Made by a program: the position numbers and the translations under genes. DNA of 64,000 nt from Pseudomaricurvus alkylphenolicus. GTDB lineage: Bacteria; Pseudomonadota; Gammaproteobacteria; Pseudomonadales; Cellvibrionaceae. The stretch lies in the NCBI RefSeq assembly GCF_011683955.1, contig NZ_JAAQPI010000009.1, forward strand, positions 124,001-188,000. Reading direction: 5' to 3'. The notes beneath the pieces were generated by a model. That model was given only the letters and a program-made list of their open reading frames with translations, was not told the DNA's origin and did not search any database. Shown here one piece after another: positions 1 to 64,000 of the stretch. Each line of letters begins with the position of its first letter. Position 1 is the stretch's first letter.

Positions 1-1515
1 CCCCACATTGGCACAGCCGCCTTTATCGCCGGAGCGGGTACCGAATAAGCGCCCGAATGGAATGCTGATAGTTTCTCCAGTTGGAGCAGCAGACACGGCG
101 GCCGGTACCACTTCATGGTTAACAGGTTCCAAATCCAGTTGGCTGGTTGGTGTTACTTCGATCACCTGTTCGTCAATGTGTACGCGCTCGGTGATGTATC
201 GGCTATCCACCAGCGTCGGCCAGTAAACCAGGAAGCTCTCACCATTTCCGATGGGGTTCATGGGACCAAAGCCCGGAATATTGGCCAGGGCGATTTCAAT
301 CATTTTGGCACTAAACAGGCGGCCAACCAGATCCTTGTCCTGGGATTTGGCGACGATTCTCAAGCGGGCAAAGGCTTCTTCATTGCATTGCGGGTTTTCT
401 TTGTCGCTGCGAATCAATTCGATCGATACGTCGTCAAACTGTTCTTTACCACCGATGTTCTTGAAAAAGGTTTCAGTCAAAACATTAGCCTTGGCTTCCA
501 CATCCAGGCCGGCGATCAGGATTTCAAAACCGTTGCGAAAGCCCCCCAGGGTATTGATGCACACCTTATGCGTTGGTGGTGGGCAGGAGCCTTTACAGCC
601 GCTGACGTACACGCGATCATCGCCGGTCTGCTCAATACTCAAGGTGTCAAAGTGGCCAATCACATCCGGGTTTTTGTAGGCCGGATCACCGATTTCGTAC
701 AACAGCTGTGATTTAACCGTGCCCACAGAAACCAGACCGCCTGTACCGGGGTGTTTGGTTATGGTGAAATTGCCGTTGGCCTCAATTTCGGCAATGGGGT
801 AGCCGGGGTTGTCGAAGCTGGGCACCTCCTGAAAGAACGCGTAGTTGCCGCCGGTGGCCTGCTGGCCACACTCGATCACATGACCGGCGGCCAGTGCACC
901 TGCCAAGGCATCGTAATCGGTGCGCTGCCAGTTGAACTTCCAGGCTGCGGGGCCGATGACCACTGCGGCATCGGTCACGCGAGGGCAGATAACCACATCG
1001 GCGCCCTGGTCGAGGGCTTCCTTGATGCCCCAGGCGCCCAAATAGGCATTGGCCGTCAGCAGTGTGTTTTGGCTGTCGGCCAGCCTGGCGCCGGTATCCA
1101 TATTGCTAAAGGTTTCACCTTCGCCCTGTAACTCTTGCATACGAGGAACCAGATCGTCACCATCGATATAGGCGACCTTGACGTCGAGGTTCAGCTCACT
1201 GGCAATTACCTTTACGGCGTCGGCCATGGACGCAGGGTTGAGACCGCCGGCGTTGCTGACGATTTTGATGTTCTTTTCGATACAGGGCTGCAGCACCTGT
1301 TTAACCTGCTTTAGAAACGTACCTACGTAGCCCCCACTATTGTCGCCTTGAGAGCTTCGCTTCATTTTCTGGCCATACAGAATAGCCATGGTCAGCTCGG
1401 CGAGATAGTCACCGGTCAGCACATCAATGGGGCCACCTTCAACCATTTCCTTTGCCGCCGATAGCTTGTCGCCGTAAAAACCGCTGCAGTTGGCAATTTT
1501 GATGACATCAGTCAT
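1..1515 (-). CDS. atuA: AtuA family acyl-CoA catabolism protein (DUF1446), C-terminus beyond window
   Basis: The first 505 codons of an AtuA-family protein, reading leftward off the window. Family members occur in acyclic terpene (citronellol/geraniol) catabolism and in other acyl-CoA carboxylase clusters; their reaction is not settled. Seen: the N-terminal motif IANCSGFYGDKLSAAKEM from residue 7, then GGPIDVLTGDYLAELTM, and near the cut end RSGDKGGCANVG, which marks the start of the C-terminal domain, so roughly 100 residues are probably missing. The ATG at 1515 overlaps the stop of the upstream biotin carboxylase gene by 8 nt, so translation is likely coupled. It is the last visible gene of a five-gene minus-strand operon. 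The family call is firm; the substrate is inferred only from neighbours. Confidence 0.9.
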   Translation of the reverse strand, partial: MTDVIKIANCSGFYGDKLSAAKEMVEGGPIDVLTGDYLAELTMAILYGQKMKRSSQGDNSGGYVGTFLKQVKQVLQPCIEKNIKIVSNAGGLNPASMADAVKVIASELNLDVKVAYIDGDDLVPRMQELQGEGETFSNMDTGARLADSQNTLLTANAYLGAWGIKEALDQGADVVICPRVTDAAVVIGPAAWKFNWQRTDYDALAGALAAGHVIECGQQATGGNYAFFQEVPSFDNPGYPIAEIEANGNFTITKHPGTGGLVSVGTVKSQLLYEIGDPAYKNPDVIGHFDTLSIEQTGDDRVYVSGCKGSCPPPTHKVCINTLGGFRNGFEILIAGLDVEAKANVLTETFFKNIGGKEQFDDVSIELIRSDKENPQCNEEAFARLRIVAKSQDKDLVGRLFSAKMIEIALANIPGFGPMNPIGNGESFLVYWPTLVDSRYITERVHIDEQVIEVTPTSQLDLEPVNHEVVPAAVSAAPTGETISIPFGRLFGTRSGDKGGCANVG

Positions 1516-3517
1516 TGCTTTCCTCTCCGTCAACGCTGACCAGCAGCTGTTTGGATTTCACCTGCTGACCCGCTTCACAACTGATGGCGGACACGGTACC
1601 GCTAATGCCCGCTTTAAGGGGGTGCTCCATCTTCATAGCCTCCAGTATCACCAGGGTCTGGCCGGCTTCCACGGCGTCTCCCTCGTTTACCAGGACTTCG
1701 ACAATGGCGCCGTCCATGGTTGCCTTGATCTGTCCGCTGCCGGCGCCACCGGCCGCAGCCGCGGGCTGGTGGGTAACGTCTTCGAGAATAAAGTGACCAG
1801 TGCCGTCATCCAGGTACAGTGTTTTATTGTCGAAGGCGAAGTGCAGGGTCTCGCGCACGCCATTTTCGATATAGACACAGCGATTGTCGTCCAGGGAAAC
1901 AAATTGCAGCGCCATGCTTTCTTGTTCAGAAGAGGGTTCTCCAACCGAAATCACGAAATGATCATCGCTTTCACTCAGGTTAATCAGGTTGGACTGCCCG
2001 TCGAACTCCAGCTTGTAGGCATAGCTCTGGGCCACGGAACGGCTCCAGTGGAATTTTTGATCCTGGCCGGCGTCCTTTGAGCGCTTAAAGTACAGCAGGG
2101 CGGCTTTGGCCAGAGTCGTGTTGGACGGCTGTTTCTGATCCATGCTGACATCAGAGCTAAAGTGCTGCTCAATAAACGCGGTGGTGGCTTCGCCATCGCC
2201 GAAGACATCATGTCTCAGTACATTTTGCAGAAACAGTTTGTTGTTGTTCATCCCCAACAGTTGGGTATCCTGCACTGCGGAGGCCAGACGCCGAATGGCT
2301 TCGGCACGGTTATCACCATAGGCGATGACTTTGGCAATCATCGGGTCATAGAAGGGGCTGACTTGCTGGCCGGTTTGAATGCCGTGATCCATACGGATTC
2401 CGGAGCGCTCCGGGCTATTTGTCCGTTCGGGACAACTCCACAGGCGAACCTGACCGGTTTGCGGCATAAAGTTATTGCGCGGGTCTTCGGCGTACAGGCG
2501 GACCTCTACGGCGTGACCCTTCAATTGCACCTGATCCTGGGTGAGGGGCAGAGGGTCGCCGGAGGCGACTTTTAATTGCCAGGCAACCAGATCCAGACCG
2601 GTGATCAGCTCAGTGACCGGGTGTTCCACCTGCAGCCGGGTGTTCATTTCCAGGAAATAAAAGTTCTTGTCTTTATCAACCAAAAACTCCACGGTACCGG
2701 CGCCGCGATAGCTGCAGGCCTTGGCGGCGTTTACCGCCGCCTCGCCCATGCGCTGGCGCAGTTCGGGGTCAACAAACGGGGAGGGTGCTTCTTCCACCAC
2801 TTTCTGGTGGCGGCGTTGGATGGAGCAATCCCGCTCACCCAGATAGACGGCATTGCCGTGTTCGTCGGCAAAGACCTGAATCTCGATATGGCGCGGTTCA
2901 ATCACCGCGCGCTCCAAAATCAGTTCGCCGCTGCCAAAGGCGGTTTCTGCCTCGGAGCGCGCTGTGCGAATCTGCTCGGCCAGTTGTCTGTGTTCGAACA
3001 CCAGGCGCATACCGCGACCGCCGCCACCGGCGGAGGCTTTTACCATCAACGGGAAGCCAATCTCTTCGGCCCTGGCTAGCAGGGTTTGGTCGGACTGGTC
3101 GGCATCCTGGTAACCGGGAATGCAGGGTACACCGGCATCAATCATCGCGATCTTGGACAAACGCTTGCTGCCCATCAGCTCGATGGCTTCGGCACGGGGG
3201 CCGATAAACACAATGCCCTCGGCTTCGCAGGCTTTGGAGAAATCGGCGTTTTCCGACAGGAAACCGTAACCGGGGTGGATGGCATCGGCACCGGTCTGTT
3301 TGGCAGCGGCCAGGATTTTGTCTGCGACCAGGTAGGATTCACCCACGGCAGCGGGTCCAATACAGACAGCCTGATCGGCCTCGCTCACATGCAGGGCGCC
3401 AGCGTCGGCCTCACTGTAAACGGCAACGGTGCGGTAGCCCAGGTCGCGGGCGGTGCGCATCACGCGAACGGCAATTTCGCCACGGTTGGCGACAAGTATT
3501 TTTGTGATCTTGCTCAT
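1508..3517 (-). CDS. Acyl-CoA carboxylase alpha subunit (biotin carboxylase + biotin carrier)
   Basis: 669 residues, the usual size for the biotin-containing subunit of methylcrotonyl-, geranyl- or propionyl-CoA carboxylases (LiuD/AtuF type). It would carboxylate biotin using ATP and bicarbonate and hand the carboxyl group to the adjacent carboxyltransferase. Seen: N-terminal carboxylase domain (KILVANRGEIAVRVMRTAR, residues 6-24), glycine-rich ATP-grasp loop KASAGGGGRGMR near residue 160, EMNTRLQVEHPVTE in the ATP-grasp core, and the biotinylation motif EAMKMEH near residue 626. Start ATG at 3517 lies 25 nt after the carboxyltransferase stop. Whether the acyl-CoA is geranyl-, methylcrotonyl- or another branched CoA cannot be decided from this subunit; AtuA next door favours an isoprenoid-like substrate. 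Confidence 0.92.
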   Translation of the reverse strand: MSKITKILVANRGEIAVRVMRTARDLGYRTVAVYSEADAGALHVSEADQAVCIGPAAVGESYLVADKILAAAKQTGADAIHPGYGFLSENADFSKACEAEGIVFIGPRAEAIELMGSKRLSKIAMIDAGVPCIPGYQDADQSDQTLLARAEEIGFPLMVKASAGGGGRGMRLVFEHRQLAEQIRTARSEAETAFGSGELILERAVIEPRHIEIQVFADEHGNAVYLGERDCSIQRRHQKVVEEAPSPFVDPELRQRMGEAAVNAAKACSYRGAGTVEFLVDKDKNFYFLEMNTRLQVEHPVTELITGLDLVAWQLKVASGDPLPLTQDQVQLKGHAVEVRLYAEDPRNNFMPQTGQVRLWSCPERTNSPERSGIRMDHGIQTGQQVSPFYDPMIAKVIAYGDNRAEAIRRLASAVQDTQLLGMNNNKLFLQNVLRHDVFGDGEATTAFIEQHFSSDVSMDQKQPSNTTLAKAALLYFKRSKDAGQDQKFHWSRSVAQSYAYKLEFDGQSNLINLSESDDHFVISVGEPSSEQESMALQFVSLDDNRCVYIENGVRETLHFAFDNKTLYLDDGTGHFILEDVTHQPAAAAGGAGSGQIKATMDGAIVEVLVNEGDAVEAGQTLVILEAMKMEHPLKAGISGTVSAISCEAGQQVKSKQLLVSVDGEESND

Positions 3518-3542
3518 GATGTCTATTTTCCTGATAAAGCCG

Positions 3543-5168
3543 TTACAAACGTCCGATACCGAAGGTATTGGTATTCACATGTCGCTCATCGGCTTCGCGA
3601 CAAACACTCAGGGCAAAGGCCACCACCGAACGGGTGTCGGCGGGGTCGATAATGCCGTCGTCCCAAACCCGTGCAGTATTGGCCAGCGCGTTGGACTTGG
3701 CTTCCATGGTGTCGACCGTGTCTTTTTCCATGGCGTCGATCATACCGCGCATTTCGTCGGTCATCTGCGCGCCGGAGCGCGCCATTTTGGCTTCGGCCAC
3801 CTGACGCAAAACACTGCCGGCCTGGGCCGGGCCCATGACCGACACCACACTGCGGGGCCAGGCAAACAGAAAGCGCGGCTTCATACCGCGACCGGCCATG
3901 GCGTAGTTGCCGGCACCGTAGGAGCCACCGACAATAATAGTGATTTTAGGTACGGTGCAATTGGTAACCGCCTGAATAAACTTGGAGCCGTGTTTGATAA
4001 TGCCCGCCTGCTCGGGTTCGGTGCCCACCAGAAAGCCAGTGGTGTTAGTGAGAAACAGCAGCGGGGTGCCGGACTGCTCACACAGCTGGATGAACTGCGC
4101 GGCTTTGGCGGCACCTTTGGCGGTGATCGGGCTATTGTTGCCAATGACACCGCAGGGCTCGCCTTCGATCTCGATATGGCCACACAGGGTGCCGTTATCA
4201 AAATCACCCTTAAACTCCAAAAAGTCTGAGCCATCAGCGATGCGGGCAATCACCTCACGCATATCAAACGGTGTTTTGGCATCTTCCGGCACAATACCGC
4301 GCAATTCATTAGCCGCGTAAAGGGGCTCCTGATAGGAAACCTCGGCGTGCAGCGGTTGGTTTTTATTCCACCCCAGTTTTTGGGTTACGTCGCGGGCAAT
4401 ACGAATACCGTCGGCGTCATTCTCGGCCAGGTAGTCATTGGTACCGGCAATTTCACTGTGCATCTCGGCGCCGCCCAGTTCTTCGTCGGTGGCTATTTCG
4501 CCGGTGGCGGCTTTCAGCAGGGGAGGGCCCGCCAGATACATGGTGGACTGCTTACGTACCAGAATCAGGTAATCGGACAGTGTCGGTTGGTAGGCTCCAC
4601 CGGCGGTGGCGCTGCCATGAACCACGGTAATTTGTGGAATACCCGCTGCGGATAAACGGCACTGGCGGGCAAACATCTCGCCGGACTCGCCAAAGGTGTC
4701 GCCAATCAACTTCAGATTACCGCCACCACTCTGGGACAAGTTCACCATCGGCAATTTGTTCTCCATGGCGATGTCCATCATACGGTTACGCTTTTTGCCT
4801 CCCATGGGGGCGATACTGCCGCCCTTGGTGAGGTAGTCGTCAACCGCCACCAGACAACGAACCCCGGCGATGTAGCCAATGCCGGCGATATAACTGCCGC
4901 CGGCGGCGGAGCCGTCCGTATCTTCATCCTGCATATAACCGCAGAGGCTGGATAATTCCAGAAACGGTGCCCCGGCGTCGAGCAGCAGGCTCAGGCGCTC
5001 GCGGGGCGGGATCAAGCCCTTTTTGATATAGCGTGGCGCCTTGGCCTGCGCCGCTTCAATCACCCGGCGTTCGATGCCGCGAAATTCGTCGACCGCGGCC
5101 GTCATCACCTTCAGGTTGTGTTTAAACGCCTCGGACTGGGTATCCAATTGAGATTCGATAACCGCCAT
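3543..5168 (-). CDS. Acyl-CoA carboxylase beta subunit (carboxyltransferase)
   Basis: 541 residues, typical of the MccB/AtuC/LiuB family. It transfers carboxyl from carboxybiotin to an acyl-CoA. Seen: the crotonase-fold oxyanion motifs GIPQITVVHGSATAGGAY in the N-terminal half and GSYGAGNYAMAGRGMKPRF in the C-terminal half, plus LAGPPLLKAATGE. The VVHGSATAGGAY form is closer to what I recall of geranyl-CoA carboxylase (AtuC) than of methylcrotonyl-CoA carboxylase; this is an impression, not an alignment. A ribosome site (AGGAAGAG) precedes the ATG at 5168. It lies between the GST gene (40 nt) and its partner alpha subunit (25 nt). Confidence 0.92.
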   Translation of the reverse strand: MAVIESQLDTQSEAFKHNLKVMTAAVDEFRGIERRVIEAAQAKAPRYIKKGLIPPRERLSLLLDAGAPFLELSSLCGYMQDEDTDGSAAGGSYIAGIGYIAGVRCLVAVDDYLTKGGSIAPMGGKKRNRMMDIAMENKLPMVNLSQSGGGNLKLIGDTFGESGEMFARQCRLSAAGIPQITVVHGSATAGGAYQPTLSDYLILVRKQSTMYLAGPPLLKAATGEIATDEELGGAEMHSEIAGTNDYLAENDADGIRIARDVTQKLGWNKNQPLHAEVSYQEPLYAANELRGIVPEDAKTPFDMREVIARIADGSDFLEFKGDFDNGTLCGHIEIEGEPCGVIGNNSPITAKGAAKAAQFIQLCEQSGTPLLFLTNTTGFLVGTEPEQAGIIKHGSKFIQAVTNCTVPKITIIVGGSYGAGNYAMAGRGMKPRFLFAWPRSVVSVMGPAQAGSVLRQVAEAKMARSGAQMTDEMRGMIDAMEKDTVDTMEAKSNALANTARVWDDGIIDPADTRSVVAFALSVCREADERHVNTNTFGIGRL

Positions 5169-5208
5169 AATGTCTCTTCCTGTAACCCTTGTTTTGACTT
5201 AAAAGTGT

Positions 5209-5847
5209 TTACTTAAAAACGCTGCCTTCTTCACCGATCACCACCACCTTCTGAAAGGCGGGGCGTGCTCGCATGCGGTTGAGGTAATCGCGAACGTGAG
5301 GTTTATAACGCTCGTCGATTTTCAGGGCTTCGCCCAGATGCAGTGCGTAGGCAATGGCGATATCGGCAATGGTAAAACGATCACCCACCAGATATTCGCG
5401 ACCGTCTTCCAGGTGTTTGTTCAGTCGGCGCAGGCGTGCGTGGAACCATTTCATATAGTCTGTCGCCGCTTCTGCCAGACCCCGCTCAGGTGGTTCCTGC
5501 ATGGTGTAGCGGATATAGACGGTCTGCGGAAATGTCAGGGTGGCGTCACTGTGAAACAGCCAGTTGAGGTAGTCGCCATACTCGGGGTGATCGGGTTTGA
5601 GACCAAACTCCTCTTTGCCATAGCGCTCTACCAGATACAGGGGGATGCCGGAAGACTCGGTCATATGAGTCTCTCCGTCGATCATATAGGGGATGGTTCC
5701 CAACTCGTTCAGCTCAAGAAACTCAGGCTGCATAAACCTTGGAGGAAAGGGCATCACTTCAACTTCGTAGTCGAAGCCCATTTCTTCCAGTGCCCAAAGT
5801 ACGCGCAGGGAGCGGGCGTTGTGGCAGTGCCAAAGTTTGATGGTCAT
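5209..5847 (-). CDS. Glutathione S-transferase family protein
   Basis: 212 residues with an N-terminal thioredoxin fold (IKLWHCHNARSLRVLWALEE, residues 3-22), the glutathione-contact region TESSGIPLYL near residue 65, and a C-terminal helical domain containing VGDRFTIADIAIAYAL. It probably conjugates glutathione to, or isomerises, an electrophilic intermediate such as an unsaturated acyl compound; the substrate is unknown. It starts 5 nt after the acyl-CoA dehydrogenase stop and is clearly inside the operon. This is unusual: the classical atu and liu clusters of Pseudomonas, as I know them, do not carry a GST between the dehydrogenase and the carboxylase. Confidence 0.9.
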   Translation of the reverse strand: MTIKLWHCHNARSLRVLWALEEMGFDYEVEVMPFPPRFMQPEFLELNELGTIPYMIDGETHMTESSGIPLYLVERYGKEEFGLKPDHPEYGDYLNWLFHSDATLTFPQTVYIRYTMQEPPERGLAEAATDYMKWFHARLRRLNKHLEDGREYLVGDRFTIADIAIAYALHLGEALKIDERYKPHVRDYLNRMRARPAFQKVVVIGEEGSVFK

Positions 5848-5852
5848 TCTGT

Positions 5853-7025
5853 TTATACTCCATATTGGCGCGAAGCGAGGTCGCGCATAATTTCTTCGGA
5901 GCCGCCGCCGATGGCGTTGACTCTTACTTCCCGATAGATTCGCTCGACCCGATTATCGCGCAGATAACTGGCGCCGCCCAGAATCTGGCTGGCTTCGCGG
6001 GCGCAGAACTCCATGGTCTGGCTGCACTGCACTTTAAGCATGGCAATGTCGCCGGGGTTGGGTCGGCCTTCGGCTATTTCACGTGAGCAATGATTAATAT
6101 AGGCCTGGCAGGCGTTAATGCGCTGTTTCATCTCGGCAATCTTGTGACGAATCACCTGGTGGTCAGCCAGGCGCTTGCCAAAGGTTCTGCGTTCTTTGGC
6201 CCAGGTAACAGCCTCTTCCAGACAGACGCGGGCACTGGCTTCCATTCCCACGCACAGCATCATGCGCTCGGCGTTAAAGTTGTTCATGATCACCAGGAAG
6301 CCTTGGTTCTCTTCGCCTATCAGGTTACCCGCAGGTACTATGACGTTATCAAAGTAGATAGTGGCGGTGTCCGAACACCACCAGCCCTGTTTGCGATCCA
6401 GCCGGGTGCGGGACACGCCTTCGGCATCCATGGGGATCAGCAGCATGGAGACACCACCGGGGCCCTCGCCGCCGGTGCGAACGGCGGTAGAGGTCCAGTT
6501 AGCGTTCATGGCACCGGTAATAAAGGTTTTTGAGCCGTTAACGATGTAGTAGTCGCCCTCGCGTCTGGCGGTAGTCTGGATATTGGCAACGTCTGAGCCG
6601 CCACCGGGTTCAGTAATTCCCAGGGAGATGCGCTTGCTGCCGTTGAGTACAGCCGGAACCACCTCTTGTTTAATGGCCTCGGTGGCAAAGTTGGACACGG
6701 GAGGCAGACCGATGCTGTGAATCATCAGTGTAGCCGCCACCCCGCCCACGCCCGGCCGCGCCAGCTCCTCGTTAAGAATATTGTGATACCAGACGTCGAT
6801 ACCCTCGCTGATACCCCCATACTGTTCCGGATAACCCAGCCCCAGGATTCCCACTTCCCCTGCCTTGGTCCAGAGCTCATCAGGCAGCTCGCCGGCTTCG
6901 TCCCACTCTGCGGCGTAGGGCATGATTTCGCGATCGATAAAGCGGCGTACCTGATTGCGCCACTCTTCATGCTCCGATGTCAGATAAGGGTTGGTCAAGC
7001 GGGCGCTGTCAAAATCCAGGGCCAT
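5853..7025 (-). CDS. Acyl-CoA dehydrogenase (isovaleryl/citronellyl-CoA type)
   Basis: 390 residues, the normal length of short/medium-chain FAD acyl-CoA dehydrogenases. It would introduce a 2,3-double bond into an acyl-CoA before carboxylation. Seen: LGITEPGGGSDVANIQT (FAD/substrate site, near residue 135), KERRTFGKRLADHQ near 275, and the C-terminal GGGSEEIMRDLASRQYG, where the glutamate pair holds the usual catalytic base. It is first in the minus-strand operon, with AGGAG 6 nt upstream of the ATG at 7025. By context it plays the role of AtuD/LiuA. No enoyl-CoA hydratase or regulator gene of the pathway lies in the window; they may be to the left. Confidence 0.9.
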   Translation of the reverse strand: MALDFDSARLTNPYLTSEHEEWRNQVRRFIDREIMPYAAEWDEAGELPDELWTKAGEVGILGLGYPEQYGGISEGIDVWYHNILNEELARPGVGGVAATLMIHSIGLPPVSNFATEAIKQEVVPAVLNGSKRISLGITEPGGGSDVANIQTTARREGDYYIVNGSKTFITGAMNANWTSTAVRTGGEGPGGVSMLLIPMDAEGVSRTRLDRKQGWWCSDTATIYFDNVIVPAGNLIGEENQGFLVIMNNFNAERMMLCVGMEASARVCLEEAVTWAKERRTFGKRLADHQVIRHKIAEMKQRINACQAYINHCSREIAEGRPNPGDIAMLKVQCSQTMEFCAREASQILGGASYLRDNRVERIYREVRVNAIGGGSEEIMRDLASRQYGV

Positions 7026-7455
7026 GGGTATCTCCTAATACACTCAATGTCATTGTTTCTTAGTGTAAGGCGATGGCTGGATGGCGCCCTTTTTTGAGTG
7101 CCAATCGTTTGGGAATTGGTGCCAATGGTACTCCGTACCCTGTAGCAGCGGGCTCTGACCGCGATTACTCCGTTACAGAGTGCCAATCCCTGTCGCGGTC
7201 AGAGCCCGCTGCTACAGGGTGAGGTAGATTGGCAGCGGCTTGCTGAGAGGGCTAATAACGTGATCGTTGATCAATTGAGGATTTATAGCATATTAAACCG
7301 CTATAACTGGATTTTATCAGTATTACCATCCTTTTAAAGTCATAAAAATAGATAAATAACCTGAATAAAGTCAATTATTCAAAACCACATGCTGCGGCTA
7401 TTTCTCTAATATTTCACCCAACAATTGCACAAAGTTTAGTCAGAGGAACAGTGGC
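7026..7455. promoter_or_regulatory. Divergent intergenic region between acyl-CoA dehydrogenase operon and putA
   Basis: 430 nt between divergent genes. It holds an 84-nt inverted repeat (listed separately) and, from about 7260 to 7440, a markedly A+T-rich stretch that should contain the putA promoter. I could not fix convincing -35/-10 boxes for either direction. The putA ribosome site AGAGGAAC lies at 7442-7449. No small gene is supported here. Confidence 0.5.
7137..7220. repeat. REPIN-like element: perfect 28-bp inverted repeat with 28-nt spacer
   Basis: The left arm (7137-7164, starting ACCCTGTAGCAGCGGGCTCT) and right arm (7193-7220) are exact reverse complements over 28 bases, separated by 28 nt. 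The sequence TGTAGCAGCGGGCTCTGACC resembles the REP sequences of pseudomonads and relatives. Two inverted REPs form a REPIN, which is mobilised by a RAYT transposase encoded elsewhere. It lies between two divergent genes. No second copy was seen in this window. Confidence 0.75.
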
Positions 7456-10400
7456 ATGCATCTATCCCCGCATATTGATACGGATAACCCGCTCCGCAAC
7501 CGGATTCGCCAGCACTATCGCGCTGATGAAGCGGACGTCATTAACTCGCTTCTGCCCTTGGCGGAACTGGATCAGCAATCCCGGCTGCGGGTGGATGCCA
7601 AGGCGGTCAGTATGGCGGGTCAGGTGCGTCAGGCCGCTCACAATGGCGGCAGCATTCAGAATCTACTCAACGAGTATGCGCTGTCGACCAATGAGGGCAT
7701 TGTGTTGATGTGCCTGGCTGAGGCCTTGTTGCGAGTGCCTGATAAAACCACGGCAGACAGGTTGATTCGCGACAAGTTGATGAGTGGAGACTGGGCCTCG
7801 CATCTCGGTGGCAGCGACTCCTTATTTGTTAACGCCTCCTCCTGGGGGTTGCTGTTATCCGGTCGCGTGGTGAAGTTTAACCAGGAAGAACAAGAGCAGA
7901 CCATCAACGGTCTGAAAAAAACCATCGGCCGCCTGGGCGAGCCACTGATCCGCCAGGCTATGCGTCAGGCTATGGGGGTGATGGGATCGCAATTTGTGTT
8001 GGGTCGTACCATTGATGAGGCGACCAAGCGCGCCGCCAAAGAGGAGGCCAGGGGCTTTCGCTACTCCTACGATATGTTGGGTGAAGCGGCGCGCACCCTG
8101 TCGGACGCCGACGGTTATTACCAATCCTACAAAAACGCCATCGAACATATTGGCCGCATCAGTGGTGGCAAGGGCATCTACAACGGCGCCGGCATTTCAG
8201 TAAAACTGTCGGCGATTCATCCTCGCTACGAGTTTGCTCAGAGTGAGCGGGTGATGACTGAGTTGGTGGCGCGTCTCAAAAGCCTGGCCTTGTTGGCCAA
8301 ACAATACGATTTGGGTTTTACCATTGACGCCGAAGAGGCCGATCGACTGGATCTCTCTCTGGATATTATCGAGACGGTCTTTTCCGACCCAGACCTGGAC
8401 GGCTGGGAAGGCTTTGGTATTGTCGTGCAGGCCTATCAAAAGCGCGCCATGCCGGTACTGGAATGGGTCATTGATCTCAGCCGCCGGGTGGGTCGAAAGA
8501 TGATGTTGCGTCTGGTGAAGGGGGCCTATTGGGACACGGAGATTAAACTTGCTCAGGTGGACGGCCTGGGCGGCTACCCGGTGTATACTCGCAAAGCCTC
8601 CACTGATGTGTCTTACCAGGCTTGTGCCGGTCTATTGCTGGACAATCGCGATGTGGTTTTTCCTCAGTTCGCCACCCACAATGCCTACTCCGTCGCTTAT
8701 ATTCTTGAACGTGCCGGTAACACCTTCAGTGGCTTTGAATTCCAGCGTTTGCACGGTATGGGCAACGGGCTTTACGACAATATCATCAAAGACGAGCAAA
8801 TCCCTGTTCGTATATACGCTCCGGTGGGCGAGCACGAAAATCTGTTGGCGTATCTGGTACGTCGGTTGTTGGAGAATGGAGCCAACTCCTCCTTTGTTAA
8901 CCATATTGTTGATGAGTCGGTATCGCTTGCGTCTTTGGTTGAAGACCCCGTCGTTAAAGTCAAAGGCTGGGCGAGCAAGAGCAACCCCAATATTCCCCTG
9001 CCGGTCGATCTTTATGGCGCCAGTCGGGACAACTCACAGGGTGTTGACCTGACAGATATACCCAGCGTGATCAAAATGGCAACGGGTGTGAATGCCTGGG
9101 TTGATCAAAACGTGAAGCGCGAGTTGCAATGCCCGGAGGGTATGATGTTATCGACCAGTCCGACGGACACCCGCGACAAGCTGGGTCTGGTCGCGGCCAC
9201 AACAGTCGAAGATATGCCCGATAAACTGCAAAAGGCCAGCGAGGCATACGAGCAGTGGTCCAATACCCCCGTTGAAGAACGATCCGAATGCCTGCGTCGC
9301 CTGGGTGACAAACTCGAACAACATATGGATGAGTTTATTGCCCTGTGTACCAAAGAGGCAGGCAAGATTGCCGTTGATGGCGTGGCTGAAGTTCGCGAAG
9401 CTGTGGATTTCTGCCGTTATTACGCCAATGAGGGACATAAGGTTTGCAGTCCGCACCCCGAGTGGGAGTCCGATGGCCAACTGCAGCCCCGAGGCGTGGT
9501 GGTGTGCATCAGCCCCTGGAACTTCCCGCTGGCCATTTTCCTGGGCCAGATTACGGCGGCATTGGCGGCGGGCAATACCGTATTGGCAAAGCCGGCTGAC
9601 ACAACCTGTCTGATCGCCGCCAGGGCGCTGGAGTTGATGGCGGAATGCGGCTTCCCGGAAAATGTTGTCCAGCTGGTCGTCGTGCCTGGAAGACTGGTCG
9701 GAGAGCACCTTTTGCCGGACCCACGAGTGGCGGCGGTCATGTTTACCGGCTCCACCGAGATTGGAGCCTGGATCAGCCAGAAGCTGGCGGCGCGCCCGGG
9801 GCCGAGAATTCCATTGATTGCCGAAACCGGGGGTCAAAACTGCATGATTGTGGATTCAACCGCGTTGCCGGAGCAGGTGGTGGACGATGTCATTTCTTCG
9901 GGCTTCCAGAGTGCCGGGCAGCGTTGCTCTGCGTTGCGGGTTCTGTTTTTGCAGGAAGACATTGCCGACGATGTTATCGCCATGATCATCGGTGCAATGA
10001 AGGAGCTGACGGTGGGTGATCCTTCCTACCTGCGCACAGACGTTGGTCCCGTGATTGATCAAAAGGCACTTTCAGCGCTGCAGGCACACGTGGACTATAT
10101 GGCAATCAACGGCCGCTTGTTGTATCAGTGCGAGCTGCTGGACGAGTGCGCGCACGGGACTTACTTTGCGCCGCGGCTTTACGAAATCGACAATATTGGT
10201 GTGCTCCAGAAAGAAGTGTTTGGTCCCGTAGTGCATATTGTTCGTTACCAGGCCGATAAGCTGGATCAGGCGCTGGCTGATGTGAACAGCACCGGTTTCG
10301 GCCTGACCTCGGGCGTGCACTCGCGTATTTATTCGACCACGGACAAGGTGGTTAACACCATCGACGCCGGCAATATTTATGTGAATCGTAATACCATTGG

Positions 10401-11217
10401 TGCTGTGGTTGGGGTACAGCCTTTTGGCGGGCACGGACTGTCCGGTACCGGGCCAAAGGCAGGTGGTCCTTCATATGTGTATCGGTTGGCAAAGCAGGAA
10501 TGCGGCGCGGAGCAGGGCGAAAAGAGCGGTGGGGTTGAATTTAACTTCGCTAATTGCTCGGTAAATCCCGCCAACTCTGTGGTCGATACGAATAGGCCCA
10601 TGACTGTTAATCAACGCGCGGAAAAAGTGAAGTCGTTGATTGGTTTGCTGCTGGACAGCAATGACTTTGATCTGTCCGACAAGATTAAAACACAGATCGA
10701 TGTGATGGCTACCGAAGCCGCTGGTTTTATGTCTGAGCCCAGCACATTGCCAGGACCCACCGGCGAACTCAATCAACTCCTGATCAAGGCCAGGGGTAAG
10801 CTGCTCTGTGTCGATCAGGGCAATGGCAATTGGGAAAACAGTATTCGTCAAATCTGTGCGGCATTACTGTGCGGTAACTCTGTCAGTCACATCAGTGATC
10901 AGCGCTCTGATATCAGTCCATACCTGGCACAGGTGGGTTTGGATCAGTGGTACCAGCGCCTGGCCGTCAACAGTCAGGCACAGGCAGAGGCCCTGTTGGC
11001 AGACTCGGCGTTAAAAGGCGTTGCGGCAAGTGCACCGCAGGCCATGATTGAATGGCTGGATAGAGCGCTGGCAAAACGTGAAGGGGCTCTGACACCCCTG
11101 ATTGTGGAGTCCAATGGTCCGGCCATGATGCACCGTTTTGTGGTTGAGAAGGTTGTTTCCAATAACACCACCGCCTCCGGTGGCAATACTGCTTTGCTGA
11201 CCATGAGTGATGCATAA
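7456..11217 (+). CDS. putA: Bifunctional proline dehydrogenase / L-glutamate-gamma-semialdehyde dehydrogenase
   Basis: 1253 residues. It oxidises proline to glutamate in two steps with FAD and NAD+. Seen: a PRODH barrel (about residues 130-440, with RLVKGAYWDTEIK near 352) and an ALDH domain (about 560-1010) with catalytic Glu790 in IAETGGQN and Cys824 in SAGQRCSAL. A further 240 or so C-terminal residues correspond to the conserved C-terminal module of long PutAs. The N-terminal ribbon-helix-helix DNA-binding domain of E. coli PutA is absent, so this enzyme should not repress its own gene. The start is supported by AGAGGAAC at 7442-7449. A strong terminator follows, so it is probably monocistronic. 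Confidence 0.97.
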   Translation: MHLSPHIDTDNPLRNRIRQHYRADEADVINSLLPLAELDQQSRLRVDAKAVSMAGQVRQAAHNGGSIQNLLNEYALSTNEGIVLMCLAEALLRVPDKTTADRLIRDKLMSGDWASHLGGSDSLFVNASSWGLLLSGRVVKFNQEEQEQTINGLKKTIGRLGEPLIRQAMRQAMGVMGSQFVLGRTIDEATKRAAKEEARGFRYSYDMLGEAARTLSDADGYYQSYKNAIEHIGRISGGKGIYNGAGISVKLSAIHPRYEFAQSERVMTELVARLKSLALLAKQYDLGFTIDAEEADRLDLSLDIIETVFSDPDLDGWEGFGIVVQAYQKRAMPVLEWVIDLSRRVGRKMMLRLVKGAYWDTEIKLAQVDGLGGYPVYTRKASTDVSYQACAGLLLDNRDVVFPQFATHNAYSVAYILERAGNTFSGFEFQRLHGMGNGLYDNIIKDEQIPVRIYAPVGEHENLLAYLVRRLLENGANSSFVNHIVDESVSLASLVEDPVVKVKGWASKSNPNIPLPVDLYGASRDNSQGVDLTDIPSVIKMATGVNAWVDQNVKRELQCPEGMMLSTSPTDTRDKLGLVAATTVEDMPDKLQKASEAYEQWSNTPVEERSECLRRLGDKLEQHMDEFIALCTKEAGKIAVDGVAEVREAVDFCRYYANEGHKVCSPHPEWESDGQLQPRGVVVCISPWNFPLAIFLGQITAALAAGNTVLAKPADTTCLIAARALELMAECGFPENVVQLVVVPGRLVGEHLLPDPRVAAVMFTGSTEIGAWISQKLAARPGPRIPLIAETGGQNCMIVDSTALPEQVVDDVISSGFQSAGQRCSALRVLFLQEDIADDVIAMIIGAMKELTVGDPSYLRTDVGPVIDQKALSALQAHVDYMAINGRLLYQCELLDECAHGTYFAPRLYEIDNIGVLQKEVFGPVVHIVRYQADKLDQALADVNSTGFGLTSGVHSRIYSTTDKVVNTIDAGNIYVNRNTIGAVVGVQPFGGHGLSGTGPKAGGPSYVYRLAKQECGAEQGEKSGGVEFNFANCSVNPANSVVDTNRPMTVNQRAEKVKSLIGLLLDSNDFDLSDKIKTQIDVMATEAAGFMSEPSTLPGPTGELNQLLIKARGKLLCVDQGNGNWENSIRQICAALLCGNSVSHISDQRSDISPYLAQVGLDQWYQRLAVNSQAQAEALLADSALKGVAASAPQAMIEWLDRALAKREGALTPLIVESNGPAMMHRFVVEKVVSNNTTASGGNTALLTMSDA

Positions 11218-11236
11218 TCTGATCTAAAGTCAACAT

Positions 11237-11280
11237 CGCTGAGAAAGGGTCAATCCCTTTCTCAGCGCTTTCCTGTCTGT
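11237..11280 (+). terminator. Rho-independent terminator after putA
   Basis: A perfect 13-bp stem (11237-11249 with 11255-11267, CGCTGAGAAAGGG and its complement) with a 5-nt loop begins 19 nt after the putA stop and is followed by a T-rich tail (CTTTCCTGTCTGT). Confidence 0.8.
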
Positions 11281-11485
11281 AACAAATCTGACATAAACTC
11301 CTGGTCAGAATGTAAAGCCGTTGGTGGGCATCTATTTTTTGTGCAAGTAAAATATCAGGACGATACTTGCTCAATTCGCACCAAGCATCAATACTTCTAC
11401 GGAGCAATACCCACCGGAGTCAATGTGAGTGGGCATAAAGCCGCCAACTACAAGGTGTTGCAAGCAGATTAAGGAGGATTTGATT

Positions 11486-13369
11486 ATGGGGATGTGGCTT
11501 AATCACCTGACTATTCGATCAAAGCTAACCCTGGTGGCGGTTGCCGCCATCGTCGGGATGGGCTTGATGGTCGCACTCAAATACAATTTTGACCGCCGCA
11601 TTGATGGATTGCATCAGGCTGGCGTGCTGATTCGGGAGATTGAATCTGGCATGCTTACCCTGCGGCGCAATGAAAAGGATTTTCTGGCGCGTCTGGATCT
11701 CAAGTATCGCGATAAATTCAATAGCAACCATGAGCTTCTGATGAGTGATCTTCAGAAACTGAAAGAAAGGCTCAAAGGACAAGGCGTTGAGATCCAGTCG
11801 ATTAATAATCTGGACGAGGTCTTTTCTGACTACCGAAGCGCCTTCCTCGGTATCGTCTCCCAACAGCAAACGCTTGGGATGCATGCCAAAGACGGCTTGT
11901 ACGGTCGCTTGCGACAGGCGGTACATCAGGTCGAAGATATCGTCGGTGCTCAACAGAATCACTTGCTGATGAAGGATATGTTAATGCTGCGTCGGCGCGA
12001 GAAGGATTTTATGTTGCGCTGGGATATGAAATACGCGGATAAGTTCTCGACGGATCTGGCGGTGTTTCATGACAACCTGCAGCGCAGTTCCATTGACCCC
12101 GAAAGCAAACAAGAAATAACGGGGTTTATGGAAAACTACGAACGTGATTTTATGGCATTTGTGGCTGCCAGCCAACACAAGGGATTGAGCAGTAGCAAGG
12201 GGCTTCACGGCAAGATGCGCTCAACAGTGCACCAAAGTGAGCAGCTGCTCGAAACCGCCAGCCAAGAGCTGAACCAGCAGCTTGAGGAACAGAGAGCCAT
12301 TAATCAGTCTCGCTACCTGCTCACCGTGGTAGGCATTGCCGCCCTGATCCTCGGAGGACTTTATTTTATTCTGCGTAGCATCCAAGGACCGATTAAGGAG
12401 CTGACACAATTGATGCAAAAGGCCCGTGCAGAGCACGACCTGAGTGTCCGTTCCAATATGAATGGCAGGGATGAAATCAGTGTGATGGCCCAGGTATTCG
12501 ACGATATGCTGGACAAATTCGGGAAGGTCTTGGATCGCATTTACCGCTCGACCGGGGAGATGGGGGTCGCGACCCATCAATTGACCTCAGTGTCGGAGCA
12601 GACTAACAGAAATATCAATGAACAGCGTTCCCAAACTGAGCAGGTGGCGACAGCCATGAATCAAATGAGCGCGACTGTACAAGAGGTCAGCAATAATATC
12701 TCGATCACGGCCGACGCCTCAGAGGACGCCAATCGGGAAACGGATAAGGGACGTCAGCGCGTGGAGGAGGCTGCGATTGCTGTTCAGAGTTTGGCCGATC
12801 GTATTGAAGGGGCTTCCGAAGTGATGCAGCAGCTGGAAAGCGACAGCGACAATATCAACGCAGTCCTGGAAGTCATCAAAGGCGTCGCGGAGCAAACCAA
12901 CTTGCTAGCGCTCAACGCCGCCATTGAAGCCGCAAGAGCCGGTGAACAGGGGCGCGGTTTTGCTGTGGTTGCCGATGAAGTGAGAACGCTCGCCGGTCGC
13001 ACCCAACAGTCAGCTGAAGAGATTAATCAACTCATTGAGCGTCTTCAGTCGGGCTCTCAGAAAGCCGTCGAGGTGATAAGCATCAGTCGCGATGAAGCAC
13101 GCGCCGTGGTTGAGCAAGCCAATGCCGCAGGTGAATCGCTGGTATCCATCGCCGAAGCCGTTGCCCGTATCAATGACATGAGTGTACAGATCGCTACAGC
13201 CTCAGAACAACAAAGTACGACTACCGATGAGATTAACCGTAACGTCATGGCCATCGCGGATGTGGCCCAGAAAACCTCTCTGGGGGCGGAGCAAACCGCG
13301 GCGGCCAATGATAACCTTAATAAGCTTGCGGGTAACCTGCAGGGGTTGGTGGAGGAATTTAAAGTCTGA
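11486..13369 (+). CDS. Methyl-accepting chemotaxis protein with HBM sensor domain
   Basis: 627 residues. One membrane segment lies near residues 12-31 and a second ([20 protein letters not shown]) near 276-295, enclosing about 240 periplasmic residues. This domain carries two related helices, [20 protein letters not shown] near 58 and [20 protein letters not shown] near 166, the signature of a helical bimodular (HBM) sensor like that of McpS. HAMP and a signalling domain follow, with the hairpin tip [20 protein letters not shown] near 470. HBM receptors of pseudomonads sense organic acids or amines; the ligand here is unknown. The start at 11486 is chosen because AAGGAGGA at 11471-11478 sits 7 nt upstream; an in-frame start at 11429 lacks such a site. 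Confidence 0.93.
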
Positions 13370-13651
13370 GCAGTAGGCTATTGAAAATACTGAAACACGC
13401 TCATTGTTAAATCGTCCAATTACCGCAGCGCAGGGACGCGCTCTTCGTAAAATTTGGTTGGACCAATATTCGACCCCAAAATCCATTTTTTTCTCTCTGT
13501 ATTACAGTGGCGCTAAACCACGGCCAGCACGGCCAGGGCGTTATTTCTCCTCCTTCTTATACTTATGTGGTGTGCGGCAGTTATTGTCAGGCAACACGAT
13601 CGCAGGTATTAACCACAGATTGAGCCGATATCCAATAAGAGACTGCGATCT

Positions 13652-14962
13652 ATGAAGAGCGACCAACCTCTGCAATCCGTTGCTACGGAACATTTGCCCT
13701 GGTGGCGCCAACTGAGTGTGCTGGGCCCCGGGTTACTGTTTGCCGCCACCAGCGTTGGCACTTCTCATCTGGTGCAGTCCACCAGAGCCGGGGCACTGTA
13801 TGGTTTGGCGTTGATGGCCATTATCGTGGTCGCCAATATTTTGAAATATCCGGCTTTTCGGTTCGCCAGTGACTATTTTCCCGCAACCGGAACGACTCTG
13901 CTGGAAGCCTACCGGCGCCAGGGGCGTTGGGTATTGTGTGTGTACTTTCTGATTACCCTGACAACCTTGCTTTTCGCTGTTTCAGTTTTGGCGCTGATGT
14001 CTGCGGGTCTGATCAAAGTGGTATTCGTGCTTTCAATACCAGCACATTGGTTGGCCCTGGGCTTGATTGGTGTGACTGCGGCGTTACTGGTAGTGGGACA
14101 CTATCAGACCCTGGAGCGGGTGACCAAGGCATTAGTATTGCTGATGATGGTGTGCACCCTGGTGGCCACCGTGACGGTGATTCCCGAGATTTCCTGGGAG
14201 GAGGGGATGCAGCTATTGCCAACTGACCTCGATATTGTGGGGTTGCTGTTTATTGCAGCGTTGATTGGCTGGATGCCTGTACCTCTGGACGCCTCCGTCT
14301 GGCAGTCTCTGTGGGCCAAGGCCAAAGCAGAAAGTAGTGAAAAAGCACCGACATTGGCTCAAAGCCGTTTCGATTTTAACTTGGGCTTTTTCGGTACCCT
14401 GGTGCTCGCCATTTGTTTTCTGTTGTTGGGCGCGGGTTTGATGCACGGCAAGGGGATTGAATTGCAAACAGGCTCGGCAGCATTTTCGGCACAGTTGATC
14501 AGCTTGTATCAGGGGGTGTTTGGCAGCAGTACCGGACCGGTTATTGGTCTGGCGGCGCTGGCGATTATCTATTCCAGCCTGCTGGCCCTGATGGATGCCT
14601 TTCCCCGAACCTTGTCATCACTGCACCGTCGCTGGCTCGATATCCCCGAGGCGCAGGATGACCACAAACTCACCGAGACGGATCCCTTTTACTTAGGTGT
14701 TTTGGTATTAATGGCGGTAGGAGCAGCGCTGACATACCGCTATTTTCTGACGTCGTTGACGGGGTTGATCGACCTGGCTGCCACTGTGGCCTTTATCACG
14801 GCGCCGTTGATTGCATACCTTAACCATAAGGCAATCACCGCGGAGAACGTGCCCGTTGCAAGCCGTCCAGGAGAAAAATTCAGACTGTTCAGTAAGGTAT
14901 CCATTGCCATGATGGCCGGCTTTGCAGTCGGGTACCTATATTTGAGGTTCTGGTTGAGCTGA
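13652..14962 (+). CDS. Nramp-family transporter, atypical (canonical metal-ligand motifs absent)
   Basis: 436 residues, almost wholly hydrophobic, with about eleven membrane segments. The start (WRQLSVLGPGLLFAATSVGT) aligns with the Nramp TM1 region. In classical Mn/Fe Nramps TM1 carries DPGN and TM6 carries an MPH motif. Here TM1 reads AATSVGTSHLVQ and the TM6 region reads IGWMPVPLDASVWQS, so the metal-coordinating Asp and Asn and the TM6 pattern are missing. The protein is therefore an Nramp relative of unknown substrate, possibly not a transition-metal importer. It stands alone between the chemoreceptor and hipB; the 282 nt upstream show no recognisable riboswitch. Confidence 0.85.
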   Translation: MKSDQPLQSVATEHLPWWRQLSVLGPGLLFAATSVGTSHLVQSTRAGALYGLALMAIIVVANILKYPAFRFASDYFPATGTTLLEAYRRQGRWVLCVYFLITLTTLLFAVSVLALMSAGLIKVVFVLSIPAHWLALGLIGVTAALLVVGHYQTLERVTKALVLLMMVCTLVATVTVIPEISWEEGMQLLPTDLDIVGLLFIAALIGWMPVPLDASVWQSLWAKAKAESSEKAPTLAQSRFDFNLGFFGTLVLAICFLLLGAGLMHGKGIELQTGSAAFSAQLISLYQGVFGSSTGPVIGLAALAIIYSSLLALMDAFPRTLSSLHRRWLDIPEAQDDHKLTETDPFYLGVLVLMAVGAALTYRYFLTSLTGLIDLAATVAFITAPLIAYLNHKAITAENVPVASRPGEKFRLFSKVSIAMMAGFAVGYLYLRFWLS

Positions 14963-15013
14963 CGGTATCTTTATCCGCCTGGCGTCCTCCAGTAGTCATC
15001 GAGAAATCATTAC

Positions 15014-15075
15014 TTGATTGATAGGGGCTAAAATATTAGACTTTTTGGGCGAAATCCTTGAAAATGACTAATATT
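15014..15075 (+). promoter_or_regulatory. Candidate hipBA promoter with inverted-repeat operator
   Basis: TTGATT (15014-15019) and TAGACT (15037-15042) with a 17-nt spacer form a plausible sigma-70 promoter. AATATTAG (15032-15039), which overlaps the -10, is repeated inverted as CTAATATT at 15068-15075, just before the hipB ATG at 15086. Such spaced dyads are where HipB-type antitoxins repress their own operon. The pattern is seen; the function is inferred. Confidence 0.5.
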
Positions 15076-15085
15076 CTAGACCGTA

Positions 15086-15334
15086 ATGAAGACCAAAAGA
15101 CGTATTGAACCTCTGGGGCGAAACCTGGCCAAGGCACGCAAGAGGCACTACCCCCGGGATACCCAGCGAACCTTCTCCTTGAGAATTGGTGTATCTAAGG
15201 CTACCTACGTCAAAATGGAACAAGGGGATTTGTCAGTGGGTATGGATAAATACTATGCCGCTGCTGAACTGCTGGGGCTGACTGAGGGATTCGCGCAGCT
15301 GTTTATCATGGAGGAGAATATCCTCGATGGCTAA
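15086..15334 (+). CDS. HipB-like XRE-family antitoxin/regulator
   Basis: 82 residues with one helix-turn-helix of the XRE type (RTFSLRIGVSKATYVKMEQG, residues 29-48). It is expected to bind the operon promoter and neutralise the kinase encoded next. It overlaps hipA by 8 nt, the usual arrangement of the hip module. Short length and absence of any other domain fit the HipB class. It stands between an unrelated transporter and the phenol regulator, as toxin-antitoxin pairs often do. Confidence 0.85.
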   Translation: MKTKRRIEPLGRNLAKARKRHYPRDTQRTFSLRIGVSKATYVKMEQGDLSVGMDKYYAAAELLGLTEGFAQLFIMEENILDG

Positions 15335-16565
15335 GCGGGTTGAAAGGTACGATCTTTACCTGAATACACCTCTCATTGAGCGGCTTAAGGTCGCTACCGT
15401 GGCACTACGGGAGGAGCACGGTGTCCTGGACTTGTTTGCTCTGCGCTATGAGCAGGATTATCTCAATCAGCCCAATGCTTTCGCTCTGGACCCGGTTCAG
15501 ATACCGCTATCCAACGAAGATATTGTCTTGACCTGTCGAGCCGGAGGGCAGCCCGGTTTGCTTGATGATTACTTGCCCGACGGCTGGGGAAAAAAAGTTC
15601 TGTCGCAACTGACTTTTTATAAAGAAGGCAAGCGCATCAGTGAACAGAGTCCAATTGATCTTTTATCCAAGTTGGGTAGCAATCGCATTGGTGCATTACA
15701 GTGGGTGCCCAAGGATCAGCGGCCAGAGTATGGTCTGGGCGCGGATATTAGCCGGATTGCTGAAGCGGAGCAGACTGCTCAAGCGGTTGAAAAGGAGGAA
15801 TACCGCGCACCGTCAACGGATGAGTACAGTTTGACCTATTTGGCCAATGCGGGTACAGGGGTAGGCGGTGCACGCCCCAAAGCGCTGATTCAGGAGAACG
15901 GTCGGGCGTTTCTCGCCAAGTTCAACTCGCTTACCCAGGACCAATACAATAATGCGCGGGTTGAACTGGCCTGTTTGAACATGGCACGGAACGCCGGCAT
16001 CAATACGTCCACAGGCAAGGTCATCACGGGAATTAACGGTCGAGAAGTTCTCTTGCTTGAACGATTTGATGTGGTGACGAATGGTCGCCAACACCTGATT
16101 ACAGCCAACGCGTTGCTAAAGGACAATCAAAATCAATGTGATCGAGGGGGGGCTTTCCGATACGATGACATTGAGCACTTCATCAAAGTATACAGCGCCG
16201 ATCCGCAAGCCGATTTGGAGCAGCTGCTACGGCAGATGCTTTTCAATGCGGCTATTAACAATACTGATGATCATGAACGAAACTTCAGCTTTATCAATAC
16301 CGGCGACGGATATAGGTTGTCGCCCGCCTATGACATGGTTCCATCCTTGGCAGTTGGCCAGTACCACGTGGCCGGTTATAAATACCAGACTTCACCACCA
16401 AGGCCCAGCGAAGTCAGTGGTAGAATATTTGGCCTTTCTGCCTCTAGAGTAAGCTGCATCTCTGAAGAAGTTCATAACGCTATTGAGCATTGGGAAACAT
16501 TCTTTAAAAATGTAGGAGTGAGTGATGAAGACACGGAACAGCTACACAAGCACTTTCGACCCTAA
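15327..16565 (+). CDS. HipA-like serine/threonine kinase (toxin)
   Basis: 412 residues. HipA proteins are kinases; E. coli HipA phosphorylates glutamyl-tRNA synthetase and promotes persistence. Seen: the HipA N-terminal domain with LLDDYLPDGWGKKVLSQL near residue 77, the glycine-rich VGGARPKALI near 180, the nucleotide-binding lysine segment RAFLAKFNS, LLLERFDV near 245, and the catalytic-loop region NNTDDHERNFSF near 312 followed by LSPAYDMVPS. All core motifs appear intact, so this is probably active. It overlaps hipB by 8 nt. No terminator is obvious downstream; a 7-bp hairpin at 16637-16653 lies between it and the convergent regulator gene. Confidence 0.88.
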   Translation: MAKRVERYDLYLNTPLIERLKVATVALREEHGVLDLFALRYEQDYLNQPNAFALDPVQIPLSNEDIVLTCRAGGQPGLLDDYLPDGWGKKVLSQLTFYKEGKRISEQSPIDLLSKLGSNRIGALQWVPKDQRPEYGLGADISRIAEAEQTAQAVEKEEYRAPSTDEYSLTYLANAGTGVGGARPKALIQENGRAFLAKFNSLTQDQYNNARVELACLNMARNAGINTSTGKVITGINGREVLLLERFDVVTNGRQHLITANALLKDNQNQCDRGGAFRYDDIEHFIKVYSADPQADLEQLLRQMLFNAAINNTDDHERNFSFINTGDGYRLSPAYDMVPSLAVGQYHVAGYKYQTSPPRPSEVSGRIFGLSASRVSCISEEVHNAIEHWETFFKNVGVSDEDTEQLHKHFRP

Positions 16566-16674
16566 CGGGGTGTACTTACTTTTCCACAATTGCATTGGCC
16601 AATCCTGTAGGAGGGTTTCGTAGATGCGCGCAGCTAGGAGCTTGGTAAGCTCCCTTGAGACTAACAGCCGAGGT

Positions 16675-18384
16675 TCAATGAGCCGCTCCCGACTCTGCGC
16701 CGTTGCCTTGCTTTTTCAGGCGGTAAGCCAATTGCGGCCGGGTTAACCCAAGCATTCGTGCTGCGGAACTTAGATTGCCGTTGCTGCGCTCCACGGCCGT
16801 CTGCATCAGCCGGGATTCAATCTCGTCCAGGGAGGTGGAGTTGTCGAGCATGTCCTCCACAAAATTGTCCATAGATCGTTCAGGCAGGGGAGCAGCCGCA
16901 GTGGTTGCGCTGGCGGTTGGCGCTTGCGACGTGTTGATTTCGAGCCGGGGAAACAGCAGATCTCTCGAAATAGGGGTGTCGTTACCGGAGAGAATAACGC
17001 CCCGTTCAATCATATTTTCCAATTCGCGGATATTACCGGGCCAGTTGTAGTCGTTCAGAGCGGCTATGGCGTCTCTGGAAATCCCGGTGGTACGGCGTCC
17101 GTGACGGGCCGTGTATTTGTCCAGAAAGAACTTCGCCAGCAGGGCGATGTCTTCCCGGCGTTGACGCAGCGGTGGAATAATGACCGGGTAAATATTCAGT
17201 CGATAAAACAGATCGGCTCGGAACTTACCTTCGTCTACCGCTTTTTGTAACTCAACATTGGTAGCTGCGACCAGTCTAACATCGACTTTTCGGGTGCGGG
17301 TATCACCCACCCGTTCAAATTCACCTTCTTGCAACACCCTTAAGAGCTTTGCCTGTGCAGCCGCCGACAGCTCTCCTACCTCATCGAGAAACAGAGTTCC
17401 GCCATGGGCGCGCTCGAAACGTCCGGGGCGGGACTGTTGAGCACCGGTAAATGCACCTTTTTCCACACCGAATAATTCTGATTCCAACAGGTCTTCAGGA
17501 ATGGCTGCACAGTTAATGGCGACAAAATTGTTCTTGGCGCGAGGGCTGATGCCATGCAGGGCTCTGGCGAACATCTCTTTACCAACGCCGGTTTCACCCA
17601 GCAACAAAACCGTGACGAGGCTGTCTGCCGCTTTGCGAAGAAGGTTGCAGGTTTGTTTGTAACTTTCAGATTCTCCCACCATACCTTCGAGAGAATCGGC
17701 GTCGTCGAGCGAGTAGCGCAGGTGTTCGACCTCCTGCTGTAACTGTATAATCTGATCAGCGACCCGGTCGGGTTTAAAGTATTTGAGATCTTCCTCAATG
17801 TCTTCCCAGTCTTCCACCGGCTTACCCAGTATGCGGCAGTGACTGTCGCCGCGACCGGTACAGGAGACTTCACGATAAAAAATGTCCTTGCCCATAATCG
17901 CACTGGTGTAGCCGCAAGCGTAACCGATTTGTTGCCAGCAAACCGGTTCGGTATGCATGCCGAAGCAGTCCCGGTGCATTTCGGATTCGTAGGAGTCTTC
18001 CCACAAAAATTCACCCATATAGTTGCCGCCGGCGATATCGATGCTGAGACGGATTGGGCTGACTTTAACGCTGCCTTCTACACTGTGTAACAACGGTCCC
18101 ATGCTCAGTAGTTCTTCGTCAGAAGCCTCCGGCAATTGTCGGCGGGTTAATTCGGCATCCCGTTTGCCGGAGGCATAACCCATACGAGTCAATAACCCAC
18201 GGGCACGTTCTTCGCCGAGAGTATCGATCAGTTCTTTGCGGATGGTGGCCATGGCATCGGCATGCAATAACACCATGCGATGCTGTTCGAGAGTAATGTG
18301 GCCCGGCTGTAATTGCAGTTGCAGTGGAATTGGCAACTCCAGGACTTCGCCCAGATTGACGTTAGTCACGAGATTCTCCCTCAA
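16675..18384 (-). CDS. Sigma-54-dependent phenol-responsive activator (DmpR/MopR/XylR family)
   Basis: 569 residues. An N-terminal sensory region with a V4R fold (to about 205) contains [14 protein letters not shown] and [17 protein letters not shown], whose Cys/Glu set matches the zinc site of phenol sensors such as MopR, and the pocket residues around [11 protein letters not shown] and GEFLWED. A coiled linker (about 208-235) leads to the AAA+ domain: Walker A GETGVGKE near 262, the sigma-54 contact loop GAFTGA near 309, Walker [14 protein letters not shown] Fis-type HTH follows ([20 protein letters not shown] near 540). It is divergent from the phenol hydroxylase operon, which it should activate on binding phenol. 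The start at 18384 gives the normal family length. Confidence 0.95.
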
Positions 18385-18728
18385 GCGCTTGGCTTTTTAA
18401 TCGGCTTGGATGAGCCTGTCTTTAAAATTGTTTTTATCAAATCAATAAATCTACCTTTGCAAAAGGTCTGGAATCTGTCAAGGCGAATCTAATCTAATCA
18501 TCAAATTTGATCATTTTAGAATAAAGGAGCCCGTGGTTAAGAGAAAAAAGACATGATGAAAACAACAAAACTCAACCAAATAATTAATGAATTGGTGAGA
18601 TCAAGACTTTCCCCAAATCACCAATAATTATCTAAGTCTTTGAAATAAAGTGACTTTTCCCGTCTGGCACAGTTTCTGCTCTGTACTCCAATACGTTCGA
18701 GGCGAGAAGATATTGGAGAGTGAGCACC
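18385..18728 (+). promoter_or_regulatory. Regulatory region of phenol operon: sigma-54 promoter, UAS and IHF-like site
   Basis: 344 nt between the activator and dmpK. The sigma-54 promoter is TGGCAC at 18665-18670 and CTGCT at 18676-18680 (consensus TGGCAC-N5-TTGCW, one mismatch), about 50 nt before the dmpK ATG. Upstream, TCAAATTTGA (18501-18510) inside ATCATCAAATTTGATCAT resembles the TTGATC-type inverted activating sequences of DmpR/XylR, about 155 nt before the -24/-12. A second dyad pairs ATTGGTGA (18591-18598) with TCACCAAT (18618-18625). GATCAAGACTTTC (18599-18611) matches the IHF consensus at 11 of 13 positions. Only the sigma-54 box is close to certain; the other sites are by pattern. 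Confidence 0.75.
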
Positions 18729-18980
18729 ATGGCCACAGCAGCAGACACCCAACAGCAACGTTATGTCCATGTGCGCGAAATGCGTGGTGACGGTTTCGTT
18801 GAGTTCGATTTTTCCATCAATGACCCGGAGTTGTACGTAGAACTGATTTTGCCTGAGACGGCATTCTGGGAGTTCTGTTCATCCAATCGGGTTCATTTTC
18901 TCTCCGACAATCAGGCGGAAGTGATCGATCAGGATCGGGAGCAGTGGCGCGAAGCCAGTGCTCCACAGCTTCAGCAATAA
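18729..18980 (+). CDS. dmpK: Phenol hydroxylase assembly protein (DmpK/PhK type)
   Basis: 83 residues, matching the small first gene of multicomponent phenol hydroxylase operons. DmpK is not part of the active enzyme; it helps form the active diiron oxygenase. Seen: VHVREMRGDGFVEFDFSIND followed by ETAFWEFCSSNRVHFLS, the typical conserved core. The ATG at 18729 is chosen because GGAGAG (18715-18720) lies 8 nt upstream; a GTG at 18720 would overlap that ribosome site. First gene of the sigma-54-driven operon. Confidence 0.9.
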   Translation: MATAADTQQQRYVHVREMRGDGFVEFDFSINDPELYVELILPETAFWEFCSSNRVHFLSDNQAEVIDQDREQWREASAPQLQQ

Positions 18981-19050
18981 ATCAGAGAGCGACTTCAAAA
19001 GTTAGTTAACAGGCAGACAACCAATAAAGCTGTATCAAGGGGAGACACCT

Positions 19051-20055
19051 ATGCAAATCGATATCAAAACCGCGGATGTGACGCCGTTGCGACAGACCTT
19101 TAAACATGTGCAAGAGCGTATCGGCGACAACAAACCCGCTTCACGATATCAGGAAGCGACCATTGCACTGCAACCGGAAGCAAATTTTCACTACCGGCCT
19201 TACTGGGATTCGGCTAATGAACTTTATGATAAAAATCGTACCGCCATTGTAATGGAAGACTGGTATGCGTTTCGTGACCCCCGCCAGTTTTACTACGGCA
19301 GTTGGACCATCGCCCGCGCCAAGCAACAGGATTCTACGGAGCGCAATTTCAGTTTTGTCGAACAGCGGGATCTGTTGTCTTTGATGAGCGACGAATGGCG
19401 TCAGGTGGTTGCGGATGTATTGCTGCCTCTGCGCCATGTGGAGTACGGAGCCAATCTCAATAACTATTACGTGACCTCTTATGGTTACGGCGCCGCGATT
19501 ACCCAGCTTACGGCGTTTGCCGGTATGGACCGCCTCGGCATTGCCCAGTATTTGTCTCGTATCGGTCTTATTCTGGATGGTAATACGGGTGAACTGCTCA
19601 ATCAGGCCAAGGAAGACTGGTTGCAGGCTGAACGCTGGCAATCATTACGGCGCCTGATGGAAGACCTGCTGGTGGTGGAAGACTGGTTCGAACTGCTGGT
19701 GGCACAGACGCTGGTATTGGACGGACTCCTGTATCCGCTGGTGTATGAGCGTATGGATAAAGCGGTTTCCGAGAACGGTGGTTCCTCACTGGCAATGCTG
19801 ACTGAATTTATGTCCGAGTGGTTTGGTGAGTCCAAACGTTGGGTTGATGCCACTCTCAAAACGGCAGCGCAGGAATCGGAAGCTAATCGCGAGCAATTGC
19901 AGTCCTGGATCAACCACTGGCTGCCCAAGGTGGAAGCGGCGCTGTTGCCGGTTGCGGAACGAGTATTTGAGAGTGAGGCCGAAGATGTTTTGGAAGAGTT
20001 AAAAACTGAACTGAGCGTGCGCCTCAAAAAGAAGTGCACACTGGAACTGTCTTAA
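19051..20055 (+). CDS. dmpL: Phenol hydroxylase beta subunit (DmpL)
   Basis: 334 residues. It is the beta subunit of the diiron hydroxylase (alpha-beta-gamma)2 that converts phenol to catechol. It has the same four-helix-bundle fold as the alpha subunit but lacks its iron ligands. Seen: MQIDIKTADVTPLRQTFKHV at the start, YRPYWDSANELYDKNRTAIV near 48, and DWYAFRDPRQFYYGSWTIAR near 69, all typical of the family. A ribosome site GGGGAG precedes the ATG. The next gene starts 29 nt downstream. Confidence 0.93.
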   Translation: MQIDIKTADVTPLRQTFKHVQERIGDNKPASRYQEATIALQPEANFHYRPYWDSANELYDKNRTAIVMEDWYAFRDPRQFYYGSWTIARAKQQDSTERNFSFVEQRDLLSLMSDEWRQVVADVLLPLRHVEYGANLNNYYVTSYGYGAAITQLTAFAGMDRLGIAQYLSRIGLILDGNTGELLNQAKEDWLQAERWQSLRRLMEDLLVVEDWFELLVAQTLVLDGLLYPLVYERMDKAVSENGGSSLAMLTEFMSEWFGESKRWVDATLKTAAQESEANREQLQSWINHWLPKVEAALLPVAERVFESEAEDVLEELKTELSVRLKKKCTLELS

Positions 20056-20084
20056 TTCAAAAATCGAAAGTGAGGGTGATAACG

Positions 20085-20360
20085 ATGTCGAACAACATGG
20101 TGTATATCGCATTGCAAAACAACGAAGAGGCGCGCCCCATTATTGAGGCCATCGAGCAGGACAATCCCAAGGCTGAAATCAATCACTTTCCGGCGATGGT
20201 GAAAATCGATGCTCCGGGGAGATTGGTAGTAAACCGGGAAACGGTTGAAGACCTGATCGGCCGTGATTGGGATCCGCAGGAGATACATATCAGTCTGGTG
20301 TCCATCTCCGGCAATGTGGATGAAACCGAAGATACCTTTACGCTGGAGCGCCGCGCGTAA
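20085..20360 (+). CDS. dmpM: Phenol hydroxylase regulatory/coupling protein (DmpM)
   Basis: 91 residues, the usual size of the cofactor-free effector protein (MmoB/DmpM family). It binds the hydroxylase and couples electron transfer to oxygen activation. Seen: NNMVYIALQNNEEARPIIEA at the start and VNRETVEDLIGRDWDPQEIH in the middle. The ATG at 20085 is chosen because the family begins just before this conserved segment and GAGGG lies upstream; an in-frame start at 20034 would fall inside dmpL. Confidence 0.93.
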   Translation: MSNNMVYIALQNNEEARPIIEAIEQDNPKAEINHFPAMVKIDAPGRLVVNRETVEDLIGRDWDPQEIHISLVSISGNVDETEDTFTLERRA

Positions 20361-20407
20361 GCGGTAAACCATTAGCACAGATAAAAACGAAATTTGAGGA
20401 CTGAGCG

Positions 20408-21952
20408 ATGAGTGCAAAGAAACTGGGACTGCGGGAAAAGTACAGCAAAATGACCCGCGATCTGAGCTGGGAACCCAGCTACCAACCCATGGAAAAGATC
20501 TACCCGCAAACGGAAATGGAAGGTCTGAAGATTGAAGACTGGGACAAGTGGGAAGACCCGTTCCGGTTAACCATGGATGCCTACTGGAAATACCAGGCAG
20601 AAAAGGAACGCAAGCTCTACGCCATTATTGAAGCCTTTGCGCAGAATAATGGCCAGCTGAATGTTACCGACGCGCGCTACATCAACGCCCTGAAGCTGTT
20701 TCTCAATGGCGTTTCGCCTCTGGAATATGCGGCACACCGTGGTTTTGCCATGGCCGGCCGGCAGCTGCCGGGTGTCGGTGCGCAGGTAGCCTGTCAGATG
20801 CAGAGTGTGGATGAATTGCGCCATGTGCAGACCCAGGTTCACACCATCAGTCACTACAACAAGTACTTTAACGGCCTCGATGATTTTCGTCACAAGCACG
20901 ACAACGTCTGGTATCTGTCCGTGCCCAAGTCGTTTTTTGACGACGCCATGACCGCCGGTCCGTTTGAATTTATTACCGCGATATCCTTCTCTTTCGAGTA
21001 TGTGTTGACCAATCTGCTGTTTATGCCATTTATGTCGGGCGCGGCCTACAACGGTGATATGGCCACAGTGACGTTTGGCTTCTCTGCCCAGTCCGATGAA
21101 GCCCGTCATATGACGCTGGGTCTGGAAGTGATCAAGTTTATGCTGGAGCAGCACCCGGACAATGTTCCCATCGTGCAGCGCTGGATCGACAAGTGGTTCT
21201 GGCGCGGATACCGTCTGCTGTCTCTGGTATCCATGATGATGGACTACATGTTGCCGAAAAAAGTGATGTCCTGGAAAGAAGCCTGGGAGATGTACTTTGT
21301 ACAGAACGGCGGCGCGCTGTTTGAGGATCTGGCCCGCTACGGTATCCGTATGCCCAAGTACTGGGAGCAGACGGTAGCCGGTATGGATCACCTCAGTCAT
21401 CAGACCTGGAACACATTCTACACCCATAACCACGCCGCCGCCTTCCACACCTGGATGCCGGAAGAAGACGAAATGCAATGGCTGGCCAGCAAGTACCCCG
21501 AGAGCTTCGACAAGTACTATCGCCCTCGCTGGGAGCACTATAAAAAGCTGGAGGAGGAAGGCAAAGACTTCAGCAACCCGTCACTGCCGATGCTATGCCA
21601 GACCTGTCAGATTCCCATGTTCTATACAGAGGCAGATGATCCAACCACCATCAGTTACCGGGTCAGCGAATACAAGGGAGACAAATATCACACCTGTTCC
21701 GACGGCTGCAAAGATATTTTCGACCACGAACCGGAAAAATACATTCAGGCATGGCTGCCCGTACACCAGATTTTTCAGGGCAATTGCGGTGGAGGCAGTC
21801 TCGAAGAAGTGCTCGATTGGTATCGCCTGAATCAAGGGGTGGAAAACGTGAAGTACCACCTTTCGGAAGACTTCAGCAACTGGAAGAAGTGGAAGGGGTT
21901 AGATCCGGAAACGGAGTCCGATGATGAACCTCGTCAAGTGTCCAACGGGTAA
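20408..21952 (+). CDS. dmpN: Phenol hydroxylase alpha subunit, diiron catalytic component (DmpN)
   Basis: 514 residues. This is the catalytic oxygenase subunit that hydroxylates phenol to catechol. The diiron ligands follow the bacterial multicomponent monooxygenase pattern: Glu in SPLEYAAH (about 108), ExxH in VDELRHVQ (about 136-139), Glu in SFEYVLTN (about 197) and ExxH in SDEARHMT (about 231-234). The C-terminal 100 residues form a YHS-type metal-binding domain (CQTCQIPMFYTEAD, then YHTCSDGCKDIFDHEPEKY), usual in phenol hydroxylases. No key residue appears to be missing. Confidence 0.96.
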   Translation: MSAKKLGLREKYSKMTRDLSWEPSYQPMEKIYPQTEMEGLKIEDWDKWEDPFRLTMDAYWKYQAEKERKLYAIIEAFAQNNGQLNVTDARYINALKLFLNGVSPLEYAAHRGFAMAGRQLPGVGAQVACQMQSVDELRHVQTQVHTISHYNKYFNGLDDFRHKHDNVWYLSVPKSFFDDAMTAGPFEFITAISFSFEYVLTNLLFMPFMSGAAYNGDMATVTFGFSAQSDEARHMTLGLEVIKFMLEQHPDNVPIVQRWIDKWFWRGYRLLSLVSMMMDYMLPKKVMSWKEAWEMYFVQNGGALFEDLARYGIRMPKYWEQTVAGMDHLSHQTWNTFYTHNHAAAFHTWMPEEDEMQWLASKYPESFDKYYRPRWEHYKKLEEEGKDFSNPSLPMLCQTCQIPMFYTEADDPTTISYRVSEYKGDKYHTCSDGCKDIFDHEPEKYIQAWLPVHQIFQGNCGGGSLEEVLDWYRLNQGVENVKYHLSEDFSNWKKWKGLDPETESDDEPRQVSNG

Positions 21953-21966
21953 AGGGGAGAGCAGCA

Positions 21967-22326
21967 ATGAGACAAGCAAGCATAAACGATTACCAGGGTG
22001 TGGCCAAAGATGCGCAGGAAAACTTCCACGGTAATCAATTGGTGTATATCGGATGGGACAAGCATCTGATTTTTTGCGCCCCTATTTGTGTACCACTGCC
22101 CCCGGATGCGCCTTTTGAGGTGATCGTGAAAGAAATACTGCCTGCGGCCTATGGACTCCACCCCGACTTTGAACATATCGACTGGAGTCATGTGGAGTGG
22201 ACCGTGGATCAGATTTCTCATATTCCGGATATGCACAAGAGTCTTTCACAGAACGGTGTTGGTCACAAATCGGTGATTCGATTTGTCACCCCGGGCTTGA
22301 ATGGCATTGGCGGTGTAGCGGCCTGA
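21967..22326 (+). CDS. dmpO: Phenol hydroxylase gamma subunit (DmpO)
   Basis: 119 residues, the size of the gamma subunit of the phenol hydroxylase oxygenase. Seen: LVYIGWDKHLIFCAPICVPL, FEVIVKEILPAAYGLHPDFE and HVEWTVDQISHIPDMHKSL, the recognisable core of the family. It starts 14 nt after dmpN with GGGGAGAG upstream. It completes the alpha-beta-gamma set with the dmpL and dmpN products. Confidence 0.93.
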   Translation: MRQASINDYQGVAKDAQENFHGNQLVYIGWDKHLIFCAPICVPLPPDAPFEVIVKEILPAAYGLHPDFEHIDWSHVEWTVDQISHIPDMHKSLSQNGVGHKSVIRFVTPGLNGIGGVAA

Positions 22327-22381
22327 TAAGCACCGTCAAGACAATTCTAACAACAGAGACAGACAAAGAGGTATTGCGGCA

Positions 22382-23443
22382 ATGAGCTACGAAGTCACCA
22401 TCGAACCACTGGGCGAAACCATCGAAGTGGAGGACGACCAGACGATTCTGGACGCTGCCCTGCGTGCCGGCATCTGGCTTCCCCACGCCTGTTGCCACGG
22501 ATTGTGTGCAACCTGCAAGGTGGATGTTGTCGACGGAGAGGTGGAGCAGGGTGATGCCTCTCCATTCGCTCTCATGGATTTCGAACGGGACGAAGGCAAA
22601 TGCTTGGCCTGCTGCGCCACACCCACCTCGGATCTGGTGATTGAGGCGGACATTGAAGAAGACGCCGATGCCGAAGTTCATCCGGTGGAAGATTATGCCG
22701 GTGTGGTGGTTGCCATTGAGGCTCTGACGCCCACCGCAAAATCCGTGATCGTAGAGTTGGACCGTGAGCTCAAGTTCCAGGCGGGACAATATGTGAATCT
22801 GCATCTTCCGGAAATTGGTCAGACTCGTGCTTTCTCCCTGGCGAATTCGCCATCGGAAAAGCGTCGGGTGGAACTGCAGATCCGACACATCCCCGGTGGA
22901 GAAGCCACGAGCTTTGTTCACCAGCAACTGAAAGTGGGTGACAAGGTGGACATCACCGGCCCTTACGGTCGCTTTTTTGTCAGACGTTCCGCAGATGCCG
23001 ATGCCCTGTTTCTGGCCTGCGGAACGGGTATCTCCAGTCCCAAGTCCATGATCCTGGATTTGCTGGAGCAAGGGGATGATCGAAACATCAAACTGTTTCA
23101 CGGCGCCCGCAACCAAACAGAACTCTATGATCGGGATCTGTTTGAGCAGTTGGCGGCGGACTTTAAGAACTTCCGCTACACGCCCGTGTTGTCCCAGCCC
23201 AATGGAGATCAGACCTGGGAAGGTGCGGTGGGTTATGTCCAGGACGTTGCTCAGTCACACCTGGAGAATGATTTTCGCGGGCATCAGGCTTACCTGTGTG
23301 GATCGCCCAATATGATCGACAGCGCCATTACCGTACTGATGCAAGGGCGTCTGTTTGAGCGGGACATTTACTTCGAGAAATTTATCTCTGCTGCGGATGC
23401 CGCACAACAGAGCCAGCGAAGCCCGCTGTTTAAATCCATTTAA
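22382..23443 (+). CDS. dmpP: Phenol hydroxylase reductase, FAD/[2Fe-2S] (DmpP)
   Basis: 353 residues. It passes electrons from NADH through FAD and a [2Fe-2S] cluster to the hydroxylase. Seen: an N-terminal plant-type ferredoxin domain with CCHGLCATCKVDVVDGE near residues 37-53 and the distant cluster cysteine in KCLACCATP, the flavin site RAFSLANSPSE near 151, and the NAD site FLACGTGISSPKSM near 211. The final CGSPNMIDSAITVL is the usual C-terminal NAD motif. The stop shares one base with the ATG of the next gene. Confidence 0.96.
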   Translation: MSYEVTIEPLGETIEVEDDQTILDAALRAGIWLPHACCHGLCATCKVDVVDGEVEQGDASPFALMDFERDEGKCLACCATPTSDLVIEADIEEDADAEVHPVEDYAGVVVAIEALTPTAKSVIVELDRELKFQAGQYVNLHLPEIGQTRAFSLANSPSEKRRVELQIRHIPGGEATSFVHQQLKVGDKVDITGPYGRFFVRRSADADALFLACGTGISSPKSMILDLLEQGDDRNIKLFHGARNQTELYDRDLFEQLAADFKNFRYTPVLSQPNGDQTWEGAVGYVQDVAQSHLENDFRGHQAYLCGSPNMIDSAITVLMQGRLFERDIYFEKFISAADAAQQSQRSPLFKSI

Positions 23444-23799
23444 TGGAAGCCGTGATGATGCCACTTCATTGTAAAGTCACCCTGGATAACTACCGTGAAA
23501 GCTTCGACTGCCGTACGGGTGAGTCGTTGCTGCGGGGCATGGAGCGTCTGGGCCACAAGGGTATACCCGTGGGTTGTCGCAATGGGGGCTGTGGGGTTTG
23601 CAAGGTCCGTGTTACGCGAGGCGAATATGAGGTCGGCAAAATGAGCCGGGACCACGTCAGCGAGGATGAGCAGAATCAAGGGGTGGTGCTGGCCTGCCGC
23701 TGTCATCCACGCGGTGACCTGCAGCTTCAGGTGTTGGGTCATTTAACGCGGATTATTGAGAAGAGTCATAGTTTTAACAAGCAGAACGCTAATAACTGA
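23443..23799 (+). CDS. dmpQ: Plant-type [2Fe-2S] ferredoxin (DmpQ/XylT type)
   Basis: 118 residues with the cluster motif GCRNGGCGVCKVRV near residues 46-59 and a fourth cysteine in VLACRCHPRGD. DmpQ/XylT ferredoxins reactivate catechol 2,3-dioxygenase by reducing its oxidised iron; the position directly before that gene supports this role. Translation may begin at 23443, coupled to dmpP by a TAATG overlap, or at the in-frame ATG at 23458. Confidence 0.9.
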   Translation: MEAVMMPLHCKVTLDNYRESFDCRTGESLLRGMERLGHKGIPVGCRNGGCGVCKVRVTRGEYEVGKMSRDHVSEDEQNQGVVLACRCHPRGDLQLQVLGHLTRIIEKSHSFNKQNANN

Positions 23800-23811
23800 G
23801 GAGAGTGTGTT

Positions 23812-24735
23812 ATGGCACTAACAGGTGTATTACGCCCCGGTTTTATTCAACTGCGGGTACTGGATATGAAAGAAGCGCTGGTTCACTATCGCGACCGTAT
23901 CGGTTTGGACGTGGTCAGTGAAGAAGCTGACGGCCGCGTTTACCTTAAAGCTTACGATGAGTTTGACCGCCACAGTGTCATTCTGCGTGAAGCCGACAAA
24001 GCCGGTATAGACTACGTCGGATTTAAAGTTCGTACGGAAGAGGAGCTGGACGGTTTTGATGCGGCACTGCGCGACTACGGCTTGCATACCGAGCACGTAC
24101 CCGCAGACGAGCAACCGGGTCTGGGTCGCCGGGTCAGTTTCGAAATTCCTTCCGGCCATCGCCTGGATCTGTATACCGAGATTGAGATGTCAGAAAACGG
24201 TCCCATGGTGCAGAACCCGGATGTTTGGCACGAAGAGCCCCGCGGTATGCGCGCCATTCGCTTCGACCATTGTCTGTTATACGGTCCAAACGTTGCGGAG
24301 AACATAAAAATATTCACCGAAATACTGGGCTTTTCGCTGACAGAATACGCGGAAGGTCCCGACGGTGGAAAACTGGCGGTATTTCTGTCCTGCAGTAACA
24401 AGGCCCACGATATCGCCTTTGTGGAATATCCGGAAAAGGGCAAATTCCATCACGCCTCTTTCTTGCTGGAATCCTGGAACGATGTCGGTCACGCAGCAGA
24501 CATTATGACTCGCTACGATATTTCGGTGGATATTGGTCCTACCCGACACGGTATCACTCGCGGTCGCACCATCTACTTCTTTGATCCCTCCGGCAATCGC
24601 AACGAAGTATTTGCGCTGGATTATCACTACTACCCGGATAATCCAACCCGTCATTGGGATGCCGATCAGACCGGCAAGAGTATCTTCTACTATGAGCGGC
24701 AGCTGAACGACCGCTTCCTGACGGTGGTGACCTAA
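23812..24735 (+). CDS. dmpB: Catechol 2,3-dioxygenase (DmpB/XylE family)
   Basis: 307 residues, exactly the length of XylE. It cleaves catechol next to the diol to give 2-hydroxymuconic semialdehyde. The Fe(II) ligands fall at the XylE positions: His153 (FDHCLLYG), His214 (FHHASFLL) and Glu265 (NEVFALDY). Two-domain VOC architecture; residues 1-140 form the non-catalytic repeat. GAGGAGAG precedes the ATG. A repeat element begins 40 nt after the stop. Confidence 0.97.
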   Translation: MALTGVLRPGFIQLRVLDMKEALVHYRDRIGLDVVSEEADGRVYLKAYDEFDRHSVILREADKAGIDYVGFKVRTEEELDGFDAALRDYGLHTEHVPADEQPGLGRRVSFEIPSGHRLDLYTEIEMSENGPMVQNPDVWHEEPRGMRAIRFDHCLLYGPNVAENIKIFTEILGFSLTEYAEGPDGGKLAVFLSCSNKAHDIAFVEYPEKGKFHHASFLLESWNDVGHAADIMTRYDISVDIGPTRHGITRGRTIYFFDPSGNRNEVFALDYHYYPDNPTRHWDADQTGKSIFYYERQLNDRFLTVVT

Positions 24736-24775
24736 AACTCTGTCTTCTGTGCGTGGGGGGATTTACCCAAATCCC

Positions 24776-24863
24776 GTAGGGTGGATTAGCGAAGCGTAAT
24801 CCACCGTAAACAAGACACAGATTCAAAATCTGGTGGGTTACGGCTTCGCCTAACCCACCCTAC
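24776..24863. repeat. Paired inverted copies of a 30-32-bp hairpin repeat (REPIN-like)
   Basis: Two copies in opposite orientation. 24776-24805 starts GTAGGGTGGATTAGCGAAGC. 24832-24863 starts GGTGGGTTACGGCTTCGCCT and ends ACCCACCCTAC. Each copy is itself a hairpin with a stem of about 9 bp, and together they form an 88-nt dyad. The same element recurs at 26391 and 28094. It lies between dmpB and dmpC, lengthening an otherwise tight operon spacing. Confidence 0.85.
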
Positions 24864-24900
24864 AGATCATGATTGTAATTGAACAGTGGTGGGACGAACC

Positions 24901-26352
24901 ATGAGAGAAAGTAAGCATTTTATCAACGGTGAATATGTGGGCTCGGTTAACACCATGCCAAACTTCAGTCCGGTTACCGGAGAACAGATCGGAGTGATCC
25001 ACGACGGCGGAGAAACGGAAGTGGACCTGGCGGTAAAGGCTGCCCGCAGTGCGTTGAACAACGGTTGGGCCAATATGGAACTGAATGAGCGGGTAGCCTT
25101 GTTGCATCGCCTGGCTGACCGCATCAACGAGCGCTTCGACGAATTCCTGGAAGCGGAATGCGCCGATACGGGCAAGCCCTACAGCCTGGCTCGTCATGTG
25201 GACATTCCCCGGGGTGCCAACAACTTTAAAGTGTTTGCCGACATGGTCCGAAACGTCGCTAATGAATCGTTTACCATGCCCACGCCCGACGGCACCGGTG
25301 CCATTAACTATTCCATTCGCAAGCCCAAAGGCGTAATCGCAGCGGTGATCCCCTGGAACCTGCCACTGCTGTTGATGACCTGGAAGGTGGCGCCGGCGCT
25401 GGCCTGTGGTAACACCGTTGTTGTTAAACCGTCCAATGAAACCTCGCTGACCACCTGCCTGTTGGGTGAGGTGATGAACGAGGTCGGCATACCCAAGGGT
25501 GTATTCAACGTGGTTACCGGTCGCGGGCGCTCCGCAGGGGATGCGCTGGTTCGCCACCAGGATGTTGATGCCATCACCTTTATCGGCTCTACCGACACCG
25601 GCGAAAAACTGATGACGGCAGCGGCCGTCGGTGTGCGCGATGTGGCTCTGGAAATGGGCGGCAAAAACGCGGGAGTGGTGTTTGCCGATTGCGATATGGA
25701 CAAGGCCATTGAAGGTACCTTGCGCTCCGCCTTTGCCAACTGTGGGCAGGTGTGCCTCGGCACCGAAAGGGTGTATGTCGAGCGTTCCATCTTCGACGAA
25801 TTTGTCGCACGTCTGAAAGAGGGCGCAGAGCAGCTCAAGCTGGGTGCTCCGGAAGACGATTCTACCAATATGGGCCCATTGATCAGCGCCTCCCACCGCG
25901 ATCTGGTGCTGTCCTATTACCAAAAGGCGGTGGAAGAGGGGGCAACCGTTGTTACGGGCGGTGGCATTCCCGATATGCCCGGGGAGCTGGCGGGCGGCAA
26001 CTGGATTCAACCGACCATCTGGACCGGTTTGTCAGAAGACGCCGTGGTGATCAAGGAAGAAATCTTTGGCCCCTGTTGCCACATTGCACCGTTTGATACG
26101 GAAGAAGAAGCCATCGAACTGGCGAATAACAGCCCCTATGGTCTGGCTGCGGCGCTGTGGACAGAGAATGCTTCCAGGGCGCATCGCGTTGGCCAAAAGC
26201 TGGATGCCGGTACCGTATGGATCAACAGTTGGTTTCTGCGGGATCTGCGCGTGCCCTTTGGCGGTATGAAGCGATCGGGTATTGGTCGTGAGGGCGGCGA
26301 GCACTCGCTGGAGTTTTACACCGAGCTGCAGAATATTTGTTTGAAGCTGTAA
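24901..26352 (+). CDS. dmpC: 2-Hydroxymuconic semialdehyde dehydrogenase (DmpC/XylG)
   Basis: 483 residues, the family length. It oxidises the ring-cleavage product to 4-oxalocrotonate with NAD+, the dehydrogenative branch of the meta pathway. Seen: IPWNLPLLLMTWKVAPALAC, catalytic Glu251 in LEMGGKNAG, Cys285 in NCGQVCLGTERV, and the C-terminal FGGMKRSGIGREGG. The ATG at 24901 has GGGA 6 nt upstream and fits the family start; GTG codons at 24886 and 24889 are in frame but lie within the likely leader. The hydrolytic branch gene (dmpD type) is not present. Confidence 0.95.
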   Translation: MRESKHFINGEYVGSVNTMPNFSPVTGEQIGVIHDGGETEVDLAVKAARSALNNGWANMELNERVALLHRLADRINERFDEFLEAECADTGKPYSLARHVDIPRGANNFKVFADMVRNVANESFTMPTPDGTGAINYSIRKPKGVIAAVIPWNLPLLLMTWKVAPALACGNTVVVKPSNETSLTTCLLGEVMNEVGIPKGVFNVVTGRGRSAGDALVRHQDVDAITFIGSTDTGEKLMTAAAVGVRDVALEMGGKNAGVVFADCDMDKAIEGTLRSAFANCGQVCLGTERVYVERSIFDEFVARLKEGAEQLKLGAPEDDSTNMGPLISASHRDLVLSYYQKAVEEGATVVTGGGIPDMPGELAGGNWIQPTIWTGLSEDAVVIKEEIFGPCCHIAPFDTEEEAIELANNSPYGLAAALWTENASRAHRVGQKLDAGTVWINSWFLRDLRVPFGGMKRSGIGREGGEHSLEFYTELQNICLKL

Positions 26353-26390
26353 CGGCACAATTTTTCAATTTCACTGCAGAATCAAAAACT

Positions 26391-26422
26391 GGTGGATTAC
26401 GGCTTCGCCTAATCCACCCTAC
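26391..26422. repeat. Single copy of the 32-bp hairpin repeat
   Basis: Begins GGTGGATTACGGCTTCGCCT and ends AATCCACCCTAC. It matches the 24832-24863 copy at 30 of 32 positions, and the upstream flank is also similar (AATCAAAAACT here, ATTCAAAATCT there). It lies between dmpC and dmpE. The hairpin may affect mRNA stability; this is inference. Confidence 0.85.
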
Positions 26423-26474
26423 GTGGTTGCCTGCAGTTGTATGAACAATAAAAGATAGCCTGAGAGGGGAAAAC

Positions 26475-27260
26475 ATGAACCAAGATAAAATCACTGCCCT
26501 GGGAGATGAACTCTACCAGGCGCTGTGCCAGCGTGAAGCCATCGCGCCGCTGACTGAGAGGGAGTCCGAGATTACTCTGGAAGATGCTTACTATATCTCA
26601 AAGCACATGGTTGACCGCCGTGTCGCTGCTGGAGAAAGTATCGTCGGCAAGAAAATCGGTGTCACCAGCAAGGCGGTCCAAAACATGCTGGGCGTACACC
26701 AACCGGATTTTGGTTACCTCACGGACAAAATGGTGTTCGCCGACGGCGACGAGATGCCCATCAGCGAGCAGCTGATCCAACCTCGTGCTGAGGGTGAAAT
26801 CGCATTTGTTCTTAAAAAAGACTTGATGGGACCCGGCGTAACCAACGCCGATGTCCTGGCGGCTACGGAGTTTGTACTTCCGTGTTTTGAAATTGTCGAT
26901 TCACGTATTCAGGACTGGAAGATCAAGATTCAGGATACCGTCGCCGACAACGCCTCTTGCGGTCTGCTGGTGTTAGGTGGCCAGGCCATTGATCCTCGCA
27001 AGGTGGATCTGGCGGTTGCCGGTATGGTGGTGGAAAAGAACGGAGAGATCATCAGTACTGGTGCCGGTGCCGCCGCGCTGGGTTCTCCGGTCAACTGTGT
27101 GACCTGGCTGGCCAATACCCTGGGGCAGTTTGGTATTCCATTAAAGGCAGGTGAGCTGATCTTGTCGGGTTCTCTGGTACCACTGGAGCCGGTGGTCGCA
27201 GGTGACTATATGCGTGTGGATATCGGCGGTATTGGCAGCGCCAGTGTGCGTTTCAGTTAA
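26475..27260 (+). CDS. dmpE: 2-Oxopent-4-enoate hydratase (DmpE/XylJ)
   Basis: 261 residues. It hydrates 2-hydroxypenta-2,4-dienoate to 4-hydroxy-2-oxovalerate in the lower meta pathway. Seen: VGKKIGVTSKAVQNMLGVHQ, PDFGYLTDKMVFADGDEMPI and the acidic metal/substrate region RAEGEIAFVLKKDL, all family hallmarks. GAGAGGGG precedes the ATG. The paralogous decarboxylase follows 25 nt later; the two proteins normally form a complex so that the unstable dienol is channelled. Confidence 0.93.
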   Translation: MNQDKITALGDELYQALCQREAIAPLTERESEITLEDAYYISKHMVDRRVAAGESIVGKKIGVTSKAVQNMLGVHQPDFGYLTDKMVFADGDEMPISEQLIQPRAEGEIAFVLKKDLMGPGVTNADVLAATEFVLPCFEIVDSRIQDWKIKIQDTVADNASCGLLVLGGQAIDPRKVDLAVAGMVVEKNGEIISTGAGAAALGSPVNCVTWLANTLGQFGIPLKAGELILSGSLVPLEPVVAGDYMRVDIGGIGSASVRFS

Positions 27261-27285
27261 TTCTATTTAAACAGGAGAGCAGGAA

Positions 27286-28077
27286 ATGACGGCACTCACC
27301 AAAGAACAAGTGGCCGAACTGGCAGCCTATCTGGAAAACGCCGAACTGGAGGCCTACGAGGTCACCAAGGTCACGGATCAATACCCGGAGATGGATTTTG
27401 AAGACGCCTACAATGTGCAGGATGAAATCCGTCGGCGCAAGATCGAACGCGGCAATAAGATTGTCGGCTATAAAGCCGGCTTGACTTCGCGGGCGAAAAT
27501 GAAACAAATGGGTGTGGAAGAACCCTGCTACGGATTTCTCGCCGATTACTTTCAGCAACCGGACGGAGCCGAGATTGATACCAAGAGTCTGATTCATCCT
27601 AAGGTGGAAGCGGAAATCGCGTTCGTGACCAACAAACCACTGCGCGGACCGGGGTGTCATGTAGGCACGGTGATGGCTGCAACCGATTTTGTGATTCCAG
27701 CGGTGGAGATTATCGATTCCCGCTACAAGGATTTTCGTTTCGATCTGGTCAGTGTGGCCGCTGACAACTCCTCCTCATCCCGCTTTGTGTTGGGTGGCCA
27801 AATGGCCGATGCCGGTGATGTGGACCTTCGCAACATCGGTGTGGTTATGGAACGCAACGGCGAGATTGTAGAGGTGGGAGCGGGCGCCGCGGTATTGGCC
27901 CACCCCGCCAACAGCGTGGCCTGGCTGGCCAATGCCCTGGGTGAGCGAGGAGAGGAGATTCCAGCAGGCAGCTTGATTTTGACTGGAGGCGTAACCGCCG
28001 CCGTGACAGTGGAGCCCGGTGACAGTGTTACGGTTCGCTACCAGGGGCTGGGGACAGTCGGCATGCGGTTTATTTAG
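27286..28077 (+). CDS. dmpH: 4-Oxalocrotonate decarboxylase (DmpH/XylI)
   Basis: 263 residues, a paralogue of the preceding hydratase. It decarboxylates 2-oxo-3-hexenedioate to 2-hydroxypenta-2,4-dienoate. Seen: GYKAGLTSRAKMKQMGVEEP, CYGFLADYF and the metal-site region HPKVEAEIAFVTNKPL. It is the last gene of the operon in the window. The tautomerase that should make its substrate (DmpI type) and the aldolase/acetaldehyde dehydrogenase pair (DmpG/DmpF) are not encoded nearby. Confidence 0.93.
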   Translation: MTALTKEQVAELAAYLENAELEAYEVTKVTDQYPEMDFEDAYNVQDEIRRRKIERGNKIVGYKAGLTSRAKMKQMGVEEPCYGFLADYFQQPDGAEIDTKSLIHPKVEAEIAFVTNKPLRGPGCHVGTVMAATDFVIPAVEIIDSRYKDFRFDLVSVAADNSSSSRFVLGGQMADAGDVDLRNIGVVMERNGEIVEVGAGAAVLAHPANSVAWLANALGERGEEIPAGSLILTGGVTAAVTVEPGDSVTVRYQGLGTVGMRFI

Positions 28078-28396
28078 CACGTGCGATGTTCATGGTGGAT
28101 TACGGCTGCGCCTAATCCACCCTACGCCAACTCTATCCTTTTAATGACAAAGTAGAACTGATTAGCCATATTATAATCGTCGGTGGCCTGAGCAACACCG
28201 GCGGACCTGCCGCATGAATACGTATGCAGTCGATTGCCTTCAATAGTCGTGATTGACTAATCTATCCCTCATTCAAATCTTCAACGTATCTGATTTACGG
28301 TAGTGCTCTATGCACCACCGGGGGCGACCTATTGCCCAGAATTTGACTAAACAATAATTACATTAAATAAAAACTACGCTAGGGATGTTGCTGATC
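28078..28396. other. Intergenic region between dmpH and amylopullulanase gene
   Basis: 319 nt holding the third copy of the hairpin repeat (listed separately) near its left end and an A+T-rich end (28340-28378) where the amylopullulanase promoter should lie. TTGACT at 28343-28348 could be a -35, but no well-spaced -10 is convincing. No small gene is supported. Confidence 0.4.
28094..28125. repeat. Third locus of the 32-bp hairpin repeat
   Basis: Begins GGTGGATTACGGCTGCGCCT and ends AATCCACCCTAC; it differs from the 26391 copy at one base. It starts 17 nt after the dmpH stop, where it could act as the 3' hairpin of the operon transcript. No T tract follows, so it is not a classical terminator. 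Confidence 0.85.
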
Positions 28397-31300
28397 ATGA
28401 CCAAACCTGTATCAAGGCTCTGGGGGCCTTTGAGTTCATTTGCGTTGCCACTGTTCTTTAGCTGCTCTGCTGCGACGCTACACGCCGCTGATGATGACGA
28501 TCACTATCTGGACCGAGACGTCCGTGACGATGTCTTCTATTTTGTGCTTCCGGACCGCTTTCACAACGGTGATCGCAGCAATGACACCGGCGGTATAGAA
28601 GGGGGTCGTGAGCAGCACGGCTTTGATCCCGAGGACAAAGCCTACTACCACGGCGGTGACCTACAGGGCTTGGCAGAAAAGCTACCCTACTTGAAAGGGA
28701 TGGGTATTACGGCCGTCTGGTTAACTCCGATCTTCAAGAATGATCCCGTCAATAACGGCTCGGCCGGCTACCACGGATACTGGACGCTGGATTACACTCA
28801 AATCGATCCCCATCTTGGGGGTAACGAGTCACTGCAGACGTTGATCGATCGAGCCCACGATATGAACATCAAGATATTCTTTGATGTCGTGATCAATCAC
28901 ACGGCGGATGTTATCCGTTATGCGGAATGCCACAACTCAGATGGCAGTTTCCCGCAGGGGCTGTCGGCCTGCTCCTACCGTGACTCAATGCAGGACGCCT
29001 ATACACCCTTTATTCCCAGCGGCGATGAAAACGTCAAGGTGCCTGCCTGGTTAAACAATATGGATCACTACAACAATCGTGGTGACAGCACCTTTGCCGG
29101 TGAATCCTCCATTCTGGGTGATTTCTTTGGGCTCGATGACCTGGATACTACCCAGCCGCAGGTGGTAGAGGGCATGACCGAGCTGTTTATGCACTGGATC
29201 AGTGAATACAAGATCGATGGTTTTCGGGTTGACACCGTCAAACATGTCGACATGGATTTCTGGAAACAGTGGACTCCGGCGATCAAGGCTCACGCGGAGT
29301 CTGAGGGCATACCCAATTTTTTTGTTTTCGGAGAGATTTATGACGGCAATCCGGTGAATCTCAGCCGCTACTCAACGGAAGGGGAGTTATCCGCTTCTCT
29401 GGATTTTGGCCTGTATTACGCTCTCAAGGATGTTTTCGCCAATAATCATGCGCCATCGCGGCTAAATGATATTTTTGCGCTCGACGACTGGTATACGGAT
29501 CGCGATAGCGATGCCAGTTTTTCGATGAACTTCGTCAGTAACCACGACGTTGGCCGCTTGGCTTACGAAATTCGCAACGCCAATCCGGGAATTTCAGATC
29601 AAGATTTATTGGCACGATTGGAACAAGCCTATGCGCTGATATATTTTGCCCGTGGTATTCCAGTCGTTTACTACGGAGACGAGCAAGGATTTGTCGGTGG
29701 CGGCAGTGACCAGAACGCCCGAGAGGATATGTTTCCCAGTCAGGTTGATGAATACAATGACCTCGATCTGGTCGGCACCGACTACAGCACCGGGGTGAAT
29801 AATTTCCGGCGCACCCATCGCCTCTACAGAAGCCTGGGACTCTTTGCCAGACTTCTGAAGCAACACGAGGGTTTGCGTCGCGGACAGCAGATGGTTCGTT
29901 ATGCCAGCGATGAGCCGGGGATACTCGCGTTTTCAAAGATCGATCAAGGGCTGGAGTATCTGGTTGTTCTAAACACCAGTACGGATAGCAAAAACGTGAG
30001 TCTTGAGGCTACGGCCGACCGCTATCGCAAAATTTATCCGACACGTGATCAGGTCAAGACGATAGACAATAGCTTACAGCTGAGTGTTCAGGGCTTGTCA
30101 GTGTCCATCTACATGGCTGCCGATGAACACAGCGCTCCCAATATTGAATCCGTAAACCTGGTACTGGACAGCAGCCGAAAGGCCAGTGGGCGCACGCCCA
30201 TTGCCGCTGATGTTTCCTGGGTGACATCGTCGGTTTTGCCGATGACCAGTGTGACCTTTGAGGTCAGCGTCGACGGTGGCGAGTATCAGCACGCCGGCAC
30301 CGATCATAGCCCCGACTACAATCTTTTCTTTAATGCTGACGACTATCCCCAAGGTTCCCAACTCAGCTTTCGGGCGCGGGCGACCGATCAGAGTGGTAAT
30401 AGCCTGATCAGCGAAGCGGTTGCCGTCGAGGTGGGAGTGAACCCGGGGTTGGAGGTGATGTTCAGCAAGCCATCCGACTGGGGTAACGACATCAAGGTCT
30501 ACTATTGGAACGCCGAACCCGCACCGGGAGTCAGCTGGCCGGGTGTTGAAGCCGAGTCTTTGGGTAACGGCTTGTATCGCTATCAGTTTCCGGACAACGT
30601 CAGCGCCGCCAACCTGATTTTTAACGACGGTAATGGCCAACAGACTGCGGATTTGTATCGGGATAGCGACGGCTGCTTTGTTGATAGTGGTTGGCAGGAC
30701 GGGTGTGAATCTGAGCCCGAACCGCAAACCGGCCCACTGCAGGTGTTTTTCAAGAAACCGGCCGAATGGTCTAGCGGTATTAACATTTATTACTGGAACG
30801 CCGATCCCGCAGACCCCGTCAACTGGCCCGGCATCCCAGCCGAAAGCCTCGGAGACGACTGGTACAGCTTCGAATTCTCCGACGAGGTGGCCAGTGCCAA
30901 TGTGATTTTCAATGATGGTAGCGGTAATCAAACCGCGGATCTTTTCCGCGATACCAGCGGCTGCTTTGTGGACAATGGCTGGCAGGACAGCTGCGATACC
31001 CCCGAACCGGGTTTGGAATTGTTTTTTCATAAACCAGAAGGCTGGGGCGAAGAGATCAGCGTCTACTACTGGAATGCGGACGGAGCACCCGCCGTCAACT
31101 GGCCGGGTACCGGCATGCAAACCATGGCCGATGGCTGGTATCGCTACGAATTTCCGGCCGGCGTCACCAGCGCCAATGTGATCTTTACCGATGGTCAGGG
31201 TAACCAGACCGCGGACCTGTACCGCGACAGCGGCGGTTGTTTTGAATCCGAAGGCAGCAGCTGGTCTGATAACTGCGATGTTTCGCCGTTGGCCAACGTT

Positions 31301-34300
31301 AGCGGTGCCCGTGCTCACTGGCTCAGCCGCGACCGCATAGCCTGGAAGACGACCGGCAGTGACGCAGTGAGCTATAAGCTCTACAGCGCGGCGGCCGCTA
31401 ATCTGGAAATTGCTAACAACCAGATCGTCAACGCCGATGTTGAAATTGATCTCTCCTCCGGTTCCAGTTTTTCAGAGGCAACGGCGGACAAATTCAGACA
31501 CCTGGCCGACTGGCCCGCATTTGCGCTGAATCTGTCGGATGCGGAAATCGCCGCAGCCCTGAAAGGGGAAATCTGGGCCGTGGCCCTGGACAGTGAAGGC
31601 CGTGTCAACGAAGCGACTCGCGTTCAGTTACCAGGGGTCATTGATGAACTGTTTAGCTACAGCGGGCCGTTGGGGGTAGACACTGACAGTGGCGTCACTC
31701 TGCGTTTGTGGGCACCCACGGCTCAGCAAGTGGCGTTAAAGATCTACGATGCCGATTTCAATCTGCTGTCCACGGAACAGGCGGTTGACGTCAGCGACGG
31801 AGTTTATCGGTTTATTGGCAACAGCAGTTGGATCGACCAATACTACCGCTACGAAGTCACCGTGTTTCACCCTGAAACCGGAGCAGTAGAAACCTACGAA
31901 GTCACTGACCCCTATTCGGTCAGCCTCAGTCAGGACTCCCAGTTCAGTCAAATTGTGGATCTGCGCAACGACGCGGAAATCAAGCCACTGGGTTGGGATT
32001 CCTTACAAAAGCCGTTGCCCGCGCAAGCAAATATCAGCGTGTATGAAGGACATGTCAGGGATTTCAGTATCTCCGATCCCTTGGTGCCTGAGGAGCATCG
32101 CGGCACCTATCTGGCGTTCACCTATAACGGCCAGAATGGTCAGCCCCTGTCACACGGAATGTCTCATCTTACTGCTTTGGCGAATGCCGGTCTCACGCAC
32201 CTGCATCTGCTGCCGGTGAATGACATCAGTTCGGTCAAAGAAAACCCGGACGATCGAGTGGATTTGGATGACCCTTACAGCCGACTGTGCGAGAAGGTCG
32301 CCACCGCCAGTGTGCAGGCGGGTTGCGAAGCCTTTGCCGATGTCACCATCCGCGAAGCCTTTGAAATGCTGAAGGCGGACGATCCCACCACGGATCTGAT
32401 TCAGGCGATCAACTATGATCAGCGCACGCAAGGTTTTCCTTCGGTGGACGGCTTTAACTGGGGTTATGATCCCTACCACTTCCTGGCGCCTGAGGGCAGC
32501 TACGCCACCGATACCAACGGTAAACAACGGGTACTGGAGCTGCGCGAAATGGTGCGAGCGCTGAACGAAGTAAACCTGAAGCTGGTTGTGGATGTTGTTT
32601 TCAATCACACCTCGGCCTCCGGACTTTGGAGTAACTCCGTGCTCGACAAAGTGGTGCCCGGTTATTATCACCGTTTAAATGCACTGTCAGGAACAGTGGA
32701 AACCTCCACCTGTTGCGACAACACGGCCGCTGAGCACACCATGATGGAAAAGTTGATGGTGGACTCTATTATGTTGTGGGCACAACACTACAAGATCGAC
32801 GCCTTCCGTTTCGATCTGATGGGCCATCATCCCAAATCGGTGATGGAGAATATTCGAGCGCAACTCGACCAGCTGACCCTGGAGCAGCACGGTGTTGATG
32901 GCAGCAATATCTATCTCTACGGTGAGGGTTGGGACTTCGGCGAAGTGGCGGGTAACCAGCGATTCGATCAGGCGACCCAATTCAATTTGGCGGGAACCGG
33001 CATAGGTACGTTTAACGATCGTCTAAGAGACGCGGTTCGCGGCGGCAACTTTACTGATCGGGGCCGAGCGCAGGGGTTTACCAACGGTAACGGCACGTTC
33101 GATAATGGTGTGGTCGAAGGGGCCAGCACTCCCGGCGACCAAGCGGATCGTATTCGCATCGGTCTGGCCGGCAATCTGCAGGACTACCCCTTTGTAGACA
33201 ATGGCGGCAATCTCAATACCGGCTTGAACTACTCCGGAGTGGGGTATAACTCGGACCCCCAGGAGAACGTGGTCTACATCGACAAACACGACAATGAAAC
33301 CCTGTGGGACAATACTCAGGCAAAACTGCCGGACTGGACTGATATCGACTCTCGTGTAAGAGTGCAGTCCCTGGGGCACGCCATTGTCAATTTCTCCCAA
33401 GGCATTCCCTTCCATCAAATGGGCACCGATCTGCTCAGATCAAAGTCCATGGATCGCGACAGCTTTGACTCCGGTGACTGGTTTAACAAAGTCGACTTTA
33501 CCCTGGAGGATAATAACTGGGCGGTGGGGCTGCCTTCGGAGGACAAAAACGGCGATCGCTGGGATGTAATGAGGGATATTCTCTCCAACCCCAATATCGA
33601 TCCTGTTGCCGAACACCTGCAGGCTGCCACGGCTGTGTTTCGCGATCAGCTGGCGATTCGCTACAGTTCGCCGTTGTTCCGCCTGGATAACGCCGAACAG
33701 GTCAAGCAGCGTGTGGGTTTCTGGAATACCGGTTCCGAACAGCTGCCGGGATTGATTACCATGACCATTAGTGATGGCGCCTGCAGCGACGGCGATTTTG
33801 ACCCACAGTACGACGGTATTGCTGTGATCTTTAATGCAGACGATGAGGCCCGGAGTGTGACTCTGGAGGCGCTGGCCGGCATGCCAATGTCTCTGCATCC
33901 GGTTCAGGCCGGAGGCAGTGACTTGACGGTTCAACAGGCCAGCTACGATTCGGCGAACGGAACCTTTGAGATCCCGGCACTGACCGCTGCGGTGTTTGTG
34001 CAGGCTCAAAATGGATCGCAGGGCGAGTTCCCCTGTAATCCCAGCCACGGTCTGGTCAAGGAGCCGGGTTTTACGACCTACTTCAAAAAACCGGACCATT
34101 GGACCGAGGTTAATATTTATTACTGGAATGCCACGCCCTCCGCGCCTGCGGTCAACTGGCCCGGTGTGCCCATGGAGGATCTGGGCGAGGGCTGGTATGC
34201 CTTTACTTTTGCCGATGAAGTGACGGCTTCGAATCTGATCTTTAACAATAACAGCGGCGAGCAAACCGGTGACCTCTACCGCGAGGGCGACGGTTGCTTC

Positions 34301-34621
34301 GATTACACCGATTCATTTTGGACGGACAGCTGCACCTTGCCCGGTCTGAAATTCTGGTTCGAGAAACCGGCCCACTGGAGCGACAATATCAACCTCTACT
34401 TCTGGGGCGCAAGTGTCTCAGGACCCGGCTGGCCGGGCGAGGCGATGGAGAACCTGGGTGACGGTTGGTTCTTTTATCAGATGCCGCAAGGTGTCCGGGA
34501 AAGCAATCTGATCTTCAACGATGCCGACGGCTCGGGCGAGCAGACTTCGGACTTGTTCCGCAGTCGCAATGGTTGCTACTCTCAGGACGCTGGTTGGGTG
34601 GAGACTTGCACACTGCCCTGA
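28397..34621 (+). CDS. Secreted bifunctional amylopullulanase: two GH13 domains and five CBM26-like modules
   Basis: 2074 residues. Order: signal peptide (1 to about 30); GH13 alpha-amylase domain (about 45-560) with DVVINHTA, GFRVDTVKHV (nucleophile Asp), GEIYDG (acid Glu) and FVSNHDVGR; a beta-rich linker (about 578-680); three repeats of about 90 residues typified by FFKKPAEWSSGINIYYWNAD and ANVIFNDGSGNQTADL (about 683-960), which look like CBM26 starch-binding modules; a pullulanase N-terminal domain (about 965-1085); a CBM48-like domain (about 1087-1190); a pullulanase GH13 domain (about 1198-1750) with NWGYDPYHF, DVVFNHTS, FRFDLMGHHP, YGEGWDFGE and IDKHDNETLWD; a pullulanase C-terminal domain; and two more CBM26-like repeats (about 1888-2074). 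Both active sites look complete, so it should cut alpha-1,4 and alpha-1,6 bonds of starch or glycogen outside the cell. ATG 28397 is preferred (AGGGA at 28381); ATG 28385 is the alternative. Confidence 0.93.
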   Translation: MTKPVSRLWGPLSSFALPLFFSCSAATLHAADDDDHYLDRDVRDDVFYFVLPDRFHNGDRSNDTGGIEGGREQHGFDPEDKAYYHGGDLQGLAEKLPYLKGMGITAVWLTPIFKNDPVNNGSAGYHGYWTLDYTQIDPHLGGNESLQTLIDRAHDMNIKIFFDVVINHTADVIRYAECHNSDGSFPQGLSACSYRDSMQDAYTPFIPSGDENVKVPAWLNNMDHYNNRGDSTFAGESSILGDFFGLDDLDTTQPQVVEGMTELFMHWISEYKIDGFRVDTVKHVDMDFWKQWTPAIKAHAESEGIPNFFVFGEIYDGNPVNLSRYSTEGELSASLDFGLYYALKDVFANNHAPSRLNDIFALDDWYTDRDSDASFSMNFVSNHDVGRLAYEIRNANPGISDQDLLARLEQAYALIYFARGIPVVYYGDEQGFVGGGSDQNAREDMFPSQVDEYNDLDLVGTDYSTGVNNFRRTHRLYRSLGLFARLLKQHEGLRRGQQMVRYASDEPGILAFSKIDQGLEYLVVLNTSTDSKNVSLEATADRYRKIYPTRDQVKTIDNSLQLSVQGLSVSIYMAADEHSAPNIESVNLVLDSSRKASGRTPIAADVSWVTSSVLPMTSVTFEVSVDGGEYQHAGTDHSPDYNLFFNADDYPQGSQLSFRARATDQSGNSLISEAVAVEVGVNPGLEVMFSKPSDWGNDIKVYYWNAEPAPGVSWPGVEAESLGNGLYRYQFPDNVSAANLIFNDGNGQQTADLYRDSDGCFVDSGWQDGCESEPEPQTGPLQVFFKKPAEWSSGINIYYWNADPADPVNWPGIPAESLGDDWYSFEFSDEVASANVIFNDGSGNQTADLFRDTSGCFVDNGWQDSCDTPEPGLELFFHKPEGWGEEISVYYWNADGAPAVNWPGTGMQTMADGWYRYEFPAGVTSANVIFTDGQGNQTADLYRDSGGCFESEGSSWSDNCDVSPLANVSGARAHWLSRDRIAWKTTGSDAVSYKLYSAAAANLEIANNQIVNADVEIDLSSGSSFSEATADKFRHLADWPAFALNLSDAEIAAALKGEIWAVALDSEGRVNEATRVQLPGVIDELFSYSGPLGVDTDSGVTLRLWAPTAQQVALKIYDADFNLLSTEQAVDVSDGVYRFIGNSSWIDQYYRYEVTVFHPETGAVETYEVTDPYSVSLSQDSQFSQIVDLRNDAEIKPLGWDSLQKPLPAQANISVYEGHVRDFSISDPLVPEEHRGTYLAFTYNGQNGQPLSHGMSHLTALANAGLTHLHLLPVNDISSVKENPDDRVDLDDPYSRLCEKVATASVQAGCEAFADVTIREAFEMLKADDPTTDLIQAINYDQRTQGFPSVDGFNWGYDPYHFLAPEGSYATDTNGKQRVLELREMVRALNEVNLKLVVDVVFNHTSASGLWSNSVLDKVVPGYYHRLNALSGTVETSTCCDNTAAEHTMMEKLMVDSIMLWAQHYKIDAFRFDLMGHHPKSVMENIRAQLDQLTLEQHGVDGSNIYLYGEGWDFGEVAGNQRFDQATQFNLAGTGIGTFNDRLRDAVRGGNFTDRGRAQGFTNGNGTFDNGVVEGASTPGDQADRIRIGLAGNLQDYPFVDNGGNLNTGLNYSGVGYNSDPQENVVYIDKHDNETLWDNTQAKLPDWTDIDSRVRVQSLGHAIVNFSQGIPFHQMGTDLLRSKSMDRDSFDSGDWFNKVDFTLEDNNWAVGLPSEDKNGDRWDVMRDILSNPNIDPVAEHLQAATAVFRDQLAIRYSSPLFRLDNAEQVKQRVGFWNTGSEQLPGLITMTISDGACSDGDFDPQYDGIAVIFNADDEARSVTLEALAGMPMSLHPVQAGGSDLTVQQASYDSANGTFEIPALTAAVFVQAQNGSQGEFPCNPSHGLVKEPGFTTYFKKPDHWTEVNIYYWNATPSAPAVNWPGVPMEDLGEGWYAFTFADEVTASNLIFNNNSGEQTGDLYREGDGCFDYTDSFWTDSCTLPGLKFWFEKPAHWSDNINLYFWGASVSGPGWPGEAMENLGDGWFFYQMPQGVRESNLIFNDADGSGEQTSDLFRSRNGCYSQDAGWVETCTLP

Positions 34622-34631
34622 CGATGATCTG

Positions 34632-34668
34632 ACCAAGCCTGATCTATCCTGTGATCGATCAGGCTGGT
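34632..34668. terminator. Hairpin between convergent genes, possible bidirectional terminator
   Basis: AGCCTGATC (34636-34644) pairs with GATCAGGCT (34657-34665), extended by ACC/GGT across one bulged A, giving about 12 bp with a 12-nt loop. It lies just after the amylopullulanase stop and includes the stop codon of the convergent GNAT gene. Neither side has a clear T tract, so termination is only suggested. Confidence 0.4.
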
Positions 34669-35411
34669 GGCACCCGCTGATAGTTACGAATCGTGAACAG
34701 AGAAGTAAACCCCAAGCGATCGTACAGCGGTTTGCCCACAACAGAGGCCTGTAACGTAATCGCCTCGCCACCCCGAACGCGACACCGCTCAATCAGGATT
34801 TGCATCAAAGCCAGGGCGATACCTTGCCCCTGATAGTTTGGATCCACGCCCACCTGGTGAATGCCGATGACCGGCGCAGTCTCAAATAACAGCCCTGTTG
34901 CTACCGGTTCACCCTGGAGACGGGCCAGAAGCACCTGAGCACTCTCGCATTTCAAGACGTTACGAATTGCGTCGGAATCAATCTGATAGCCAAACGCAGC
35001 GCTGCCGATACGCACCCAATGGTTGAGTTCCTCGTCGCTGGCAATCTCTGCAACCTGCAGTTCGATTGAGGGTACCAAACTCTCGGTGGGCATAGGCAAC
35101 GCCATAGCCGTTTGACTGAAGGTGGCTTCGAGACCGCTGGCAATCAATTCCTGCTCGAACACTGCCGGGTGTGCAGGGTTGCTATCCCAAACCGGAATGA
35201 TTGCTGTTGCCGGAACACGCTTGGCAAAATCCCTGACCGCTTCAGGTGCTTTGATTTGCGTTCCCCAGTCGAGCCAATGCCGATGGGGCCAGCTTGCACA
35301 CACATTAAGCTGCTGCAATGAATAATCATGTGACTCTCGCAGTCCCATCTGTTTCCACAGACGGGTCAGGTTATCGATATTGAGTTGTTTGATAGGCTCC
35401 AACGCCAGCAT
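34659..35411 (-). CDS. GNAT family N-acetyltransferase
   Basis: 250 residues, with the GNAT acetyl-CoA site in the C-terminal half (IGIHQVGVDPNYQGQGIALA near residue 190; core V-x-P-x-x-Q-G-Q-G-I-A). The N-terminal half is not recognised and may be a second, degenerate acetyltransferase fold. Substrate unknown. The ATG at 35411 is chosen because it follows the transporter gene's TGA by one base, implying coupled translation; an in-frame start at 35444 would lie inside that gene. Last gene of a minus-strand group. Confidence 0.85.
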   Translation of the reverse strand: MLALEPIKQLNIDNLTRLWKQMGLRESHDYSLQQLNVCASWPHRHWLDWGTQIKAPEAVRDFAKRVPATAIIPVWDSNPAHPAVFEQELIASGLEATFSQTAMALPMPTESLVPSIELQVAEIASDEELNHWVRIGSAAFGYQIDSDAIRNVLKCESAQVLLARLQGEPVATGLLFETAPVIGIHQVGVDPNYQGQGIALALMQILIERCRVRGGEAITLQASVVGKPLYDRLGFTSLFTIRNYQRVPPA

Positions 35412-35412
35412 G

Positions 35413-35865
35413 TCAGGACTCCAAATCCAGATTGACAAGAACAATGCCCGCTATCATACACAGCAGGCCAATCAATTTGATATGGGTAACGGGTTTAGCA
35501 GGAAGATCAAACCAGCCCAAGTGGCTGCAGAGTGTCGCCACCAGTATCTGCCCGCTAAGCGCAAACGACATCATATTGCCCACCCCCATTTTCGGGATCA
35601 GAAAATAGAAGAGGGCGACCCCGAAACTGCTCAACACGCCGCCGGTCCAAAGATGCGTCGGCACCGCTCGAATCACCTCAAACGACGGATACTGCCGCGT
35701 TGACACCAGTACCACCATCAAGGTCAATACTGCGCTGGCCGTGAAGGCGATGGCGGTGCTCATCAACGCGTTGTCCAACAGAACGCCGAGTCGGGCGTTC
35801 ATACCGGCTTGCACGGCAATGGCAGCACCGGCCATCATGGCCAGCAGACCCAGGCTGGACATCAC
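35413..35865 (-). CDS. Small DMT-superfamily transporter (YdcZ/DUF606)
   Basis: 150 residues, nearly all hydrophobic, with five predicted membrane segments. Typical pattern of the family: AAIAVQAGMNARLGVLLDNA near residue 13, SFGVALFYFLIPKMGVGN in the middle, and LIGLLCMIAGIVLVNLD at the end. Such proteins are half-size members of the drug/metabolite transporter superfamily that likely dimerise; substrate unknown. It overlaps the upstream nitroreductase gene by 4 nt (ATGA) and is followed one base later by the GNAT gene. Confidence 0.88.
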   Translation of the reverse strand: MMSSLGLLAMMAGAAIAVQAGMNARLGVLLDNALMSTAIAFTASAVLTLMVVLVSTRQYPSFEVIRAVPTHLWTGGVLSSFGVALFYFLIPKMGVGNMMSFALSGQILVATLCSHLGWFDLPAKPVTHIKLIGLLCMIAGIVLVNLDLES

Positions 35866-36527
35866 TCGCGTCCCACCACCAGTTCGTCGACGCCGAGACG
35901 GACTTTAGGCTGCTGAGCCAGTGCATCCCCGTGATCTCGGACTCCCAGTGCGATCAAAACGGTGGTGGTTAAGCCTAAATCCGCCAGGCCCAGTACCTGG
36001 TCAATTCCCTTTGGGTTTATGCCTCCGATTGGGCAGGCATCCACTCCCAGCAGGGCAGCGCTGGTGAGCAGATTGCCCAGAGCGACGCAGGCCTGTTGAT
36101 GGGCCCATTGCTGTTGCTCAGCCGTGCTCATGCCCGCCAGGGCGGTTTTCATATGATCCAGCATGCCCTGCGGAATGGGTTCTTCGCGAACCCTATTGGC
36201 ACGCTGGGCATATTGATCGACCGTGTGATCTCCGATGCAGGTCTGCGCCGCCAGTACCAGCAGATGTGAGCAGTCAGCGACTTTTTCCTGCCCCATGGCA
36301 TGGGGCACCAGCTGTTGGCGCAGAGCCCGATCTTTGAGCAGCAGCGCTCGATAGGGTTGTAAACCGTAGGAAGAGGGGCTCAGACTCAGCGCCTCAAGCA
36401 GCGGTTGTATCTGAGCGTCGGTGAGTGTGGCGCCGCTGAATGCTCTCACTGCGTAGCGCCAGTTCAAGGCTTTAGACAAGGTGGCAGCGGGGTCTATTGG
36501 CTGAAGGGTTGGGTTTCCCTGGGGCAT
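35862..36527 (-). CDS. Nitroreductase family FMN oxidoreductase
   Basis: 221 residues. Seen: the FMN-phosphate segment RYAVRAFSGATLTDAQIQPL (residues 24-43), SPSSYGLQPYRALLL near 52, and GVDACPIGGINPKGID near 157 with the GINPKGID loop usual in NfsB-type enzymes. It reduces nitro compounds, quinones or similar acceptors with NAD(P)H; the natural substrate is not known. It is 90 nt downstream of the Crp-type regulator and overlaps the transporter gene, so the three are probably co-transcribed. Confidence 0.9.
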   Translation of the reverse strand: MPQGNPTLQPIDPAATLSKALNWRYAVRAFSGATLTDAQIQPLLEALSLSPSSYGLQPYRALLLKDRALRQQLVPHAMGQEKVADCSHLLVLAAQTCIGDHTVDQYAQRANRVREEPIPQGMLDHMKTALAGMSTAEQQQWAHQQACVALGNLLTSAALLGVDACPIGGINPKGIDQVLGLADLGLTTTVLIALGVRDHGDALAQQPKVRLGVDELVVGRE

Positions 36528-36617
36528 GGTGTGTGGTCTCCGATGGCGTTTCAGTTGGAGCCATCATAGGACTGCGCCCGCCACAGGGCATTTACATAGG
36601 TTGATAAAAGGCCCAAT

Positions 36618-37229
36618 TCAGGTTTTTTTTCGAATGCGGCTGAGCTGAGTGGGCGTGATGCCCAGGTGCGAGGCAATATGGTATTGCGGCAAGCGTTCAG
36701 TGAGCCCCGGAAAATCCTGCAGAAAGCGCTGGTAACGCAGGGCGGCATCCTCCTGAACGATCTCCACCTCTCGGGCATCTTTATCCAGCAGCCAGTTCCT
36801 TTCCAGATAGTGGATCTGGTAGAGCATGAGGTCTTGACGCTGTTGCAACAGATCCCTGAAGCCCTGGTGATCAATTTCCACCACCAGGCTGGCTTCCAGG
36901 GCATCAACGGTAAACCGGGAGGGTTGAGACTTTAGCAAGGCGGTCATGGATCCGGGAAAGCTACCTTCCTCAAAGAACTTTTTGTTGTATTCGTTGCCGT
37001 TGTCGTCGGTGACAAACACTCGCAACAACCCCGTGTACACGTAGGCAAAATGCGTTGGCAGTTCTCCTATGGGATAGAGAATCTCACCTTTTTCCAGGCG
37101 ACGACAGCGGCAAATGGCTTGCAACTGCGAGCGAGTCTCGCTGCCAATCGGGTGATACCCAATCATCGTCTGGTGCAGTGCCTCTAGAGCGCTGGACTCC
37201 AAAGGGGTCATGGTTTTCTGTTGCTTCAC
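36618..37229 (-). CDS. Crp/Fnr family transcriptional regulator
   Basis: 203 residues. An N-terminal cyclic-nucleotide-binding-type beta roll (CRCRRLEKGEILYPIGELPT near residue 40, YNKKFFEEGSFPGSMTALLK near 80) precedes a winged-helix HTH (LPQYHIASHLGITPTQLSRI near 180). There are no Fnr-type N-terminal cysteine clusters, so it is not an oxygen sensor of that kind. The effector is unknown. The GTG at 37229 is used because GAGG lies 7 nt upstream and overlaps the LysR stop codon; an ATG at 37211 has no clear ribosome site. Confidence 0.88.
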   Translation of the reverse strand: MKQQKTMTPLESSALEALHQTMIGYHPIGSETRSQLQAICRCRRLEKGEILYPIGELPTHFAYVYTGLLRVFVTDDNGNEYNKKFFEEGSFPGSMTALLKSQPSRFTVDALEASLVVEIDHQGFRDLLQQRQDLMLYQIHYLERNWLLDKDAREVEIVQEDAALRYQRFLQDFPGLTERLPQYHIASHLGITPTQLSRIRKKT

Positions 37230-37238
37230 AAAACAGCC

Positions 37239-38138
37239 TCAAAAATAATGGGATATCGCCAGATAGCGGGCGCGGATATGCTCGATCAACAGCTTCACTT
37301 TATTCGGCAGTTGACGGGTAAAGGGGTACACCGCATACACCCCCAGCTTCTTGCCGACCTGCTCCGGAAACAAATCCACCAGCTGGCCATTGCGAATATC
37401 GTGGTAAACCAGACATCTTGGTACATAGGCAATGCCGTATCCTCCCAGTGCCGCTTTGCGCAAGGCGGTGGCATCGTCGGTGGAGAAGGACCCCGAAACC
37501 CGAACCACATAGTCACCGCTTTTGGCCTTGAACTGCCATTCGCTGGCACCGGTGGTCTGGTAGGCATAGCGCAGGCAATTGTGGTCGACCAAATCCTCCG
37601 GTTTTTGGGGTTTACCGTTGCGGGCGATACAGGCGGGTGAGGCACACACCACCCACTGGGAATCGAGAATATGACGGGCGATCAGACTGGAGTCCTCAAG
37701 ATAACCCGTTCGAATAACCAGGTCGTAACCGCCTTCGATCAGGTCGACAAAGCGGTTATCCAGAGACATATCCACGCTAAGCCCGGGGTGGTTGTTACAA
37801 AACTCAGCAACCGCTTCAGCCAGAATCAAATCACCGGAAATGGTGGGCACGGACATCTTGATGTGACCACTGATATTCTCGCCAAAGCCAGATACCGCAT
37901 CCACGGCCTCGGAGGTGGCCTGTTGCACATGCCTGGCGCCCTGGGCAAGGGCTTTACCGGCCTCGGTGAGGGTCAATTTGCGCGTTGTTCGATATAATAG
38001 CTGCACGCCCAATTCCTTCTCCAATCGGGCGATTCGCTTGCTGACGACGGAATTTGTCAGGCTGTTCGCCTCTGCAACCCGGCTAAAACTGCCCAATTCC
38101 ACCACCTGTGAAAACAGGATCAGATCATCTGCATGCAT
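37239..38138 (-). CDS. LysR family transcriptional regulator
   Basis: 299 residues, standard length. The N-terminal HTH is FSRVAEANSLTNSVVSKRIA (residues 18-37), followed by a substrate-binding domain (GHIKMSVPTISGDLILAEAV near 91). It is divergent from the lactate dehydrogenase gene, 118 nt apart, the usual arrangement for a LysR regulator and its target, and it also heads the minus-strand genes below. Which set it controls is not shown by the sequence. Confidence 0.92.
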   Translation of the reverse strand: MHADDLILFSQVVELGSFSRVAEANSLTNSVVSKRIARLEKELGVQLLYRTTRKLTLTEAGKALAQGARHVQQATSEAVDAVSGFGENISGHIKMSVPTISGDLILAEAVAEFCNNHPGLSVDMSLDNRFVDLIEGGYDLVIRTGYLEDSSLIARHILDSQWVVCASPACIARNGKPQKPEDLVDHNCLRYAYQTTGASEWQFKAKSGDYVVRVSGSFSTDDATALRKAALGGYGIAYVPRCLVYHDIRNGQLVDLFPEQVGKKLGVYAVYPFTRQLPNKVKLLIEHIRARYLAISHYF

Positions 38139-38256
38139 CAGATTATGCCGTTTCTGGAACTAATCATTTTCATTATTTCCGTTTATCAGGCAAAAAGAAA
38201 GGGGTAAATTGGCGTCAACTGAACGATAAAACCAACACTGTTGTTATCCCGAAACT

Positions 38257-39396
38257 ATGATTATCTCTGCCCCCACTGACTACCGCCAAGCTGCCAAAGC
38301 CAAGCTGCCACCGTTCTTGTTCCACTATATTGACGGTGGTTCCTACAGCGAGCATACCCTGGATCGCAATATCCGGGATCTCTCGGAGATCGCGCTTAAA
38401 CAGCGGGTCTTAAAAAACATGTCGGACCTCAGTCTCGACACCGAGATCTTTGGGGAACAGTTCTCACTTCCCATAGCTCTGTCTCCAGTGGGTTTAACCG
38501 GTATGTATGCCCGGCGTGGTGAAGTGCAGGCGGCAAAGGCGGCTGACAACAAAGGCATTCCGTTCACGCTGTCCACGGTGTCCGTTTGCCCGATTGAAGA
38601 GGTAGTCCCGACGATCCAGCGCCCCATGTGGTTTCAGCTCTATGTACTGAAAGATCGTGGATTTATGAAGAATGTGCTTGAACGGGCAAAGGCGGCTGGC
38701 GTCACCACTCTGGTGTTTACAGTAGATATGCCGGTGCCCGGTGCCCGCTATCGGGATATGCACTCGGGAATGAGCGGCCCCAATGCAGCGATTCGGCGTG
38801 TTGTTCAGGCCATGTTCAAACCCCACTGGGCATTGGATGTGGGAGTGTTTGGTAAACCCCACGACCTCGGTAATGTATCCACCTATCGCGGTGAACCGAC
38901 CAAACTTGAGGACTACATTGGCTGGTTGGGGGACAACTTTGACCCCTCCATTTCGTGGCAGGATCTCGAGTGGATCCGCGATTTTTGGGATGGCCCAATG
39001 GTGATCAAGGGCATTCTGGACGAACAGGATGCCAAGGACGCGGTAAAATTCGGTGCCGATGGTATCGTTGTCTCCAATCATGGGGGGCGACAGCTTGATG
39101 GTGTGCTGTCATCCGCCAAAGCGCTTCCAGGTATTGCTAACGCCGTCAAAGGGGATCTCAAGATTTTTGTAGACTCTGGCATTCGTACCGGTCTGGATGT
39201 AGTTCGGATGCTGTCACTGGGGGCAGACTGCGCAATGCTGGGGCGCTCTTTCATCTACGCCCTGGCGGCGGAAGGTCAGCAGGGCGTCGAGAATCTGCTG
39301 GATCTTTTCGAAAAAGAAATGCGCGTCGCCATGACCCTGACGGGGGCCAAGAGTATTCACGATCTGGGGCCAGAGTCCCTGGTTGTGAATACCTGA
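38257..39396 (+). CDS. lldD: FMN-dependent alpha-hydroxy acid dehydrogenase, L-lactate dehydrogenase type
   Basis: 379 residues of the LldD/glycolate oxidase family. It oxidises L-lactate (or a related 2-hydroxy acid) to the 2-oxo acid and feeds electrons to the quinone pool. Seen: [20 protein letters not shown] near residue 76, [14 protein letters not shown] near 126, and the active-site loop [11 protein letters not shown] with catalytic His275, then [20 protein letters not shown]. The gene symbol assumes lactate as substrate; mandelate- or glycolate-type activity is possible. The ATG start lacks a clear ribosome site. Confidence 0.88.
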
Positions 39397-39431
39397 TGGA
39401 GAGCAGTTAGTCACCAGATTATTTTCCGGGC

Positions 39432-39473
39432 TTGACAATGCCTGTTTCAGGTCATAATGTAAACGTTTACATT
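39432..39473 (+). promoter_or_regulatory. phyH promoter with 18-bp palindromic LacI-type operator
   Basis: TTGACA (39432-39437) and CATAAT (39453-39458) with a short 15-nt spacer form a likely promoter. Overlapping the -10 is a perfect 18-bp palindrome, AATGTAAACGTTTACATT (39456-39473). Its core TGTAAACGTTTACA is of the CG-centred type bound by LacI/GalR-family repressors. No such regulator is encoded in the window. Confidence 0.65.
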
Positions 39474-39519
39474 TTGAGCCTTTACCCGTTGTTTTAAACC
39501 CCAATAAGAGAAAACTGCC

Positions 39520-40251
39520 GTGGTTGATCATAAAACATTAAGTAGCGCTGATATTGAAAAAGCGACACAACAATTTTGGAAGGATGGATTTGTGGTGGTC
39601 CCGGACTTTTTTGGTCCGGAGCTGATGGACGAATACGATGGCTTGATTCTGGACCATTATGGGATGAACCCGGATTTTGAACACAACGACGAGTTCCTGG
39701 AGGCGGCAGCAACGGAAGTGGTTCCCTGGTTTCCTCAGCGCGAGGGGATTAAGGCGTTTGACCTGGTGCAAAACTGCCCGGACCTGAATGCCTTGACAGA
39801 CAGTATTCTCGGAGAGGATTGGTATGCGGATTATTGCATGGTTATGTTTTCGAAATCCGGAACCAAAGGTCAGGCCTGGCATCAGGACTGTTCGCCGGAT
39901 AACAACCAACAGTTCAATCTGAATCGGTTGGTCTATACAAGTGATATTACCGATGAAATTGGCGGACAGACTTTGGTGGTTCCCGGTTCGCATCGACTTG
40001 GAGAGCTGCCCTCGAAAGCCAGCGCGAGTGACTTTCCTGAAAAGAGAATCTTGACACCAACCAAGGGTACGGTGGTGTTGCTGCATGGTCACACCTGGCA
40101 CAGTGTGATGCCGGTAAGCGGCGCCTATCGTGTCTCCACCAATTACCGCAGCGCCCCCAAGGGGACGCCGGAGGGGATTACCGATATCTGTGTTTACCAG
40201 AATATGCGTTACCGGTTTTCCACCAATTCTATTGTGGAAGAGAGGGTGTAA
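39520..40251 (+). CDS. Phytanoyl-CoA dioxygenase (PhyH) family Fe(II)/2-oxoglutarate oxygenase
   Basis: 243 residues. The iron-binding facial triad is visible: His121 and Asp123 in QAWHQDCSPD, and a distal histidine in LLHGHTWHSVMP (His194 most likely), with YRVSTNYR supplying the arginine for 2-oxoglutarate. Such enzymes hydroxylate a small molecule or acyl-CoA; the substrate is unknown. Translation starts at a GTG (39520). It is a single gene behind a promoter with a palindromic operator, and lies at the left edge of the A+T-richer catabolic island. Confidence 0.88.
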   Translation: MVDHKTLSSADIEKATQQFWKDGFVVVPDFFGPELMDEYDGLILDHYGMNPDFEHNDEFLEAAATEVVPWFPQREGIKAFDLVQNCPDLNALTDSILGEDWYADYCMVMFSKSGTKGQAWHQDCSPDNNQQFNLNRLVYTSDITDEIGGQTLVVPGSHRLGELPSKASASDFPEKRILTPTKGTVVLLHGHTWHSVMPVSGAYRVSTNYRSAPKGTPEGITDICVYQNMRYRFSTNSIVEERV

Positions 40252-40642
40252 TGACCGGTTGCTATCTTTCTGGTGGCGAGTGATATCTACTTGTCATCAC
40301 TGGCTAAGAACTTAGCCGCGCCACCATAAACTAGCCTCTCAATGAAAGAAATGTCAGAACTTCCAATTGGCGACCTCTGATCGCTGAAATTCTAGGAGTG
40401 CGCGACCTGACGCCACGGGACGCCGCCTCCCTTTTCCAATTTCTCTGACCAATTCGATACTCGATCAATCCGCTGTTGTCACAGGGTGTTAACGCTTTGT
40501 CATCGCGAGCAAAGTAACGACCCTATGATAGGCGTTAACATTTCCTAGCTATCAATAACGCTGGAGCGACAAGGCTGGAAAATGGTCTACATGTGTAAAT
40601 CATGACTCTACGGCAAAGCACATTGAAAATCCTGAGGACACT
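40252..40642 (+). promoter_or_regulatory. Island-edge intergenic region with two operator pairs and structured repeats
   Basis: 391 nt without a gene. It contains a folded element at 40271-40326 (listed separately) and two pairs of the island's 16-bp direct repeats. The first pair is 40271 (TGGTGGCGAGTGATAT, weak) and 40292 (TGTCATCACTGGCTAA). The second is 40477 (TGTCACAGGGTGTTAA) and 40498 (TGTCATCGCGAGCAAA). Both pairs are spaced exactly 21 bp. TATGAT at 40524-40529 is a possible -10 for the downstream operon. A further 9-bp dyad joins TGTTAACGC (40487-40495) and GCGTTAACA (40532-40540). GAGGA upstream of 40643 is the ribosome site. Confidence 0.65.
40271..40326. other. 56-nt sequence able to fold as a three-way junction
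   Basis: Outer stem TGGTGGCG (40271-40278) with CGCCACCA (40319-40326). First inner stem AGTGAT (40279-40284) with ATCACT (40296-40301). Second inner stem GGCTAA (40302-40307) with TTAGCC (40312-40317). The stems abut with only one unpaired base at the junction. It starts 20 nt after the phyH stop. No T tract follows, so it is not a standard terminator. It overlaps one operator pair, which may account for part of the symmetry. Confidence 0.5.
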
Positions 40643-42448
40643 ATGAATCATAATCTACTTAATGAAAGAGATTTAGACTTTTTACTTTACGAGTTCTTGG
40701 ATACAGAGTCCCTATTGGAAAGACCCCGTTATAGAGAACACTCCAGAGAGATTTTTAACGCTACTCTGGATACGGCCCATACGGTCGCAAACCGATACTT
40801 TGCCAATCACAACGCTAGGGGGGACGCCAATGAGCCAAAATTCGAAGGTGAATGCGTTCATTTGATACCAGAGACAAAAGAAGCTTGGAATGCCTTTAGC
40901 GAGGCAGGGTTTCTGGCAGCGCATTATGACTTTGATGAAGGTGGGATGCAGCTCCCCGAGGTAGTTCTGCGTGCTTCGATGGCCTATTTTAGTGCCGCCA
41001 ACATCGCGACTACCGGTTATCCGTTTCTCAGCTTGGGTGCCGCGAACTTGATACATTCTTTTGCTGATGAACAACAGAAGAATAGATTCTTAACGCCAAT
41101 GCAGGAAGGAAGGTTCGCCGGAACCATGGCGCTAACGGAGCCTGGTCAGGGCTCAGCTCTAGCCGACATCAAAACCACAGCAAAGCTTAGTGAAGATGGT
41201 ACATACCGAATCTTCGGTCAGAAGATGTTTATATCCGGCGGTGACCAATCGATAACCGAGAACATTATTCATATGGTGCTGGCCAAGATAGAGGGCGCAC
41301 CTGCCGGGTCCAAAGGGATATCACTGTTTATCTGTCCGAAGTTCAATGTTAACGAAGACGGATCGCTTGGAGAGCGCAATGATGTTGTTCTAGCCGGGTT
41401 GTTGCACAAAATGGGATACCGAAATACAACATCCACGGTTCTGAACTTTGGAGAAAGAGAGGGTGCCGTCGGATACTTAGTTGGTGAGCCTCATATGGGG
41501 CTGCGTTACATGTTTCAGATGATGAATGAAGCTCGTATTGGCGTCGGCCTGGGCGCTTCAGCGCTTGCTTATCAGGGCTTCAATTGCTCGTTGAAGTACG
41601 CACGAGACCGCCCTCAGGGAAGATTACCTTCGAACAAAAAACCCGAATCCAAACAAGTCAGCATTATTCAACACGCCGATGTCAGACGTATGCTATTGGC
41701 GCAAAAAGCTTACGCGGAGGGTGGTATTGCGATGTGCCTCTACGCCAGTTCTCTGTTTGAAGACACTAAAACCGCGGACTCAAGAAAAGTCAGGGAAGAG
41801 TCGTCGCTGCTGTTGGATTTACTGACTCCAATAGTGAAATCCTGGCCTTCGAAATATGGGTTAGCAGCCAATGAGTTGGCGATACAGATATTAGGGGGCT
41901 CAGGGTATATTCGAGAATACCCGGTTGAGCAATACTACCGCGACAACAGGCTTAATCCTATTCATGAGGGTACTGAAGCCATTCACGCGCTCGACATTCT
42001 TGGTAGAAAAGTATCAATGAAGGGAGGGTTGGCCTTCCGGCTTTTCAATCAAACTGTCGATCGAACACTTGCTGAGGCGGAGGGGTACAAGGTTTGCAAA
42101 GACTTCGCTACTGCCTTAAGGCAAAGTATAGATATTCTCAATGATGTTACGCAGGCGCTGTCCTCAAAGGTTGCCCAGGATCCTGACACTGCATTGGCAA
42201 ATGCGACCGTGTATCTGGACCTGTTTGGTCGTGTGTTTGCTGCCTGGATCTGGTTGAAGCAAGCAATCTCAGCAGAAAACTCTCTAAAATCTGAGTGTAT
42301 ATCGAGTGACGATCAAAACTTCTATCTCGGTAAGCTGCAAGTATCACGATACTACTTCCAATGGGAACTTCCGAAAATTTATCAACAGTCGGAGCTACTG
42401 AAGAGTTTTGACTCCGCGCCATTAGAAATGCGCAATGAGTGGTTCTGA
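40643..42448 (+). CDS. Long-type acyl-CoA dehydrogenase (DmdC-like), first of two
   Basis: 601 residues, the length of the extended dehydrogenases with an extra C-terminal domain (DmdC, methylthiopropionyl-CoA dehydrogenase, and relatives). Seen: MALTEPGQGSALADIKTTAK near residue 163 (substrate/FAD site), YRIFGQKMFISGGDQ, HADVRRMLLAQKAYAEGG near 345, and NPIHEGTEAIHALDILGRKV near 441, which carries the expected catalytic glutamate. It introduces a double bond into an acyl-CoA that is not identifiable here. First gene of a four-gene operon with SDRs and a second dehydrogenase, behind an operator pair. Base composition is clearly more A+T-rich than in genes to the left. Confidence 0.88.
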   Translation: MNHNLLNERDLDFLLYEFLDTESLLERPRYREHSREIFNATLDTAHTVANRYFANHNARGDANEPKFEGECVHLIPETKEAWNAFSEAGFLAAHYDFDEGGMQLPEVVLRASMAYFSAANIATTGYPFLSLGAANLIHSFADEQQKNRFLTPMQEGRFAGTMALTEPGQGSALADIKTTAKLSEDGTYRIFGQKMFISGGDQSITENIIHMVLAKIEGAPAGSKGISLFICPKFNVNEDGSLGERNDVVLAGLLHKMGYRNTTSTVLNFGEREGAVGYLVGEPHMGLRYMFQMMNEARIGVGLGASALAYQGFNCSLKYARDRPQGRLPSNKKPESKQVSIIQHADVRRMLLAQKAYAEGGIAMCLYASSLFEDTKTADSRKVREESSLLLDLLTPIVKSWPSKYGLAANELAIQILGGSGYIREYPVEQYYRDNRLNPIHEGTEAIHALDILGRKVSMKGGLAFRLFNQTVDRTLAEAEGYKVCKDFATALRQSIDILNDVTQALSSKVAQDPDTALANATVYLDLFGRVFAAWIWLKQAISAENSLKSECISSDDQNFYLGKLQVSRYYFQWELPKIYQQSELLKSFDSAPLEMRNEWF

Positions 42449-42449
42449 C

Positions 42450-43253
42450 ATGAAAATGAATAAGGTATCAAATAGCAAAGCAATGAACACTGAAATGTTT
42501 TCACTTAAAGGCCGTGTTGCTCTAATAACCGGTGCGTCTTCCGGTATTGGCTACACCCTGGCAAAGGGATTTTCGGCGGCTGGTGCTACTGTAGTGATCG
42601 CCGCTAGACGAATTGAGCGATTACAAGCTCTAGAGGAGGATATTCAATCAAAGGGTGGGAAAGTCGTATCCGTTAATATGGATGTGGTTGACCGAGATAG
42701 CGTCAATGCCGGATTTTCCGTAGCGCAAGATCAGGTCGGGGTCATTGATGTCATTGTAAATAATGCCGGAGTAGCAGACCCGAAAAACTTTATGAGTATT
42801 GATGAAGATTGCCGAGACTATGTTATGAATACTAATTTCAACGGAGTTTGGAATGTTGCCCAGGAAGGTGCGAGGCGGATGATCGAGTCGGATAAACCAG
42901 GCAGCATCGTCAATATTGCATCCATTCTGGCGTTGGGAGTTCAAAAGGGACAATCTGTATATTGTGCTTCAAAAGCCGCTGTTGCACAGTTAACAAAAAG
43001 TTTGGCTCTGGATCTGGCGAAACAAGACATCCGAGTTAATGCCCTGGCTCCGGGCTGGTTCAAAACCGAAATGAATCAAGATTACTTTGACTCCAAACCA
43101 GGTCTTGATTATATAGGACGGATGCCCGCAAGACGGCTGGGTAATCTGGAGGAACTGGTCGGGCCGGCCTTACTTTTGGCCAGCGCCGCAGGTGCTTTTG
43201 TGAATGGCGCTGTACTTCCTGTGGATGGTGCTATTGATGTCGTGAAAATATAG
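42450..43253 (+). CDS. Short-chain dehydrogenase/reductase (SDR), island SDR 1
   Basis: About 267 residues. Classical SDR: NAD(P) motif TGASSGIGYTLAKGFSAAG near residue 25, NNAG, and catalytic Ser with YCASKAAVAQLTKSLALDL. It interconverts an alcohol and a ketone, probably on a CoA-bound or free hydroxy intermediate. The start is uncertain: the ATG at 42435 overlaps the preceding gene by 14 nt, the ATG at 42450 follows its stop by one base, and the fold could start as late as 42483. I use 42450 for its spacing from GAGTGG. Confidence 0.85.
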   Translation: MKMNKVSNSKAMNTEMFSLKGRVALITGASSGIGYTLAKGFSAAGATVVIAARRIERLQALEEDIQSKGGKVVSVNMDVVDRDSVNAGFSVAQDQVGVIDVIVNNAGVADPKNFMSIDEDCRDYVMNTNFNGVWNVAQEGARRMIESDKPGSIVNIASILALGVQKGQSVYCASKAAVAQLTKSLALDLAKQDIRVNALAPGWFKTEMNQDYFDSKPGLDYIGRMPARRLGNLEELVGPALLLASAAGAFVNGAVLPVDGAIDVVKI

Positions 43254-43271
43254 ATTGCGAGTATTTCATCC

Positions 43272-44045
43272 ATGGATATTTACAACAAAGTCATTGCGAT
43301 CACCGGAGGCGCCGGTGGTTTAGGGCTGGAGATGGCAATGCATCTCTCTCAAAAAGGAGCAAATATCGCGCTCATTGATGTAAACCAGACTGGACTTAAT
43401 CGCGCTCTCGGATATTGTGCTGCCATTAACCGGGATTTCGGTACCAAAACTCGCATCTATAACGCCAACGTTGCCAATGAGGAAGAGGTGATAAAAGTAT
43501 TCACCAAAATAAGATCCGATTTTGGCAGCTTACACGGTCTCATCAACAATGCAGGGATCACTAGAGATGCGCTCATGGTGAAGACTAATAGTGAGTGCAT
43601 TTCAACTCGTATGAGTTATGAGCAATGGAAGTCAGTTATCGATGTTAACCTTACCGGTACTTTCCTCTGTGGAAGGGAGGCTGCTACATTGATGATTGAA
43701 AGTGAAAGCAAGGGCGTTATCGTCAACATTGCGAGCATAAGTAAAGCAGGGAACATGGGGCAATCCAACTATTCTGCTTCAAAAGCTGGAGTGGAGGCAC
43801 TCTGTGTAACCTGGGCAAAAGAGTTGTCACGTCATGGCATTCGGAGCGCTGCAGTCGCTCCAGGCTTTATAGAAACTGACTTGGTTGCCAACATGAAGCC
43901 GGAATTGCAAGAATCAATCACTGAGAGGATTCCACTGAAGGAAATGGGAAGGCCTCTTCACATCTCTAAAACGGTCTCCTTTATCCTTGAAAACGACTAT
44001 ATCTCCGGTCGAACAATAGAGGTTGACGCTGGACTGAGGTTCTAA
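43272..44045 (+). CDS. Short-chain dehydrogenase/reductase (SDR), island SDR 2 (FabG-like)
   Basis: 257 residues. Seen: ITGGAGGLGLEMAMHLSQKG (residues 10-29), NNAGITRDALMVK near 92, and YSASKAGVEALCVTWAKELS with the active-site Tyr-x-x-x-Lys. The NNAGITRD segment is typical of 3-oxoacyl reductase (FabG) types, so a beta-hydroxyacyl/ketoacyl-CoA step is plausible. It is 18 nt after SDR 1 and 50 nt before the second dehydrogenase, in the same operon. Confidence 0.88.
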   Translation: MDIYNKVIAITGGAGGLGLEMAMHLSQKGANIALIDVNQTGLNRALGYCAAINRDFGTKTRIYNANVANEEEVIKVFTKIRSDFGSLHGLINNAGITRDALMVKTNSECISTRMSYEQWKSVIDVNLTGTFLCGREAATLMIESESKGVIVNIASISKAGNMGQSNYSASKAGVEALCVTWAKELSRHGIRSAAVAPGFIETDLVANMKPELQESITERIPLKEMGRPLHISKTVSFILENDYISGRTIEVDAGLRF

Positions 44046-44095
44046 CCTTTGTTCAGAGAACACACGTCAAACAACCCAATATTCGGGAACCCACT

Positions 44096-45880
44096 ATGTC
44101 TCTGTACATCGCACCCCTAAGAAACATCAAGTTCGCCATGAACGAAGTGCTCGACTTTCCGAGCCACTACCGCGAATTACCTACAGCGGAAGAAACTATG
44201 TCAGATTTGGTAGATGCGATATTGTCGGAAGCGGCAAAATTCTCTGAAAATGTCATTGCGCCGCTGAACACTGTAGGAGATCTTGAAGGCTGCAAATTTG
44301 ATAATGGCGCTGTCACGACTCCCAAGGGTTTTAAGGAAGCATATGACAGCTTCGTCATGAATGGATGGCATAGCCTTTCTCAGGATGTTGAATATGGTGG
44401 TCAAGGTTTGCCGAGTTCACTCAATAGTATTGTGCTGGAAATGCTAGCCTCGGCAAATCAGGCCTGGGAGATGTATCCGGCGCTTACCTGGGGCGCGATA
44501 AAAACTTTGGAAGCTCATGGCAATTCGGATCTCTGTCGTCAATTTTTACCAAATTTGATCTCTGGAAAGTGGTCTGGAACCATGTGCCTAACTGAATCTC
44601 AAGCGGGTTCCGACTTGGGCCTGCTGCGCACAAAAGCGATTCCCAACGGCGACGCCAGCTATACCATTCGGGGCAGCAAGATCTTTATTTCGGCTGGCGA
44701 CCATGACTTAACCGACAATATCATTCACATTGTGTTGGCACGGCTCCCTGATGCGCCCGAAGGCGTCAAGGGGATTTCCCTGTTCGCCGTACCAAAATAC
44801 AAACTTAATAAGGATGCATCTCTTGGGGAGGGTAATAAAGTCCACTGTGGTTCCATTGAACACAAAATGGGCATACACGGTAATGCCACTTGTGTCATTA
44901 ATTTTGATGACTCAATTGGCTATATGCTGGGAGAGCCCAATAAGGGTATGCGAGCTATGTTCACCTTTATCAATGAATCTCGATTGAGTGTAGCGCAGCA
45001 AGCCGTTGCTAATATGGAGGCTTCTTTCCAGACGGCGTCTAGTTATGCAAGAGAGCGGCTTCAGATGCGAGCGTTCCGACGAATGGACCCGGCAAGTGCG
45101 GCTGATCCCATTATTGCCCATGCAGACGTACGTCGAATGTTGCTAACCCAGAAGGCGTTTGTTGAAGGTGGACGCTTACTGAACTATTTTTGCGCGAAAC
45201 AGATTGATATCGTTGAATCGCACCCGCAAAAGGCTGCTAGAGATACCGCCGACAATCTATTGGGCTTCCTGACGCCCATTGCCAAAGGATTTCTAACAGA
45301 GGTCAGCCAGGAAGCGACATCTCTGGGGATTCAGGTTCTTGGCGGACACGGATACCTGAAGGAATGGGGCCAAGAACAACGCTATAGGGATACGCGCATT
45401 ACCGCCATCTACGAAGGAACTACCGGCATTCAAGGCCTGGATTTGCTCGTTCGAAAGGTATTGGCTTCAAAAAGCAAGCTGCTGGAAAGTTTTGTCTCCA
45501 TTATAGATGGCTTCTGCCGCCAAAATGCCGATACCTACTACGCTATTGCTCTTGGAGATACGGTAGATCAATGGAAGGGCATTTCCAACGAGCTGTCTCT
45601 CCTTACTGAAAGAAACGAGGAAGAAGCCAATGCGGCAGCCTTTGAATACCTGATGTATTCCGGCTACTGCGTCCTAGCCTACTTTCTTGCGGAAGGTGCA
45701 GTATTGGCAGACCGGGAAATTCAATCAGGTTCTGAAGAAGAGCTGTACTATAAATCCAAGCAGACCATTGCTAAGTTCTATTTTGAACGCATTCTGCCCC
45801 GTAAAGATGCTCTGAAAATGGCGATGCTCTCGGGTTCGGCGAATTTGGCGAATCCAGACAATGTCGTATACGACGTCTAA
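44096..45880 (+). CDS. Long-type acyl-CoA dehydrogenase (DmdC-like), second of two
   Basis: 594 residues, a paralogue of the 40643 gene and closer to canonical DmdC-type proteins. It has the N-terminal APLRNIKFAMNEVLDFPSHY, then MCLTESQAGSDLGLLRTKAI near residue 162, RGSKIFISAGDHDLTDNIIH, and AIYEGTTGIQGLDLLVRKVL near 438 with the catalytic glutamate. Family members desaturate short or branched acyl-CoAs, including methylthiopropionyl-CoA. The presence of two such enzymes in one operon suggests two successive desaturation steps or two acyl intermediates. Last gene before an operator pair at 45881. Confidence 0.9.
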   Translation: MSLYIAPLRNIKFAMNEVLDFPSHYRELPTAEETMSDLVDAILSEAAKFSENVIAPLNTVGDLEGCKFDNGAVTTPKGFKEAYDSFVMNGWHSLSQDVEYGGQGLPSSLNSIVLEMLASANQAWEMYPALTWGAIKTLEAHGNSDLCRQFLPNLISGKWSGTMCLTESQAGSDLGLLRTKAIPNGDASYTIRGSKIFISAGDHDLTDNIIHIVLARLPDAPEGVKGISLFAVPKYKLNKDASLGEGNKVHCGSIEHKMGIHGNATCVINFDDSIGYMLGEPNKGMRAMFTFINESRLSVAQQAVANMEASFQTASSYARERLQMRAFRRMDPASAADPIIAHADVRRMLLTQKAFVEGGRLLNYFCAKQIDIVESHPQKAARDTADNLLGFLTPIAKGFLTEVSQEATSLGIQVLGGHGYLKEWGQEQRYRDTRITAIYEGTTGIQGLDLLVRKVLASKSKLLESFVSIIDGFCRQNADTYYAIALGDTVDQWKGISNELSLLTERNEEEANAAAFEYLMYSGYCVLAYFLAEGAVLADREIQSGSEEELYYKSKQTIAKFYFERILPRKDALKMAMLSGSANLANPDNVVYDV

Positions 45881-45917
45881 TGTCACTTGCTGCAAAGTGT
45901 TTGTCGTCTGTTGTTTA
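45881..45917 (+). promoter_or_regulatory. Operator pair upstream of acetoacetate-decarboxylase-like operon
   Basis: Direct repeats TGTCACTTGCTGCAAA (45881-45896) and TGTCGTCTGTTGTTTA (45902-45917), 21 bp start to start, 100-121 nt before the ATG at 46002. Same pattern as at 40477, 50451, 52170 and 54580. Probably an AraC-family binding site; a -10 box is not clear. Confidence 0.6.
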
Positions 45918-46001
45918 GATCGCCGGTTGATATCCGGGTAACTTAATATCCACCCAAGCCGGTATTGAATGTGACCGGCTTCCGCAAATCAGGAGATGAT
46001 A

Positions 46002-46775
46002 ATGGATTCCAATACCTCAAAATTTGGTCGTCTTACCCCTAAAAACTGGGGTGAGACTATGCCGGCCCATAGCCCCTCCTACAAAAAGGGACCATGGTTC
46101 TACCGGGATACCGAAGCTGTGATAGTAACTTACCTTACTGATGAAGAGGCAGCGCTAGACATTTTGCCTTCAGATCTAGAGCTTGTTCAGCCTGCTACTG
46201 CCTTTATGGTCATCGAATTCAACCACTTCAGCACTAGTGGTGGACCTTATGGAGAAGTGTATACGGGGATTTTGTGCCAGTACGAAGGCCAGGTGTATGG
46301 CTACACCAACGCTGTGTATGTAACAACAGAAAATGCACTGACTCTTGGACGGGAAATCTGGGGCTTTGGCAAAAAGATGGCTCATCGCATTGAGTTGATT
46401 AGGCATGGCACAGGCGAGATTGAAGCCGTCGTCGAAGTAAAGGAAGGGCAGATCGCCGCCAGAGCGCTTATAACACCGGAAACTAACCTCCCCGCGTCGG
46501 TACTGGAAGAAATACCATTGGCTGTTCTCAAAATTATACCCGGTGTAGAAGGAGAAGAACCGGATGTTGCGAAGCTCAACAGAGTTTGTTTCGGTGGGCC
46601 TCCACACAAGGGGCCGGACGGCAAAGACGAAGTCTATAGTGGCGAGGCCTCTCTGGAGGTGGATAAAGTCTCCGATGTGAATTTGCCGGTCATCCAGGTA
46701 GTGGACGCTAAATATGTCAGAATGGTTGCCGATCTACCATACGGAGAAACACTGATCGATTATAAGAACAGGTAA
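46002..46775 (+). CDS. Acetoacetate decarboxylase (ADC) family protein
   Basis: 257 residues with the ADC fold. Seen: the Schiff-base lysine region GREIWGFGKKMAHRIEL (lysines near residue 124), as in acetoacetate decarboxylase where the first lysine forms the imine, and FNHFSTSGGPYGEVYTGILC near 70. Members decarboxylate beta-keto acids or do other imine chemistry such as hydration and aldol steps, so the reaction here is open. The ATG at 46002 has AGGAG 6 nt upstream; an ATG at 45996 overlaps that site. It heads a five-gene operon running to 50299. Confidence 0.85.
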   Translation: MDSNTSKFGRLTPKNWGETMPAHSPSYKKGPWFYRDTEAVIVTYLTDEEAALDILPSDLELVQPATAFMVIEFNHFSTSGGPYGEVYTGILCQYEGQVYGYTNAVYVTTENALTLGREIWGFGKKMAHRIELIRHGTGEIEAVVEVKEGQIAARALITPETNLPASVLEEIPLAVLKIIPGVEGEEPDVAKLNRVCFGGPPHKGPDGKDEVYSGEASLEVDKVSDVNLPVIQVVDAKYVRMVADLPYGETLIDYKNR

Positions 46776-46785
46776 AAGGCCACCT

Positions 46786-47556
46786 ATGGATACTCTTGAT
46801 TTTTCAGTTTCTCTAAAGGGCAAGGTTGCTATAGTAACCGGGGCTAAAGGAGGCATCGGCAGAGCCGTTGCCTTACTACTGGCCTCGTCCGGTGCGGATG
46901 TTGTCATAACCGATATTCATGCAGCGGCTAGCCAAATAGAGACGGTTGCTGAGAAAATCAGAGATCGTGGTGTTCGGTGTGTTTCGATTACCGCTGATAT
47001 TACCAGGAAAAACGATCTTGACCAACTGCTGGGCGATGTTTTGAATGAGTTCGGTTCAGTGGATCTATTAGTGAACGTCGCGGGGGTGTATCTCTCCAAT
47101 CCGCTTTTGGACTTTGATGAAGAAAGATGGAATACCCTTTTTGATGTCAATCTGAAAGGCGTATTTCTGGCTTGTCAATCGGTTGCCAAGATCATGGTGC
47201 AACAAGAATCCGGTTGCATTATCAATATCTCTTCTGACAGCGCCCTGGATGTCGCCGAAGGCGACGGCCCCTATAGTGCGTCTAAATCTGGTGTGATCGC
47301 GATAACCCGCCATCTATCCAAGGAGCTTGGGAAGTTCAACGTTCGTGCCAATGCTATTGCCCCGGGCTGGGTTAAGACAGAAATGACCGAATTTGTGTGG
47401 AGAGATCCACAGTTGCTAAAGGAAGCGGAAGCACAAATCCCACTGGGCTATATCGCCGAACCTCGTGATATTGCCAATGTTGCTCTTTTTCTAGCCTCTG
47501 AGGCCTCTCGATACGTGACAGGTCAGGTAATAGTAGCTAATGGCGGTCGGGTATGA
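46786..47556 (+). CDS. Short-chain dehydrogenase/reductase (SDR), island SDR 3
   Basis: 256 residues. Seen: IVTGAKGGIGRAVALLLASS near residue 16, a less usual NVAG in place of NNAG (DLLVNVAGVYLSNPLLDF), and GPYSASKSGVIAITRHLSKE with the catalytic Tyr and Lys. The C-terminal ASRYVTGQVIVANGG is typical. NAD(P)-dependent oxidation or reduction of an unknown alcohol/ketone. It begins 10 nt after the ADC-like gene. Confidence 0.88.
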   Translation: MDTLDFSVSLKGKVAIVTGAKGGIGRAVALLLASSGADVVITDIHAAASQIETVAEKIRDRGVRCVSITADITRKNDLDQLLGDVLNEFGSVDLLVNVAGVYLSNPLLDFDEERWNTLFDVNLKGVFLACQSVAKIMVQQESGCIINISSDSALDVAEGDGPYSASKSGVIAITRHLSKELGKFNVRANAIAPGWVKTEMTEFVWRDPQLLKEAEAQIPLGYIAEPRDIANVALFLASEASRYVTGQVIVANGGRV

Positions 47557-47605
47557 TGACTCCTCTGCATAGTTCAAAAGAAGAGAATCTTCCAAGAGTT
47601 TCACT

Positions 47606-48631
47606 ATGTTAACAAAACAAGTTCATTTATTAAGGCGACCTGAAAAAGTTTCCGTCGATGACTTCGAAGTTCGCGAAGTTGACTTGCCGGAACTCGAAAA
47701 CAATCAGGTATTGATCGAAAATCTCTATATGTCCGTTGATCCCTATATGCGTCGATCCATGGAGTCTGACGGTAAGGATCTTGATCCCTGGCCATTAAAC
47801 GCTCCTTTGGACGGTCCATCCATTGGCAGGGTGATCGAATCGAATAACCCGAACTATGCAATTGGAGACATAGTTGAAAGCATGTCGGGTTGGCAACAGC
47901 ATTTCATCTCTGATGCGGAAGACTTTGTCCCCTACCTGTCATCGAATAATGCCATTGTAAAAAGAAATGGGGTAGAAAATATTGACCCAATGGATTATGT
48001 AGGACTACTGGGCATTGCAAGCCAAACCGCCTATTTCGCGATGATGTGTGCCACCACGCTGGTGCCTGGTGAAACAACGGTTATTTCCAGTGGCGCCGGA
48101 TCAGTTGGATCGTTGGCATGTCAAATCGCCAAAATCCAAGGTGCTCGTGTGGTTACCTCCGCCGGATCAGATAGAAAAGTCGAGTGGCTGCGTGATGAGC
48201 TTGGCGTAGACTTTGCTTTTAACTATAAAACAACCCCAATTGACATTGGCTTGCGTGAAGGATGTCCAAATGGAATCGACCAGGTGTTGGAAAACGCCAG
48301 CCCTGAACATTTTTCCGCTTGCCTGCCCTTGATGAACTTCGGCAAACAGCTTCTCATTGCCGGAATGGTAGGAATTTACGACTCCGGTGGGAAAGTGAAC
48401 AATATCGACAATTTCGAGCATGTTCTGGACAGCTTCCTTACGATTAAAGGGCACCTGTTTATGGACTATCTTGATGCCTACGATCAGTTTACCAAGGATA
48501 TGTTGACTTGGCGTGGCGAAGGTAAACTCATTCAAAAAGTTCATGTATTTGAGGGAATCGAATCGGCTCCGGAGGCGCTGTTGGCATTGTTTAACGGTAA
48601 AGGTCGTGGAAAAATCGTTGTTAGGGTTTAA
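47606..48631 (+). CDS. Zinc-independent MDR-family NADP-dependent reductase (CurA / prostaglandin-reductase-like)
   Basis: 341 residues. Medium-chain reductase lacking the zinc-binding residues of alcohol dehydrogenases. Seen: NLYMSVDPYMRRSM near residue 40, the family hallmark, GLLGIASQTAYFAMM near 133, and the nucleotide fold VISSGAGSVGSLACQIAKIQ near 153. Relatives reduce the 2,3-double bond of conjugated enones or enals, such as leukotriene and curcumin reductases. In this operon it may saturate an alpha,beta-unsaturated ketone of the pathway. Confidence 0.88.
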   Translation: MLTKQVHLLRRPEKVSVDDFEVREVDLPELENNQVLIENLYMSVDPYMRRSMESDGKDLDPWPLNAPLDGPSIGRVIESNNPNYAIGDIVESMSGWQQHFISDAEDFVPYLSSNNAIVKRNGVENIDPMDYVGLLGIASQTAYFAMMCATTLVPGETTVISSGAGSVGSLACQIAKIQGARVVTSAGSDRKVEWLRDELGVDFAFNYKTTPIDIGLREGCPNGIDQVLENASPEHFSACLPLMNFGKQLLIAGMVGIYDSGGKVNNIDNFEHVLDSFLTIKGHLFMDYLDAYDQFTKDMLTWRGEGKLIQKVHVFEGIESAPEALLALFNGKGRGKIVVRV

Positions 48632-48634
48632 GCA

Positions 48635-49489
48635 ATGAAAACAGTCAATCCCGGACCTTGGGTAAACCCGGAAATCGTAGAAGAAGATCCCTGGTTAACT
48701 CAGAAGGGTCCAATAAAGCTCATCGAGTTCCCGGTACGCAATCCCAAGATGTCACGCAGGGCATTTCAGTTGTACTGGCAAAAGCACCACTCACTTCATG
48801 TGATGAACATCACCTCATTCTCCCAATTTATTCGGAAATACAATAGCGCTCACGTTTACCCGGAGTCTACAGACTTGTTACCGGATGAGTTCAAGCACAA
48901 TTCGGAGCGTGAAGGCGCTTCAGAGCTTTGGCTGGATAGTCTGGAGGATATTGACGCCTGGTTCCGCCAGCCGGCATACGAGGAGTTGATTCAGCCCGAC
49001 GAGTTACGCTTTCTCTCTCAAGAAAAAGAAGGAGAGTTTATCCTTGCTAAGGAGGAGCCACTGTTCGTACCTGATTTGGATATGAGGGAAAGTAACAAAA
49101 CCAAGGTATACCTACTTTTCAAACGAAATACCGATCAAAGCTACGATCAGTTTCACAGAACTCTAAGTGACTATGGCAAGCTTATTTTGGAGCAAGAGAC
49201 CCTACGCCAACATATTATTAAGTTGGTTGTCAGCCATAGACTACGGGATCCTCTACCTGAGGGTTTTGATTCTTCAGAAATCGAAGGAATACTAGAGGTA
49301 TGGTTCCAGGATTCCGAGAGGCTTAAAAACTTCTTCCAAGACGATAACTATACCGAATTCGGCGGGCGCATTGAGGTAGTGGAATTTAACGGGTCATCCG
49401 CAGAGGCAATTGTTGCTAAGGTACGCGTGGTCCATGACGAGTGCTCTTTTCAGCCCATTGAAAATCAGACTGTATCTTTTGGTTGGTAA
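48635..49489 (+). CDS. EthD-domain-like protein, probable tandem dimeric alpha-beta barrel
   Basis: 284 residues. The N-terminal half carries an EthD-like pattern, KLIEFPVRNPKMSRRAFQLY followed by WQKHHSLHV (about residues 28-57), and then QFIRKYNSAHVYPE. The C-terminal half (VYLLFKRNTDQSYDQFHRTL near 165) looks like a second, weaker copy. EthD proteins are small ferredoxin-fold proteins of unclear role in ether and polyketide or aromatic degradation; some relatives are cyclases or isomerases. It starts 3 nt after the reductase gene, so it is tightly coupled to it. Confidence 0.7.
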   Translation: MKTVNPGPWVNPEIVEEDPWLTQKGPIKLIEFPVRNPKMSRRAFQLYWQKHHSLHVMNITSFSQFIRKYNSAHVYPESTDLLPDEFKHNSEREGASELWLDSLEDIDAWFRQPAYEELIQPDELRFLSQEKEGEFILAKEEPLFVPDLDMRESNKTKVYLLFKRNTDQSYDQFHRTLSDYGKLILEQETLRQHIIKLVVSHRLRDPLPEGFDSSEIEGILEVWFQDSERLKNFFQDDNYTEFGGRIEVVEFNGSSAEAIVAKVRVVHDECSFQPIENQTVSFGW

Positions 49490-49537
49490 TATGAATAGTT
49501 GAATTTGTAGCGGTTGCAAAACAAATGAGAGTTAAAC

Positions 49538-50299
49538 ATGATGAGCTTTTATGACAAAGTTGCTCTGGTTACCGGGGCAGGGTCTGGTATAGGCCAAGCA
49601 ACAGCCATCGCCTTTGCCAAGCGTGGTGCCAATGTCGTGGCTGCGGATGTCGATACGGATGGTCTGAAAATGACTAAGTCCATCGCTCAGGAGTATGACG
49701 GAAGTATCTCCTCTGTACGGGTAGACGCTGCGAACTCAGCTTCCGTTGAAGAAATGATATCCACAGCGACTTCACAGTTTGGTCGCTTGGATTATGCCTG
49801 TAATATTGCAGGAATTACGGGAACAGAGTGTGGTTTTACCGATTGTACCGAGGAAAATTGGGACAAAGTCATCAATGTTAATTTGAAGGGCGTCTGGTTA
49901 TGCATGAAGTATCAGCTTCGTCAAATGCTAAAACAAGGGCACGGCTCAATTGTGAATATGTCCTCGGTTGCGGGTTTGGTGGGAATGAATGACAGACTAG
50001 CGCCTTATGGGCCCAGCAAATTCGGAGTTGTGGGCCTGACAAAATCGGCAGCGCTTGAGTTCGCCAGGCAGAACATAAGAATCAACGCAGTATGTCCAGG
50101 GGAAATAATGACTCCGATGCAGGAGGCATATATAAAAAACTCTCCTGAGTTAGAAACCAAGGCCATTGATTCAGAACCTATAGGGAGATTCGGGATTCCG
50201 GATGAAGTTGCCGAGGCAGTGCTGTGGTTATGTTCTGATGCGGCGTCTTTTGTCACTGGACATGCGATGGCCATCGATGGGGGATATGTTGCTCAGTAG
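49538..50299 (+). CDS. Short-chain dehydrogenase/reductase (SDR), island SDR 4
   Basis: 253 residues. Seen: LVTGAGSGIGQATAIAFAKR near residue 10, NIAGITG in place of NNAG, VNMSSVAGLVGMNDRLAPYG with catalytic Ser, and PYGPSKFGVVGLTKSAALEF with Tyr and Lys. The C-terminal SFVTGHAMAIDGGYVAQ is canonical. Last gene of the ADC-like operon; a 262-nt gap with an operator pair follows. GAGAG lies upstream; start at 49538 or the next codon ATG at 49541. Confidence 0.88.
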   Translation: MMSFYDKVALVTGAGSGIGQATAIAFAKRGANVVAADVDTDGLKMTKSIAQEYDGSISSVRVDAANSASVEEMISTATSQFGRLDYACNIAGITGTECGFTDCTEENWDKVINVNLKGVWLCMKYQLRQMLKQGHGSIVNMSSVAGLVGMNDRLAPYGPSKFGVVGLTKSAALEFARQNIRINAVCPGEIMTPMQEAYIKNSPELETKAIDSEPIGRFGIPDEVAEAVLWLCSDAASFVTGHAMAIDGGYVAQ

Positions 50300-50450
50300 C
50301 CATTCTCAGTTATTTCCCGCGTTTGTCAACGGGTACCATCCGGTGCCCGGATCTCCTCGTTCGTTCTGAGCTTCTTATCACATTCTGACCTATCATTTTC
50401 CTTCTTTATTTCTATCCATAATGAGTGGGCTTCCTGTCTATGTGTCGGAT

Positions 50451-50487
50451 TGGCACCTGTTGTTTAGCGGTTGTCGTCCCAGGTACA
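50451..50487 (+). promoter_or_regulatory. Operator pair upstream of VOC/TetR operon
   Basis: Direct repeats TGGCACCTGTTGTTTA (50451-50466) and TGTCGTCCCAGGTACA (50472-50487), 21 bp apart, 90-111 nt before the ATG at 50562. The second matches the 52191 repeat at 13 of 16 positions; the first matches the 45902 repeat at 13 of 16. Confidence 0.65.
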
Positions 50488-50561
50488 TTAATAGGACAAG
50501 CATACGGTTATTGTAATGGTTCGAGCTAAAGCAACCTTGCGTATCTGATAGGAGACAATGA

Positions 50562-51506
50562 ATGACAGCGACTACACTAAACACGCCACTTAGACTGGAC
50601 CATTTAGCCATATGGGTTTCCGATATGGAGCAGTCACTCAGTTTTCTGTGCGATGTGGTGGGTTTTCAGCGACATCCCATGGTTGTAGAGGTAAGTGAAG
50701 ATGATCCAACCTGCGGTGGCATGAAGGCGATGTTTGCTGATGGCAATGGCCTGTGGCTTGAACTCATCCTGCCCACGGCACCGGGCCCGGGGTTGGAGAT
50801 CCTGGAACAGGTTGGAGATGGCGCCATTGTTGAGGTTAACTTTGAGGCGGTGGACGAGGACTATCGTGCCCTCATTGATGATATGACGTCGAAAGGTATC
50901 CAAATGTTGGGAATGGATGGTTCAATTCTCAAGGATTATGGCCGTATTGATGAGGGGGTTGCGGGGAATAAAGAGTCTAAGGAGTCAGGCCAATATATCG
51001 CCTACTGGCCGACAGAATTGACTGGAGGGACAACCGTTGAGGTCTACGAAAAACTGCGCAATGATGCAACAAATTTGCTGAATATGCGGGAAAGGGAATG
51101 GATGCATAATGTCCCTGATGTGAATGCGCCCTGCATTGATCACTTGTCGATTGTTGTCGAAAACCTGGAGCACGCCTCAAGTTTTTACACGGATATTATG
51201 GGGCTTTCTTGTACAAATGGCAGCGGGAATTCCGACGAGATGAAGGTGGCCTGGATTGACGCCAATGGGGTATGGATACAATTATGTCAACCAGTAAAAC
51301 CAGGGCCCCTTATGGAACTAATGAAGGAAAAGGGGAGTGGATATCCAATGAAAATCGTTGCGTCAGTCAATGATTTCGAAACCTATTGTTCTGATATTAA
51401 CTCAAGGGGCATCGATCTGATTACCCTAGGTTCTGATTCCGTGCGTTTTCCACCGGAAGTGAGTCGCGGTATGGAAATAGAGGTTGTCAAGAAAGTAGTG
51501 AGATAG
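50562..51506 (+). CDS. Double-VOC (glyoxalase/bleomycin-resistance fold) protein 1
   Basis: 314 residues, two VOC modules. Module 1 (about 10-160) has LDHLAIWVSDMEQSLSFL with the metal His, GLWLELILP with Glu, and TTVEVYEKL. Module 2 (about 185-314) has IDHLSIVVENLEHASSFY, but the middle ligand position reads GVWIQLCQP, so Gln replaces Glu, then MEIEVVKK. VOC proteins bind divalent metal and act as epimerases, lyases or dioxygenases. It is paralogous to the 60490-61536 protein, which keeps Glu in both modules. Function unknown. It is followed 29 nt later by a TetR gene. Confidence 0.85.
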   Translation: MTATTLNTPLRLDHLAIWVSDMEQSLSFLCDVVGFQRHPMVVEVSEDDPTCGGMKAMFADGNGLWLELILPTAPGPGLEILEQVGDGAIVEVNFEAVDEDYRALIDDMTSKGIQMLGMDGSILKDYGRIDEGVAGNKESKESGQYIAYWPTELTGGTTVEVYEKLRNDATNLLNMREREWMHNVPDVNAPCIDHLSIVVENLEHASSFYTDIMGLSCTNGSGNSDEMKVAWIDANGVWIQLCQPVKPGPLMELMKEKGSGYPMKIVASVNDFETYCSDINSRGIDLITLGSDSVRFPPEVSRGMEIEVVKKVVR

Positions 51507-51535
51507 GGTTTTCTATAGACGTAAGGAGAAAACCG

Positions 51536-52168
51536 GTGACAGAGCCCCGCATTAGCACGATGAGTTCTGGGAGATCGAAAGTTGCAACGCGAACTCGTGG
51601 GCAGCAGCGCCGCGCCGAAATAATTGAAGCTGCGACAGCCATCCTTCTGGAAAAAGGTCACAGCGGTTTAGTGCTGAGGGACGTAGCCGCGAGGGTAGGA
51701 ATTCGCATTGGAAATCTTCACTACTACTTCCAAAATAAGCAGGAGTTATTAATCGCGATTTTCAGCCATCAAAGCTCTGCCTATGTTCAGGGTGTGAAGG
51801 ATGCGGTGTCTCTGGTAAAAGGCAGAGAGTCTGGGTTATTGGCGATATTTGACGCCGGACTTTCGGTTATTAAGCGGCCTGAGGCGAAACTGTGGAAAAT
51901 TCTTATAGCCCGGGCCCAATACGATCCTGAAGCCCGAGCGCTATTTCTCCAAGAGAATCAAATTTATCACCAAATCACAGTGGAAGCACTGCTAAACATT
52001 GATTCATCAATCTCTGAAACAAGAGCACTGGCGATTGCACATTTTGTCTGGACATTGCTTGATGGGATATCGCTTCAGATCGGGCTCATTTCCGAGACAT
52101 CGGAGGAATTCATTTCAGTTGAAGAAGAGGCTCGTCAAACCGTCAAAAACCTGTTGCGAGCCGACTGA
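51536..52168 (+). CDS. TetR family transcriptional regulator
   Basis: 210 residues. HTH region VLRDVAARVGIRIGNLHYYF near residue 43, followed by QNKQELLIAIFSHQS, the standard TetR N-terminus. The C-terminal ligand domain is not recognisable beyond the family. The GTG at 51536 has AAGGAGAA 5 nt upstream. It is probably co-transcribed with the VOC gene. Its target and inducer, perhaps an acyl-CoA or the substrate, are unknown; its own operator was not recognised. Confidence 0.9.
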   Translation: MTEPRISTMSSGRSKVATRTRGQQRRAEIIEAATAILLEKGHSGLVLRDVAARVGIRIGNLHYYFQNKQELLIAIFSHQSSAYVQGVKDAVSLVKGRESGLLAIFDAGLSVIKRPEAKLWKILIARAQYDPEARALFLQENQIYHQITVEALLNIDSSISETRALAIAHFVWTLLDGISLQIGLISETSEEFISVEEEARQTVKNLLRAD

Positions 52169-52169
52169 T

Positions 52170-52206
52170 TGTCACAGAGAGTTAAGGGTTTGTCGTTTCC
52201 GGTACA
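52170..52206 (+). promoter_or_regulatory. Operator pair upstream of TonB-dependent receptor gene
   Basis: Direct repeats TGTCACAGAGAGTTAA (52170-52185) and TGTCGTTTCCGGTACA (52191-52206), 21 bp apart, beginning right after the TetR stop and 126-147 nt before the ATG at 52317. The first repeat matches the 40477 repeat at 14 of 16 positions. Confidence 0.65.
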
Positions 52207-52316
52207 GTGAAGAGGATCATAAGTTCATATATTACGATTGAAAGATTCGAAATAGCGGGTATTCCACTATTTCACGGTCCCAAAAAAACATAATGAATGC
52301 TACTGGAGAGCAATTG

Positions 52317-54491
52317 ATGTTTACCACAAGACGAGAATCAGAATACCGTAAGGGCCTGAGCTACCTGATGAGTGCCAGTCTGTCAACCGTTACTCTGCTG
52401 GGCGCGATATCAGCTCACTCTTCGGTGCTCGAGGAAATTGTAGTTACCGCACAAAAGCGTGAACAAAGCCTGCAAGATGTTGGTGTCGCAGTCACGGCCT
52501 TTTCAGGCGACCAGTTGGACAAGCTTGGACTCGACAGCGCCATTGATCTTGTAGCACAAACACCAGGGTTGGAGGTTTCAGGCGCTGGCGGCGGTACCAT
52601 CAATTCGTTCAGTGTACGGGGGGTCGCCCAGAATGATTTTGCAGCCTCACAAGAGTCACCCGTCGCGGTCTACATTGATGAAGGCTACATCAGCCTCAAT
52701 AGTATTACCAACTTCAGCCTGTTTGATATCGATCGGGTTGAGGTGCTCAGAGGCCCTCAGGGAACGCTGTTTGGGCGCAACGCGACAGGTGGTCTTCTGC
52801 ATTACATTACACAAAGACCGTCGCAGGAGTTTAATGGATATGTAGACGTTGAGCTTGGTGAGTCCGGCCGCAAACGTATTGAGGCAGCTGTTGGTGGAGC
52901 CGTCACAGATGTCGTATCCGGTCGTTTGTCAGCGGTATTAAATAAAAATGATGGGCTGATCAAGAACGATATAGGGCCCAACCTGATGACAGCGGATGAT
53001 TATTCAGTTCGCGCACAAGTGATGATTGAGCCAACCGATGACCTCAATATCCTAATCAAGGCACAATATGCAGATGAAGACAGTGTCAGGGGAGGCTACG
53101 CCCACCAAGTGGCATCTGAGGGAGACTTCGTCTCCGATCCCGCGGCGACTGATTTCTTTGGTTACAAGGATGCCGATGGTAATCCTTATACTCAGTCGAA
53201 TGATTTCGCGGGCTATAAACTCGCAGAAATGTCTGAACTGGCGCTTCATGTCAACTGGGCGCTGGGCGACTACGAGCTGACATCCATCACTGACTACCAG
53301 GATATTGACGATGCCTATGGTGAAGACGCAGATGCCTCGCCGGCCGATGTCTACAACTATGAACAGGAGAATGCCGTCAAACAGTTGTCCCAGGAATTTC
53401 GGTTGAGCTGGGAGGGTGAGGCATCACGAAGTGTTGTTGGATTTTTCTACCTCAATATTGACGGAGAATACATGACCCGGCAAACGGGTGATGCCTTTTT
53501 TGGCACGGGTGTCGGGTATCCACAAGGTACTGCCGAAGTAGCCGGCGCTGACCAGGAAACAACCACCTATGCACTGTTCGGTCAGACAGAAATTGATCTG
53601 ACTGAAGCCCTGGCTTTAACACTTGGGGCGCGTGTTAACAAAGATAAGAAGGATTTTGACTATCAATCCACAGATATTTACTTTCTGCAGGGTGGTTCAT
53701 TTGTACACCGGGATTCGTTTACAGACACGGACTGGTCCGGGAAGATACAGCTTGACTACAGGCCTACTGGAGACTGGCTGCTCTATGCTGGCATAAATCG
53801 CGGTATTAAGTCAGGAGGGTTCAATCTTCCTTTGTACCCGATTGCCTCTGAAGACTTTGAATTCGGCGGTGAAGTTCTTAATTCGTACGAGATTGGTCTA
53901 AAGGGAACTCTTACGGAAACAACCCGCTTGAATGCATCAGTCTATTACTATGATTATGAAGATTATCAGGCTTACTCCTTTGATGGCTTCGCGACCTTCT
54001 TGTTTAATGCCAGTGCGGAAACAACCGGCGCGGAAATTGAACTGATTTCCAACCCCGTGCAGGGATTGGATCTGCTCCTTGGTATTGCATGGCTCGATTC
54101 AGAGGTAACCGATGTGCCGCTCTCCATTTCTGCTACCGGGACAGAAGACGCGGTGTTAGCCCCCGAATTTTCAGTCAATGGTCTAATTCGTTATTCCTGG
54201 GACCTGTCATTCGGTACGGTGGCAGTGCAGCTGGATGCCAACTGGAAGGATGATCACAACTTCAACCTTTCGTTCTCTCCCGTTATTCAAGAAGAAGCGT
54301 ATGGAGTGGCGAACGCGAAAATCAGTTTCTACAGCAGCGATGATACTTGGTCGGGGTCTCTGTTTGTCAAGAACCTGACCGACAGACAATATCGTTCCTA
54401 TGCATTTGACTCCACCGGTTTTTTTAACTCTATAGAGAATGTTCCTGGTACTGAACGATGGATAGGAGCAAATCTCAAGTATCAGTGGTAG
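52317..54491 (+). CDS. TonB-dependent outer-membrane receptor
   Basis: 724 residues. Signal peptide (about 1-38), a TonB-box-like segment LEEIVVTAQKREQSLQDVGV, a plug domain (about 45-170; GLEVSGAGGGTINSFSVRGV, VEVLRGPQGTLFGRNATGGL), then a 22-strand-type barrel ending in WIGANLKYQW with the terminal aromatic residue. It energises uptake of a large or scarce substrate across the outer membrane. The plug resembles receptors common in marine degraders of terpenoids, steroids and aromatics rather than known siderophore receptors. The ATG at 52317 has GGAGAG 6 nt upstream; an ATG at 52293 lacks one. It is followed by a terminator. Confidence 0.92.
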   Translation: MFTTRRESEYRKGLSYLMSASLSTVTLLGAISAHSSVLEEIVVTAQKREQSLQDVGVAVTAFSGDQLDKLGLDSAIDLVAQTPGLEVSGAGGGTINSFSVRGVAQNDFAASQESPVAVYIDEGYISLNSITNFSLFDIDRVEVLRGPQGTLFGRNATGGLLHYITQRPSQEFNGYVDVELGESGRKRIEAAVGGAVTDVVSGRLSAVLNKNDGLIKNDIGPNLMTADDYSVRAQVMIEPTDDLNILIKAQYADEDSVRGGYAHQVASEGDFVSDPAATDFFGYKDADGNPYTQSNDFAGYKLAEMSELALHVNWALGDYELTSITDYQDIDDAYGEDADASPADVYNYEQENAVKQLSQEFRLSWEGEASRSVVGFFYLNIDGEYMTRQTGDAFFGTGVGYPQGTAEVAGADQETTTYALFGQTEIDLTEALALTLGARVNKDKKDFDYQSTDIYFLQGGSFVHRDSFTDTDWSGKIQLDYRPTGDWLLYAGINRGIKSGGFNLPLYPIASEDFEFGGEVLNSYEIGLKGTLTETTRLNASVYYYDYEDYQAYSFDGFATFLFNASAETTGAEIELISNPVQGLDLLLGIAWLDSEVTDVPLSISATGTEDAVLAPEFSVNGLIRYSWDLSFGTVAVQLDANWKDDHNFNLSFSPVIQEEAYGVANAKISFYSSDDTWSGSLFVKNLTDRQYRSYAFDSTGFFNSIENVPGTERWIGANLKYQW

Positions 54492-54519
54492 TGGATAAGT
54501 ACTGTCAGTGATTGCTTTG

Positions 54520-54555
54520 GGCCAGGGTATCATAGGGGATTCCTGGCCTTTTTTT
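54520..54555 (+). terminator. Rho-independent terminator after TonB-dependent receptor gene
   Basis: Stem GGCCAGG (54520-54526) with CCTGGCC (54542-54548), 15-nt loop, then seven T (54549-54555). It ends the receptor transcript just before the next operator pair. Confidence 0.85.
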
Positions 54556-54579
54556 GTCTGAGACATCTGCCTCATCGGT

Positions 54580-54616
54580 TGTCATTACAGGCTAATAGCT
54601 TGTCACTCCAAGATAA
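54580..54616 (+). promoter_or_regulatory. Operator pair upstream of aminotransferase operon
   Basis: Direct repeats TGTCATTACAGGCTAA (54580-54595) and TGTCACTCCAAGATAA (54601-54616), 21 bp apart, 77-98 nt before the ATG at 54678. The first matches the 40292 repeat at 14 of 16 positions. It follows the receptor terminator, so this must be a new promoter region. Confidence 0.65.
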
Positions 54617-54677
54617 GAACCCAATCAATAAAACAACGAAGATAAGTAACAGTCGAATAAGAAGTCGAGGAAATATT

Positions 54678-56054
54678 ATGGAGAACGCATATCCGGGGCA
54701 AATCAATGCTAAGCGTTCCGCAGCGCTGCGTGATCATATCTATGCAGATTACAAAGTAAGAACGGTGCAATCGGGGCAGATGTTCGAGAAAGCCAAATCT
54801 GTTCTCCCTGGTGGCGTGTCTGGAAACCTGAGGTTTTTCCCGCCGTATCCTCTTTATATGACAAGTGGCCGGGGCAGCCAGGTAACGGATATTGATGGAA
54901 ACCGCTATATCGACTGTTTTAGCGCCAATGGCCCACTACTACTCGGTCATAGTCATCCGGCGTTAATGAAAGCGCTAGACAATGGACACGACTACGGGTT
55001 GTTGCCACTGAATCCACCGGTGATGATCGAGTGTGCCGAGCTTGTAAAGGAAATAGTTCCCTGTGCTGAACGGGTACGTTTTTTAAACACGGGAACGGAA
55101 GCGGTGATGACCGCTGTGCGCTATGCCAGAGCTTACACCGGAAAGCAAAAAATCCTAAAGTTTCACGGTCACTATCACGGACAGCAAGATCAATTCCTGT
55201 TCGGAATGGGCGCCGATCGAGCACTATTTTCAGCCGGCGTTCCTGATGATTCAATCACCAGTACACTTGTATGCCCCTACAACGATATTGAATCGGTCAG
55301 GCAATCACTTGAGACCGACGGTAATATTGCGGCCGTGATACTTGATCCAGCCATGCATGCCGGTGGGCTCTGGGGTAGCCAAAGAGACTTCCTGGTTGAA
55401 CTGAGAGAAACAACCCAACAGAAAGGTGTGCTTCTGATCTTTGACGAAGTGATTACGGGCTGCCGACTGGCACTGGGAGGAGCTCAGGAATACTTTAGGG
55501 TGGTTCCTGATCTGGTTACCATGGCAAAAGCATTGGGTGCTGGGGAAAAGCTTGCCGTCGTAGCGGGATCGGAAGCGGTAATGAGTGTGGTAGATCCTTT
55601 AGCATCGAAAGGCACCCCCCGAGTCTTTCAGTCGGGAACGGTAAATGACGGCTCCGTCGCATTGAGCGTTGCTTGCGCTGCCTTAAGGGAATATCAAAAA
55701 CTTTCCTCTGCTGGCGAATATGAGCGCCTGGAGATGAGGGCGGAGAAATTGCAGGCCGGAATTATGTCAGCCTTCGATGCCCATGGCATTAACTGTCAGG
55801 TCAACGGCATCAGTTCCATGCTGCAACTCTATATTGCGCCAGAACCAGTCACATTCGATAGTAGCCAGAAGTTGGACATGAGCTTTGTACAGCTTTTTTA
55901 TCTGGCTTTAATCAACGAAGGCGTATTGTTGTCAGTACCGACTTCGAATCATATTTATCTGTCTTTTGCTCATTCCGACAATGATGTAGACAAGATACTG
56001 GACGCCGTGCAAGTCGTTTTGAATCGCTATGACTTTGCCGGTTCGATTTTGTAG
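54678..56054 (+). CDS. Class III PLP aminotransferase (glutamate-1-semialdehyde aminomutase-like)
   Basis: 458 residues. Seen: SVLPGGVSGNLRFFPPYPLY near residue 45, LNTGTEAVMTAVRYARAYTG near 136, HGHYHGQQDQFLF near 162, FDEVITGCRLALGGAQEYF with the PLP-binding Asp near 255, and PDLVTMAKALGAG with the Schiff-base lysine near 281. It resembles GSA aminomutase, but the context is catabolic, so a transaminase acting on a primary amine or amino acid to give an aldehyde or keto acid is more likely; the next gene oxidises aldehydes. The ATG at 54678 has CGAGGA upstream. Confidence 0.85.
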   Translation: MENAYPGQINAKRSAALRDHIYADYKVRTVQSGQMFEKAKSVLPGGVSGNLRFFPPYPLYMTSGRGSQVTDIDGNRYIDCFSANGPLLLGHSHPALMKALDNGHDYGLLPLNPPVMIECAELVKEIVPCAERVRFLNTGTEAVMTAVRYARAYTGKQKILKFHGHYHGQQDQFLFGMGADRALFSAGVPDDSITSTLVCPYNDIESVRQSLETDGNIAAVILDPAMHAGGLWGSQRDFLVELRETTQQKGVLLIFDEVITGCRLALGGAQEYFRVVPDLVTMAKALGAGEKLAVVAGSEAVMSVVDPLASKGTPRVFQSGTVNDGSVALSVACAALREYQKLSSAGEYERLEMRAEKLQAGIMSAFDAHGINCQVNGISSMLQLYIAPEPVTFDSSQKLDMSFVQLFYLALINEGVLLSVPTSNHIYLSFAHSDNDVDKILDAVQVVLNRYDFAGSIL

Positions 56055-56068
56055 AATTGGAGTCAGTT

Positions 56069-57502
56069 ATGAAAGAAAATACCGTCGCCGAATTAGAAAC
56101 ACTCTTTGAAAAACAAAGGAAAGCGTTTAGTGAAAACAATAACCCATCCTATGAAGAACGGATGGGATGGCTGAAGTCTCTAGAGCAGATGATGATGGAT
56201 TTACGCCATCCAATTAGAGAAGCCATCAGCAAGGACTTTGATTGCCACTCTCCACTGATTACAGACATGTTTGAAACCGGCGGTGTTCTGGGTCGTTGTC
56301 GTAATGCACAAGCAAGTCTGAAAGAGTGGATGGCTCCGGTTGATCGTCCGTTATCTGATATAGTTCACGGATCCTCTAATTGCCAAGTAATTCAACAGCC
56401 CAAGGGCGTAATGGGGAATATATCTCCCTGGAATTTCCCCATCGAATGTTCACTGGTCATGGTTTGTGACATGTTGGCGGCGGGAAATCGAGTTATTGTC
56501 AAAGCCTCTGAGCTGGCACCGGCGACCGCTAAAGTCCTGCAAGACCATGTTGGCAAGTACTTTCCCGAGGAAGTGCTTGCCATTGTAGTCGGGGGTATCT
56601 CCTTCTCTCAGCACTTCGCGTCCATGCGTTGGGATCACCTGACGTACACGGGGAACACCGAAGTCGGGCGCCTGATTATGAAAGCCGCCGCAGAGAATCT
56701 AACGCCCGTCACACTGGAGCTGGGCGGCAAGAATCCGACCATATTTCTCGACGATGGCGTCGACAAACAGAAAATCAGGGAATACTTGAGTTTCAAATTT
56801 TGCAAGAGTGGACAGATTTGCACTTCCCCGGATTATGCGATGGTTCCGGAGAATCTCTTGGAGGAATGGCTGGAGCTGGCTCAGGAAGTCTGGCAGGAGG
56901 CCTATCCCAATTACTCCGACCATCCCGACGTCACCGGAATCATCAATGAGCGGCATTTCGGAAGGCTGCTGAATGCCGTAGAAGAAGCAAAGGATGATGG
57001 CTGTCGAGTTATCGCCCTGAGCAACGCCGAACCCGTACCCAGCCGTAGACAGCTTCCTATGTATCTAGTAGTCAGCCCCAGAGACGAACTTATGGTCATG
57101 AGGGAAGAAACCTTTGGCCCCATTACTCCGGTTCTCACCTACAAAACACTGGACGAAGCCTACGAATACATCAACAATCGCGAGAGGCCGTTGGCTTCCT
57201 ACCTGGTGACTCAAGCGCGAGACCCAGAGGTAGTGGAAGCATTCAAAAAGGCAATCGTTTCTGGTGGTGCAGGTATCAACGTGTTCGGTTTCCAAGCTGC
57301 AGAGCCGACCGCTCCCTTTGGCGGCATTGGCGCGAGTGGCATCGGTGCTCATGGTGGCCCGCAAGGGTTCGCGAATTATTCACATTCCAAAACCGTATAC
57401 AACTGTACGGACGATAATCCGCTCAAAATGTCTATCTGTGTCCCTTATGGTGAAATAACCCAGGCATTTGCTGAAGGCGTCTTCGCGCAGCCAGAACAAT
57501 AA
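56069..57502 (+). CDS. Aldehyde dehydrogenase (AlkH / coniferyl-aldehyde dehydrogenase-like)
   Basis: 477 residues. Seen: NISPWNFPIECSLVMVCDML near residue 115, catalytic Glu in VTLELGGKNPTIF near 215, catalytic Cys in CKSGQICTSPDYAMVP near 249, and the C-terminal PFGGIGASGIGAHGGPQGF. The short form and PDYAMVP segment are typical of the class that includes AlkH and coniferyl aldehyde dehydrogenase, which oxidise medium-chain or aryl-propenyl aldehydes. It follows the aminotransferase by 14 nt and precedes a ligase, suggesting aldehyde to acid to CoA ester. The ATG at 56069 has GGAG upstream. Confidence 0.9.
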   Translation: MKENTVAELETLFEKQRKAFSENNNPSYEERMGWLKSLEQMMMDLRHPIREAISKDFDCHSPLITDMFETGGVLGRCRNAQASLKEWMAPVDRPLSDIVHGSSNCQVIQQPKGVMGNISPWNFPIECSLVMVCDMLAAGNRVIVKASELAPATAKVLQDHVGKYFPEEVLAIVVGGISFSQHFASMRWDHLTYTGNTEVGRLIMKAAAENLTPVTLELGGKNPTIFLDDGVDKQKIREYLSFKFCKSGQICTSPDYAMVPENLLEEWLELAQEVWQEAYPNYSDHPDVTGIINERHFGRLLNAVEEAKDDGCRVIALSNAEPVPSRRQLPMYLVVSPRDELMVMREETFGPITPVLTYKTLDEAYEYINNRERPLASYLVTQARDPEVVEAFKKAIVSGGAGINVFGFQAAEPTAPFGGIGASGIGAHGGPQGFANYSHSKTVYNCTDDNPLKMSICVPYGEITQAFAEGVFAQPEQ

Positions 57503-57537
57503 ATCATCCCCAAAACGAAAACTAGAGGTAAACTGAA

Positions 57538-59166
57538 GTGCATGGCGAAATGATGGAAGAGCAGCTGTTGATTTCGGATATTCTCGAGCACGCTGCGGCT
57601 GTCCACGGGCAAGCCGAGATTGTAAGTCGATATTCGCATAGAGATATTCATCGTTATGGTTATGCGGATGCCTTGGAGCGTACGAAGAAGCTGGCCAATG
57701 CACTGAGTCGACTTGGTGTCATCGAAGGTCAATGTGTAGGTACCTTGGCGTGGAACGACCATCGTCATTTCGAGCTCTATTATGCCATTTCGGGTATAGG
57801 GGCCATCACCCATACTATCAATCCCAGGCAGTCCTCAGAGCAAATAAGTTATATCATCAATCATGCCTCAGATACGTTTATTTTTCTGGACCCTGACTTT
57901 ATTCCCCTGTTAGAGAGCATTGAGCACCAGATAAAAGGGGTGATCGGATTCGTCGTGCTCGCAAATCGTTTTGAAATGCCTCCAACGAAGCTTCCTAACG
58001 TTTGGTGTTACGAGGAACTCCTGCAGGGTGAGTCAGAGACCTATCATTGGCCCAGATTTCCAGATTCTACAGCCGCCAGCCTCTGCTATACCTCGGGAAC
58101 AACGGGTGATCCCAAAGGAGTGTTGTATTCTCACCGCTCAACGTTGTCCCACGCCCGAGCGGTAGCCGGAGGAGAGGGGTGGATGCTGGATAGCTCTTCC
58201 TCTGTATTGCCCGTCGTCCCGATGTTTCACGCCTGCGCCTGGGGCATCCCCTATTCTGCGGCCATGTTGGGATCAAAGCTGGTGTTGCCGGGCGGCGCTC
58301 TTGATGGCAAATCGCTGTTTGAGCTTATTGACAGCGAAGCTGTAAATTCCATGTGCGGGGTACCTACGGTGTGGCAAGGGTTACTGCGCCATCTGGACTC
58401 TATTGGTCGCAAGCTCACCAATGTTGAGAAGGTGGTTGTGGGCGGATCTGCGGCACCACTGTCTATGATTCAGGAGTTTGATGAAAAGCATGATGTTTTT
58501 GTTATGCACGGCTGGGGGATGACCGAGTTGAGTCCCGTGGGCGCGGTCAACTGCTTGACTCCGGAAATGAAACTCATGCCTAGAAATGAACGTCATCAAC
58601 TGCAAATGAAACAGGGTAAGCCGTTATTCGGTATAAAGATGAAAATCGTTGACGACAATGGCATGGAACAGCCACACGACGGAAGGAGCTTTGGTCGATT
58701 GATGGTTAAGGGACCGTGGGTAGCAAAATCCTATTTCAAATGCACGGATCACTCTGCATTCAGCTGCGACGGATGGTTTGATACCGGTGATATATCCACA
58801 ATAGACTCCAGTGGTTATATGCAGATCGTAGATAGAGCAAAAGACGTCATTAAGTCTGGAGGAGAATGGATCAGTTCCATCGAGATAGAAAATGCTGCAC
58901 TTGGGTGCGACGGCGTAACTGAGGCTTGTGTGATAGCTGCTACGCACGACAAGTGGGGAGAGCGCCCACTGCTGCTAATTACTGTCAACAAGCTGAGATC
59001 AGAAAAAACTGTCCAACAACATCTGGCTAATGTACTTCCCAAAATCTGGCTTCCCGATGCGATCATCATCGTTGAGACTTTACCTCACAATGCTACAGGC
59101 AAGCTATTGAAGCAGGAGCTGCGGAAAACCTACCAAAACTATCTGATCTCAGATGAAATAGCGTGA
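57538..59166 (+). CDS. AMP-dependent acyl-CoA synthetase/ligase (medium/long-chain type)
   Basis: 542 residues of the ANL superfamily. Seen: the P-loop YTSGTTGDPKGVLYSHRS near residue 185, HGWGMTELSPVG near 325, DGWFDTGDISTIDSSGYMQI near 417, DRAKDVIKSGGEWISSIEIE, and the C-terminal catalytic lysine in PHNATGKLLKQELR near 521. It forms an acyl-AMP and then an acyl-CoA from a carboxylic acid. Closest in style to AlkK-type medium-chain ligases. The GTG start at 57538 has AGAGG 9 nt upstream; ATGs at 57550 and 57553 are alternatives. Confidence 0.9.
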   Translation: MHGEMMEEQLLISDILEHAAAVHGQAEIVSRYSHRDIHRYGYADALERTKKLANALSRLGVIEGQCVGTLAWNDHRHFELYYAISGIGAITHTINPRQSSEQISYIINHASDTFIFLDPDFIPLLESIEHQIKGVIGFVVLANRFEMPPTKLPNVWCYEELLQGESETYHWPRFPDSTAASLCYTSGTTGDPKGVLYSHRSTLSHARAVAGGEGWMLDSSSSVLPVVPMFHACAWGIPYSAAMLGSKLVLPGGALDGKSLFELIDSEAVNSMCGVPTVWQGLLRHLDSIGRKLTNVEKVVVGGSAAPLSMIQEFDEKHDVFVMHGWGMTELSPVGAVNCLTPEMKLMPRNERHQLQMKQGKPLFGIKMKIVDDNGMEQPHDGRSFGRLMVKGPWVAKSYFKCTDHSAFSCDGWFDTGDISTIDSSGYMQIVDRAKDVIKSGGEWISSIEIENAALGCDGVTEACVIAATHDKWGERPLLLITVNKLRSEKTVQQHLANVLPKIWLPDAIIIVETLPHNATGKLLKQELRKTYQNYLISDEIA

Positions 59167-59286
59167 GCGCTGCAAAAAGAGTGCCATCTTTCCGATTGGG
59201 CAATCCAGTTCCTATGTTGTGATAGGGCGGATGACTATCAGATAGCCTTCAGCTATTATTTATTGTTATTGGCTGAATATTACACT

Positions 59287-60309
59287 ATGACTGTCAAACG
59301 AGTAGCTCAACAATCGGCGCCATCTTTTTCCGCTGAGAATCTGTATCAAAGGTTTTGCCACATCTTTACTTCCTCCATCCTGGAAGAAGCTGGAATCAGG
59401 CAGACCGTGTTGACAGATCCGGATACAGAGGTGGCGCTTGGCGACCATTGCAGGCTATTGGAGTTAGCGGCAATTCGGTCCGCCGATGATTGTCTCGGTT
59501 TGCACATCGGAAGTGAAATTAAACCGGGTGATATGGGGCCGCTTGGGTACACGATTCTCAATTCCCCTACGGTTAGAAAAGCGCTCGAGAACTTCTCAAG
59601 ATATCTACATGTATACGCACGCGGATGCGACATGACCCTGGAAGAGGAGAAGGAGCTGGCCTACTTTAAATTCAGTTATACCATTGTAGAGCCGAGCGTA
59701 CTTGGGCGCAGACAGGAAGCTGAGTGTACCCTGGCAATGGTAAAGCACGTTATTGAAGTGGCAACCGACAGGTCGTGGCGCCTGGAGGAGGTTCACTTTG
59801 AACATCCGAAACCAGAAAGTGTACTTGAGCACAAGCGAATTTTCGCCGCTCCCGTGAGCTTCGGTCGAGAGATAAACTGCCTTGTTTTCGCCAAGGCGCA
59901 GCTCGATCAGGAAATTGTACAAGCGGAGTCCAGGTTATATCAGGTTCTGGAAGCTCATCTCAGTGATGTGTTGAATAATCAGGTTGAAGAGGATGACATT
60001 GTAGCAACAGTTGGTAACATCATTGCCAAATCACTCAGCAACGGAATACCCAGTATAGATGATGTAGCAAAAGAACTGTGTATGACAAAACGCACCCTGC
60101 AACGTCGTCTGTCTGATCGAGACAAGCTCTATAACGAATATGCGGATGAAATTCGCCAGCAAATGGCTCGCCAGTATGTAGAGAATACCAAGCTGCCACT
60201 TACCGAAGTGGCATTTCTCCTCGGTTACGCCCATGTGAGTGCTTTCTCCAGGGCTTTCCGGCGATGGGCAGGTCTCACTCCTAACGAGTGTAGAGCCCAA
60301 AATATATGA
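59287..60309 (+). CDS. AraC family transcriptional regulator (N-terminal arabinose-binding-like domain)
   Basis: 340 residues. The N-terminal 230 residues match the sensory domain found in OruR/ArgR-like AraC proteins (LGDHCRLLELAAIRSADDCL, then LGLHIGSEIKPGDMGPLGYT near 74). The C-terminal two-HTH DNA-binding domain follows (IDDVAKELCMTKRTLQRRLS near 257, and LTEVAFLLGYAHVSAFSRAF near 304). AraC-type regulators bind tandem direct repeats about 21 bp apart, and such repeats precede the island's operons, so this is the prime candidate regulator. The ATG at 59287 fits the family start, though no ribosome site is evident. It lies 120 nt after the ligase gene. Confidence 0.9.
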   Translation: MTVKRVAQQSAPSFSAENLYQRFCHIFTSSILEEAGIRQTVLTDPDTEVALGDHCRLLELAAIRSADDCLGLHIGSEIKPGDMGPLGYTILNSPTVRKALENFSRYLHVYARGCDMTLEEEKELAYFKFSYTIVEPSVLGRRQEAECTLAMVKHVIEVATDRSWRLEEVHFEHPKPESVLEHKRIFAAPVSFGREINCLVFAKAQLDQEIVQAESRLYQVLEAHLSDVLNNQVEEDDIVATVGNIIAKSLSNGIPSIDDVAKELCMTKRTLQRRLSDRDKLYNEYADEIRQQMARQYVENTKLPLTEVAFLLGYAHVSAFSRAFRRWAGLTPNECRAQNI

Positions 60310-60489
60310 CGTAACCAGTTTGTTTTGAATGCCAGCTTCAAAGTGGAAGTTAAAGCAGCAAAGATGGTATTATTGAATTTGAAAAGTCGAAATCGCATTA
60401 AATCTCAGTTCAGTCGGTTTCCAACGGCCATACCAATAAAAGATGGCAGCGCCGCCAGAAACCCGTCAGCGAAATGCTAATTTCTTATA

Positions 60490-61536
60490 CTAGCTCCATG
60501 AAGGCGGGTAGCTTCTAGGAGGAAGGCAGCTGGTTTCTTTAGGGCCTGGCTGAATAATCTCAATCGTCATGCCGCAGCTGACGTCCTTGGGGAAATAGGC
60601 CATCTTTTCACCGTGAGGCTCCAATATGCAGTTCTTGTCATCCAGTGGTGAACCATCGATATTTACCATCTGGATACCTTTCGCCTCCATTTTTTTATTA
60701 TATGCATCTAGGTCTTTGACACACACGCAAATTTCACCCAGATATCCATCGCCTTTTTCGTTCAGAGTCTCCATCAGAGCACCAGGACCAACAGGCTGAA
60801 CCAGCTCAAGCCAGACGCCTCCGCAATCGATAAAGCATGCTTTGAATGCACCGATTTTTTCATTAGCCTGATTGTTCGAATTATCGATTTCTTTTGCGTA
60901 ACGCTTTAAACCCAACACATCGGTATAGAAGCTGGCTGTAGCTTCAAGATCTTTCACCCATACGGCAATGTGATCAATCCATATTTCTTCGGAGTCCGAC
61001 TCGTTTTCCCATAGTGAATCACGGATATTGATCAGACCGCCCTGGTCATTCGGAATTACTTCAAATATCTCAACGCTTGAACCACGTGTCGCCTCGATAG
61101 GCCAGTAGGCAATGCGCTGTCCCGTGTGTTCTATATCGTCTCCAAGCCCGACGCCTTCTTTGATCAAGCCTCCATCATCACCCAACGGGGAGCCATCCAT
61201 ATTCAACATCTGAATTCCCCGCTCCTTCATTTCCCGTAGTACTCCGTCGTAATCCTGAGGCTGAAAATTAATCTCAACCAGAGTACCCGCGCCAACCTGA
61301 TTCAAAATATCCATGCCCGGCCCGGGAGTGGTTGGCTTTATCAATTCCAGCCAGACTCCATTACCGTCAAAAAACAGCCCAGCCATGCCTCCGGTTGTGG
61401 GATCGTCGTCGCTGCAACCAATGTCCATGCTGTGTTGTCTAAAACCAACGATATCCCTTAGGAATCTCGCTGTACCATCGAGGTCTTCTACCCAGACTAC
61501 CATGTGGTCCATGTGCATATTCATGTTGTTAATCAT
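60490..61536 (-). CDS. Double-VOC (glyoxalase/bleomycin-resistance fold) protein 2
   Basis: 348 residues, two VOC modules, clearly related to the 50562-51506 protein: shared DHxxxWVxDL start, FDGNGVWLELIKPTTPGPGM and NMDGSPLGDDG. Both modules keep the metal ligands: MDHMVVWV and GVWLELIKP in module 1, IDHIAVWV and GVWLELVQP in module 2. The last 20 residues (rich in Pro and Ser) look non-conserved. It is the only minus-strand gene of the island, facing the AraC gene. GGAGAA lies 8 nt upstream of the ATG at 61536. Activity unknown; epimerase, lyase or dioxygenase are all possible. Confidence 0.85.
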   Translation of the reverse strand: MINNMNMHMDHMVVWVEDLDGTARFLRDIVGFRQHSMDIGCSDDDPTTGGMAGLFFDGNGVWLELIKPTTPGPGMDILNQVGAGTLVEINFQPQDYDGVLREMKERGIQMLNMDGSPLGDDGGLIKEGVGLGDDIEHTGQRIAYWPIEATRGSSVEIFEVIPNDQGGLINIRDSLWENESDSEEIWIDHIAVWVKDLEATASFYTDVLGLKRYAKEIDNSNNQANEKIGAFKACFIDCGGVWLELVQPVGPGALMETLNEKGDGYLGEICVCVKDLDAYNKKMEAKGIQMVNIDGSPLDDKNCILEPHGEKMAYFPKDVSCGMTIEIIQPGPKETSCLPPRSYPPSWS

Positions 61537-62145
61537 AGTAATATTCTCCGATTTTTAACTGAGCGTTCGTGGTGTAGTTCGAAAATATTTGTCCTTGCAT
61601 ATCTAGGCATTCCGAGATTTAAATCAGGCCTTTGGTCAGCATTGGGGCCGTGGGATTTGATAATGAATTAGTTTGAAAGTATAGCGTTTGAAAATCTGCA
61701 TTCTTTCCACCGGGTGCCAAATGTTTTTCACTGGATGCCATTGCGTGTGTTTATTCCCATCGATCACCCTATTGCCAAGGGCAGTGGAGTCTCAAAACGA
61801 GGCGGGTGAAGTCCTGGCAGCATGTAACGCCAGCATGAGATGTTTATTGGAACAGGAAGCCTACGAGACCACTGACGAACTCCCCCAGCGCCTCTATCAA
61901 ACACTAGCCCGAGAATTGGGGTAGCCTTCTTCGGTACGGTTTGTTCCATTCTTGCTAGATGATGAAATCATCACCCTCTCTCATCACCTGATAATCCCGC
62001 ACTGCCAACAGCCTTGATCAATTGATAAAGCACCACTGAAAAAGACTTATAAATCAATAGCTTAAAAATTGGCCCGGTTACTGCATTACCTCTTCCACGA
62101 GGCAGTTAAAACTGCACGACGCATTGATAGTCGGAGGGGAGAACC
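61537..62145. other. Gene-free right edge of the island
   Basis: 609 nt between divergent genes. I find no convincing gene, terminator or repeat. The part near 61537 should hold the VOC promoter (minus strand). TGCCA occurs twice 21 bp apart (61715 and 61736) but lacks most of the island operator pattern. A+T content drops towards 62146. GGAGGGGAG before the lipoprotein ATG at 62146 is a good ribosome site. Confidence 0.5.
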
Positions 62146-63189
62146 ATGAAACTTAACCATTTGGCACAACGCAAACTGGTGCCTTTGTTACTGACGCTGG
62201 GCGTCCTGGGGGGCTGCGAAGCTCCTCTGGATTTGTCCGGCATTGAGCAACAACAAAATCAGGCCACACGCCGTTTTGATCAGTTCAAGTCTGCAGCTCA
62301 TACCGATGATCGTATTGTGGTTGTTGGAGATCACGGCGTGGTGCTGACCTCCCGCGACCAGGGTGAGAGCTGGAGTCGCTTGGAACTCAGCGGTTATCCC
62401 GCTTTAGTGGACGTGACCGCCTGCCCGGACGGAAGCGTGGTGGCTCTGGACCGCTCGCGCAAGGTTTGGGTTTCCGACACCAATGACTCAGGTAATGAGT
62501 ACTGGGCCTCCCGCGGCATTACCACCGAAGAGGAGCCGTTGGCCATTGACTGCGACCCCGAGGGCCATCTCTGGGTAACTGCCAGTTTCAGTACCATTCT
62601 CCACAGTAATGACAAGGGGTTGGGCTGGGCGTCGCAGTCACTGGATGAAGATATGCAGCTGGGCACCATCCAGTTTCTGGACCGTGACAGCGCGGTTATT
62701 ACCGGGGAATTCGGTGCACTGCTGAAAAGTATCGATGGCGGACGCACCTGGCAGCGGCACGCGGATTTGCCCGATGAGTTCTTTCCGCTTGCGGCTCACT
62801 TTGCGGATACCGACACCGGCTGGGTATCCGGCTTGGGTGGCACGGTGTTACACACCCGAGACGGGGGACAAAGCTGGGAAAAACAATCCACTGCCAGCGT
62901 TTCTCCCCTGTATGGATTGATCAGCAATGGCCCCGAACTCTATGCCGCCGGTGATAGCGGTACGCTTTTGCAATACGACGGAGCCAGTTGGAATCCCGTT
63001 GCCCACAATACCGGCGTTCGTTCCTATTTTATTGCCATGGCAGCCTTAAACAGGGATCAGTTACTGGTGGCCGGCGGTGCAGGCCTGGTGAGCGTGATTG
63101 ATGTCACTCAGGACACTACCAAGCCCCATGCCAATCACAACGTGTTGGCAGAGAAATTGAACGAACGCACTGAGGGAGCCACCCTATGA
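62146..63189 (+). CDS. YCF48/BNR-repeat-like lipoprotein
   Basis: 347 residues. Signal peptide with lipobox LGVLGGC (cysteine about 25), so it is probably membrane-anchored outside the cytoplasm. The rest is a run of beta-propeller repeats with BNR-type blades: VVLTSRDQGESWSRLEL, TILHSNDKGLGWASQSL, ALLKSIDGGRTWQRHAD and TVLHTRDGGQSWEKQST. These resemble the YCF48/Photosystem II stability-factor repeats, though no photosynthesis is implied. Its stop overlaps the start of an MMPL transporter by 4 nt (ATGA). That pairing is common beside lipid- or steroid-degradation genes of gammaproteobacteria (from memory). Confidence 0.85.
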   Translation: MKLNHLAQRKLVPLLLTLGVLGGCEAPLDLSGIEQQQNQATRRFDQFKSAAHTDDRIVVVGDHGVVLTSRDQGESWSRLELSGYPALVDVTACPDGSVVALDRSRKVWVSDTNDSGNEYWASRGITTEEEPLAIDCDPEGHLWVTASFSTILHSNDKGLGWASQSLDEDMQLGTIQFLDRDSAVITGEFGALLKSIDGGRTWQRHADLPDEFFPLAAHFADTDTGWVSGLGGTVLHTRDGGQSWEKQSTASVSPLYGLISNGPELYAAGDSGTLLQYDGASWNPVAHNTGVRSYFIAMAALNRDQLLVAGGAGLVSVIDVTQDTTKPHANHNVLAEKLNERTEGATL

Positions 63190-64000
63190 AACGCCTGCAT
63201 CAATTTACTCACTTTCTGCGTAATCTGGATAATTACGTTTTTCACTATCCAAAACTGTTTCTGGGGTTGATAGCACTGGCCACCGTTTTTTTTGCCATGC
63301 AGGTCCCCAAGGTGCAAATGTATTCGGATTTCGCCGATCTGCTGCCGCAGGAACACCCGTATATCAAACTGCATAACTCCATTCGTGATACCTTTGGCGG
63401 GGCCAATAATGTGGTCATGGCCGTTGAAGTGGAAGAGGGGGATATTTTTACCTCCGAGACGCTGGCCCGCATTCATCGTGTTACCCAGTCAGTGGATAAT
63501 CTTACTGGCGTTAACCACAACCTTTTATCCAGTCTGACTCACCGTACTTCTCGCAAGGTGTGGCTGACCGAAACCGGTGACGTAAACTCCGAACCTTACT
63601 ATGATCCGACACAGCTTGAACTGACGCCGGCTCAGCTGGCCGGACTGCGCAACGATGTGATGGCCAACCCCCGGGTGTATGGCCTGTTGGTATCCCCCGA
63701 TTTAAAGGCCGCATTGATCAAGGCGCAGTTTAACGAAGGGCAGTTGGACTACGAGAAGATCTTTACCGGCATTCAGGAGATTCGTGCGGCGGAATCGGTA
63801 CCGGGAACCAAAGTTTACGCCACAGGCCAACCCATGCTCTGGGGATGGGTGTACAGCTATCTCGATCAGATCTTTCTGATTTTCAGTACTACCGCGGCCA
63901 TTATGCTGGCACTGCTGGTAGTTTATTTTCGTCGCGCTTATGGCATTATCCTGCCGCTGTTTGGCATTACGATTTCCTGTATTTGGGGCGTGGGCATTGT
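63186..64000 (+). CDS. MMPL/RND-family transporter, N-terminal part (C-terminus beyond window)
   Basis: 271 codons are visible. One membrane segment near residues 21-39 (KLFLGLIALATVFFAMQVP) is followed by a periplasmic loop with YSDFADLLPQEHPYIKLHNS and FGGANNVVMAVE, typical of RND exporters of the MMPL branch. A second segment (IFLIFSTTAAIMLALLVVYF) follows near 230, and the start of a third is seen at the edge. The full protein should be about 750-800 residues. Such transporters, paired with a YCF48-like protein, may move lipids or hydrophobic substrates; the cargo is unknown. The ATG at 63186 is coupled to the preceding gene. Confidence 0.9.
   Translation, partial: MKRLHQFTHFLRNLDNYVFHYPKLFLGLIALATVFFAMQVPKVQMYSDFADLLPQEHPYIKLHNSIRDTFGGANNVVMAVEVEEGDIFTSETLARIHRVTQSVDNLTGVNHNLLSSLTHRTSRKVWLTETGDVNSEPYYDPTQLELTPAQLAGLRNDVMANPRVYGLLVSPDLKAALIKAQFNEGQLDYEKIFTGIQEIRAAESVPGTKVYATGQPMLWGWVYSYLDQIFLIFSTTAAIMLALLVVYFRRAYGIILPLFGITISCIWGVGI

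Follow-up and report, generated by a model that had tools for sequence, protein, structure and literature searches.

Paired direct repeats before six units of a Pseudomaricurvus alkylphenolicus gene island: predicted operators of an AraC/XylS-type activator

Gene island and paired repeats

The gene island lies in a 64,000-nucleotide stretch of the Pseudomaricurvus alkylphenolicus genome (contig C70; the whole stretch is referred to as the window) and is organized in six units, five of them on the forward strand. Unit 1 (40643–45880) encodes an acyl-CoA dehydrogenase, two SDR proteins and a second acyl-CoA dehydrogenase. Unit 2 (45996–50299) encodes an acetoacetate decarboxylase-like protein, an SDR, an MDR reductase, an EthD-domain protein and another SDR; the SDR and MDR assignments in both units were made by inspection. 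Unit 3 (50562–52168) contains a two-domain VOC protein and a TetR/BetI-like regulator, and unit 4 (52293–54491) a TonB-dependent receptor. Unit 5 (54678–60309) comprises a class III aminotransferase, an aldehyde dehydrogenase (by inspection), an acyl-CoA ligase and, as its last gene, an AraC-type regulator (59287–60309). Unit 6, on the reverse strand (60490–61536), encodes a VOC protein, recognized by inspection and by its likeness to 50562–51506. The AraC gene had already been placed at 59287 by the first-pass annotation, and its product does contain an AraC-type HTH domain (PF12833, HTH_18; 7.4e-19), as well as a PF12625 domain (Arabinose_bd; 3e-44).

A pair of 16-bp direct repeats is located upstream of each unit. 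The first-pass annotation had listed five such pairs, and all ten 16-mers were found where it had placed them. Pair 1 (40477–40513, half-sites starting at 40477 and 40498) is 129 bp 5' of the ATG at 40643. Pair 2 (45881–45917, half-sites 45881 and 45902) follows the unit 1 stop codon immediately, while pairs 3 (50451–50487, half-sites 50451 and 50472) and 4 (52170–52206, half-sites 52170 and 52191) precede units 3 and 4. Pair 5 (54580–54616, half-sites 54580 and 54601) falls within an open reading frame only if a TTG start is assumed, the likely start being the ATG at 54678. The first-pass remark that one pair directly follows a terminator is borne out by eye for this pair: GGCCAGG...CCTGGCC and then seven T residues lie just 5' of it. 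The terminator scan lacks this terminator because its loop limit was 8. All five pairs are on the forward strand. A sixth, not foreseen in the first-pass annotation, is on the reverse strand (61704–61740, TGGCATCCAGTGAAAA-N5-TGGCACCCGGTGGAAA), 5' of the VOC gene, which starts 167 bp downstream.

The base conservation reported for the ten original half-sites was reproduced in full: TGTC is exact in nine (TGGC at 50451), position 5 is A or G in ten of ten, and G12 and A16 are each present in all ten. Pair 6 has TGGC in both halves and retains the purine at position 5, G12 and A16. Thus, box A reads TGTC or TGGC in 12/12 half-sites, position 12 is G throughout, and both C and T occur at position 6. 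Orientation is direct and the spacing exactly 21 bp in 6/6 pairs.

Frequency of the motif and promoter register

The first-pass annotation had proposed a genome scan for equally good pairs at random frequency. The strict pattern TGTCR-N6-G-N3-A, occurring twice 21 bp apart, is found at five places in the 8.88-Mb genome, four of them inside the island, while the reversed-pattern control is found at one. When the matrix was rebuilt with one pair left out and both strands of the window were scanned, the omitted pair ranked fifth in every case (5/5), behind its four training pairs, with scores of 22.7–27.9. About 0.003 positions per window would be expected at 22 bits or more under a null with independent columns, which was computed for the final 12-site matrix and is approximate for the leave-one-out scores. 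Pair 6 scores 22.0 bits with the 10-site matrix built without it, and 18.4–22.7 in the leave-one-out runs; the value of 22.0 lies below all five leave-one-out scores. The six best pairs in the 1.945 Mb scanned, about 22% of the genome, are all within the island, the matrix having been built from these same pairs.

At all six pairs, a −10-like hexamer begins 20–22 bp past the promoter-proximal half-site. The predicted −10 elements are TAACAT (40536–40541), TAACTT (45939–45944), TATTGT (50509–50514), TATATT (52228–52233) and GAAGAT (54638–54643; weak, 1.6 bits) on the forward strand for pairs 1 to 5, and TATACT (61678–61683) on the reverse strand for pair 6. The best common offset of this set is 21 bp, and none of 2000 base shuffles was as good. 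An identical peak was obtained with eight other pairs, seven from the same genome and one from a Haliea MAG (locus L007, see below), again with 0/2000 shuffles as good. The seven were chosen as pairs outside the island with TGKC in both halves and at least 14 bits; C11:572345 was added because it fits this definition, while the matrix hits C68:310509 and C18:45392, whose first half-site lacks TGKC and which have no good −10 at offset 20–22, were excluded. The count of 16/52 includes some of these seven pairs, so that it and the shuffle test are not independent.

At two of the six pairs (40477 and 45881), the best single −10 hexamer is at another offset: TATGAT scores higher 10 bp past pair 1, as does TAATAT 26 bp past pair 2. 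The −35 hexamers agree with TTGACA at just one to three of six bases, and a consensus promoter scan of 40100–55000, covering five of the six pairs, listed no promoter that uses these −10 elements. As judged from the sequence, the register of the six pairs is that of class II AraC/XylS activators, the proximal half-site overlapping the −35 region of each predicted promoter.

Relatives and known systems

Conservation in a syntenic island, another check proposed at the outset, was found in the Haliea MAG. It contains the same four genes as unit 5 in the same order (61–69% identity), and its AraC counterpart is 62% identical to the 59287 product. A pair corresponding to pair 5 (L007:53–89) is situated 5' of the aminotransferase gene, and its −10 offset is likewise 21. 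This was the only relative found with an AraC counterpart, and the contig carries a single one of its promoters, so the conservation rests on a single pair. The EthD protein was not found in this genome, which is a MAG. The relatives found in plasmid collections were all below 60% identity: two records for the EthD protein, and for the AraC protein at best 36.5% among the matches listed.

More distant loci gave a mixed picture. A cluster in another genome (G532), itself a distant comparison, contains relatives of at least ten island genes; no PF12625 protein was found in this genome, and the 40 kb around the cluster hold no pair scoring 12 or more. One loose 21-bp pair is present there in intergenic DNA. 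The loci of the paralogous acyl-CoA dehydrogenases (76% and 52% identity) have no pair scoring at least 14 within the surrounding 18–19 kb. Across L007–L031, mostly loci of distant homologues (L032 was excluded from this test), the 21-bp spacing gave 20 pairs, against 22 for 24 bp and 21 for 12 bp. TGTCAAGC repeats 21 bp apart occur upstream of the homologue in L009–L011 only, three of the ten aligned.

The geometry of the island pairs is nearly identical to that of ArgR boxes and of XylS/CphR sites. The ARG box of Pseudomonas ArgR is described as a 16-bp TGTCGCN6GNAA element in tandem, with 5 bp between copies and hence a 21-bp period (PMC10963909). The island pairs share this period, the initial TGTC and the A at position 16. 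However, the conserved G is at position 13 in the ARG box and at position 12 in the island, where position 5 is A or G; the 12 island half-sites do not follow the C6 and G13 of the ARG box, having G at position 12 and either C or T at position 6. The N-terminal domain of ArgR also differs from that of the 59287 product. XylS binds at Pm to two direct repeats in tandem, box A being followed by box B after 6 bp (PMC5481539), and the CphR repeats at cphA2A1 span −35 to −69 (PMC6205950). The island pairs resemble both in being tandem direct repeats, and share the register of the CphR sites. The XylS/CphR half-site is a 15-bp TGCA-N6-GGNTA (TGCA and GGTA for XylS), whereas that of the island is TGKCR-N6-G-N3-A; with TGTC or TGGC in 12/12 half-sites, TGCA-N6-GGNTA was not found. 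In AggR-dependent promoters the activator site lies 21–22 bp before the −10 and overlaps the −35 (PMC6392122), as in the island, although the AggR site described is single and of another sequence.

The 59287 product scores 266.8 against NCBIfam NF049968 (QhpR-like), above the curated cut-off of 250. The role of the QhpR family is tied to the operon for quinohemoprotein amine dehydrogenase. Both PF09098 (quinohemoprotein amine dehydrogenase) genes of this genome are on contigs other than C70 (C34:607836 and C68:185494), so the name QhpR lacks support from the genomic context and was rejected.

Candidate binders and paralogous regulators

The same paired site thus precedes six units, with the placement expected of an AraC-type activator, an arrangement of a known kind, and one island regulator probably turns the whole catabolic pathway on. 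Considering the sites, spacing, −10 register, operon order and conservation in one relative, all established from the sequence, it is highly likely that a single AraC/XylS-type activator, most probably the 59287 product acting in class II mode, uses the six pairs as its operators. The proposal of AraC/XylS-type operators in the first-pass annotation is well supported by the geometry, the −10 spacing, the conservation in Haliea and the absence of pairs scoring 12 or more from the G532 cluster. We infer that the 59287 product binds the pairs. Two subunits would occupy the two half-sites on the same face of the DNA, two turns apart; the proximal one would cover the −35 region, with the −10 beginning 20–22 bp downstream, so that the bound activator could recruit RNA polymerase despite the poor −35. 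As inducer, the PF12625 domain probably senses a substrate or an intermediate of the island pathway. Since the AraC gene is the last of unit 5, induction would probably feed back on the regulator itself. A 21-kb uncharacterised gene set would then amount to one predicted pathway with one switch, testable by a single deletion or an inducer screen.

The pairs could instead be AraC-type operators bound by another PF12625 protein of the genome, or by several that cross-bind, the 59287 product included. There are 101 PF12625 matches in this genome, so another regulator could also bind the island pairs, and similar pairs adjoin several other PF12625 AraC genes. We nevertheless regard this reading as improbable: the best-scoring pairs are confined to the island, allowing for the origin of the matrix, about 70 kb separate the island from the next PF12625 gene on its contig, the AraC counterpart accompanies the pair in Haliea, and the half-site interiors near other regulators differ, following their DNA-binding domains. 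Across paralogous regulators, the likeness between DNA-binding domains correlates with that between nearby operators (Pearson 0.48–0.62 for 12–19 regulators, 0/5000 permutations as high; Spearman 0.31–0.35, 0–12/1000 as high). 

The skeleton of the motif is not private to the island: besides the many PF12625 matches and the similar pairs beside other regulators, the intergenic DNA near PF12625 genes shows an excess of TGKC pairs at a spacing of exactly 21 bp (45 versus 17.3 ± 4.1). The single regulon claimed in the first-pass annotation holds locally, but extends to at least six units rather than five, and the operator grammar belongs to part of a large paralogous family.

That the TetR/BetI-like regulator (51536) binds the repeats, or that they form a repressor–activator composite, is very unlikely. 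The G532 cluster also has a TetR relative (36%), and control of this gene set by TetR may on that account predate AraC control, but that cluster is the one without a pair scoring 12 or more. TetR proteins generally bind palindromes, and the island repeats are direct; TetR binding was rejected on these grounds. A chance likeness among picked 16-mers has a negligible probability and was likewise rejected, for although the motif was picked post hoc by a reader surveying a large window, this reading is contradicted by the leave-one-out ranks, the sixth site, the site in Haliea and the constant −10 register, which all played no part in the motif choice.

Tentatively, and with slightly less than even confidence, a sizeable subset of the approximately 100 PF12625 paralogues may share TGKC-N17-TGKC with a −10 located 20–22 bp past the second half-site and a half-site interior that tracks the DNA-binding domain. 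If so, the genome would be a natural experiment for reading an AraC recognition code, together with the targets that the operators define in dozens of uncharacterised catabolic islands, and about 100 unassigned AraC regulators could be paired with targets. Near the 20 best-scoring PF12625 genes in family relatives, six pairs at 21 bp were found versus 3.4 ± 2.2 (maximum 10), which is not significant. The −10 spacing is present in two of these six pairs, versus 1/110 at other spacings.

Putative operator pairs and units of the island

The first-pass annotation described pairs of 16-bp direct repeats, 21 bp apart, starting at 40477, 45881, 50451, 52170 and 54580. All five lie exactly there, with the base pattern claimed for them. 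When each pair in turn was omitted from the matrix and both strands of the 64-kb window were scanned, it ranked just after the four training pairs in all five leave-one-out runs. A matrix of all ten half-sites also detected a sixth pair, absent from that annotation, on the minus strand (61704–61740), upstream of a minus-strand VOC gene (60490–61536). With this pair counted, TGKC (TGTC or TGGC) is present in all 12 half-sites, and in each of them position 5 is a purine, position 12 is G and position 16 is A. In a genome scan, the strict pattern occurs at five places in 8.88 Mb, four of them in the island, and its reversed control occurs once. A possible third, weaker half-site (TGAGACATCTGCCTCA, 54559–54574) is located 21 bp upstream of the fifth pair.

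As had been claimed, the pairs precede transcription units: six pairs stand before six units, with borders drawn from gene spacing (40643–45880, 45996–50299, 50562–52168, 52293–54491, 54678–60309 and, on the minus strand, 60490–61536). Ten island proteins were scanned by Pfam and the remaining ones assigned by inspection. The island encodes acyl-CoA dehydrogenases, short-chain dehydrogenases, an acetoacetate decarboxylase-like protein, an MDR reductase, an EthD-domain protein and VOC proteins, as well as a TetR regulator, a TonB receptor, a class III aminotransferase, an aldehyde dehydrogenase and an acyl-CoA ligase. Our guess from this gene content is a pathway from amine to aldehyde, acid and acyl-CoA. 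The AraC-type regulator gene (59287) is the last of unit 5 and is probably co-transcribed within it, since pairs in the gap upstream of it score no higher than 6.1 bits.

Predicted promoter register and comparison with known operators

A −10 matrix with E. coli-like frequencies was slid over offsets 0–59 past each pair. The six island pairs show a single predicted −10 optimum, 21 bp past the proximal half-site (one base allowed either way), and eight other pairs, scored separately, show the same single optimum. When the 70 bp downstream were base-shuffled 2000 times, no shuffle gave a value as high for either set. If a 17-bp spacer is assumed, the −35 overlaps the final two half-site bases; the −35 hexamers at the island pairs agree with the consensus at 1–3 of six bases. 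For XylS, the overlap with the −35 is 2 bp. The −10 scores of the six pairs, in order, are 5.4, 3.6, 4.8, 6.9, 1.6 and 7.3 bits. Individual predicted promoters are uncertain, because the −10 of the fifth pair is weak (1.6 bits) and higher-scoring hexamers lie elsewhere at pair 1 (TATGAT, offset 10, 6.3 bits) and pair 2 (TAATAT, offset 26, 5.4 bits). The register of the island pairs as a set is not uncertain.

The same register has been reported for CphR (PMC6205950) and AggR (PMC6392122), and the title of a cited paper states that the XylS and polymerase sites overlap. The ArgR box is given in PMC10963909 as TGTCGCN6GNAA, in tandem, 5 bp apart. This is nearly the geometry of the island, as is that of the XylS and CphR repeats (PMC5481539, PMC6205950), but the fixed bases differ in both cases. 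On this comparison, the island is a new putative regulon with an operator of an already known type.

The candidate regulator 59287 and related clusters

The 59287 product contains PF12625 and HTH_18 domains. It exceeds the NCBIfam cut-off for QhpR, but its genomic context does not support that name. A search of GTDB representatives, with a reach of close relatives only, found 26 loci, one of which exceeds 40% identity to 59287 (L007, from a Haliea sp. MAG; 62%). Matches in 144 family genomes are 29–35% identical, the query's own match aside, and E 1e-60 is reached in none of 389 further genomes sampled from the order. L007 has the aminotransferase, aldehyde dehydrogenase, ligase and AraC genes in the order of the island (61, 69, 63 and 62% identity, respectively), and also a gene related to VOC gene 60490 (75%), truncated at the contig end. 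The putative operator, expected to be conserved in related islands, is retained here as a pair scoring 25.7 bits before the aminotransferase gene, while the surrounding DNA has diverged.

A more distant cluster, the only one so compared, is located in a genome from another family of the class (G532; contig C3, L206 and L207). Of the 35 ORFs in a 40-kb region, 12, including one for a TetR, have matches among the island proteins, with best identities of 34–59%. No ORF of this region matches the island AraC at 1e-10, no pair in it scores 12 bits or more, and the genome has no PF12625 protein; the intergenic DNA of the region contains a single loose pair with a 21-bp spacing (TGTC and TGGC). The TetR/BetI-like gene of unit 3 (51536–52168) has a relative in a cluster whose genome lacks PF12625 proteins, which suggests a second layer of control.

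Paired sites near other PF12625 regulators

In the genome under study (8.9 Mb), 101 PF12625 AraC-type matches pass the cut-off, including a few partial ones. The 60 other sampled family genomes have 0 to 33, in a count that limited the genome itself to 45 scored candidates, and the Haliea MAG has 45 that pass the cut-off. Among the open-licence papers listed by literature searches, none was found to describe operators for a PF12625 expansion of this kind.

A pair scan covered 1.945 Mb of the genome; by design, roughly half of this DNA lies no more than 5 kb from a PF12625 gene. All seven non-island pairs scoring at least 18 bits have a PF12625 gene no farther than 3.2 kb away, and six of the seven are intergenic; two lack both TGKC in the first half and the −10. 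Intergenic TGKC pairs up to 5 kb from PF12625 genes were also counted without the matrix, leaving the island out: 45 occur at 21 bp, and the other 32 spacings average 17.3 (sd 4.1, maximum 28). The corresponding values are 34 versus 22.3 (sd 6.6, maximum 38) in intergenic DNA elsewhere and 630 versus 429 (sd 126, maximum 697) in coding DNA. Coding DNA favours multiples of three, so leakage is a concern; near the regulators, however, other multiples of three have only 11–28 pairs each. A predicted −10 of at least 4.5 bits follows at 20–22 bp after 16 of 52 intergenic pairs near the regulators spaced 21 bp apart, versus 26 of 792 at other spacings (52 rather than 45 because the intergenic rule and distance limit differ).

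Operators are alike where DNA-binding domains are alike: at C25:22138 and C70:105047, for instance, the domains are 86% identical and the operators read TGGCGCCAAATG and TGGCACCAAATG. Across 12–19 regulators, including those of the island and L007, the Pearson correlation between the two likenesses is 0.48–0.62 (0 of 5000 permutations as high). It owes much to the few closest regulator pairs, since Spearman values are lower (0.31–0.35; 0–12 of 1000 as high). The 21-bp pair count in 20 neighbourhoods of family relatives was not significant. Given this count and the pair tests above, the operator grammar has support in this genome, with no more than a hint of it elsewhere.

Several further pairs were observed. 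At C25:21709 and C70:106003 (L041:2003), two paralogous regulators with 86% identical DNA-binding domains have a much alike pair before a ∼400-aa gene, by inspection an acyl-CoA dehydrogenase on C70. Two genomes of the genus seem to share a conserved pair next to a PF12625 gene (C3:63507 and, in G249, L213:7404; TGTCCGAAWATG...TGGCAG). The pairs at C11:969834 and C11:975823 (L040) agree at 30 of 37 bases, with a PF12625 gene between them, and precede genes for an enoyl-CoA hydratase-like protein and a TonB receptor; they likely define a second small regulon. At three loci (L009–L011, ∼9705, minus strand), direct repeats of TGTCAAGC, 21 bp apart, are located upstream of QhpR-like AraC genes.
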